Origin: Adhaeribacter aerolatus
GTDB taxonomy: Bacteria; Bacteroidota; Bacteroidia; Cytophagales; Hymenobacteraceae
Reading direction: 5' to 3'
Assembly: GCF_007991635.1 (NCBI RefSeq)
Contig: NZ_BJYS01000059.1
Span: 1-32,093, forward strand
Length of the DNA stretch: 32,093 bases
This document shows positions 1 through 32,093 of this stretch, piece by piece. The position numbers and the translations under genes were made by a program. The notes beneath the pieces are model-generated. The model worked only from the letters and a program-made list of their open reading frames with translations. It made no database searches and was not told the DNA's origin. Positions within the stretch are counted from its first letter, which is position 1; each line of letters opens with the position of its first letter.

Positions 1-221
1 TATTCCATCTCCTTAAACAATCCACTGCCTTTTTTTATCCCAGCATACTTTTTATTCCACTACCTAATTTTTTTTCATTTTCGTCCAAATTGGAGCAATC
101 CTGGTAATAATAAACAGATAATATAAACTGCCGTTAATCTGCTTTGGCTCGTATATAATAAGTGTTGTTCTTCAAACAAAATGCCTTTGTTGGTTCTTCC
201 GGCCTTTTATTCTGATTTACT

Positions 222-1139
222 ATGAAATATAAAATACTCGTTTTAATCATTTTTGCTGCTTTCTTAGGCTTCTTCCTGATGCTGGCTACCTGCGTCCGGC
301 GGACTGATACCAACACGGGGCGGGAGGAAGAAAACAGGGCTACTATGCAGAAACCCGCTGCCCGAACGGCATTTACCGGAAGTGAGCACTTATTGTTGGG
401 TAATCCCAGTAATGCCACCCCCGACGAAAATAATTTTAACAATTATTTACTGGATAAGCCGCAGTTTGCCCTTTCTTACAGCCGCGACCGGGGTACTCCC
501 AACTGGGTGAGCTGGCATGTAAGTCGTACTTGGCTGGGCGATGCGCCGCGGCAGGATAATTTCCGGACCGACACTTCGCTACCCTCCGATTGGTACAAGG
601 TAAATACGTATGCATATTCCGGCAGCGGTTTCGACCGGGGCCATAATTGTCCGTCGGCCGATCGCTCCAAAACCCCGGAGGATAATGCTGCTACTTTTCT
701 GATGACGAATATTATTCCGCAGGCACCAACCCATAACCGCGAAACCTGGGGCAATATGGAAGAATATATCCGGACGTTGGTGGAGCAGGGCGGGCAGGAG
801 TGCTACATAATAATGGGGAGCTACGGCACCGGTGGCACCGGCAGCAGTGGGTTTAAAGAAACCATTGCCGGCGGAAAAATAACGGTGCCCGCTCAAATCT
901 GGAAAGTAGTGGTGGTTTTACCGGAAGGCGACGACGATGGCAACCGTATTAACCAGGATACCCGGGTAATTGCGGTAAATACGCCCAACACCAATAATGC
1001 TAACCCCGACTGGAGTACTTACCTGACCACCGTAGATGTCATTGAAGCCGCTACCAGCTACGACCTGCTTTCGGACTTGCCCGACGAGATAGAACAGGTG
1101 CTGGAAGCAAAAGTTGATGCCGGCCCGGATCGTCGGTAA
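222..1139 (+). CDS. DNA/RNA non-specific endonuclease (NucA/NUC1 type), exported
   Basis: A 305-residue sugar-nonspecific nuclease of the beta-beta-alpha-metal class, expected to cut DNA and RNA with Mg2+. The hallmark DRGH motif is at residues 138-141 (His141 as general base), followed by N163 and by N172 in HNRETWGN, where the family binds its metal. Residues 1-23 form a hydrophobic export signal ending LATC, so Cys24 may carry lipid; Thr before Cys makes this an imperfect lipobox and an uncleaved anchor is also possible. The linker at about 25-55 is low in hydrophobics. The next gene downstream, 46 nt away on the same strand, is a NuiA-like inhibitor, which fits a nuclease/inhibitor pair. 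The start chosen is the first ATG before the signal peptide. Family assignment is firm; the cellular role (nutrient scavenging or antagonism) is inference. Confidence 0.93.
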   Translation: MKYKILVLIIFAAFLGFFLMLATCVRRTDTNTGREEENRATMQKPAARTAFTGSEHLLLGNPSNATPDENNFNNYLLDKPQFALSYSRDRGTPNWVSWHVSRTWLGDAPRQDNFRTDTSLPSDWYKVNTYAYSGSGFDRGHNCPSADRSKTPEDNAATFLMTNIIPQAPTHNRETWGNMEEYIRTLVEQGGQECYIIMGSYGTGGTGSSGFKETIAGGKITVPAQIWKVVVVLPEGDDDGNRINQDTRVIAVNTPNTNNANPDWSTYLTTVDVIEAATSYDLLSDLPDEIEQVLEAKVDAGPDRR

Positions 1140-1185
1140 ATATTTTCAATAATCACCTTTCAACAATATAATTTTTTCTTTTTTC

Positions 1186-1608
1186 ATGGCGGAAGTAAAT
1201 GCACCGGCGGTTGATATTTTTATGAAGAATTTGCAGGAACGCTGCGAAGGTTTATTTTACCTGAGTGAAAGCGAATACCCGCTCGAACCAATTATTTTGG
1301 AGGTGTCGGATACTGCGGCTGTTACGAACGCTGATGTGTTGAAATTAGCTGGGCAACCCGAAGATGCTCCGGTGGAAGTGGTGGATTTGCCTTATTTTCT
1401 CCGGAACCAGACGGCCGATGTACCCGATCCCGACGAGTTTATCCAAACCATGGTACAACGTTTCCGGGATTTACAAGCCTTCTTGCTAGCGCAACTACAG
1501 GAGGTAAAGGTTTACCGTATTGGTCGGCGGGAAATTCAGGTGTACGCTTTGGGTAAGTTAAACCAATCGCAACTGGCTGGTTTCAAAACTACTTCCGTAG
1601 AAACCTAA
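1186..1608 (+). CDS. NuiA-like nuclease inhibitor
   Basis: A 140-residue acidic protein with no signal peptide, so cytoplasmic. It resembles NuiA of Anabaena, the protein inhibitor of nuclease NucA: SESEYP at residues 27-32 matches the NuiA N-terminal segment, GQPEDAPVEVVD at about 56-67 matches its middle, and the end keeps the YRIG...YALG...AGF.T..VET pattern. From the NucA-NuiA complex it is known that the N-terminal Glu region and the C-terminal Thr contact the nuclease active site; this protein also ends in Thr. It lies 46 nt after the nuclease gene and in the same direction, so the two are probably co-transcribed. The recognition is from remembered family sequence, not a search. Confidence 0.85.
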   Translation: MAEVNAPAVDIFMKNLQERCEGLFYLSESEYPLEPIILEVSDTAAVTNADVLKLAGQPEDAPVEVVDLPYFLRNQTADVPDPDEFIQTMVQRFRDLQAFLLAQLQEVKVYRIGRREIQVYALGKLNQSQLAGFKTTSVET

Positions 1609-1761
1609 TATTTGCTTTAGGAACCGTATCCCTGAAAGCTGATGAAGCTCTTTTTGCTTGCTGCATCTTCCTTCCGGTTACAACCATTCCAATTTCCTTC
1701 TGCTAATACCAAATCTCTTGAAGGTTCTTTCCTAACAGAACTATGGTTTTACCGGTTGTAC

Positions 1762-1794
1762 AAACCTCCCGGGTATTAAAGACCGGTGAGGTTT
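1762..1794. terminator. Hairpin, probable terminator or small palindromic repeat
   Basis: Arms AAACCTC and GAGGTTT with an inner CCGG/CCGG pairing around a GTATTAAAGA loop; on the plus strand the right arm runs into TTTTAA. It lies 154 nt after the nuclease inhibitor stop. The loop and inner stem resemble those of the hairpin at 1908-1940. Confidence 0.5.
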
Positions 1795-1907
1795 TAAGCA
1801 ATGGCAGCTAGTTTATGCGAGTTGGTATAACCTGTTGTTTGCCGGGGAAATATCCCGCAAATAGCGCCACATTCTATCAGTCCTCATCACCGAACGATCA
1901 TCGGTTT

Positions 1908-1940
1908 AAATCGCCCGGGTTAGAAAGACCTGGGTGATTT
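1908..1940. terminator. Hairpin, probable terminator between convergent genes
   Basis: Arms AAATC/GATTT, then CCC/GGG and GGT/ACC around a short TAGAAAG loop. It sits 22 nt beyond the GH28 stop codon, read from the minus strand, and could stop transcription in either direction. Confidence 0.5.
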
Positions 1941-1961
1941 TCCAGCTTGCTATTTTCGGAA

Positions 1962-3407
1962 TTATTCTGCTTGCTCCGTCACTGCTACTGGTTTGCCGTT
2001 GATCGTAACATTCTGAAATACAATATCCTTTACATTGGAGAATTTGTAAGGTTCTTTTACACTTTTAATATCTACATCAATCAACTTTATATTCTGAACC
2101 GGCGATTGTTTATAGCCTTCCAGCAGCACACCCACTTTGCCGCCGTTTTCCACCACCATATTTTTTACTTCAATATTGCGCACGGTGGGCACGTAGGCTC
2201 CCGAATCTTCGTAGAACATGGTGGCAATAATTACCTGTTCTTTTACCTGGCCTACTTTTATGTTGCGCATATAAATATTCTCAACCGTACCGCCGCGCGC
2301 TGAGCTGGTTTTAATGCGGAAGGCTCTATCCAGCAGTGGGCTGTTCATGGTGCAGTTTTCGGCGAATATATTGCGGGCGCCCCCCGATATTTCGCTGCCG
2401 ATTACTACGCCGCCATGGCCGTTAGCCATAGAACAACCCTGGATGATAATATTTTCGGAAGGGATGTTCAGGCGGCGACCATCTGCATTGCGGCCCGATT
2501 TAATTGCAATACAATCATCGCCGGTGTTAAAGAAGCAATCTTTTATCAGCACGTTCTTGCACGATTCCGGGTCGCAGCCATCGGAGTTGGGACCTTGGCT
2601 TTCAACGGTTACTTTCTCGATGGTTACATTCGTACATAACACCGGGTTCAGAATCCACATCGGCGAGTTAATAAAGGTTACGCCCTGAATCAATACATTT
2701 TCGCAACGGTAAGGCTGCACAAATTGGGGGCGCAGGTAAAAACCTGACCCAAATTTCCGGTCCCGTACCGGCACATTGTCTTCGGCCATCTTAAACAAAG
2801 CGGCGCGTTTATCCGAATCGGTTTGGTTGGGAGTGCCGGGTTTGTAGCCGTAACGTTCCTGACCTTTCCAGGGCCACCAATTAGTTTCGTTAGCCCCGCC
2901 GTCCAGAATGCCTTCACCGGTAATGGCAATATTTTTCTGTTCAAAAGCATAAATCAACGGCGAATAATTCATGAGTTCTACGCCTTCCCAGCGGGTATAA
3001 ACCAAGGGTAAATAATCTTCAGGTTTCGTAGAAAAAGAAATGCGCGCTTCTTTTACAACGTGCAGGTTTACATTGCTGAGCAGGTGAATAGGACCGGTAT
3101 AATAATTCCCCGCCGGAACCAGCACCCGGCCACCACCGGCCTGGTTGCAAGCAGCAATGGCTTTCCGGAAAGCTTCGGTGCAGTTGGTTTTGCCATCACC
3201 AATGGCGCCGTAAGCTGTTACCTCAAAATCTTTCTGAGGAAATTCGGGAGCTTTTATTTCCTTTAAAATAGCGGCTGCTTTTTCCCACGGGTCTTCTTGT
3301 CCGGCAGTGGGCTTTTCCTGCGGGTTGTTACCCGGGCGGCACGACCAGCTAAATAGTAGGAGCAGGAGCAGAGCCCCGCCTGGTACAATATATTTTGCTA
3401 ATTTCAT
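1962..3407 (-). CDS. GH28 polygalacturonase-like lipoprotein
   Basis: A 481-residue pectin-type glycoside hydrolase (right-handed beta-helix, family 28), predicted to cleave galacturonide or rhamnogalacturonide linkages at the cell surface. The open frame extends to 3494, but the start at 3407 gives a clean lipoprotein signal (LLLLLFSWSC, Cys23) and avoids overlap with the upstream gene. Residues about 60-120 carry the pectate-lyase-superfamily entry motif (YGAIGDGKTN ... AGNYYTGPI). GH28 catalytic motifs follow in order: SDG with Asp276 (in place of NTD), GDD at 296-298, GHG with His331, and RIK at 364-366. The VOC gene lies 26 nt upstream on the same strand, so the two are probably one transcript. 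No SusC/SusD pair is nearby, so this is not a classical polysaccharide utilisation locus. Confidence 0.92.
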   Translation of the reverse strand: MKLAKYIVPGGALLLLLLFSWSCRPGNNPQEKPTAGQEDPWEKAAAILKEIKAPEFPQKDFEVTAYGAIGDGKTNCTEAFRKAIAACNQAGGGRVLVPAGNYYTGPIHLLSNVNLHVVKEARISFSTKPEDYLPLVYTRWEGVELMNYSPLIYAFEQKNIAITGEGILDGGANETNWWPWKGQERYGYKPGTPNQTDSDKRAALFKMAEDNVPVRDRKFGSGFYLRPQFVQPYRCENVLIQGVTFINSPMWILNPVLCTNVTIEKVTVESQGPNSDGCDPESCKNVLIKDCFFNTGDDCIAIKSGRNADGRRLNIPSENIIIQGCSMANGHGGVVIGSEISGGARNIFAENCTMNSPLLDRAFRIKTSSARGGTVENIYMRNIKVGQVKEQVIIATMFYEDSGAYVPTVRNIEVKNMVVENGGKVGVLLEGYKQSPVQNIKLIDVDIKSVKEPYKFSNVKDIVFQNVTINGKPVAVTEQAE

Positions 3408-3433
3408 TTTTAAACTTTTATGAGCTAACCAAA

Positions 3434-3850
3434 TTAGGGCAAGGCATTGTAATGGTCTTCTACGAGGGCCAACAAGGGTTGTCCTCTTTTGCACAACTGA
3501 ACGGCTAAACCCCAGGGATCGCGCAGCATCACCAAATGCGAGCCATCGGTTAAATGCTGGTCCGAAACCAGGGTAGCGCCGGCCTTAACCAATCGATCTT
3601 TGTCTACGTCGGGATTTTCGGATACAAAAGCCAGGTGTACCAGCAGCGGGTTCATGGTACGGTAAGGCGGCACTTCGTCCGGCGGATTTAAATAGATTTC
3701 AACCATTATCCGGCCGCTGTCGTCGGCCAGAAAGGTAGTAAAAGGCGCTTCAGGGTTTTGGCGTACTATTCGCAAACCCAAATTATCTACGTACCAGGCC
3801 GCCATGGCCAACGGATTTTCTACGTTCAGGGCAAAATGTTCTAGTTTCAT
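3434..3850 (-). CDS. VOC-family (glyoxalase/dioxygenase fold) protein
   Basis: A 138-residue small metal-binding-fold protein of the vicinal oxygen chelate superfamily. Features are the opening MKLEHFALNVENP (His5 as a potential metal ligand), the paired beta-alpha-beta-beta-beta halves, VHLAFVSEN at about 71-79 starting the second half, and a WGLAVQLCKRGQP ending typical of such proteins. The substrate cannot be told from sequence; glyoxalase, fosfomycin-resistance and extradiol enzymes share this fold. It is the first gene of a two-gene unit with the GH28 lipoprotein 26 nt downstream. An AT-rich stretch TATATTTA (minus strand) lies just before the start and resembles a -7 element. Confidence 0.85.
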   Translation of the reverse strand: MKLEHFALNVENPLAMAAWYVDNLGLRIVRQNPEAPFTTFLADDSGRIMVEIYLNPPDEVPPYRTMNPLLVHLAFVSENPDVDKDRLVKAGATLVSDQHLTDGSHLVMLRDPWGLAVQLCKRGQPLLALVEDHYNALP

Positions 3851-4035
3851 AGGAGTGCTAAATATATTCCGAAATGCCGAATAATTAGACTCTGAAGGAA
3901 AATTTACTTCTGTTACCCGATAGATAACCGAAATCTGCGGCGGTGTTTGGTTAAATAATTTTTTTAAAGGAGGGTTTGATGAGGTGGGTAACCAGGTGTA
4001 GCTTTAAGCCGGGCAGCAAGGTTATAGATTGAAGC

Positions 4036-4224
4036 TTATTTCTTGTTTTTATTTTCAGGTCTCTGGCCGGTTTGCTTAATTTCTTTTTCGTACCGAATAA
4101 ATGCGGCCATCAACTCTTTCAGTTCTAATGCTTCAGGCGTATTAGGTTGCGCATTGGCTAATTGCTCTAAACGCTTAGCTGCCTGCTGATATTCTATACT
4201 ACTTCCTAAAACTCTGAAATGCAT
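4036..4224 (-). CDS. Short HigA-like antitoxin N-terminal segment, no DNA-binding domain
   Basis: A 62-residue protein. The stretch YQQAAKRLEQLANAQPNTPE followed by ALELKELMAAFIRYEKE is the pattern seen at the N-terminus of HigA/XRE-type antitoxins (an AxxRLExL...A.P.TPE..EL..L...I..YE repeat), but those proteins continue into a helix-turn-helix domain. Here the chain ends in a Lys/Asn-rich tail (ENKNKK) without one. No HigB-like toxin is adjacent: the neighbours are the VOC gene and anmK. It may be a stand-alone small protein or a reduced antitoxin. The frame has a clear ATG and coding-like codons. Confidence 0.6.
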   Translation of the reverse strand: MHFRVLGSSIEYQQAAKRLEQLANAQPNTPEALELKELMAAFIRYEKEIKQTGQRPENKNKK

Positions 4225-4739
4225 TGTTCTATTTTAATATTATTCCGGGTATCTGATTTTACGGAATATTTAATTAGTTTAATACGTAAAATTAGTAAGT
4301 GTAAATGCTGAATTTTAGAGATTTACCGGTACGTAAACTTGTTTCTTCCTGCTGACTGGTTTCTCTGCTACCCAATAGCGGCCGAAAAGTAAAGCAAACC
4401 ACCCATAAATATACCCGCTGCTATATTGGCAAAAGTAAAGTAGATTGGTGGCGCATTTCTCTAAAAAAATTCTAAAATACTTTAAATATCACTTTTAGCT
4501 AGTTTTACAAATTAAGACAAATACCAAGCCACTTATAGCTTGGGGAGCAGGTAGATAACACTATAGTAAATTTTTTGATCAGGAATGAGAAATATTTCAG
4601 CTTAATTCTAAAACAAGCTTCCTGATTTAGTTACAATTATGGATTAGGGTTAACTTGTTTTAAAAGATTGCTCTCTAAGCCTTAATAGCATTAACTTTAG
4701 GAGATTAATTGCCTTCATTTTTTAAATGAAAAAACAAGT
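4225..4739. other. Long intergenic region before anmK
   Basis: 515 bp, AT-rich. On the minus strand 4371-4460 is an open stretch with no ATG at its start, encoding a very hydrophobic peptide (ANIAAGIFMGGLLYFSAAIG at its end, stop at 4368-4370). It looks like a membrane-helix remnant but cannot be called a gene. A small inverted repeat (TTCATTT/AAATGAA, 4714-4730) lies just before anmK. I see no clear -33/-7 promoter. Confidence 0.4.
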
Positions 4740-5939
4740 ATGTCTAAGAGCCTTGAACATTTATACCAGTTAAGTAAAAAAGAAAGCAGAATAATTATTG
4801 GTTTAATGTCGGGCACCTCTTTAGATGGGTTAGATGTAGCCCTGTGTGCTTTGGCTGGTAGCGGTCCGGCCACCCGGGTAAACTTGCTGCAGTTTAGCAC
4901 AGTACCTTATACTGATAAGCTTAAAAAAGAAATAAAAAATATTTTTTCGAAACGCCAGGTTGATTTACAGCAGGTTTGTCTCTTGAATGCTTATATAGGA
5001 ACCTATCACGGAACTTTGATTCTGGATTGTCTGCGGCAGTGGGGTGTCCGGCCCGATGAGGTGGATCTGATAGCCAGCCACGGGCAGACCATTTACCACG
5101 CGCCGGCGGCTTTACACGGTTTACCGGATATGCCCAACGCAACGCTCCAGATTGGCGACGGCGATCACCTGGCTGTAAAAACCGGAATTATTACCTTGAG
5201 TGATTTCCGGCAAAAACACATAGCGGCCGGCGGCGAGGGTGCTCCTTTAGCGGTTTACGGAGATTATTTACTTTTTTCGGAAAAAGGGCAGGACCGGATT
5301 ATGCTGAATATTGGGGGGATAGCCAATTTTACGTATTTACCCGGCAGTTTAGATCCCGCGCAAATATTTTCGTCGGATGTTGGCCCAGGCAATACCATCA
5401 TGGATGCTTTTATTCAAAGCCAGTACCCCGATAAATATTACGATGCAGACGGTGCGCTGGCCGCCGGTGGTACTTACCACCCCAGTTTGCTAGCGGCGCT
5501 GCTCGACCACGATTTCTTCCGGCAACCCTTTCCTAAAACAACTGGCCCGGAATTGTTTAATTTAAACTATTTAAGCGAAGCGCTCCGTAAAACGCCTATA
5601 AACCAAATGTCCCCAGCTGATATAATGGCTACACTGAACCGGTTTTCGGCAGAGGCGATTGCCGGCGCTATAAAAAAGACTTTAGGAGAAAGTAACGGTG
5701 AAATTTTTGTCAGTGGTGGCGGTATGCACAATCCTTTGCTCTTGAAAAATATTCAGGAACTCTTACGGCAGATGCGTATCCGGTCGCTGAATACGCTGGG
5801 CATTAACCCGGATGCGAAGGAGGCAATTTTATTTGCCACTTTGGCCAACGAATGTATTGCCGGCCAAAGCCCGGGTTTGGGCGCAGGCAATCCCAAAATA
5901 CCAGCTATCCGGATGGGCAAAATCAGTTTGCCCGACTAA
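4740..5939 (+). CDS. anmK: Anhydro-N-acetylmuramic acid kinase
   Basis: A 399-residue ATP-dependent kinase that opens the 1,6-anhydro ring of anhydroMurNAc and phosphorylates it to MurNAc-6-phosphate, a step in peptidoglycan recycling in the cytoplasm. The hallmark GLMSGTSLDGLDVALC is at residues 21-36, and SHGQT, the GDGDHLA segment, NIGGIANFTYLP, SDVGPGNTIMDA and the C-terminal SGGGMHNPLL nucleotide-binding motif follow in family order. Length is normal for the family (about 370-400). No murQ etherase gene is visible in this window, so the pathway is split. The downstream neighbour is convergent, 57 nt away, with a small GCCTGCAGGC palindrome between them. Confidence 0.96.
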   Translation: MSKSLEHLYQLSKKESRIIIGLMSGTSLDGLDVALCALAGSGPATRVNLLQFSTVPYTDKLKKEIKNIFSKRQVDLQQVCLLNAYIGTYHGTLILDCLRQWGVRPDEVDLIASHGQTIYHAPAALHGLPDMPNATLQIGDGDHLAVKTGIITLSDFRQKHIAAGGEGAPLAVYGDYLLFSEKGQDRIMLNIGGIANFTYLPGSLDPAQIFSSDVGPGNTIMDAFIQSQYPDKYYDADGALAAGGTYHPSLLAALLDHDFFRQPFPKTTGPELFNLNYLSEALRKTPINQMSPADIMATLNRFSAEAIAGAIKKTLGESNGEIFVSGGGMHNPLLLKNIQELLRQMRIRSLNTLGINPDAKEAILFATLANECIAGQSPGLGAGNPKIPAIRMGKISLPD

Positions 5940-5996
5940 AACCTGGATAACAATTTAAGAAATAAAGGCCTGCAGGCTGGGCGCTTGCCAAATGTT

Positions 5997-6314
5997 TTAC
6001 CAGATATTTTCGTCACCGGTTAAATCGGAACTGAATCCCTGTTGCGGATTATAGGGCGTGCCTTTACCCTCCAGGTGATTTTGGATATCTACTTGCAGTT
6101 TTATCCGGTCCAGTACCAGAAACTCGGACCAGCGTTGCTGGTCACGGTAAGTCATCCGGTCTATCAACTCGGGCAGGCTGATGCTTTTTTGCTGTTCCAC
6201 CATTTCTTTTAAAAAAGGATCCGATTCCAGCAGGGTTCTGATTTTAATCCGGAAATAGGCATTCAGTTCAGTGTACCGGGCCTGGTCCCAATTTTCTAAA
6301 TCGTTTTGCGCCAT
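5997..6314 (-). CDS. Hypothetical protein, 105 residues
   Basis: I do not recognise this protein. It is soluble, mostly helical by composition, rich in charged residues and Gln (RIKIRTLLESDPFLKEMVEQ; MTYRDQQRWSEFLVLDRIK), with a disordered-looking tail (GTPYNPQQGFSSDLTGDENIW). There is no signal peptide, membrane helix or Cys cluster. The frame is well supported by its full-length ATG start and coding-like codon choice. It is convergent with anmK and is followed upstream by a long region containing a coding-like frame on the same strand. Confidence 0.65.
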   Translation of the reverse strand: MAQNDLENWDQARYTELNAYFRIKIRTLLESDPFLKEMVEQQKSISLPELIDRMTYRDQQRWSEFLVLDRIKLQVDIQNHLEGKGTPYNPQQGFSSDLTGDENIW

Positions 6315-6350
6315 ATACAGGTTGTATGCTTTTTCAACGGAAAAGTTACT

Positions 6351-6557
6351 TTATCTTTTCACACAAAGTACTACCGGCATATAAAAAACCACCAGCCGAC
6401 CTGCCTGGTCTCCGTTTGTAAAAGAAAAGGAAGGCATGAAAACAGTTTTTGAGAAATAGAACTGGAACGAAATAACCGCCAGGCGCCCGATAACGTAAAA
6501 TATTAGCCAAGGTTCTTTAGCCGGAATATTTAGAGAAGGCGCCTGCCGGATTATATT
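6351..6557 (-). pseudogene. Coding-like frame without a start codon, possible membrane-protein remnant
   Basis: An open minus-strand frame of 68 codons between two stops, with no ATG in its first half. The translation is coherent (SLNIPAKEPWLIFYVIGRLA, a hydrophobic stretch, then FTNGDQAGRLVVFYMPVVLC and Lys-Arg before the stop) and uses codons like the neighbouring genes. It could be a 5'-truncated gene, a gene with an unusual start, or chance. It ends 37 nt before the start of the 105-residue gene on the same strand. Confidence 0.3.
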
Positions 6558-6726
6558 TTAGTTTAAACTCAGATCAATCTAATCTCCAGTGTATCGTTTT
6601 GGGGCAGATAAAGCTGGCAACACGTTTAATACCAAAACAAACCGTAAACAGGCACCCGAATAGATACAGGCATCAAATTCGCTAAATAGGATTAGCCGCT
6701 GCTTCTATTTAAATGCTTGTAACTAT
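6558..6726. other. Intergenic remainder
   Basis: With the coding-like frame at 6351-6557, this makes up a 412-bp gap between two minus-strand hypotheticals. No RNA gene, promoter or repeat was recognised here. Confidence 0.4.
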
Positions 6727-6987
6727 TTAATCATATTGTTCGGTTAATAGCTGGTCGATGTTAATCTGACTTAAATACGGGTCTAAACAAATGGTGCTGG
6801 TAAAGGCTCTTACCATCGAAACCTCTCTTTCCTCGGGATCAAACCATATTTCGGCAAAGTAATCTTGCAGGTGATATAAACATACATGATGCTTTCTGCC
6901 AAACCGGATTCCTATCTGGTTCCCCTCATTCCAAACTAGCTGTAACCGCTCCTCAAGCGATAGACGCTCAAATACTTGTAAATTCAT
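6727..6987 (-). CDS. Hypothetical protein, 86 residues
   Basis: Not recognised. A soluble small protein with an amphipathic N-terminal helix (FERLSLEERLQLVWNEG) and a central beta-type stretch (VCLYHLQDYFAEIWFDPEE), ending in SQINIDQLLTEQYD. An upstream ATG at 7044 exists, but the start at 6987 is preferred because a good Bacteroidota promoter (CAAA at 7042-7045 and CAAAAATA at 7017-7024 as written on the plus strand) lies between the two and would remove the longer version from the transcript. The region upstream is very AT-rich. Confidence 0.7.
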   Translation of the reverse strand: MNLQVFERLSLEERLQLVWNEGNQIGIRFGRKHHVCLYHLQDYFAEIWFDPEEREVSMVRAFTSTICLDPYLSQINIDQLLTEQYD

Positions 6988-7016
6988 GATGCAATATAAA
7001 AATACAATTTTGATTT

Positions 7017-7045
7017 CAAAAATAGCTTTATTGTTTTTGTGCAAA
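7017..7045 (-). promoter_or_regulatory. Bacteroidota-type promoter (TTTG-N17-TATTTTTG)
   Basis: Read on the minus strand, TTTG (7045-7042) is followed after 17 nt by TATTTTTG (7024-7017), matching TTTG / TAnnTTTG. Transcription should begin about 20-25 nt before the start codon at 6987, which decides the start of that gene. Confidence 0.6.
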
Positions 7046-7327
7046 AATATTTTGTATCTTTTTGCTTGTAATCTGTAATAGTATTGATTTTAAGCCTTTT
7101 ATTATTTAAAAAATTTTTAACAATTATCTTAATAATGCAAAAATTATATATCTAAAGAGCTTAATAATACAATGTTAATATAAATAAAATTATAAGAGAT
7201 AAATTTAAGGCTAAGCACAGGCACCAGGTTATTAATACTATATAATATGCCTTCTGATATTTTTAACTTCTTCGGTAAACCAGGAAATAGTAGTTGTTAA
7301 TTTAGGCGGTCTTTGGCGCTTCTGTTC

Positions 7328-7345
7328 GCCCCAAAGGGGCTTTTT
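7328..7345 (+). terminator. Intrinsic terminator with no obvious upstream gene
   Basis: GCCCC-AAA-GGGGC followed directly by TTTTT: a strong plus-strand terminator. The nearest plus-strand gene upstream is anmK, 1.4 kb away with minus-strand genes between. The reverse reading lacks a T-run. It therefore suggests an unannotated plus-strand transcript ending here. Confidence 0.65.
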
Positions 7346-7393
7346 CCTGATGTAATGATTAGTTACTATTTTTGCCTGTATACCTGGTAATAT

Positions 7394-7510
7394 TTAGTCT
7401 TCTCTATCTTTATTTTTTACTTTACTCCAGTTATCATCTAGTTCCCACACGGCAATGGCCACCACCAATAATGCTATAATTATATAATTCATTTCCAATA
7501 CTTCTTTCAT
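7394..7510 (-). CDS. Small membrane protein, 38 residues
   Basis: A short frame with ATG at 7510 and TAA at 7394. The product has one hydrophobic helix (MNYIIIALLVVAIAVWEL, from residue 7) followed by a charged tail (DDNWSKVKNKDRED), the arrangement of a single-pass small membrane protein. A second in-frame ATG at residue 7 would give a 32-residue version. A TACATTTG -7 element on the minus strand (7537-7530) lies 20 nt before the start, supporting expression. Function unknown; many such proteins act as partners of membrane complexes, but nothing adjacent suggests which. Confidence 0.6.
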   Translation of the reverse strand: MKEVLEMNYIIIALLVVAIAVWELDDNWSKVKNKDRED

Positions 7511-7529
7511 AGCTTCACAATTTATGGTT

Positions 7530-7537
7530 CAAATGTA
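7530..7537 (-). promoter_or_regulatory. -7 promoter element for the 38-residue membrane protein
   Basis: Minus-strand TACATTTG matches TAnnTTTG at a fitting distance from the ATG at 7510. The upstream -33 region shows only a weak TTTTTC, so the call rests on the -7 box. Confidence 0.45.
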
Positions 7538-7840
7538 GAAGCCTTAAATGAAGATTAGATGAAAAAGCCGACAGGCTGAAAAAAAGATCAACGTTTTTAT
7601 TATATTTCTTAATTTTTATCTGTGTATAAGGTTAGTTCGGCTTTGGGCCAGGAAGTTAGCCGGCTAACCAAGTCCTTCTTTTTGAAGTCGGCAAAGAAGA
7701 ACCTTCGCGTAAATACTAAATATCCTTACCAGCTGGTTCTATAAAGTGCGGCTGCCTGTCACTAGCGGCATCATTCTGTTTTGTTTTGCTAAATTGTTAA
7801 TATTTAATCTTTTCAATTTAAATATTTAAAACATTTGGTT
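7538..7840. other. Intergenic region with a 14-bp perfect palindrome
   Basis: Upstream region of the glucosidase gene. GTTAGCCGGCTAAC at 7655-7668 is a perfect palindrome about 240 bp before the glucosidase start, and a looser TTCTTT/AAAGAA inverted repeat follows. No coding frame was recognised. Confidence 0.4.
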
Positions 7841-7848
7841 TATTTTTG
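7817..7848 (+). promoter_or_regulatory. Probable promoter of the glucosidase gene
   Basis: TATTTTTG at 7841-7848 is a full TAnnTTTG match; TTTA at 7817-7820, 20 nt upstream, is one base from the TTTG -33 element. This would give a leader of roughly 50 nt to the ATG at 7908. Confidence 0.45.
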
Positions 7849-7907
7849 AAGAATATTTTCAGCTAAGAAAATAGAAAAACAGGTTTAAATAAACATTCCG
7901 GAAGCAG

Positions 7908-10529
7908 ATGGGTATTAAAGAATACGAGCGGCTACAGCAATCACCTAACAATCGCAACTGGAAATACTGGGGACCTTACCTGGCCGAACGGCAGTGGGGT
8001 ACGGTGCGCGAAGATTATAGTCCGGATGGCAATGCCTGGGGCTTTATCTCCCACGACATGGCCCGCAGCAACACTTACCGTTGGGGCGAAGAAGGAATTG
8101 CGGGTTTCTGCGACGAAAAACAGATTCTATGCCTGGCTCCCGCCTTCTGGAACGGCCGCGACAGCATGCTGAAGGAACGGCTTTTTGGCCTTACCAACGC
8201 GCAGGGTAATCACGGCGAAGACGTTAAAGAACTTTATTATCACCTCGATTCTTCACCCACCCATTCTTATTGTAAATATCTCTACAAATATCCGCAGGCG
8301 GCTTATCCTTACGACGACTTGGTTGAGAAAAATAAGCGTAGCCGCCTGGAGCCCGAGTATGAGTTACTGGAAACCGGATTATTCGATGGAAAAAAATACT
8401 TTGATATTTATATAGAGTATGCCAAGGCCGATATGAACGATATTCTGATGAAGATTACCGTTTATAACCGAGGGCCGGAAGAAGCCGAAATACACGTACT
8501 GCCGCACCTCTGGTTCCGGAATTACTGGAAACACAATGCCAGCTATACCCGCCCGAGCATTACTGCTTATTCCGATAACTGTATAAAAACCAATTCGCAG
8601 CGGATCGGCATTTATTATTTATACCACGAGAAAGGGGATCAGTTGTTTTGTAACAACGAAACGAATAACCAACGCATTTACAACGCTAATAATGAATTGC
8701 CTTATGTAAAAGATGGCATTAACGATTACGTGGTAAATGGGCAGGCTACTGTTAACCCCGATAAAGAAGGTACCAAATCGGCTATCTGGCTTAATGAGAA
8801 AATACCAGCGGGTAAATCTACTATATTCCGGATTCGGCTTAAACGCAACCGGATTGAAGATCCCTGGGCTGATTTTGATGACCTGTTTGTAAAAAGGCAG
8901 GCCGAAACCATGAGTTATTATAAAGACTTTGTTATTCCGGACAAGCTCTCGGCGGTGCACAAAAAGCTGGTGCGCAGCTCTTTTGGTGGCCTGCTCTGGA
9001 CCAAGCAGTTTTATTACCTCGATGTACACAAATGGCTGAATGGCAGCAGGCAGGAAATGCCGCCCTATCGGCGGTACAAGCGTAATACGGAGTGGCAGCA
9101 CCTGACTAACCGGAACGTTATTTCTATGCCGGATAAATGGGAATACCCCTGGTACGCGGCCTGGGATTTGGCTTTTCATACCACCACGTTTGCCCACGTA
9201 GATGCCAATTTTGCCAAACAGCAGCTCTTGCTGATGCTTCGGGAATATTATATGCACCCCAACGGCCAGATTCCGGCCTACGAGTGGAATTTCAGCGATG
9301 TAAATCCGCCGGTACATGCCTGGGGCGTTTGGGAAGTATATACGACCGATAAGAAAAAGACCGGTGTATCGGACTGGGATTTTCTGGAGCGGGCTTTTCA
9401 GAAGCTGCTCATGAATTTTACCTGGTGGGTGAACCGGAAAGACGTAAACGGCATTGATATTTTTGAAGGCGGCTTCCTGGGGCTGGATAATATAGGGGTT
9501 TTCGATCGCAACCACATGCCGCCTGGCATCAAAAATTTGCAGCAGGCCGATGCCACCAGTTGGATGGCCATGTTCTCGCTGAATATGCTGCGGATTTCGT
9601 TGGAACTAGCCAAGCGCAACCCAGCTTACGAAGAATCGGCGGCTAAATTTTTCCGGCATTTCCTCAGCATCGGCTGGGCCATGGATAACATCGGTGAAAA
9701 AAATATATCGCTCTGGGACGACGAAGATAATTTTTATTACGATGCCGTGCAGTTAGATAACGGCAAAAGCCAGCGTCTCAAAATCAGATCGCTGGTAGGA
9801 TTAATTCCGCTATTGGCCGTCGAAATTATTAACAGCAGCACCTTCGATCAGATGCAGGAATTTAAGCGGCGGGCTGTAGGAATTATCCGTACCCGGCCCG
9901 ATTTAGCGCAGCTTATTTCACACATCGAAGCTAAAAACGAAGCTGGCAACCATTTATTCTCCATTATGCGGGGTTTCCGGCTGGAACACGTATTAAAAAG
10001 ATTATTGGATGAGGCCGAGTTTTTGTCAGATTATGGCATTCGCTCTTTATCTAAATACCACCAGGAAAATCCGTACATATTTAATTACCAGGGTACCCAG
10101 CATACCATTCACTACGAGGCCGGCGAAAGTTCTTCTTCTATGTTTGGCGGAAACTCTAACTGGCGGGGGCCTATCTGGTTTCCCATGAATTACCTGATTA
10201 TCCAGGCCCTCCGGAAATATTACCGGTACTACGGCGAGGCATACGTTTACGAATTCCCGACCGGTTCCGGCGTTAAACTTAACCTGAAACAAATTGCCCG
10301 GGAGCTTACCAAAAGATTATTAAAAATATTTGAGAAAAATGAATCCGGCCGGTACCAATACCAGGGCGATAATTCCCTGTTGGCTACCGACGAACACTTT
10401 AAAGAGCATCATTTATTTTACGAATTTTTTAACGGCGATACCGGTCAGGGGTTAGGAGCTTCGCATCAGACCGGCTGGACCGCATTAGTAGCTAATTTAT
10501 TAATTGAATTAGAAGAGGAGGGTGCTTAA
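7908..10529 (+). CDS. GH63/MGH1-like glucosidase
   Basis: An 873-residue cytoplasmic (no signal peptide) glycosidase with an (alpha/alpha)6-barrel C-terminal catalytic domain of the mannosyl-oligosaccharide glucosidase/MGH1 type. N-terminal landmarks are WGPYLAERQWGTVREDYSPD (residues about 23-42), the RWGEEGIAGF segment and KERLFGLTN...GNHGEDVKE. The barrel carries PWYAAWDLAFHTTTFAHVD, GQIPAYEWNFSDVNPPVHAW (acidic residue before NPPVHAW as candidate catalyst), and late GNSNWRGPIWFPMNYL and TGQGLGASHQTGW. Bacterial relatives hydrolyse alpha-glucosides such as glucosylglycerate; the substrate here is unknown. It stands alone, without a trehalose-synthase or glucosyltransferase neighbour in the window. 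Confidence 0.88.
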   Translation: MGIKEYERLQQSPNNRNWKYWGPYLAERQWGTVREDYSPDGNAWGFISHDMARSNTYRWGEEGIAGFCDEKQILCLAPAFWNGRDSMLKERLFGLTNAQGNHGEDVKELYYHLDSSPTHSYCKYLYKYPQAAYPYDDLVEKNKRSRLEPEYELLETGLFDGKKYFDIYIEYAKADMNDILMKITVYNRGPEEAEIHVLPHLWFRNYWKHNASYTRPSITAYSDNCIKTNSQRIGIYYLYHEKGDQLFCNNETNNQRIYNANNELPYVKDGINDYVVNGQATVNPDKEGTKSAIWLNEKIPAGKSTIFRIRLKRNRIEDPWADFDDLFVKRQAETMSYYKDFVIPDKLSAVHKKLVRSSFGGLLWTKQFYYLDVHKWLNGSRQEMPPYRRYKRNTEWQHLTNRNVISMPDKWEYPWYAAWDLAFHTTTFAHVDANFAKQQLLLMLREYYMHPNGQIPAYEWNFSDVNPPVHAWGVWEVYTTDKKKTGVSDWDFLERAFQKLLMNFTWWVNRKDVNGIDIFEGGFLGLDNIGVFDRNHMPPGIKNLQQADATSWMAMFSLNMLRISLELAKRNPAYEESAAKFFRHFLSIGWAMDNIGEKNISLWDDEDNFYYDAVQLDNGKSQRLKIRSLVGLIPLLAVEIINSSTFDQMQEFKRRAVGIIRTRPDLAQLISHIEAKNEAGNHLFSIMRGFRLEHVLKRLLDEAEFLSDYGIRSLSKYHQENPYIFNYQGTQHTIHYEAGESSSSMFGGNSNWRGPIWFPMNYLIIQALRKYYRYYGEAYVYEFPTGSGVKLNLKQIARELTKRLLKIFEKNESGRYQYQGDNSLLATDEHFKEHHLFYEFFNGDTGQGLGASHQTGWTALVANLLIELEEEGA

Positions 10530-10920
10530 ACAGTGCTTTTAAGGGCTATATTATTTTAATAATTATGAGTCCGGGAAGTAAATTATTGCAGCAATAATGG
10601 TAGTAACAATAATATCCTAATTAGCTATAGAAAAGGAGCAAAGGTATTCCCTTTTTAAGCTAAAAATTATACTTTAGTATTTATATATGCCTATGTTTAA
10701 AACCATTAGGCAGCACTTACTAAAATAAAATCAAAATAAAAAAATAAAGAATAGTATAATATTAGTCAGATTTAAGTTTTATGTTGTAGATTTGGCAGCG
10801 AAATGGCTACCTCTTGAAAATTGGCGCAATTAGCTGGTTTTTTAACAGAAAGGATGCCTATAAGACAAGAACAATATAAAAAAAACAATACTACCACCAT
10901 TTATTACGTTATTCACCTCT
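10530..10920. other. AT-rich intergenic region
   Basis: 391 bp after the glucosidase gene. No coding frame, terminator hairpin or RNA gene could be recognised. Confidence 0.4.
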
Positions 10921-11169
10921 ATGTTATTTTTGCATAATATTAAGTTAGTAATTGTTTGTATTTGCATTTCTACCGCTTTAGGTCATACGGTTAGCCAGGC
11001 ATTAGGTATTTTTTGGAGTTTAGGTTATTTCGCCGGTTTCCTGCTGGCTAATGTATACCACACCGATCGGGATTCTATGTCTTTGCCGTTGTCGTTCGTG
11101 ATTACCCCCTTTACCTGTAGTGAAGTAGTCGTAAACTTACTCGACAAGCTTTTCCAGCTGGATAAATAA
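10921..11169 (+). CDS. Small membrane protein, 82 residues, unknown
   Basis: Not recognised. Residues 5-25 (HNIKLVIVCICISTALGH) and about 27-45 (LGIFWSLGYFAGFLLANVY) form two probable membrane helices, followed by TDRDSMSLPLSFVITPFTCSEVVVNLLDKLFQ. Codon choice in the second half matches the neighbouring genes, which supports a real frame. It stands alone between the glucosidase and a decayed gene. A TATTTTTG promoter-like string lies just inside the start, which leaves the exact start uncertain. Confidence 0.55.
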   Translation: MLFLHNIKLVIVCICISTALGHTVSQALGIFWSLGYFAGFLLANVYHTDRDSMSLPLSFVITPFTCSEVVVNLLDKLFQLDK

Positions 11170-11280
11170 TTATTTATTTCTTTCTTTAGTATAGGCACCG
11201 GATCTTATCCGGAATAGCCGATTTTGCCCTAACGGGTAAAAAGTGTTTTATTGGTACTCACTAAATTTTGTTTAGCAGGC

Positions 11281-11573
11281 TTAATGTCCTGGCAAAATCA
11301 TTCGGTAGCGGATGGCTTCAATTAACTGGGCAGTTTTTTCTACCTCGTAAGGTACCTCGCACAAATTCTAAAAATACTATCCGGGTTGGTTAAACTGCTT
11401 TCAGGGGTAAGTTCTTTGGCGGATTTCTGCTACTACTTCGTTTGACCAGGTAGTATAGTCTAAAAATTAGCTAGGCAATAAATTGCATCCAATTTCTTGC
11501 TTAACCATATCGGCCAATACTGCCTGGAGTGCAGGCAGATTGGCGTGTATATGGCTAAAAGCGCAATTCTCAT
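11281..11573 (-). pseudogene. Decayed metallophosphoesterase gene (YfcE/calcineurin-like family)
   Basis: Minus-strand remnants, spread over shifted frames, reassemble into a metallophosphoesterase. The ATG at 11573 opens MRIALL; a frameshift then gives SHIHANLPALQAVLADM (family motif SDIHANLPALxAVLxD, with the metal-binding Asp changed to His); another shift gives DAIYCLANF (family YCLGDL); a third gives DYTTWSNEVVAEIRQRTYP (family GY..WPNEVV). Several stops follow, and a C-terminal piece VPYEVEKTAQLIEAIRYRM ends at 11281. About 100 of the usual 230-250 residues remain, so the middle is deleted. The palindromic mobile repeat at 11593-11681 lies 19 nt before the old start codon and could have cut off its promoter. 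Confidence 0.8.
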
Positions 11574-11592
11574 ATGGTTGACTAAAATACTT

Positions 11593-11681
11593 AGGACTTT
11601 CGCAAAATGGTTTTTTAACATTATAAATCCTCCCCCTTGCCCCCTCCGAAGGGGGATTTTCAATAATTTTGCGAAAGTCCT
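11593..11681. mobile_element. 89-bp palindromic MITE/REP-like element, copy 1
   Basis: Bounded by a perfect 16-bp terminal inverted repeat (AGGACTTTCGCAAAAT ... ATTTTGCGAAAGTCCT) and containing an inner hairpin TCCCCCTT / AAGGGGGA around a 10-nt loop. It codes for nothing. Copies 2 (18943-19029) and 3 (from 32013) differ by only a few bases. This copy lies 12 nt past the arsM stop and 19 nt before the decayed phosphoesterase start. Confidence 0.8.
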
Positions 11682-11693
11682 GATACTAGCAAA

Positions 11694-12536
11694 TTAGCAG
11701 CAACCGGAACCAGGAGTGCAGCAGGTGGTAGCAGGCTTTTCTGCGTAAACGGTAATACTATAAATACCCGTTCCGCTGGCTTTATAGGATTCCAATTCTG
11801 CCGGTGAAAGATAATTGGCCAGCAAATCGTCTGGCAGATAAATCAGCCGCTTTTTTTTCACCTGAATATTTACAAATCCCACCTGTTCTACAAGAGCCAG
11901 ATATGTTTCCTGCTGAATAGCCCCGGATACACACCCGGCATACATTTCGGCCGCTTTTTGCAGACCGGCAGGTAATTCACCTTCCAGCACTACATCCGAA
12001 ATACTAAAATGCCCTTGGGGCTTTAACACGCGGTAGGTTTCTTTAAAAGCCTGCTCTTTATCCGGTACCAGGTTTAAAACGCAATTGCTTACCACCACAT
12101 CTACCCGATTGGCAGCCAGCGGCAAATCTTCAATTTCGCCTAAGCGGAATTCCACGTTGGTGTAACCGAGTTTTTTAGCATTAACTTTGGCTTTTTCAAT
12201 CATGGCTTCGGTCATATCTACCCCAATTACTTTACCAGTCTCTCCAACAACAGAACGGGCCACAAAGCAATCATTACCAGCGCCGGAACCTAAGTCCAGT
12301 ACGGTTTCACCTGGTTTCAGATGGGCGTATTCAGTGGGAAGGCCACAGCCTAAACCTAAATCAGCATCTACAGCATAACCAGGCAAACTGGTGTAATCTT
12401 CGGCCATGATGGTAATATCGGTAGCACAGCCGCCGGTGGCCCCACAGCAGGAAGTTTCATTTTGCTCCTTACTTTGCAGAGCAATCTCACTGTACTTTTC
12501 TTTTACTATTTGCTTTAATTCTTCAGCGGTTTTCAT
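11694..12536 (-). CDS. arsM: Arsenite S-adenosylmethionine methyltransferase
   Basis: A 280-residue cytoplasmic enzyme that methylates As(III) with SAM to mono- and dimethyl species. The SAM motif VLDLGSGAGND is at residues 79-89, with GVDMTEAMI at 105-113. The three conserved arsenic-binding cysteines are present: Cys64 (GLGCG), Cys152 (SNCVLN) and Cys202 (AGCVSGA). Extra Cys pairs at 30-31, at 272-273 and at the extreme C-terminus are common in bacterial ArsM proteins. It is the last gene of arsR-arsN2-arsM, 54 nt after arsN2, and has its own ArsR-box copy and promoter-like elements in that gap. A palindromic repeat element follows immediately. Confidence 0.95.
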   Translation of the reverse strand: MKTAEELKQIVKEKYSEIALQSKEQNETSCCGATGGCATDITIMAEDYTSLPGYAVDADLGLGCGLPTEYAHLKPGETVLDLGSGAGNDCFVARSVVGETGKVIGVDMTEAMIEKAKVNAKKLGYTNVEFRLGEIEDLPLAANRVDVVVSNCVLNLVPDKEQAFKETYRVLKPQGHFSISDVVLEGELPAGLQKAAEMYAGCVSGAIQQETYLALVEQVGFVNIQVKKKRLIYLPDDLLANYLSPAELESYKASGTGIYSITVYAEKPATTCCTPGSGCC

Positions 12537-12555
12537 ACGTTTAAAATTTATCGTT

Positions 12556-12586
12556 TAATTGTAATATTACGATTGATTGAAACAAA
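12556..12586 (-). promoter_or_regulatory. Internal promoter with second ArsR box in front of arsM
   Basis: ATTGTAATATTACGAT at 12558-12573 differs by one base from the perfect palindrome upstream of arsR. On the minus strand it lies between TTTG (12586-12583) and a -7-like TACAATTA (12563-12556), 19 nt apart. This suggests arsM can be controlled separately by the same regulator. Confidence 0.6.
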
Positions 12587-12590
12587 TTTT

Positions 12591-13034
12591 TTAATTTATT
12601 TTCCGGCACATGATAGTAGCCGAGACAGGACAAATTGTGGTGAACTGGGAGGTTTGCCGGATGGCCTCGGGCACAGCTGCGCGTTCTACTTTCATAAAGC
12701 CCTGTCGGGTAAAGAAGGCTTCAGCCGTATTGGTTATTAAATAAATTGCTACTATTCCTTTATCCTTAGCCAGGTTTATGGCCGCCTGGTAGAGCAAATT
12801 GCCTAGTCCTTTGCCCTGCTGGTTTGGGGCTACGGCCAAGGAGCGGAGTAAAGCGATGGTGCCATACAATTCCAGACCTACCGTACCATTAATTATATCC
12901 GGGTCCCTTGCTACAAGAAAATTCGCCAGCGATACCGGCAAATCTGCGGTAGGCAGGTTCTGTGAAGTGAGTAATTCAATTATTGCGGCCCGGTCCTGGT
13001 TGGTGGCGGGGCTCAGCAGGTTTAAGGTTATCAT
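12591..13034 (-). CDS. arsN2: ArsN2-type GNAT acetyltransferase
   Basis: A 147-residue GNAT-fold N-acetyltransferase of the arsenic-island ArsN2 group. The acetyl-CoA loop QQGKGLGNLL is at about residues 72-81 after the LRSLAVAP strand; ITNTAEAFFTRQGF at 100-113 and the closing VPEAIRQTSQFTTICPVSA are typical of ArsN2. The related ArsN1 enzymes acetylate organoarsenicals such as arsinothricin; the ArsN2 substrate is not established to my knowledge. The gene lies 13 nt after arsR and 54 nt before arsM, clearly in one operon. Its pairing with arsM, without arsenite efflux or arsenate reductase genes, points to organic arsenicals (inference). Confidence 0.88.
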   Translation of the reverse strand: MITLNLLSPATNQDRAAIIELLTSQNLPTADLPVSLANFLVARDPDIINGTVGLELYGTIALLRSLAVAPNQQGKGLGNLLYQAAINLAKDKGIVAIYLITNTAEAFFTRQGFMKVERAAVPEAIRQTSQFTTICPVSATIMCRKIN

Positions 13035-13047
13035 GCTTTTACCTGGG

Positions 13048-13377
13048 TTAGCAGCATTTTTTCGTATTAATTGGTAAAGTAAACAGTTTAAGGAGCGTAT
13101 TTTTGGCTTGTTCCCATACGGCTTCGTTAATGCAATAACAAACGCTGGTACCTTCTATTTCACCTTTAATTAAGCCAACTGATTTTAATTCCTTTAAGTG
13201 TTGCGATACAGTAGCCTGGGCCAACGGAAGTACTTCCACCAGGTCCCCACATATACAGGTCTGTTGCTTAAGTAAATATTGCAGGATAGCAACTCTGGCC
13301 GGGTGAGCCAGGGCTTTGGCTAAGGAAGCCAGTTGGTTTTGAGCTTCGGTAAAATTTTCAGTTTTCGTGACTCCCAT
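13048..13377 (-). CDS. arsR: ArsR-family metalloregulator
   Basis: A 109-residue winged-helix repressor that should release DNA on binding As(III)/Sb(III). The recognition region runs through [18 protein letters not shown] (19-36), the metal-binding segment QTCICGDL (Cys41, Cys43) and the helix-turn-helix [20 protein letters not shown] (51-70). A terminal KKCC adds two more potential thiol ligands. It heads arsR-arsN2-arsM. The perfect palindrome at 13392-13407 overlaps the probable -7 element of its own promoter, so autorepression is expected. No efflux pump gene is part of this operon. Confidence 0.93.
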
Positions 13378-13391
13378 GCGTTTTTGTGTTT

Positions 13392-13427
13392 ATCGTAATA
13401 TTACGATGTAGATTCAGTAAAAGCAAA
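13392..13427 (-). promoter_or_regulatory. ars operon promoter with perfect 16-bp ArsR operator
   Basis: ATCGTAATATTACGAT at 13392-13407 is a perfect palindrome. On the minus strand TTTG (13427-13424) lies 20 nt from TAATATTA (13403-13396), a partial -7 match inside the palindrome, giving a leader of about 12 nt to arsR. A near copy occurs before arsM. Confidence 0.75.
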
Positions 13428-13506
13428 AATTGGAGTCAGTTATTTCTCAACTTTAAGGTTTATTTATTTAAGGTAGATTGATTTTTCTTAACGTGGCTTT
13501 ACTGCC

Positions 13507-13514
13507 TATCTTTG
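13507..13514 (+). promoter_or_regulatory. -7 element immediately before a GTG start
   Basis: TATCTTTG matches TAnnTTTG and ends only 4 nt before the GTG at 13519; TTTC sits 19 nt upstream as a weak -33. Transcription would begin at or next to the start codon, implying a leaderless or near-leaderless mRNA. Confidence 0.5.
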
Positions 13515-13518
13515 CCTC

Positions 13519-13842
13519 GTGAAGAACCTGGCTTTCGTTTTATCCATTTTTGTCCTGCTGCTGGCTACAATACCCTGCTGCCTAACCGACAATTGCTTAA
13601 AAGAGAAAGCTACCACCGAGCAAGCCACTGATGCTCATAACCAGCAGCCTGCAGCCGAAACGGAATGCGGCCTGTGTTCTCCCTTTTATAGTTGCCCTAC
13701 CTGCCCAGGCTTCACCTACAACAGTCCAACTTCAAACCTGGTTATACTGAACTTGCTGGATAGTACAAGCTATACCACTTATAAACAATATTTTATTTCC
13801 ACTTTTACCCCTTTTATTTGGCAGCCACCTAAAATTGGTTAA
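13519..13842 (+). CDS. Small Cys-rich exported protein (DUF6660-like), GTG start
   Basis: A 107-residue protein beginning with a GTG codon and a hydrophobic signal (KNLAFVLSIFVLLLATIPCC); the twin Cys at 20-21 may be a lipidation site. The mature part has several cysteines (CGLCSPFYSCPTC region, about 52-64) and ends FTPFIWQPPKIG. It resembles the short Cys-rich proteins annotated as DUF6660 that precede TonB receptors in Bacteroidota; this identification is from memory and moderate. It lies 85 nt before the TonB receptor on the same strand and is divergent from the ars operon, suggesting metal or metalloid handling at the cell envelope (inference). The -7 element abuts the start. Confidence 0.7.
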   Translation: MKNLAFVLSIFVLLLATIPCCLTDNCLKEKATTEQATDAHNQQPAAETECGLCSPFYSCPTCPGFTYNSPTSNLVILNLLDSTSYTTYKQYFISTFTPFIWQPPKIG

Positions 13843-13927
13843 TTCTCCCAATAAAAGCCTTACCCAAACCCAGGCGGGTTAGAAGAATAAGGCCAATATT
13901 TTTTAACTTATTAGCGGATTAAGACCA

Positions 13928-16102
13928 ATGAAAAATTTAGTGCTTTGCCTGCTGGCATTGGTATGCACAACCATAGCCTATGGCCAGAATACATTAACGG
14001 CTTATATTAAGGATGCAGAAACCCAGGCTCCTTTAATAGGCGCAATTGCCATTATACAAAATGTGGCCAATGGGGCCACCTCTGACGTATCTGGTAAGAT
14101 TATTATTAATAATATTCCGGATGGCTTGCAAACCATCCGTTTCTCTTATGTCGGCTACACCGAAAATAAACAAGCCATTCTTTTTCCCCGGATAACAACT
14201 GACCCTATTACTATTCTGCTGGAGGAAGATGAAGCTGAACTGGAAGCAGTGGAGATCACTTCAACCCGTAGCACCCGGACTATCCGGGATATTTCGACCC
14301 GTGTAGAATTTATTGCCGGCGAAGAGTTGGAAGAAAAAGGCAATATGAAACCGGGTGACATCCGCATGATTTTAAGCGAGAGTACCGGCATCCAAACCCA
14401 GCAAACATCACCAACCTCCGCTAATGCGAGCATCCGTATCCAGGGCCTGGATGGGCGCTATACGCAACTGCTTAAAGACGGCTTTCCGTTGTATTCGGGT
14501 TATGCAGGCGGTTTGGGTTTATTACAAACACCACCTTTAGACTTAAAGCAGGTAGAAGTTATAAAAGGCTCTGCTTCAACTTTGTACGGTGGCGGCGCTA
14601 TTGCCGGTTTGGTTAACCTAATCTCAAAAACACCACAGGAGGAGCAGGAATTACGTTTTCTTTTGAACGGTACCACCGCTGGCGGGTTAGATGTAAACGG
14701 CTTCTATGGCAAACGATTCGATAAGATAGGTGTTACTGTGTTTGCGGCCCGGAACAGCAATGCCGCCTACGACCCTTCCGATACCGACTTATCAGCCATC
14801 CCGCAATTTAGCCGGTATACCATTAACCCGCGTTTATTCTTTTACCCAACCGAGAGGACCCAAATCAACCTGGGCGTTAATACTGTATGGGAAGACCGGT
14901 TAGGGGGCGACATCCATTATATTAAAGGAGAGCGAAACGAGAACCATCGTTATTTTGAACAAAATAAGACCCAACGGTTCTCTACCCAGCTGGCGATTAA
15001 CCATCAATTAAAAAACACCGGACAAATCACGCTTAAAAACAGTATCAGTTATTTTAAACGGCGCCTTAACCTCCCCGAATATAACTTTACAGGCAACCAG
15101 GTAAGTACTTTTAGCGAGGCTAATTACACCCGGTCCGGCGAAACAGCCGAATGGGTAACGGGCTTAAATGTGGTTACCAACCAGTTCCAGGAAGTTAGAT
15201 TAGCGCCGACACCGCTCCGCGATTATACCCAAACTACCTTTGGCGCTTTTATCCAAAATTCTTTAAAGGCTAATACCTGGCTAAATATCGAAACTGGTTT
15301 AAGAGGCGACTATGTACTGGATTATGGCTTTGCCTTGCTGCCCCGCATCTCGGCTTTATTTAAAATAAGCCCCAATCTGACCTCTCGCTTAGGCGGCGGT
15401 TTAGGCTACAAAGCTCCTTCTATTTTTACTGAAGAAACCGAAAGGCTCCAGTACAGGGGCGTTTTACCAGTAAACGCCACTACAAATAAATTAGAACGCA
15501 GTTATGGGGCCAACTGGGATTTTACCTACCGTACAGCTTTTATAAATGAGGCAGTTAGTTTTAGTATCAATCACCTGTTTTTCTACACCTACCTCAATTA
15601 TCCGTTAATGTTATTTTCTACCGGAAGCGGCTTATACCAACTCCGTAATATACCAGGGCATATAGATACTAAAGGTACTGAAACAAATATTAAAATAGGC
15701 TATCAAGATTTAAACCTATTCCTGGGCTATACTTTTACCAATACCAAGGTACATGCGAACGGCGTTAAAACTACAAATCCGTTAACACCTAAACATCGGC
15801 TAAATACCGTTTTAATGTACGAGGTAGAAGATAAATGGAAACTGGGTTTGGAGGCTTACTATTTCAGTAAACAACGCTTAAGCGATGGCACTACTGGTAA
15901 ATCCTATGTTATTACCGGGTTTATGGCCGAGAAACTCTGGGAGAAATTTTCGCTTTACGCCAACTTCGAGAACTTCTTAGATGCACGCCAAACCAGGTTT
16001 GATACCATTTATACCGGCAACATTGCCAACCCTGTATTCCGGGATATATATGCACCCTTAGATGGTTTTGTCATCAATGGGGGAATAAAAATCAGATTAT
16101 AA
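13928..16102 (+). CDS. TonB-dependent outer-membrane receptor
   Basis: A 724-residue outer-membrane beta-barrel. A signal peptide ends near AYGQ (residues 18-21), followed by a carboxypeptidase-regulatory-like domain (TAYIKDAETQAPLIGAIAII ... VSGKIIINNIPDG ... SYVGYTE) at about 24-98. A plug domain follows (MILSESTGIQ, SIRIQGLDGRYTQLLKDGFP, VEVIKGSASTLYGGGAIAGL) at about 145-235, then a barrel ending in GFVINGGIKIRL. Length and order fit siderophore/metal-type receptors rather than SusC proteins (about 1000 residues). Ligand unknown; the pairing with the small Cys-rich protein and position opposite the ars operon suggest a metal or chelate. Probably co-transcribed from the promoter before 13519. 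Confidence 0.92.
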   Translation: MKNLVLCLLALVCTTIAYGQNTLTAYIKDAETQAPLIGAIAIIQNVANGATSDVSGKIIINNIPDGLQTIRFSYVGYTENKQAILFPRITTDPITILLEEDEAELEAVEITSTRSTRTIRDISTRVEFIAGEELEEKGNMKPGDIRMILSESTGIQTQQTSPTSANASIRIQGLDGRYTQLLKDGFPLYSGYAGGLGLLQTPPLDLKQVEVIKGSASTLYGGGAIAGLVNLISKTPQEEQELRFLLNGTTAGGLDVNGFYGKRFDKIGVTVFAARNSNAAYDPSDTDLSAIPQFSRYTINPRLFFYPTERTQINLGVNTVWEDRLGGDIHYIKGERNENHRYFEQNKTQRFSTQLAINHQLKNTGQITLKNSISYFKRRLNLPEYNFTGNQVSTFSEANYTRSGETAEWVTGLNVVTNQFQEVRLAPTPLRDYTQTTFGAFIQNSLKANTWLNIETGLRGDYVLDYGFALLPRISALFKISPNLTSRLGGGLGYKAPSIFTEETERLQYRGVLPVNATTNKLERSYGANWDFTYRTAFINEAVSFSINHLFFYTYLNYPLMLFSTGSGLYQLRNIPGHIDTKGTETNIKIGYQDLNLFLGYTFTNTKVHANGVKTTNPLTPKHRLNTVLMYEVEDKWKLGLEAYYFSKQRLSDGTTGKSYVITGFMAEKLWEKFSLYANFENFLDARQTRFDTIYTGNIANPVFRDIYAPLDGFVINGGIKIRL

Positions 16103-16361
16103 AGTGAAAATTTTTAAATTCTTGTTTTAAGGCTGATTCAGGAACGATTGCGATTCAAATCCAGATTTTTAAAAAATAATAGAAAACCAATTTGGGGCTG
16201 ACTAATTTATAATAGTTGGTGAATTCATTTGAAAATTTAGAATAACAGCTTCTTACAATCGTGTCATATGCTTTTTTTTCTGTTTTACAGATAGTTAAAT
16301 TATTAGCAACCAACAGGTAACGCAATTTTAAAACATCTGCCAAATGAATATTTGCTTTTGG

Positions 16362-17126
16362 TTAAGATAGCGATTTATCTAATCCTTTAATCTGGGATTT
16401 ATAGCCGGCCGGAAAAATTATCTCTTTTAGAAGCCAGTCGGTTTTAAGTACCCGGCTGGCTTTGTATAAGTAAAGAATCGGGTAGAGCAGGGAAATTTTT
16501 CTTTTGCCTAATAATTCATTTACCCGGGGTGGCGCCACCATGGTTTGGGCCTCCCGCAATATGAGGTATCGGAAAGTACCTAAATGTTTCCGGTATTGCT
16601 GAAAGAGATTGCTGGTGAAGGCGCTTTTTTGTAAATCTTGTTGCAAGTGTTGGGCATGTACCGGTAACCAGGCCTGGTAATTGGCCGGCAAATCTTTTAT
16701 GCCCATCCTTTCTCCGACGGCGTAAAACACCTGGTATATTTCTTCATTTTCCTGGTTGGTTAATTTCCGGTTGAGCAACTCAAATGCCCGCACGGAATAA
16801 TAAATCAGCATAAACAATACATCGCGGTAGGCCCAGTCCGGAATAGCAGCACCCCGGCTCGCTTCTACGCTCGCGTGAATTTCCCGCATTTTATCTATAG
16901 CCCGGTACGCACCGGTCCGGTCCGAGAAAACAATGCGTTGGGCATAAGCTACCGTCGAGAATAAGCGGCCCAACGGATCGGCCGGTAATTTGCCGGTAAA
17001 ATAAAGCCAGTCTACTGCCTTGTTGAGCGCAAACTCGGCTGAGGCTCCGGCAAAAATAAAAAGAATGGTATCGGAGTTACCCCAGATTTGCCGTACCACC
17101 GAATTTTTATCTACAAAATAATCCAT
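16362..17126 (-). CDS. MpaB/DUF2236-family oxygenase
   Basis: A 254-residue all-helical protein of the DUF2236 family (MpaB' and rubber-oxygenase relatives), thought to bind haem b and act on hydrophobic substrates. Landmarks are VRQIWGNSDTILFIFAGASA at residues 11-30, TVAYAQRIVFSD at about 63-74, the conserved IHASVE (His88) and IPDWAYRDVLFMLIYYSVRAFELL at about 96-119, then the helical tail. There is no signal peptide. It is transcribed away from mqo. The actual substrate and activity are unknown. Confidence 0.82.
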   Translation of the reverse strand: MDYFVDKNSVVRQIWGNSDTILFIFAGASAEFALNKAVDWLYFTGKLPADPLGRLFSTVAYAQRIVFSDRTGAYRAIDKMREIHASVEASRGAAIPDWAYRDVLFMLIYYSVRAFELLNRKLTNQENEEIYQVFYAVGERMGIKDLPANYQAWLPVHAQHLQQDLQKSAFTSNLFQQYRKHLGTFRYLILREAQTMVAPPRVNELLGKRKISLLYPILYLYKASRVLKTDWLLKEIIFPAGYKSQIKGLDKSLS

Positions 17127-17393
17127 ATCTGTAAAACGACTGGACAGCTTAAAATATGCAATAAGATTTCTTTTAAAAGAAGTCCTTTTTATCCAGTAGG
17201 TAAAATAAAGATGCCGGGGTTTCCGGAATATTCTGTAAAAACCTGTTTAAAACTCATCCAGTTAAGATGAAATTCGTTTTAAGAGAATTATCCTGATTTC
17301 GCTCCTTCATTTACACCCGGTAGAGCTGTAATAGCAAATTAACCGGATTAACAGAAAAGCTTAGCAGGAATAAACATTTTGTAACTTTTAGTT

Positions 17394-17401
17394 TACTTTT
17401 G
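17394..17401 (+). promoter_or_regulatory. -7 promoter element of mqo
   Basis: TACTTTTG matches TAnnTTTG and lies 19 nt before the ATG at 17421. No well-spaced TTTG -33 element is visible. Confidence 0.4.
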
Positions 17402-17420
17402 TGCATAATTTTTTAGAAAT

Positions 17421-18938
17421 ATGGTAAAACACGATAATTCTTTTGAAGAATATCCGGACGTGGTTTTAATAGGAGCAGGCATTATGAGCGCCACCCTGGG
17501 TATGTTACTAAAACAACTGCAACCCGATATTACCATCGAGATTTTTGAGCGGTTAGATGTAGCGGCGGCCGAAAGCTCTGACGCCTGGAATAATGCTGGA
17601 ACAGGCCACTCAGCCTTTTGTGAATTAAATTATACCCCGGAAAAACCGGACGGAACCGTAGAAACTTCTAAAGCGGTAAAAATTGCTGAATCGTTCGAAG
17701 AATCGCGGCAATTCTGGGCTTATCTCATTCAACAGAACCTGATTAAATTACCCGAAACTTTTATTCGAAGCATTCCGCACATGAGTTTTGTTTGGGGCGA
17801 AGAGAATGTGCATTATTTGAAAAAACGCCACCAGGCTTTAACCCAATGCAACCTGTTTAAGGGAATGCAATATTCCGAAGACCCAGAGCAATTAAAGCAG
17901 TGGATACCTTTGATAATGGAGGGGCGCGACCGGTCGGAGAAGGTAGCAGCTACCCGCATGGACCTAGGCACAGATGTTAATTTTGGCGCACTTACCCGGT
18001 GTATGTTCAATCAGTTACAGGAGAATGACGGAGTACATTTACATTTCGGACAGGAAGTACGCAAACTGAAACAACTGGAGAATGGCTTGTGGCAGCTTAA
18101 AGTAAAAGAATTGGCTACCGGCGAAAAACGTAAGATAAAAGCCAAATTCGTGTTTATCGGGGCAGGCGGTGGCTCTTTGCCTTTGCTGCTGAAATCCGAC
18201 ATACCGGAAGGCAAAGGGTTTGGCGGTTTTCCGGTGAGCGGCCAATGGCTGGTTTGCACCAACCCCGAGGTCATTGAGCGGCACCAGGCCAAAGTTTATG
18301 GCAAAGCATCGGTAGGATCCCCACCCATGTCGGTGCCGCACCTGGATACGCGCATTATTAACGGCAAAAAAGCGCTGCTTTTCGGTCCTTATGCCGGGTT
18401 CTCTACTAAATTTCTGAAGAGCGGTTCCTTTATGGATTTACCTATGTCTATAAAAGCGAATAACCTGCGCCCCATGCTCATTGCGGGCATTAAAAATATA
18501 CCGCTTACCCGATACCTGATTAACGAAGTGCGGCAATCGGCCTCCGACCGATTGGCTTCGCTGCGGGCGTTCGTGCCCAAGGCGCGCATGGAAGACTGGA
18601 AATTGGAAGTGGCCGGCCAACGGGTGCAGGTCATTAAAAAGCACCCCACCGAAGGTGGTATTCTGGAGTTTGGCACCGAGGTGGTAAGTGCCGCGGACGG
18701 TTCTATTGCGGCCTTGTTGGGCGCTTCACCAGGCGCTTCTACGGCGGTTTCGATTATGCTCAACTTGCTACAACGTTGCTTTAAAGACCAGCTGCAATCC
18801 GTTGCCTGGCAAGCCAAATTAAAGGAAATGATTCCGTCTTATGGTAAGTCGCTGGCCAAAGACCCTCAGTTACTGGAAGAAGTAAGAACCATGACCAGCG
18901 AGGTGCTTGGTCTCACCGAAGTAGAAAAAGTAAAATAA
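17421..18938 (+). CDS. mqo: Malate:quinone oxidoreductase
   Basis: A 505-residue peripheral membrane FAD enzyme that oxidises malate to oxaloacetate and passes electrons to quinone, serving the TCA cycle and the respiratory chain. The FAD-binding motif [20 protein letters not shown] begins near residue 14. The Mqo signatures [20 protein letters not shown] (about 52-71), the [16 protein letters not shown] segment, [25 protein letters not shown] and the C-terminal [14 protein letters not shown] are all present. Length is normal for the family (about 490-510). It is monocistronic: a repeat element begins 4 nt after the stop and a strong terminator follows. Confidence 0.97.
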
Positions 18939-18942
18939 ATAA

Positions 18943-19029
18943 GACTTTCGCAAAATGGTTTCTTAAAATTGTAAATCCTCCCCCTTGCCCCCTCCGAAGG
19001 GGGACTTTCAATAATTTTGCGAAAGTCCT
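18943..19029. mobile_element. Palindromic MITE/REP-like element, copy 2
   Basis: Same architecture as copy 1: terminal inverted repeat GACTTTCGCAAAAT / ATTTTGCGAAAGTC (18943-18956 and 19014-19027) and the identical inner TCCCCCTT...AAGGGGGA hairpin. It differs from copy 1 at about five positions and lies 4 nt after the mqo stop codon, before the mqo terminator. Confidence 0.8.
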
Positions 19030-19052
19030 GATAAAGAAAATTAAAAATAAAG

Positions 19053-19104
19053 AAAAGCCCCGGAAAGAGAGTATGAATCTTTATCTCTTCCGGGGCTTTT
19101 TCTT
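19053..19104 (+). terminator. Strong intrinsic terminator of mqo
   Basis: AAGCCCCGGAAAGAGA pairs with TCTCTTCCGGGGCTT (one bulge) around a 13-nt loop, followed by TTTTCTT. It lies 115 nt after mqo because the repeat element sits in between. The mirrored A-run means it may also work from the minus strand. Confidence 0.85.
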
Positions 19105-19258
19105 ATATTACCCAAGCCGTTAACAGTAAAGCGATTTTTAAGTATAACGGCAGAATCCAAACCACTTTTATTGTTCAGCAGAATAGAATTAAAACTAAAT
19201 TTGGGGCTCTTGAAAATTTCAGGCGAAAGTTTTTATGTAAGCGGCAGGACTCTAATTT

Positions 19259-19540
19259 TTATTGCCACAAAGCCTGGGTGTTTAACTCAAACGCTACCAG
19301 CTTACTCCAAGCCACCCGCACGGCTTTATGTTGGCTCCTAATAGTTAAAATAAATATATCCGGGTCGCTAAAGTTTAGCAAAAAATCGCCATGCCGGCCT
19401 TCCATAAAAAAGGTGCCTTCAAAAATAAACCGGATGGGCATGCCTTTAGCCGGGGTATAAACTTCACACTCCTTTCCGGTGGTCTGCAAAAAAGGTTTTA
19501 AGAAAGGTAGTAATTTACTTTTCCAGGTATCTCTATCCAT
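19259..19540 (-). CDS. Hypothetical protein, 93 residues
   Basis: Not recognised. A soluble protein with alternating beta-type segments (PIRFIFEGTFFMEGRHGDFL; FSDPDIFILTIRSQHKAVRV) and an N-terminal helix (TWKSKLLPFLKPFLQTTG); the composition suggests a small alpha/beta domain. No signal peptide. It lies between the mqo terminator and the nine-gene operon, on the operon strand but 233 nt past its last stop, so it is probably a separate gene. Confidence 0.6.
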   Translation of the reverse strand: MDRDTWKSKLLPFLKPFLQTTGKECEVYTPAKGMPIRFIFEGTFFMEGRHGDFLLNFSDPDIFILTIRSQHKAVRVAWSKLVAFELNTQALWQ

Positions 19541-19773
19541 GTATAATCATTTATCCTCACCATCCTTAATAAAATCGCTTTTAGGATTATTTACGGATGA
19601 TAGTCGATGCCTTCATACGGAATTTTGAATAGAATGACACGGCCTGAAAGAGTTTTTTAAAGAAATGCAAAAAAAAAATGGATTATCAGAATATAAGTGC
19701 TCAAAACCAAATTGGGTTAGCTTTGGTTTAGAAATGAAAAATTCTACCAGTAAAAAAGTAACCCGGATTTGAA

Positions 19774-20802
19774 TTACACTTTTTCGACTACATTATCAGC
19801 CTGTTTAATCAGGCTATTCAGGTGCCCATCCAGGTTTACTTTTTTCGATTCTTCTTTTAAACCCTGTAATATTTCCCGACCAGATTCCTCCTGATTCAAA
19901 TTTTTGAGGTAGTTGGTAATCAGGTGCAAGGTCTGGTAATCTTTTTCCTGCCACTGGGGTTGCTGGTACAGCTTTTCTTCTTTTAGTATTTGCTGCAAAT
20001 GCGGCTCCAGGCCCTTTGTTTCAGCTTCGGTTCGGATGGAGCGAACGAGTTTATCATAAGTAACCTGATCTGGAATTTTATCTATCTGGTGGGTAATTAC
20101 TTTTAAAGTTTCCCGGTGCCGGCGGGCTTGCCGGAATAATAATAAAGCCACTATACCAATAAGCAAAGCTAACCCACCGGCCCCAAACGCCAGCCTTTTT
20201 ATATCCCGGATTCTTTCCTGAGCCTGCCGGTTTATTCTGGCAATATTGGGATTTACCTGATTCCGGATAACGCCTGTAGCAATTTTTTGTACCAGCGAAT
20301 CGAGCAAAGCCTGGGTGTTATTACCCAATAGTTCGTCCCGGAAAATAGCGGCCCGTTGAAGGCTTATGTCATTTAATAATTCGTCGCGGAGGGCGGCTAC
20401 AAATTGTTTGGTTTGGTCGCCGCGAATATTATCTAAAAAAGAAAGGCCTTTGGTGTTTAAATCGTTGGTGGTATTCTGAATTATTTTTTCCAGCCACAAC
20501 TGGGTATAGGCGCTTAGGAGGCTGTCTCTTACCCGGACTGTGGTGGCAAGTGCTTGGTGATCCAGTTGCCGGCCCAAGGAGTCTACCTGGGCCCGGATGC
20601 GGGACTGAATGCTGTCGTCTAAAACGGTGGCCATTACACTGCGGGCCACTGTGCCCGATAATGCCTTTGCGGTACTATCCAGGTAAGATTTGGGCAATTC
20701 TTTCTTTACCCCGGCCGTAAAACGCGCTCCTAGTTTTTCGGCGCAGCTGCTCCACAAAAAGACGAGTGGCAATAAAAGTAAGAGCAGGCTACGGCTTTTC
20801 AT
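19774..20802 (-). CDS. Lipoprotein with one internal membrane helix, unknown
   Basis: A 342-residue protein starting with a lipoprotein signal (LLLPLVFLWSSC, Cys20). The long periplasmic part (about 21-200) is predicted helical and Gln/Arg/Asp-rich (for example DSIQSRIRAQVDSLGRQL), a strong membrane helix follows at 205-223 (FGAGGLALLIGIVALLLF), and the C-terminal 120 residues are charged and helical. A lipid-anchored N-terminus plus an inner-membrane helix would place it across the envelope. No known family recognised. It is the last gene of the operon, 74 nt after the GMC oxidoreductase, and may organise the other membrane-associated products (inference). Confidence 0.75.
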   Translation of the reverse strand: MKSRSLLLLLLPLVFLWSSCAEKLGARFTAGVKKELPKSYLDSTAKALSGTVARSVMATVLDDSIQSRIRAQVDSLGRQLDHQALATTVRVRDSLLSAYTQLWLEKIIQNTTNDLNTKGLSFLDNIRGDQTKQFVAALRDELLNDISLQRAAIFRDELLGNNTQALLDSLVQKIATGVIRNQVNPNIARINRQAQERIRDIKRLAFGAGGLALLIGIVALLLFRQARRHRETLKVITHQIDKIPDQVTYDKLVRSIRTEAETKGLEPHLQQILKEEKLYQQPQWQEKDYQTLHLITNYLKNLNQEESGREILQGLKEESKKVNLDGHLNSLIKQADNVVEKV

Positions 20803-20876
20803 GGGTTTAGGAGGTTAATGACTGGGGCTAAAATGGGTACATCCGGAAACAGGTATAACTGGCTCCGGATGTATTC

Positions 20877-23222
20877 TTATAAATATTGTTGGTAAAGGGC
20901 CTTGCTGAAAAACAAACCAAAATCTTTGATGGCTTTGGCGCTTTCCAGGACATCAGCGGCATGTAACGCTTTAATGGTTGTAACTTGTTTTTTAAAATCT
21001 TTAGGTAATATTTTCAGAATGCCTTTGCCGGTTACCGGGCCAGAACTATCAGGGCCTTCGTAAACAGTAATAAAGAGGGTAGAGGTATCCGACCACACAT
21101 CAAAACCTTTATCGTCGGCTGCTTCTTTGTAACCGGTAAAGAAATATTCGTGGCCACCTACGGTATGCAGCTTCATCTGGTACAGCATTTTCAGTTTGCC
21201 CGGGTCTTGTTTGTCTTTTACAAACAAATTAAACTTTCCTTCGCTAATGGTTAAAGGTTTGGGCGATAAAGCAGGAGCGGTTACGGTTCCGGCCATTTTG
21301 GCTTCGTGCTGCTCGCTGTTGAGCATTTTTTCCAGGTCTTCCGAAACTATAGTGAGGGTAAAAGTAAACGGCGAATTTTTATTTTTTCCGGCATCATGGC
21401 CCTTCTGGAAGTCATCTTTTTCTTCGGTTGAGAAATAACCGGTCATGGTTTCGGTAAACTGCAGTCCAACGGGTTTAATCTTTTTTTCCTGCGGCGTAAC
21501 GGCCGGAAAATCATAAGAAATGGTCAAGCCATAATCCTGGGCAATAATTTCGCAGGATCTTTCGGCCAGCGCCGAAATGGTGAGTAAGGGGTTAACCCCT
21601 ACCGAACGCGGAATAATGGCACCATCGGTTACGTACAAACCTTGGTGCAGATCGGTACCGGTTTCGGAGGCATAAACCTGGCCAGCGTGGTTTACAACCC
21701 CCGTTTCGGCCTTGTCGCCCATCACGCAGCCGCCCAAAGGGTGCACCGTTACCAGATCAAAATTCATGGCCTTGCTCCACGAGGGGTTGGTGACGTAAGT
21801 GCCGCCCAAAGCTTTGGTGGCTTCTTTCAGTTTATCGTTTACTATTTTAAAAATGGGCTGTTTGCCTACCGCCGGCCAGTCTACCCGGATGCGGTCGTGG
21901 GCTAAACTAAGTTTACCTTTGCCATCGTCGTGCGACATAACCAGGTAGGTAAGGGTATTTTTTAAAGCGCCTTCGTAAGCCCCTAATATTTTGGTTTTGA
22001 TTTTCCGGAGCTTTTCCATGGCAAAATCTTTTAGGTTGGCATCCGTATCTTTGCCGAGCAATCTGGCCACGGTAATAAAAGTGCCGGGCAAAATGCCGGA
22101 TAAGGCACCCGGAATAACGCCTTCTTCAATTACGTAACCTTCTTCCAGGTTTTCTTTGCCGCGCATATCTATAATGCCGCCAATACACGGGCCAACGGCT
22201 TCAATTTCTTCGCCGGGTTTATGTTTGCCAAATCCTACGCCGTTTATCTCGTAATCGTTATTAAAACCAAATCCCAGCACGTCTCCGTTGCCGGTAAACC
22301 GGTGCCCCAGCAGGTTAGATAGCTGCAAACCATTCTGTTTAGACTTAAGCAATATTTCGGTGCTGCCCAAGCTGCCGGCCCCCAGGATAACCATGTTGGC
22401 CCGCACGAACAGGAAAGGCGCTTTAAATTTTTCGCGGCCGGCTTCCTGTAGCCGGTAATAAATTACCCATTGGTTATTGATTCTTTCCAGGTGCTGCACA
22501 GCTACTTCGGTAAATATTTCGGCGCCGTGGTTCCGGGCATCGGGCAGGTAGTTCATCAAGGTGGTATTTTTTGCCCCGTAATTACAGCCGGTTACGCAGT
22601 CGCCGCAGAGGTCGCATTTATGTTGTTCTACCCCCACGTGGTTTATTTTATTTTCAAAAGTTACGTTAATTGGGGCAAAGGTAAATGGCTCATTTAAGGC
22701 TTTGGCGGCCACTTTCATGGCTTCGGTTTTGGGTAATTTGGGGTAACCGTTTTTTCCTTCGGGGTAACGTTCGGGCTTCAGCATGGCGCGGGCCCGTTCT
22801 ACCCCGCGGTCAAAAGAAGCAAAATCTTCCCGTATTTCTAGCGGCCAGGCTTCATCTGCAAATACCCGCCGGTCGGGCTCGATGCACACGTTGGCATTTA
22901 CGAGCGAAGTGCCGCCTAAACCACAGCCAACGAAAACGTTAATGTCTTTGTTTACATGAAACTCGTACAGCGCCGTGGTAGAACCCAGATGCTTGTGTGG
23001 CATATTTACCTGCATTTCCTTCGTGGCCTGTACCTGGTCGTCGGGGTAGTCGCCGGGCTGGTATTCTTTGCCTCTTTCGAGTAAACCTACCTTCAGGCCG
23101 GCCCGCGCCAGGCGCGAAGCGGCAATACTGCCCCCGTAACCGGAGCCAATTACCACTACATCGTAAAAAGGCTTAATATCTGTTATGGGTAAGGACAGGT
23201 ACGCTTGGGGGTGCTTCTTCAT
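20877..23222 (-). CDS. GMC oxidoreductase (cholesterol-oxidase-like) with ferredoxin-type Cys motif and extra C-terminal module
   Basis: A 781-residue flavoprotein. The FAD dinucleotide motif GSGYGG is at 26-31; GCGLGGTSLVNANV at 99-112 is typical of the cholesterol-oxidase branch. Cys203-206-209-213 form CxxCxxCxxxC, which could hold a 4Fe-4S cluster. The catalytic His/Asn pair fits H494 (HPLGG) and N544 (GVNPLLTISA). Residues about 580-781 form an extra beta-rich module that resembles the end of the patatin-like protein in the same operon. No signal peptide; cytoplasmic or membrane-associated. It would oxidise a hydroxyl group of a lipid or sterol-like substrate. Its start overlaps the metallophosphoesterase end by 50 nt, implying translational coupling. 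Confidence 0.9.
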   Translation of the reverse strand: MKKHPQAYLSLPITDIKPFYDVVVIGSGYGGSIAASRLARAGLKVGLLERGKEYQPGDYPDDQVQATKEMQVNMPHKHLGSTTALYEFHVNKDINVFVGCGLGGTSLVNANVCIEPDRRVFADEAWPLEIREDFASFDRGVERARAMLKPERYPEGKNGYPKLPKTEAMKVAAKALNEPFTFAPINVTFENKINHVGVEQHKCDLCGDCVTGCNYGAKNTTLMNYLPDARNHGAEIFTEVAVQHLERINNQWVIYYRLQEAGREKFKAPFLFVRANMVILGAGSLGSTEILLKSKQNGLQLSNLLGHRFTGNGDVLGFGFNNDYEINGVGFGKHKPGEEIEAVGPCIGGIIDMRGKENLEEGYVIEEGVIPGALSGILPGTFITVARLLGKDTDANLKDFAMEKLRKIKTKILGAYEGALKNTLTYLVMSHDDGKGKLSLAHDRIRVDWPAVGKQPIFKIVNDKLKEATKALGGTYVTNPSWSKAMNFDLVTVHPLGGCVMGDKAETGVVNHAGQVYASETGTDLHQGLYVTDGAIIPRSVGVNPLLTISALAERSCEIIAQDYGLTISYDFPAVTPQEKKIKPVGLQFTETMTGYFSTEEKDDFQKGHDAGKNKNSPFTFTLTIVSEDLEKMLNSEQHEAKMAGTVTAPALSPKPLTISEGKFNLFVKDKQDPGKLKMLYQMKLHTVGGHEYFFTGYKEAADDKGFDVWSDTSTLFITVYEGPDSSGPVTGKGILKILPKDFKKQVTTIKALHAADVLESAKAIKDFGLFFSKALYQQYL

Positions 23223-24978
23223 GCTTTTTTGTTTTTATGGTGATAACCTGATCCATTAACTGGGTTTTTACTTCCCGGTTAGGGTGGTATATTTTGCCGT
23301 CTTTTTTCCAGCGGGCCGTTTTTTCTATGCCAATCGGGTAAATGATTAAAGCTTCCGGGGTAAGGTGCAGCCGCAGAAAATTTTTGTAACCGCTATATTT
23401 AAAAGAGGAAAATGCTTCGTTGTCGTGAATGCGAAACAGCAGGTTGCAAATGAATAAATAAATACCCATTACGATGCAGCCGGTGAGCCCACCCGCCACG
23501 AATAAATCAACCGTTAATACCCCTACCTTTCGCCACAAACTAATATTCATGAAAAAGGCCCAACTGGAACAAAGCCAAATAAGTAAAAAGCCATTCAGGA
23601 TGTGTACAAAGCCGTGGGCCAGGCCCAATAACCATAAAAAGGGCATTCGGCTGGATTTGGTATCGGTAAATTTGGTAACCCCAAATATGGCCAGGCCCAT
23701 GAAAAAGACCATAAACGGACTGAATATAACAATATTTAAAACGTAATTCGTGTAATCAACTAATCCGGTCAGGGTAACAGGAAATTGGTTAATCTTGGCA
23801 ACAAAAGCATGATCGGCTTCCTGCAGGAGCCAGGCAAACAATAGGTAAAAGAATCCCATAAAAGCAGCAAACTGTAAATTAAACCAGGGGAATAAAATAG
23901 TGCGCAGCGCCATCAGGCGAGACTGGGCTTTGGTGGGAAAAGTAGCCTGCAATTTAAATTTGCCTTCCCGCAAGTCCAGTTCATCTTTTAAGTTGTGGGT
24001 AGGATGCGAAAATGCCCCACCGCCACCGGCGGTTATTTTGTGGTAAGTTTTACCTTTTTCCGATAAAACATAATGGGCGTAGTGGTGTAAATCGCCGGCC
24101 AGGGAAATTACCAGTTCAAACCCATTCTGCACAATATAGCGCTGCTCAAAAAAACGGAGGTTTTCGTAGCTTTTATCTTTGGCGCGGGTGGTAAAAATCC
24201 AACTAGGTTCGGCGGTGCACAAAATAACTTTGTCGCCGGGCTTCATTTGTTTAGCCGCTATTTTATCAAAGTAATGTAACTGGGGGTAATCTATATCGGC
24301 TTCCAATTGTATGTCTATTCCCCAGAGCCACCAGTTGTGCGGCAGTTTAATAGCAAAGTAACTGCGGTGCTGCCGCGTTAGCCAATTGCCGATGGTACGG
24401 CCCTGGCAAAATATTTTAATAAAATTGGATAATCCGTCGTACCAGTCGTGGTTACCCGGAATGGCAAACAGCACGTGTTCTCTTTCGGGAACCTGATTGT
24501 TTTTAGCCTGTAGTTCGTGCTGGTGGCGGCACGCCGAATCGAACGGGCCCCGAAACCGGTTTTTATAATCGTCGCGGTTAGCCACCGGGTAAACTTCATC
24601 GCCGCCTAATATTAAAATATCGCCTTTGTAAGTTTGGTGCTCTTCTACCTTCAGTTCTGGTGCGGAGAGTAAATTGGCCATGGTAAAAGTGGTATGAAAC
24701 CCATCGCCGGTGTCGGACATGTAATCAATCCATACTTCGTTCAGGTGGCTGTAATCATAGGTATCGGGTTTAGCCAGACAAGCCTGGATTTCCCGCTTAT
24801 CAGAGTAAGAACCAAACACCGACGAAATGACGGTTTTTACGGCGGTACCCAATAACTGCCGGGCATCGTACCAGCCTACCATTTTTTTTGGGGTATAGTC
24901 AAAAGGGTCTTCCTGAAAAGCTCTTTTAACTTTCTCGGCTGCTTTTGCTCTTTTCTCTTGTGGCGTTGCCTCCTTCAT
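23173..24978 (-). CDS. Membrane-anchored metallophosphoesterase
   Basis: A 601-residue protein. The calcineurin-like domain (about 80-330) shows DTGDG at 89-93, ILGGDEVYP at 123-131, PGNHDW at 174-179 and AGDLHHYAHY at 294-303; the dimetal ligands are in place although the first motif is unusual. From about 365 to 520 there are four to five membrane helices (FAAFMGFFYLLFAWLL; IVIFSPFMVFFMGLAIF; AHGFVHILNGFLLIWLC; GGLTGCIVMGIYLFICNLLF), then a cytoplasmic tail. The combination suggests hydrolysis of a phosphate ester in or near the membrane. It lies 33 nt after the patatin gene and overlaps the GMC gene by 50 nt. Confidence 0.85.
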   Translation of the reverse strand: MKEATPQEKRAKAAEKVKRAFQEDPFDYTPKKMVGWYDARQLLGTAVKTVISSVFGSYSDKREIQACLAKPDTYDYSHLNEVWIDYMSDTGDGFHTTFTMANLLSAPELKVEEHQTYKGDILILGGDEVYPVANRDDYKNRFRGPFDSACRHQHELQAKNNQVPEREHVLFAIPGNHDWYDGLSNFIKIFCQGRTIGNWLTRQHRSYFAIKLPHNWWLWGIDIQLEADIDYPQLHYFDKIAAKQMKPGDKVILCTAEPSWIFTTRAKDKSYENLRFFEQRYIVQNGFELVISLAGDLHHYAHYVLSEKGKTYHKITAGGGGAFSHPTHNLKDELDLREGKFKLQATFPTKAQSRLMALRTILFPWFNLQFAAFMGFFYLLFAWLLQEADHAFVAKINQFPVTLTGLVDYTNYVLNIVIFSPFMVFFMGLAIFGVTKFTDTKSSRMPFLWLLGLAHGFVHILNGFLLIWLCSSWAFFMNISLWRKVGVLTVDLFVAGGLTGCIVMGIYLFICNLLFRIHDNEAFSSFKYSGYKNFLRLHLTPEALIIYPIGIEKTARWKKDGKIYHPNREVKTQLMDQVITIKTKKHEEAPPSVPVLTHNRY

Positions 24979-25011
24979 AAGTCAAAACCTTTATTAGTAA
25001 ATTATTAAATT

Positions 25012-26472
25012 TTAATTATCGCTGAAGAAGTAACTCTTCAGGGTTTTCTTCACCCGGCGGCGTTCAAACCACCCATCGGCATTGTACACACTCAGGCTTT
25101 TGCGGAGGTAAACCCAATCGGCTACCGAAATCTGGAATATCGAGGATTGGAGCGGCTGGCCGGCCGGACTGGTGCCGGCGTATAATTTAATCTCAGCTTT
25201 TTTACCCGCACCCGACAGGAACCGGCTATTAAAAACGGTGCTGCCGGTTATCACATAAGATTTGCCTTCCATTTCGGCCCGAAACTGGAACTGAACTATT
25301 TTATCGCCCCCGGCGGGATTAGGCTGCACCGTCAGTTCTCCTTTAAAGCCATAATAGATGCGGAGGCCCTCCGGAAAACTTAGGCTGGCGTTTAGCTGGT
25401 AAGGCTGCTCCGTCCGGACAAAATCCTGAATGTCGTGGATGGTGAGCGATACATGCAGCACCGCCAGTTGGTTAAATAATTTGCCGGATAGCTTGGCCCG
25501 ACAGGAAAAAGCAATGCCTTGTGATTTCATTTTGGTAGATAAATTAGGTTCGGCAATGGGGTCGGGGGGCAGGTTTAACAAATATTCTTTGGCATCGGCG
25601 TAGCCCATGTCAATTAAGGTGGTGGCGTTTACCCGGTTAAAATATAAATCCGGGTCCAGCGGCAGGGGATAGGCCGGTTTTATCAGGTGTACCCGGATGG
25701 CAGCTTTCTGGCCGTAAGGCGAATCGCCGCGGGTTATCCGCTGGTTCAGTTCGGTAATATAGTCTAATTCGGCGTACAAGGCTCCGTTGGCGCTCATTTC
25801 AATCATGTGCACATACTGGTTAAAAGTACCCCCTTTGTATTCGTGAATATTGCCGATAGCCCAAACCACCCAAATTTCTTCAGCCCCTCTTTTCACCGCT
25901 TCCAGGAGGTTCGCATCTTTTATCCAGACGGCATCGATGTACCAGTGGGCGTTTATTTTTTGCGCCGGCATAAACATGGGTAGGGAAACCCCGGCCAGCA
26001 GGTGGGGCAGGGTCAGAGATTCGTTGGGAATCGCCTCGTTTCTTTTCTCGGAATAATTGCACACGTTAAAGGTGCCGGCTAAGGCTTTTTCGGCGTTTAT
26101 GCTGGCTAAATCTACTCCTAAATGCGGCAGTACTTTCAGGCGAATACCATCGGCATCGCCAAAAGCAGCCAGCCGCAAAGGGTTCAGGTATTTCCGGAAA
26201 GGCAGATACGACACAAAGTGCTTGCTATTGAGTGTGCGCCAGTTGTGGCATATTTCGTCGGTGGTAAGGCCCGATAACAGCATGGCCAGCGTAAATATGC
26301 CGCCCGAAGTACCATCGGCATGGGTAAATTGCAACCCGTGTTCCTCCAGGGCTTTTAACACCCCCGCCTGGTACGACAACCGCATGCCACCGCCCGCCAG
26401 CACCAACGACCTTTTCGGTCCCTGGTAGCCCGCCGGAACCCGGAAGGGTAGTGGTTTAGTTAAATTTTCCAT
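25012..26472 (-). CDS. Patatin-like phospholipase with extra C-terminal module
   Basis: A 486-residue lipid acyl hydrolase. The oxyanion motif GGGMR is at 27-31, the nucleophile elbow GTSGG at 54-58 (Ser56), and the catalytic Asp lies in YIDAVW (Asp180), where most patatins have DGG or DGA. No signal peptide. Residues about 315-486 form a separate beta-rich domain resembling GMC oxidoreductase residues 583-755 (shared pattern of GxxF...T.TI...S...P......LSxPEG and later TG...YxG). The start overlaps the end of the upstream membrane-protein gene by 17 nt and the metallophosphoesterase follows after 33 nt, so the genes are tightly co-expressed. Likely role: releasing fatty acids from a membrane lipid or ester for the operon pathway (inference). 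Confidence 0.88.
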   Translation of the reverse strand: MENLTKPLPFRVPAGYQGPKRSLVLAGGGMRLSYQAGVLKALEEHGLQFTHADGTSGGIFTLAMLLSGLTTDEICHNWRTLNSKHFVSYLPFRKYLNPLRLAAFGDADGIRLKVLPHLGVDLASINAEKALAGTFNVCNYSEKRNEAIPNESLTLPHLLAGVSLPMFMPAQKINAHWYIDAVWIKDANLLEAVKRGAEEIWVVWAIGNIHEYKGGTFNQYVHMIEMSANGALYAELDYITELNQRITRGDSPYGQKAAIRVHLIKPAYPLPLDPDLYFNRVNATTLIDMGYADAKEYLLNLPPDPIAEPNLSTKMKSQGIAFSCRAKLSGKLFNQLAVLHVSLTIHDIQDFVRTEQPYQLNASLSFPEGLRIYYGFKGELTVQPNPAGGDKIVQFQFRAEMEGKSYVITGSTVFNSRFLSGAGKKAEIKLYAGTSPAGQPLQSSIFQISVADWVYLRKSLSVYNADGWFERRRVKKTLKSYFFSDN

Positions 26473-26878
26473 GCGGTTGCAGTTGGTTTCGGGTGTAGAA
26501 AAAAATAAGAATAACGCCTACTAATTCGTAAATCGCAAAAAAGTAAAACAGCCAGTTGGGTGGGCCATCTACCAGGTAAGAAACAACCCGGGCCACTACG
26601 CCTAAAAACATAACCCCTAAAAACAAGCGGTTATATTTTAATTGCGAAAACACCTCCCGGGTAAACAGAATGGCGAACATGCCAAACCCAAATTCTACCA
26701 GCCGTAAAAACCGGTACTGGGTTAACATACTGGCCGCGGTGGTCTGGTCTACACTGGTCAGGTCAAAGTCGAAAAGCATTTTCTGGTCTATTCTGGCCCC
26801 TATAAAAGCTCCCCACAATCCCGCTACTATTAGCAGCCCCACGTAGGTGTAGAAGAAAAAATAGGCCAGCAACCTCAT
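26456..26878 (-). CDS. Small polytopic membrane protein, 140 residues
   Basis: Not confidently recognised. Four probable helices: LAYFFFYTYVGLLIVAGLWG (4-23), a pair around LRLVEFGFGMFAILF and LFLGVMFLGVVARVVSYLV, and LFYFFAIYELVGVILIFFYT at the end. The layout resembles DUF4345-type proteins but this is uncertain. It shares a 4-nt ATGA overlap with the preceding gene and a 17-nt overlap with the patatin gene, a strong sign of one operon. Possibly a membrane partner of the enzymes (inference). Confidence 0.75.
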   Translation of the reverse strand: MRLLAYFFFYTYVGLLIVAGLWGAFIGARIDQKMLFDFDLTSVDQTTAASMLTQYRFLRLVEFGFGMFAILFTREVFSQLKYNRLFLGVMFLGVVARVVSYLVDGPPNWLFYFFAIYELVGVILIFFYTRNQLQPHGKFN

Positions 26879-27300
26879 GTTTTTATTTTAAGTTTTTGCC
26901 AATAGGTAAAAATTAAAATCCCGGATACTAAATCGAAGAAAGCCACACCCAAAGCCAGACCAGAAAATATTCCGTTCAAAACGCCTAAGCCCACCGCCGC
27001 TGCTGCTCCGAGTTTTTGCAGACCGCACCAGAAAACCGGTTCCGGCCCAACCGGAGCCTGCCTTAAAGTCTGCCAGAGCAAACCTCCGAACAAAACCATA
27101 AACATTCCGATGATGGCAAAAAAATGGGCGCTGGTTTTATCTGTACTGGCCCCGATGAAGCTTAATACCAACGGCGCGGCCACCACTTGCACGGCACCCG
27201 TTAAAACCGTAACCGCTGAAATAAAAACGAGCAGCTTAGGCAGCAACCGGTGCGTTTCGCTGGCTGCTAATGGTTTGGTTTTTATATCTATAGCTTTCAA
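26875..27300 (-). CDS. Small polytopic membrane protein, 141 residues
   Basis: Not confidently recognised. After a polar start (about 1-20) come four probable helices: LLVFISAVTVLTGAVQVVAA, AHFFAIIGMFMVLFGGLLWQ, LQKLGAAAAVGLGVLNGIFS and FFDLVSGILIFTYW. Size and helix spacing resemble the next gene, so the two may be distant paralogs. The only upstream ATG gives a 65-nt overlap with the DUF1772-like gene; a later alternative start cannot be excluded. The stop overlaps the next start by 4 nt. Confidence 0.72.
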   Translation of the reverse strand: MKAIDIKTKPLAASETHRLLPKLLVFISAVTVLTGAVQVVAAPLVLSFIGASTDKTSAHFFAIIGMFMVLFGGLLWQTLRQAPVGPEPVFWCGLQKLGAAAAVGLGVLNGIFSGLALGVAFFDLVSGILIFTYWQKLKIKT

Positions 27301-27772
27301 GGTATTTTATATAAAAGTAAGACATCATGCATAACCATTGTACCGTCCAGAGGCTTACCCTAATTACATTCAGCCGCATCCATTTGTCCAGCACTTCGCG
27401 CAATACAGCCGCATCTTTTATGCCGGCCGCCATTTGCTCGTTGTAAGGAATAATATAAATAATGGTAAGGGCCGTAGCCAGAATAACCCCTAAAAGCACC
27501 CCAATCGGGAACCAGCGCTTGTAACTGCGCCACTCCGCAATTGTCATAATCAAGGCGGTGGCCAGCATTACCATGGTCATGTAGGTAAAAAACTTAGTAG
27601 CCGCCGTTACCTGGGGCACAAACTGCATGTAATAATTATCGGGTGTGAGTTCGGGGGCAATCGGGAAAGAAAAAAGTAAAAGCGACCAACCCGTGCCCAG
27701 GTACATAGAGGTGCATAAAAACAACAGGGAATGATTTAGCCCTAATAAAGTTCTTTTGGTTTCGCCGCGCAT
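27236..27772 (-). CDS. DUF1772-like membrane protein
   Basis: A 178-residue protein with four probable helices: HSLLFLCTSMYLGTGWSLLLF, FFTYMTMVMLATALIMTIAE, WFPIGVLLGVILATALTIIYII and, after a soluble loop, VSLWTVQWLCMMSYFYIKYL. The loop segment LREVLDKWMRLNVIRVSLW matches the conserved xxWxRxNxxR pattern of DUF1772, a family that includes anthrone oxygenases, so an oxidative role is possible. It lies 17 nt after the acetoacetate-decarboxylase-family gene. The assignment is moderate, from pattern memory only. Confidence 0.65.
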   Translation of the reverse strand: MRGETKRTLLGLNHSLLFLCTSMYLGTGWSLLLFSFPIAPELTPDNYYMQFVPQVTAATKFFTYMTMVMLATALIMTIAEWRSYKRWFPIGVLLGVILATALTIIYIIPYNEQMAAGIKDAAVLREVLDKWMRLNVIRVSLWTVQWLCMMSYFYIKYLESYRYKNQTISSQRNAPVAA

Positions 27773-27789
27773 GTTTTTATATTTTTAAA

Positions 27790-28686
27790 TTAAACCCCCG
27801 CTGTTTCGGGTTGTTTAGCTGTTTGGCGGTTCGGTTTTTCTAACCATTCTTCGCCGTAGCCCAGGTGATACACACTTTCCAGGCCTTCTCCGGTTTTCTC
27901 CGGCAACTCGGGGTAGCTTAAAAACCAGCTCTCAAAATAATCATCCAAAATGCCGGTAGTTTTGGGCAAGTAGGCCGTAAATATGGGGTCCTGTTCTATT
28001 TCCAGATATTTGAGTTGAGCCGCATTGGGGTGATTGCCCAGGGTAATTTTAGCCGCTCCTTTTTTAAACAAGGTTAGCCCGGCTTTGCCTTTAAAATATA
28101 TATACGATTTCATGAGCATGCCCCGGAAGCGGCAATAATTAGCCGCGCCCATGTTCATCGGCATAAAGATGCGGGCGGGCCGGGTTATATCTAGCCGCAT
28201 TACCATCTGGCCGTCCAGGTCGTACTGAGCGCTGATTACTTCGGAGCCTTCTACAAAATCCAGATTGGCCTGGTGCTTGGGCATACCCCAGATGCCTTTC
28301 CCACCTTTCACCGAAATTTCGGTGCTTACCGGTAAATCCAAAATATACTGCCCGGTACCGTAGGCTTTCATGAGCATGGCCGGTAATAATTTAGGGGCCG
28401 GTTTGTCGCCGTGCGTACATGCCAGGGCAATGCTGTATTCTATGTATTTACCAATATCGGTAATGCGGTAATCTACCACCGTTACAATAAAAACTGCTTT
28501 GCCATTCCAGAGCCGGACTGGGTGCACTTCGTTGCCGGGTAACAGGGTACGGGCTTTCTCGTAATTGGCCGGAAAAGCGGCCATGATAACGGCGGCGTTG
28601 TCGGAGTTAATGGGTAAATGGTAAGGAATGCCATCTACCCGGGCGTACCTGCCTGCCTGTTTCAGAAGTCTTTTAGGAATAGCCAT
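27790..28686 (-). CDS. Acetoacetate decarboxylase-family protein
   Basis: A 298-residue member of the ADC superfamily. The central KGIWGMPKHQANLDF (about 130-144) contains Lys137 where the family places its Schiff-base lysine (PK motif); YIEYSIALAC (81-90) and the DLPVSTEISVKGGKG strand are also typical, as is VYHLGYGEEW near the end. Members outside true acetoacetate decarboxylases act as hydratases, aldolases or cyclases on keto substrates, so the reaction is open. It lies 19 nt after the alpha/beta hydrolase gene and 17 nt before the DUF1772-like gene. Its presence suggests that a keto product, perhaps from the GMC oxidase, is processed further (inference). Confidence 0.87.
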   Translation of the reverse strand: MAIPKRLLKQAGRYARVDGIPYHLPINSDNAAVIMAAFPANYEKARTLLPGNEVHPVRLWNGKAVFIVTVVDYRITDIGKYIEYSIALACTHGDKPAPKLLPAMLMKAYGTGQYILDLPVSTEISVKGGKGIWGMPKHQANLDFVEGSEVISAQYDLDGQMVMRLDITRPARIFMPMNMGAANYCRFRGMLMKSYIYFKGKAGLTLFKKGAAKITLGNHPNAAQLKYLEIEQDPIFTAYLPKTTGILDDYFESWFLSYPELPEKTGEGLESVYHLGYGEEWLEKPNRQTAKQPETAGV

Positions 28687-28705
28687 AGGGTTGTACTTTA
28701 ATTTA

Positions 28706-29761
28706 TTAGTTTACACGGAGTTCCTGCAACATCAAAGGGAAAACATCTTTATAGGCGTTTTTGCCTATAAAAACATCCAGGTGGCTGTAATCGGGTAATA
28801 CCCGCAAAGCGTGGTAATTCTGCCGGAGATTATCAAAATATTTAAAACTCTGGACTTGGCTGTCGGGCAAAAAGCACAAATTTTTACCACCGGCAAAAAA
28901 AGAAATCCGGGCTTCAGTGGCCGGAGCGGCGGCTACAAACGAGTCGGGCAGTTCTTTCTTTTTCTCAATCGACATTAAATGCCCTGCTTTTACCGACCTT
29001 GCTATTTGCTTGTAAAAAGTCATAGGCACGGCGGCAAACTGGCTTTTAATCCATTCGTGGGTTTCGTCATTTAAATTTTCGTGGCGCCACAAGGCGGGGA
29101 ACCCGCTGCCGTACGTAAAGCTAACCTGTTTGCAAACGCTGTTATTACACTCGTGGTGGGTGAGCTGTACCAGCGTATTTACCATTTTAGCCGTCAGGGA
29201 AGGGGCTTTTATTCCCCACTGTGGGTTTAAATAATCGGTTAGCTGCTTTACCATGGGTACCATCACCGAAAGTTTAAACCTCGAAAAATCGGGTACCACG
29301 GGGTGCAGCGAAACGGCATTGGAAACAATATTGGTAACCTGGGGCACCAGCCCGGCTACTACCGACATCATAAAACTGGTAGAGCCCTGGCAATGAATAA
29401 TGGCTTTTATTTTAGGAGAGCCGGTAATTTCCACCACCTTTTTTACGGCTGCCGGATGGTCGTACAAAGCCGCTTGATCCAATGTCCATTTATTAGGGGC
29501 AAAATCAATGCTGGCGCGCCAGTTTTCCAGCCAAACATCGTACCCTTCTTCCAACAAAAATTCTACAATATTTTTATTTACCGGGGCTAAAAAAATACTG
29601 GCGCTAACCCCGGCCCCGTGTACCAGCAATACCGGATCTTTCGTATTTTTTGTTGAACCGCTTACATGAATTAGGTTGCATGGGAAACCATCTGCTGCTT
29701 CGAAAGGAAATATTTCGAACTGCAGATTTTTGCCGGCATATTTTTCGGTAACAGGCTTCAT
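28706..29761 (-). CDS. Alpha/beta hydrolase of the GMC-oxidase-associated type, Cys at the nucleophile position
   Basis: A 351-residue alpha/beta-hydrolase-fold protein with no signal peptide. The oxyanion region is LLVHGAGVSASIF (45-57), the DVWLENWRAS strand follows, and the nucleophile elbow reads IIHCQGSTSF (121-130). By alignment with PHA-synthase-type elbows (GxCxG) Cys124 occupies the nucleophile place; Ser127 is an alternative. The catalytic His is probably H327 in LPDYSHLDVF, and GKNAYKDVFP follows it, as I recall for hydrolases encoded with or fused to GMC oxidases. It is the first gene of the nine-gene operon. Only a weak promoter-like sequence is visible upstream (TTTG, then CCTTTTG on the minus strand near 29783). 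Confidence 0.85.
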   Translation of the reverse strand: MKPVTEKYAGKNLQFEIFPFEAADGFPCNLIHVSGSTKNTKDPVLLVHGAGVSASIFLAPVNKNIVEFLLEEGYDVWLENWRASIDFAPNKWTLDQAALYDHPAAVKKVVEITGSPKIKAIIHCQGSTSFMMSVVAGLVPQVTNIVSNAVSLHPVVPDFSRFKLSVMVPMVKQLTDYLNPQWGIKAPSLTAKMVNTLVQLTHHECNNSVCKQVSFTYGSGFPALWRHENLNDETHEWIKSQFAAVPMTFYKQIARSVKAGHLMSIEKKKELPDSFVAAAPATEARISFFAGGKNLCFLPDSQVQSFKYFDNLRQNYHALRVLPDYSHLDVFIGKNAYKDVFPLMLQELRVN

Positions 29762-30223
29762 AAGGCAACGATTTTACATATTCAAAAGGCGTATAGGAGT
29801 TAATAGCAAATTATCAGGAAGGTCAACAATAGAATACTATAATAATATTATATTAAGGAAAGATAATGAATTTAATAAAAAATATCAAGAAAATATTGGA
29901 ATAATTTAGGATAAAGATTTTAGGAATTTTAGCTAATCCTGGTTCTTGTTCTTGCCGGAATACACCTGGAATAAAGATATGGCGATTAGATAAACTTTAT
30001 AAATTGGGAGAAATTGATAATCAGTTATTTAACTTTATAAAGATGCTCTTGAAGTACACCTTAATCAGGTGGTATCAGAAAGAATATTTAAAATAAAATA
30101 GCAACGAAATGAAACCGCTTTGGTGGCAGGTTAATTTCGTTGCTATTTTCAGACGTTAATTTATTTTATTTTAATAATTGGCTTAGCGCCAAAGTTTTCA
30201 CTTAATATTATTTCAGTTAGATC
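29762..30223. other. Intergenic region holding the operon start and a terminator
   Basis: 462 bp, AT-rich. It should contain the promoter of the nine-gene operon, but I find only weak matches. A plus-strand frame ending near 30094 lacks a start codon and is not called. The terminator hairpin at 30095-30149 is listed separately. Confidence 0.4.
30095..30149 (-). terminator. Long-stem terminator after the minus-strand Rnk-like gene
   Basis: A perfect 16-bp inverted repeat (AAAATAGCAACGAAAT / ATTTCGTTGCTATTTT) with a 23-nt loop. On the minus strand the stem ends in ATTTTATTTT, 75 nt after the stop of the gene at 30224-30634. Confidence 0.75.
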
Positions 30224-30634
30224 TTACAAATGAAAATCACCGGCCGCTTCGGGCTGGTACAAAATATCCTCGATCCGGATTTGGACTTTGCCGCTGGGAA
30301 CTTCCCAGTCAATTACATCGCCTTTCCGGTAGCCCAATAAGGCCGTAGCAATAGGCGCAAAAATAGATATTTTATTTTTTTTAATGTCCGCTTCTTCCGG
30401 GTACACTATTTCCATCTCCAGCTCCTTGTCGGTTTGCAGGTATTTGAGTTTAATTATCGAATGCATGGTAACTACATCCATCGGAATTTGGGTAGGTTCT
30501 ACTACCTGGGCCCGGCTTAACTCATTGGTAAGTTTGTTAATCTCTTTCGTAAAATTAACAGAACTTTGCCGGAAATGGTGCATGCGCTCTCTCAGGCGCA
30601 GCGCGTCTTTTTCGCTGATTATTAAGTTATTCAT
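30224..30634 (-). CDS. Rnk/GreA-C-domain protein, paralog 1
   Basis: A 136-residue protein with a short N-terminal helical segment (about 1-45) and a C-terminal GreA/GreB-type FKBP-like domain: VVTMHSIIKLKYLQTD at about 54-69, EIVYPEEADIKKNKISIFAP at about 75-94, and GYRKGDVIDWEVPSGKVQIRI. At this length it matches Rnk-type RNA-polymerase-binding regulators rather than full GreA (about 158). The frame extends to 30736, but the ATG at 30634 starts the homologous region and gives exactly the same length as the second paralog. Own terminator downstream. Confidence 0.85.
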   Translation of the reverse strand: MNNLIISEKDALRLRERMHHFRQSSVNFTKEINKLTNELSRAQVVEPTQIPMDVVTMHSIIKLKYLQTDKELEMEIVYPEEADIKKNKISIFAPIATALLGYRKGDVIDWEVPSGKVQIRIEDILYQPEAAGDFHL

Positions 30635-31396
30635 AACTTTTTTTAAGGTTGTAAATGAATTAAGGTTTAAGGTAGGTAGTAGTATTAAGTCCAGTTTTCT
30701 GCCCTCTAACCCACCCGAGAAAAATAAAGATAGCAAAAATGCTCTTTTACCTGAACGTAAGAGTTATTTTAAATTATATCTACTACTCTAAAAATAATAT
30801 AAGGGTTGCTACAGCCATAAAGAAGAAGATGGGGCTTGATCTGATTGGTTGGTTTTTACAAAAAATTTAGTTATCTTAGCCTATAACGCTTCTGCGGAAA
30901 GCAGCCAGCATAAAGGCTAAACCTGCTTTTTGGACAAATATATGGTTATATAATATTCAAACGCAGACACCGTTTTATTAACAAAGATCGAATTTATTTA
31001 TGCCAAATTACCCAACAATAGCTTACCTGGTAACAGAACCGTTGCGCGGTTTAGTACCGGCATCGCATCATGCTACGCAAAGCGATGCGGTGGATGGCTA
31101 CTGTTTGTATTTTTTTTCTGTTCCCAAAGTTTTTTTCAAATAAGCCGGTTCATTCCGGCAAAATCACGCTAATAGCCACGCAACTGGTGGAACAAAATAG
31201 TCATTTTCTACCGGTTTCAAAAGCGAATAAGCAAGTGGTTCTATAATTATTTCGATTCAGCGTACTTTTTTTCCGGCACTTCCGGAGTTTAACATTTACC
31301 ATAACTTATTTAATCTAAATCCCGGCAGAAAAAGGTCTATGTCTGTACCTGCCGGTAAATTTATTTTTAATTAAACATCATTTAAATCTCATCGCC
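30635..31396. other. Long intergenic region between divergent Rnk-like paralogs
   Basis: 762 bp. It should contain both promoters, but none matches the consensus well. Near 30900-30933 an AAGCAG/CTGCTT stem followed by T residues is terminator-like on the plus strand. A possible broken small gene (31000-31230) is listed separately. Confidence 0.4.
31000..31230 (+). pseudogene. Possible small frameshifted gene
   Basis: ATG at 31000 opens 47 codons (MPNYPTIAYLVTEPLRGLV and onward) to a stop at 31141. In the +1 frame, sharing the T-rich stretch near 31111-31117, a second open segment continues (KITLIATQLVEQNSHFLPVS and onward) to a stop near 31230. Joined at the T-run they would give a protein of about 77 residues. 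Not recognised; it may be chance. Confidence 0.22.
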
Positions 31397-31807
31397 ATGA
31401 ATACCATTTATTTAACAGAAGAAGATTACCGGCAACTGGTAAACCTTATTCAGACCCAGCCCAAAAAGGAGGACCTTTTACCGGCTTACATCCGGTTAAG
31501 GACAGAACTGAAGCGGGCCAAGCGGGTGCCCTCGGAGGCTATTCCGCCGGAAGTAGTTACCATGAACTCGCGGGTGCGGGTTTTAGAAAAGAAGAGCGGT
31601 AGTGAAATGGAAATTTCGGTGGTTTTCCCGCACGAAGCAGATTTTAATGCCGGTAAAATCTCGGTATTATCACCCATTGGGATGGCTATATTGGGGAGCC
31701 GCGAAGGTGAGGAAGTCGTTTGGACGGCGCCTTATTGCAAATTTATTTACCGGATTCTGGAAGTGAAATACCAGCCGGAAGCCGCTGCCAGTTTAGATTT
31801 CCATTAA
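31397..31807 (+). CDS. Rnk/GreA-C-domain protein, paralog 2
   Basis: A 136-residue homologue of the protein encoded at 30224-30634, in the opposite orientation. Shared blocks are the PxEVVTMNSRVRV segment (paralog 1 has MDVVTMHSIIKL), the SVVFPHEADFNAGKISVLSP block (paralog 1 EIVYPEEADIKKNKISIFAP) and the closing YQPEAAASLDFH (paralog 1 YQPEAAGDFHL). The N-terminal helices differ. The expected role is binding RNA polymerase near its secondary channel, as Rnk/Gre proteins do; which paralog does what is unknown. A good terminator follows. Confidence 0.87.
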   Translation: MNTIYLTEEDYRQLVNLIQTQPKKEDLLPAYIRLRTELKRAKRVPSEAIPPEVVTMNSRVRVLEKKSGSEMEISVVFPHEADFNAGKISVLSPIGMAILGSREGEEVVWTAPYCKFIYRILEVKYQPEAAASLDFH

Positions 31808-31851
31808 CCCTGAAACAAAATAGCCGGACCCATTGGTTCGGTCATAAAATT

Positions 31852-31887
31852 GGCGCTTAGAGCTAAGGCTTTAAGCGCCTTTTCTTT
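31852..31887 (+). terminator. Intrinsic terminator after Rnk-like paralog 2
   Basis: GGCGCTTA pairs perfectly with TAAGCGCC around a 12-nt loop, followed by TTTTCTTT. A smaller hairpin (CCGGACC / GGTTCGG) precedes it at 31824-31841. It lies 44 nt after the stop codon. Confidence 0.85.
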
Positions 31888-32012
31888 GCCGTTTATATGC
31901 CTGGCAAATTATAAATTGGCCGAAACTACCGCCATAGCACTAGGTTTTCGCCAGCCATGAGTTTGGCAAAAGCTTAAGAATAGAGGTTTTATAACACTCG
32001 CAGATTAAAATT

Positions 32013-32093
32013 AGGACTTTCTCAAAATGGTTTTTTAACATTGTAAATCCTCCCCCTTGCCCCCTCCGAAGGGGGACTTTGGATAATTTTGCG
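32013..32093. mobile_element. Palindromic MITE/REP-like element, copy 3 (cut by window end)
   Basis: Left end AGGACTTTCTCAAAAT (one change from copy 1) and the identical inner TCCCCCTT...AAGGGGGA hairpin. The right terminal repeat is cut after ATTTTGCG by the window edge. The change in the left arm (CGC to CTC) breaks the perfect pairing seen in copy 1. Confidence 0.75.

Follow-up and report, generated by a model that had tools for sequence, protein, structure and literature searches.

A co-conserved eight-gene cassette at an Adhaeribacter aerolatus locus as a candidate membrane-associated system for lipid-alcohol oxidation

Gene content and layout of the locus

The DNA analysed here, referred to as the window, is a stretch of 32,093 nucleotides from Adhaeribacter aerolatus (contig NZ_BJYS01000059.1, positions 1 to 32,093). 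Nine closely packed minus-strand genes lie between 19774 and 29761, flanked by two hairpins:

28706-29761, minus strand: ABH, alpha/beta hydrolase, acid-lipase-like (PF00561 Abhydrolase_1, 26.5 bits, cut-off 25.8)
27790-28686, minus strand: ADC, acetoacetate-decarboxylase-family protein (PF06314, 55.5 bits, cut-off 29.8)
27236-27772, minus strand: AOX, small membrane protein (PF08592 Anthrone_oxy, 28.2 bits, cut-off 27.3; alignment of 19 sequences)
26875-27300, minus strand: TM4, 141-aa membrane protein with about four hydrophobic helices (no Pfam family at E 0.001)
26456-26878, minus strand: DUF4345 small membrane protein (PF14248, 48.2 bits, cut-off 26.5)
25012-26472, minus strand: PAT, patatin-like lipase (PF01734, 72.9 bits, cut-off 27.7)
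23173-24978, minus strand: MPE, calcineurin-like phosphoesterase (PF00149 Metallophos, 28.3 bits, cut-off 21.5) with about four C-terminal membrane helices by hydropathy
20877-23222, minus strand: GMC, cholesterol-oxidase-like flavoenzyme over residues 1-570 (Pfam GMC_oxred_N and GMC_oxred_C)
20880-21491, minus strand: predicted C-terminal eight-stranded barrel of GMC, residues 578-781 (AlphaFold2)
19774-20802, minus strand: LIPO, lipoprotein with a second membrane helix at about residues 201-227 (no Pfam family at E 0.001)
30095-30149, no strand assigned: upstream hairpin with A/T tracts, terminator-like on both strands
19053-19100, no strand assigned: downstream hairpin between mqo and a 93-aa ORF, with A/T tracts, terminator-like on both strands

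We recomputed the spacings between the nine ORFs and obtained, in turn, 19, 17, -65, -4, -17, 33, -50, and 74 nt, in agreement with the sequence-only reading of this DNA, which had described gaps of at most 74 nt and overlaps of 4 to 65 nt. The 65-nt overlap of TM4 may be overstated, since its frame contains an in-frame TTG at codon 19, a possible true start, and of 35 loci with a tblastn match to TM4, 22 show one that starts no earlier than residue 14 and four show one that starts at residue 1. None of 200 shuffled sequences folded as well as the flanking hairpins (z -5.3 to -6.6), and a generic terminator scan listed neither of them and found no site excess. Pfam backed seven of the gene names proposed earlier (ABH, ADC, AOX, DUF4345, PAT, MPE, and GMC) but gave no family for the 141-aa membrane protein or the lipoprotein. 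Anthrone_oxy is the former DUF1772. No heme-protein family was found by Pfam among the nine proteins. An anti-phage defence system was rejected, as none of the nine matched a PADLOC model at E 0.001. An MPAB/Lcp rubber-oxygenase-like gene also lies in the window, 2.6 kb past the operon.

Conservation of the cassette

Named genomes contained 376 GMC relatives, and neighbourhoods were surveyed around the best 80. Because only the best 80 were retained, the survey leans to close relatives, several of them mutually near, as with eight Cyclobacterium loci. Of these 80 loci, 32 contain seven or all eight of the families ABH, ADC, AOX, TM4, DUF4345, PAT, MPE, and GMC, and 31 of the 32 keep the order and orientation of the window. 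The expectation that the neighbours would be conserved together was thus borne out for eight of the nine genes. The ninth, LIPO, was found in two of the 80 loci, both Adhaeribacter, and a weak homologue lies near a GMC of 45% identity in genome G306; on this distribution we regard it as a lineage-specific addition. The idea that all nine genes form one system therefore stands for the eight co-conserved genes and not for the lipoprotein. The conserved eight include membrane proteins, in line with the membrane association suggested before.

A single gene order recurred in about thirty sampled Bacteroidota; a Chloroflexota MAG has the set in rearranged form, while Acidobacteriota, Nitrospirota, Pseudomonadota, and others carry smaller versions of it or fusions. 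Fusion ORFs joining GMC to a hydrolase occurred in 15 of the 80 loci, in several phyla. The ADC family was detected in four of 395 sampled Bacteroidota genomes and every time within the cassette (hypergeometric 4e-7, with the window's own genome excluded); among 299 Pseudomonadota genomes it was detected in one, which is one of the four carrying the barrel domain (hypergeometric 0.013). In that one genome, G752, ABH, ADC, and a barrel-bearing PAT lie about 0.7 Mb from a GMC-ABH fusion, which shows that the modules can be found together in a genome without being linked. GMC stood without the other families in nine of the 80 loci, six of which have less than 7 kb of upstream sequence, and in some Chitinophagaceae it lies instead beside a DyP-type peroxidase and other genes, which indicates that GMC serves more than one context. 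The whole unit was probably transferred between lineages. Collectively, we put at roughly even the chance that ABH-ADC-AOX-TM4-DUF4345-PAT-MPE-GMC is one conserved functional unit, a membrane-associated cassette for lipid-alcohol oxidation.

The GMC flavoenzyme and its barrel domain

GMC matched GMC_oxred_N with 54.8 bits and GMC_oxred_C with 49 bits. When its model was searched with Foldseek, cholesterol oxidase was the top match (E 6.6e-28, target TM 0.78, about 22% identity in the fold alignment), followed by membrane fructose dehydrogenase and FAD-GDH. Like class I cholesterol oxidase (Streptomyces/Brevibacterium), GMC has this fold, the FAD motif, and the active-site positions His494 and Asn544, which are kept in all 82 aligned GMCs. 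It differs in a loop with four conserved cysteines, C203-x5-C209-x3-C213 plus C206, a stretch in which the aligned cholesterol oxidase is free of cysteine; C203, C209, and C213 are present in 82 of 82 aligned GMCs and C206 in 81 of 82 (81 distinct sequences). It differs further in its C-terminal barrel, in lacking an export signal by eye, and in scoring far under the cut-off of the cholesterol oxidase model NCBIfam NF058674 (155.2 bits against 850). What we take to be the isomerase base of cholesterol oxidase, of the Glu361 type, falls at a position outside the block aligned with GMC.

The cysteine spacing is that of Cys212/218/222, given as the 3Fe-4S ligands of Burkholderia cepacia FAD-GDH in the portion of the source used here (PMC6719666), in a comparison made by spacing. 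The FAD dehydrogenases with direct electron transfer, B. cepacia glucose dehydrogenase and Gluconobacter fructose dehydrogenase, share C-x5-C-x3-C at a similar chain position, as far as the source portion covers them, and rank directly behind cholesterol oxidase in fold. In contrast to the FAD-GDH type, Pfam found no hitchhiker gamma subunit or cytochrome c subunit among the nine proteins, and GMC carries the extra C206 and the barrel; its substrate pocket is expected to differ as well. With this Fe-S-type loop, which would hold a putative cluster, GMC is probably a dehydrogenase rather than an O2-using oxidase, and the label 'alcohol oxidase' that had been given to it is probably wrong.

The C-terminal barrel was modelled by AlphaFold2 with a pLDDT of 92.6. 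It gave no Pfam family above chance and no Foldseek match at E 0.001, and the only match of its profile among PDB sequences was a marginal designed protein. A search of a viral fold library was empty at E 0.001. As modelled, it is an unclassified eight-stranded domain without a Pfam family. An ADC fold for the barrel was not supported by profile comparison. The same domain ends the patatin of relatives from several phyla (GMC barrel against patatin barrel, E 7.2e-50, 33% identity). The window's own patatin has no recognisable barrel; its C-terminal part, about residues 320-486, occupies the site where some relatives have one, and direct BLASTP between the C-terminal parts of the window's GMC and patatin gave no match.

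Hydrolases, ADC protein, and small membrane proteins

A profile of ABH matched gastric lipase among PDB sequences at E 3e-17, with the lipase serine aligned to C124, and lysosomal acid lipase/cholesteryl ester hydrolase at E 1.8e-13. The HG loop, the elbow, and the His region align with those of these acid lipases, but their nucleophile is Ser, whereas the catalytic Ser of GxSxG is absent from ABH and the elbow reads HCxGS, with C124 in 63 of 63 aligned members. H123, C124, G126, H327, and D329 are invariant (30/30). This change of nucleophile makes acyl transfer or thioester chemistry possible. PAT retains a patatin catalytic pair, Ser56 (GxSxG) and Asp180; at least 93% of 40 sequences share S56, D180, and the oxyanion glycines G27-G29. 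Of the 'two ester hydrolases' described before, the patatin keeps its catalytic residues; in ABH the nucleophile has changed from Ser to Cys.

In MPE, the metal-binding residues D89, D127, N176, H177, D178, D296, and H298 are invariant (18/18), and its profile found no match among PDB sequences at E 0.1. Elsewhere, metallophosphoesterases without a match to this MPE also occur near GMC, a point in favour of the functional unit. A scan for further phosphoesterases by motif was crude, missed one that Pfam found (locus L096), and is not counted as evidence. AOX, TM4, and DUF4345 were compared with one another and no homology was found.

The ADC motif WGMPKH contains K137, present in 42 of 42 sequences, which we take to correspond to the Schiff-base Lys115 of Clostridium acetobutylicum ADC. 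K137, E53, and E83 are invariant in 15 of 15, and the ADC profile had no match among PDB sequences at E 0.01. The lipid-type enzyme set that had been proposed is real, with its catalytic residues kept. According to the portion of PMC11719350 used here, the ADC family also includes an isomerase, and in the cla system of Lactiplantibacillus plantarum (CLA-HY, CLA-DH, CLA-DC, CLA-ER) the ADC-family enzyme CLA-DC acts downstream of a hydroxy-fatty-acid dehydrogenase. The cassette resembles that system in placing a hydroxylipid dehydrogenase before an ADC-family enzyme that would act on the keto product. It differs in that the cla dehydrogenase is, in the source portions used, a short-chain, NAD-dependent enzyme (PMC9241672, PMC11719350) where the cassette has GMC, and in that the same portion of PMC11719350 names no patatin, phosphoesterase, acid-lipase-like, or membrane protein.

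A di-heme cytochrome gene adjoins a GMC-ABH fusion in five Acidobacteria/Ignavibacteria loci; the single member of these that was scanned with Pfam is RoxA-like, over a match of 59 residues. TM4 and DUF4345 had appeared by eye to resemble the membrane part of the Acidobacterial cytochrome, and hhalign comparison did not support homology (E 0.23 and 0.55).

Proposed pathway and alternative readings

For the cassette read as above, at roughly even odds, the substrate class, reaction order, electron route, and Fe-S occupancy that we infer would be as follows. The patatin, the Cys-type ABH, or both would free an acyl-linked hydroxylipid or transfer it, and MPE, in the membrane, would strip a phosphate head. 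GMC would move a hydride from the hydroxyl group to its FAD. The electrons would then run through the Fe-S cluster of the Cys loop to a membrane acceptor, possibly quinone, reached by way of the small membrane proteins, in the lineage of the window, and possibly the adjacent RoxA-like di-heme cytochrome in Acidobacteria/Ignavibacteria. The ADC-family protein would process the ketone with its putative Schiff-base lysine, acting as a decarboxylase or an enone isomerase. The barrel of GMC, and of the patatin in some relatives, might bind the hydrophobic substrate or bring the enzymes together. A bolder version of this reading, which we put at somewhat below an even chance, is an as yet undescribed bacterial pathway spread over several phyla by whole-cassette transfer. 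In it, a patatin, a lipase with a Cys nucleophile, and an Fe-S dehydrogenase resembling cholesterol oxidase, linked by a new lipid-binding barrel, would oxidise some abundant hydroxylipid of the membrane or the environment to a ketone and pass the electrons to the respiratory chain.

The cassette could alternatively serve lipid synthesis rather than breakdown, with ABH as a PHA-synthase-like acyltransferase and GMC and ADC installing a ketone or enone in a membrane or storage lipid. The Cys at the ABH elbow is consistent with this, as is a weak profile match of ABH to PHA synthase (E 6.5e-5; 22.7 bits in NCBIfam, far below cut-off), and because no export signal was seen by eye, the enzymes probably act intracellularly. 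We nevertheless consider it unlikely: the patatin and phosphoesterase suggest breakdown, the nearest solved relatives of ABH are lipases, and no further recurrent lipid-synthesis-type family was noted among the neighbours, most of which were judged by eye and part scanned.

If the cassette instead served to exploit sterols or steryl esters from the environment, ABH would be a steryl esterase, GMC a sterol dehydrogenase, and ADC an enone isomerase. In its favour, GMC is nearest to cholesterol oxidase in fold and profile, and ABH matches cholesteryl ester hydrolase as given above. The low NCBIfam score, the low identity in the fold alignment, the lack of ring-degradation genes among recurrent neighbours (by eye), and a phosphoesterase left without a role all speak against it, and we hold it to be quite improbable. 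The 'sterol' of the sequence-only reading reduces to family resemblance, to cholesterol oxidase and lysosomal acid lipase. An endogenous hopanoid or sterol is also unlikely as substrate, given absent or weak cyclase matches in the cassette genomes. We searched for PF13243 (squalene-hopene cyclase) in eight ADC-cassette genomes (G000, G122, G266, G179, G399, G402, G403, and G404) and six others. Six of the eight had no match, and the remaining two had weak ones (G000, 21.3 bits, or 27.5 with neighbours; G402, 43.5 bits). Among the six others, G395-G398 had clear cyclases (best 301-451 bits), and G092 and G400 scored 74.6 and 24.9 bits.

Equally improbable, in our estimate, is oxidation of polyisoprenoids (polyprenols, undecaprenyl phosphate, or rubber-like compounds), where the phosphoesterase would dephosphorylate a polyprenyl phosphate and GMC oxidise the alcohol. 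That pairing of enzymes suits polyprenyl phosphate, and both the RoxA-like cytochrome beside the GMC-ABH fusion in five loci (one member scanned) and the nearby MPAB/Lcp gene recall rubber oxidation, but the RoxA match is confined to 59 residues, patatin and ADC stay unexplained, and none of the 80 loci gave a tblastn match to MPAB at E 1e-4, so that it was rejected as a cassette member. That the genes share no common pathway and form a selfish or fitness-neutral cluster, as the separate occurrence of sub-modules might suggest (GMC by itself or in a fusion; ABH-ADC-PAT at a separate site in G752), is very improbable in view of the identical gene order in 31 of the 80 loci (best 80 of 376), the restriction of ADC to genomes that carry the system in both samples searched, the gene fusion, and the shared barrel domain.

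Significance

In summary, the hydroxylipid oxidation pathway remains our tentative preference. The cholesterol-oxidase-like GMC branch with the look of an Fe-S dehydrogenase, the ABH with a switched nucleophile, the barrel without a Pfam family, and the joining of GMC to a hydrolase in other phyla are new points of this analysis; the open-licence PMC literature, searched by title and start of abstract, held no description of the gene set or of the GMC-hydrolase fusion, an absence that weighs little. The wide conservation of the cassette implies that it must have a useful role overlooked by current annotation. If its substrate were found, many orphan annotations would be explained, and the cassette could yield a new oxygen-independent enzyme that oxidises hydrophobic alcohols.

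The operon and its borders

Nine open reading frames run on the minus strand from 29761 down to 19774, transcribed in the order alpha/beta hydrolase (ABH), acetoacetate-decarboxylase-family protein (ADC), Anthrone_oxy membrane protein (AOX), small membrane proteins TM4 and DUF4345, patatin-like lipase (PAT), membrane calcineurin-like phosphoesterase (MPE), cholesterol-oxidase-like flavoenzyme (GMC) and lipoprotein (LIPO). Their spacings of 19, 17, -65, -4, -17, 33, -50 and 74 nt confirmed the tightly packed nine-gene operon of the sequence-only reading. Pfam backed the names of seven proteins; TM4 and LIPO matched no Pfam family at E 0.001. By a simple hydropathy count, AOX, TM4 and DUF4345 have three or four helices each, LIPO has two, and the C-terminal half of MPE contains four. 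No export signal was seen by eye in the soluble enzymes, and we infer that the enzymes are cytoplasmic and act on the inner side of the membrane. Two structures spotted by eye flank the operon:

30095-30149, hairpin with A/T tracts, upstream of the operon
19053-19100, hairpin with A/T tracts, downstream of the operon

For both hairpins, none of 200 shuffles folded equally well on either strand (z -5.3 to -6.6). A general scan for promoters and terminators across 18900-30400 did not list them, and its sites were not in excess.

Two proteins with a GreA/GreB C-terminal domain also lie next to the operon, at 30224-30736 (minus strand, 81.8 bits) and 31397-31807 (plus strand, 79.6 bits). Close to it, 16362-17126 (minus strand) encodes an MPAB/Lcp-type rubber-oxygenase-like protein (53.4 bits), which had no tblastn match in the loci of the best 80 of 376 GMC relatives. 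An arsenic-type group occupies 11694-16102, with an ArsR-family regulator, a GNAT acetyltransferase and a methyltransferase that we take to be arsenite methyltransferase-like, all three on the minus strand, and a divergent TonB receptor. At 222-1608 (plus strand), a DNA/RNA non-specific endonuclease (Endonuclease_NS, 168 bits), whose N-terminus looks lipoprotein-like by eye, precedes a NuiA-type nuclease inhibitor (121.8 bits) by 46 nt; the two make a nuclease-inhibitor pair.

Conservation of eight genes

The GMC alignment was scanned against one-per-species genomes, giving 376 relatives; the best 80 were kept, and family matches in their loci were counted at E 1e-4. We found GMC in 80, ABH in 62, MPE in 48, ADC in 40, PAT in 39, TM4 in 35, AOX in 34, DUF4345 in 21 and LIPO in 2. 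The proposal that all nine genes form a single system is supported for the eight from ABH to GMC (the cassette), which share one order and strand in 31 of these 80 loci (19 with DUF4345, 12 without), but not for LIPO. In 32 loci no more than one of the eight families was missing; the one of these outside the common order is a Chloroflexota MAG, where the genes are rearranged and the MPE is a distant homologue. A limited check of the open-licence literature found no description of the gene set.

Smaller sets occurred among the same 80: GMC-ABH-ADC-PAT in three Nitrospirota MAGs, ABH-MPE-GMC, in some cases joined by ADC, in six Bacteroidota loci, and GMC by itself in nine, six of which have less than 7 kb upstream. 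In 15 loci GMC and a hydrolase form a single fused ORF; judged by record titles, eight are in Acidobacteriota, three in Pseudomonadota, and one each in Bacillota, Desulfobacterota, Gemmatimonadota and Ignavibacteria. Protein identities to the window do not track taxonomy, ABH being 63-65% identical in Nitrospirota versus 53-57% in same-phylum Cyclobacterium; this suggests transfer of the cassette as a unit, with MAG contamination possible for single cases.

Conserved proteins of about 708, 207 and 576 aa neighbour the cassette in 14 Cyclobacteriaceae-type loci (L080, L084, L091 and 11 others; e.g. L106, 12765-15511), probably reflecting shared ancestry of one chromosomal region. Another conserved GMC context is found in the Chitinophagaceae-type loci L056 (12348-16439), L055, L062, L063 and L064. 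Here the genes after GMC encode an unclassified protein of 425 aa, a DyP-type peroxidase and a protein of 329 aa that is catalase-like by eye and had no Pfam match in L056, the locus scanned. L056 additionally has a small membrane protein in this group.

GMC and its barrel domain

Cholesterol oxidases are the nearest solved proteins to GMC in profile searches (E 5e-31), and the AlphaFold2 model (mean pLDDT 88.8) likewise matched cholesterol oxidase best by Foldseek (E 6.6e-28, target TM 0.78), followed by membrane fructose dehydrogenase and B. cepacia FAD-glucose dehydrogenase. GMC and its relatives carry a loop, C203-x2-C206-x2-C209-x3-C213, in which C203, C209 and C213 are kept in 82/82 and C206 in 81/82 aligned GMCs (81 distinct sequences); all four are also kept in a seven-member alignment including the more distant G306, G283 and G179 proteins. 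In FAD-glucose dehydrogenase, Cys212, Cys218 and Cys222 ligate a 3Fe-4S cluster (PMC6719666), with identical C-x5-C-x3-C spacing and at a similar chain position, whereas the cholesterol oxidase in the profile alignment has no Cys at this position. Because of this pattern, GMC is probably an Fe-S dehydrogenase. The sterol suggested earlier found no support past family resemblance.

GMC residues 578-781 form a barrel, modelled at pLDDT 92.6 as eight long strands and a C-terminal helix. No Pfam family scored above chance (best E 0.014, in 1 of 52 members), and neither Foldseek against the PDB nor a viral fold library gave anything at E 0.001; the weak top PDB matches include lipocalin-type proteins and designed barrels. 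The barrel is also C-terminal in the patatins of L033, L037, L058 and L067. The two versions match in profile comparison at E 7.2e-50 with 33% identity, and the GMC-derived profile matches four of the 40 patatins of the loci (E 2e-50 to 3e-48). Among these 40, the window's own PAT had no score with the barrel profiles, and its relative in L054 matched the patatin-derived profile weakly (0.0024). Of the profile's 11 matches in ten genomes, ten lie on ORFs of 777-1315 aa (GMC or fusion size) and one on a 517-aa ORF at the patatin's position in Nitrospirota G399. A barrel linking two enzymes speaks for a shared substrate or docking site.

Patchy distribution

Some GMC at E 1e-10 was present in 39 of 395 genomes of the window's phylum, from which 20 regions were read against the window's proteins. 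Besides the window's genome, only G122, G266 and G092 had full-length matches including the C-terminus. All eight families are complete in G122, in the window's order, and in G266, rearranged; G092 has MPE and a GMC-hydrolase fusion on a contig of just 9.4 kb. L073 (Flavihumibacter soli) and G122 are probably the same genome, so that the two surveys overlap there. Strong matches without the C-terminus were found in G179 (ABH, ADC, AOX, TM4, PAT and a GMC at 38%), in G306, where GMC is accompanied by a weak LIPO homologue, and in G283, where a hydrolase matched weakly. The 14 remaining regions, picked from weaker GMC matches, lacked the cassette, with lone matches to TM4 (L048) and a patatin piece (L050); a GMC of the general kind therefore does not imply the presence of these neighbours.

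The ADC profile matched four of the 395 genomes (window, G122, G179, G266), every time within the cassette; the chance of its overlap with the five barrel-holding genomes, the window's excluded, is 4e-7. The distribution is patchy even in close kin: the barrel occurs in 10 of 118 genomes of the window's order and in none of eight others of its family, three of which were searched for ADC and had none. One genome of the order, G1010, has MPE-GMC-ABH-ADC-AOX-TM4-PAT(barrel). Among 299 Pseudomonadota genomes (centre genome counted), four hold the barrel and one of these, G752, is the only one with the ADC family; its GMC-hydrolase fusion lies about 0.7 Mb from a separate ABH-ADC-PAT(barrel) group. 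In an acidobacterial sample, 7 of 247 genomes, centre counted, had a member of this GMC group (E 1e-80), with full-length matches in four.

Proposed chemistry

The ABH profile matched acid lipases of the gastric and lysosomal types (E 3e-17 to 1.8e-13), with a further weak match to PHA synthase. At the nucleophile elbow, GHSQG of the lipase aligned with HCQG of ABH, and position 124 is Cys in 63/63 sequences, fused forms counted. K137 of ADC, presumably the Schiff-base lysine by ADC motifs, lies within GMPKH in 42/42, and E53 and E83 are invariant in 15/15. Ser56 and Asp180 of PAT are kept in at least 93% of 40, and the metal ligands of MPE in 18/18. The lipid-enzyme chemistry proposed earlier is partly revised, now with a probable Fe-S dehydrogenase, a Cys-type lipase relative and a shared barrel domain.

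Metallophosphoesterases without a match to MPE recur near GMC, in L096 (64.2 bits), G306 (32.8 bits) and, barely above the cut-off, L102 (22.3 bits) and L107 (21.9 bits); in Azospirillum oryzae a metallophosphoesterase near GMC is annotated. Hence cleaving phosphoesters may be among the system's tasks, whichever family supplies the enzyme.

In five Acidobacteria/Ignavibacteria loci (L096, L115, L120, L121, L131) the gene after the GMC-hydrolase fusion encodes a protein of 620-631 aa that has two CxxCH motifs and N-terminal segments hydrophobic by eye, for example:

L096, 13436-15298, di-heme cytochrome gene after the GMC-hydrolase fusion

The one member scanned has a RoxA-like cytochrome domain (Pfam, 55.2 bits) and over a short stretch matches PDB 4b2n, which we take to be RoxA. 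This cytochrome is a plausible candidate electron acceptor of GMC.

Most likely, the cassette would free a hydroxylipid bound through acyl and/or phosphate, the Fe-S GMC would oxidise its hydroxyl and pass electrons to a putative membrane acceptor, and the ADC-family enzyme would process the resulting ketone. A precedent for ADC acting after a lipid dehydrogenase comes from L. plantarum, whose ADC-family CLA-DC isomerises the enone made by a hydroxy-fatty-acid dehydrogenase (PMC11719350); isomerisation would therefore be as likely as decarboxylation. The AOX family is poorly understood, and one relative, ChrI, a partner in a peptide-modifying oxidation (PMC11002830), does not settle the role of AOX here. 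A hopanoid or sterol made by the cell itself is an unlikely substrate: of eight cassette genomes examined, six gave no squalene-hopene-cyclase match and two gave weak ones.

Speaking against this reading, GMC also occurs in other settings: in Chitinophagaceae with unknown proteins and a DyP-type peroxidase, and in G306 with an oxidase of VAO type by eye, a metallophosphoesterase and LIPO. Since GMC is found in such settings and reduced sets exist, the eight-gene cassette is the most complete version of a modular system, whose substrate may differ between forms.
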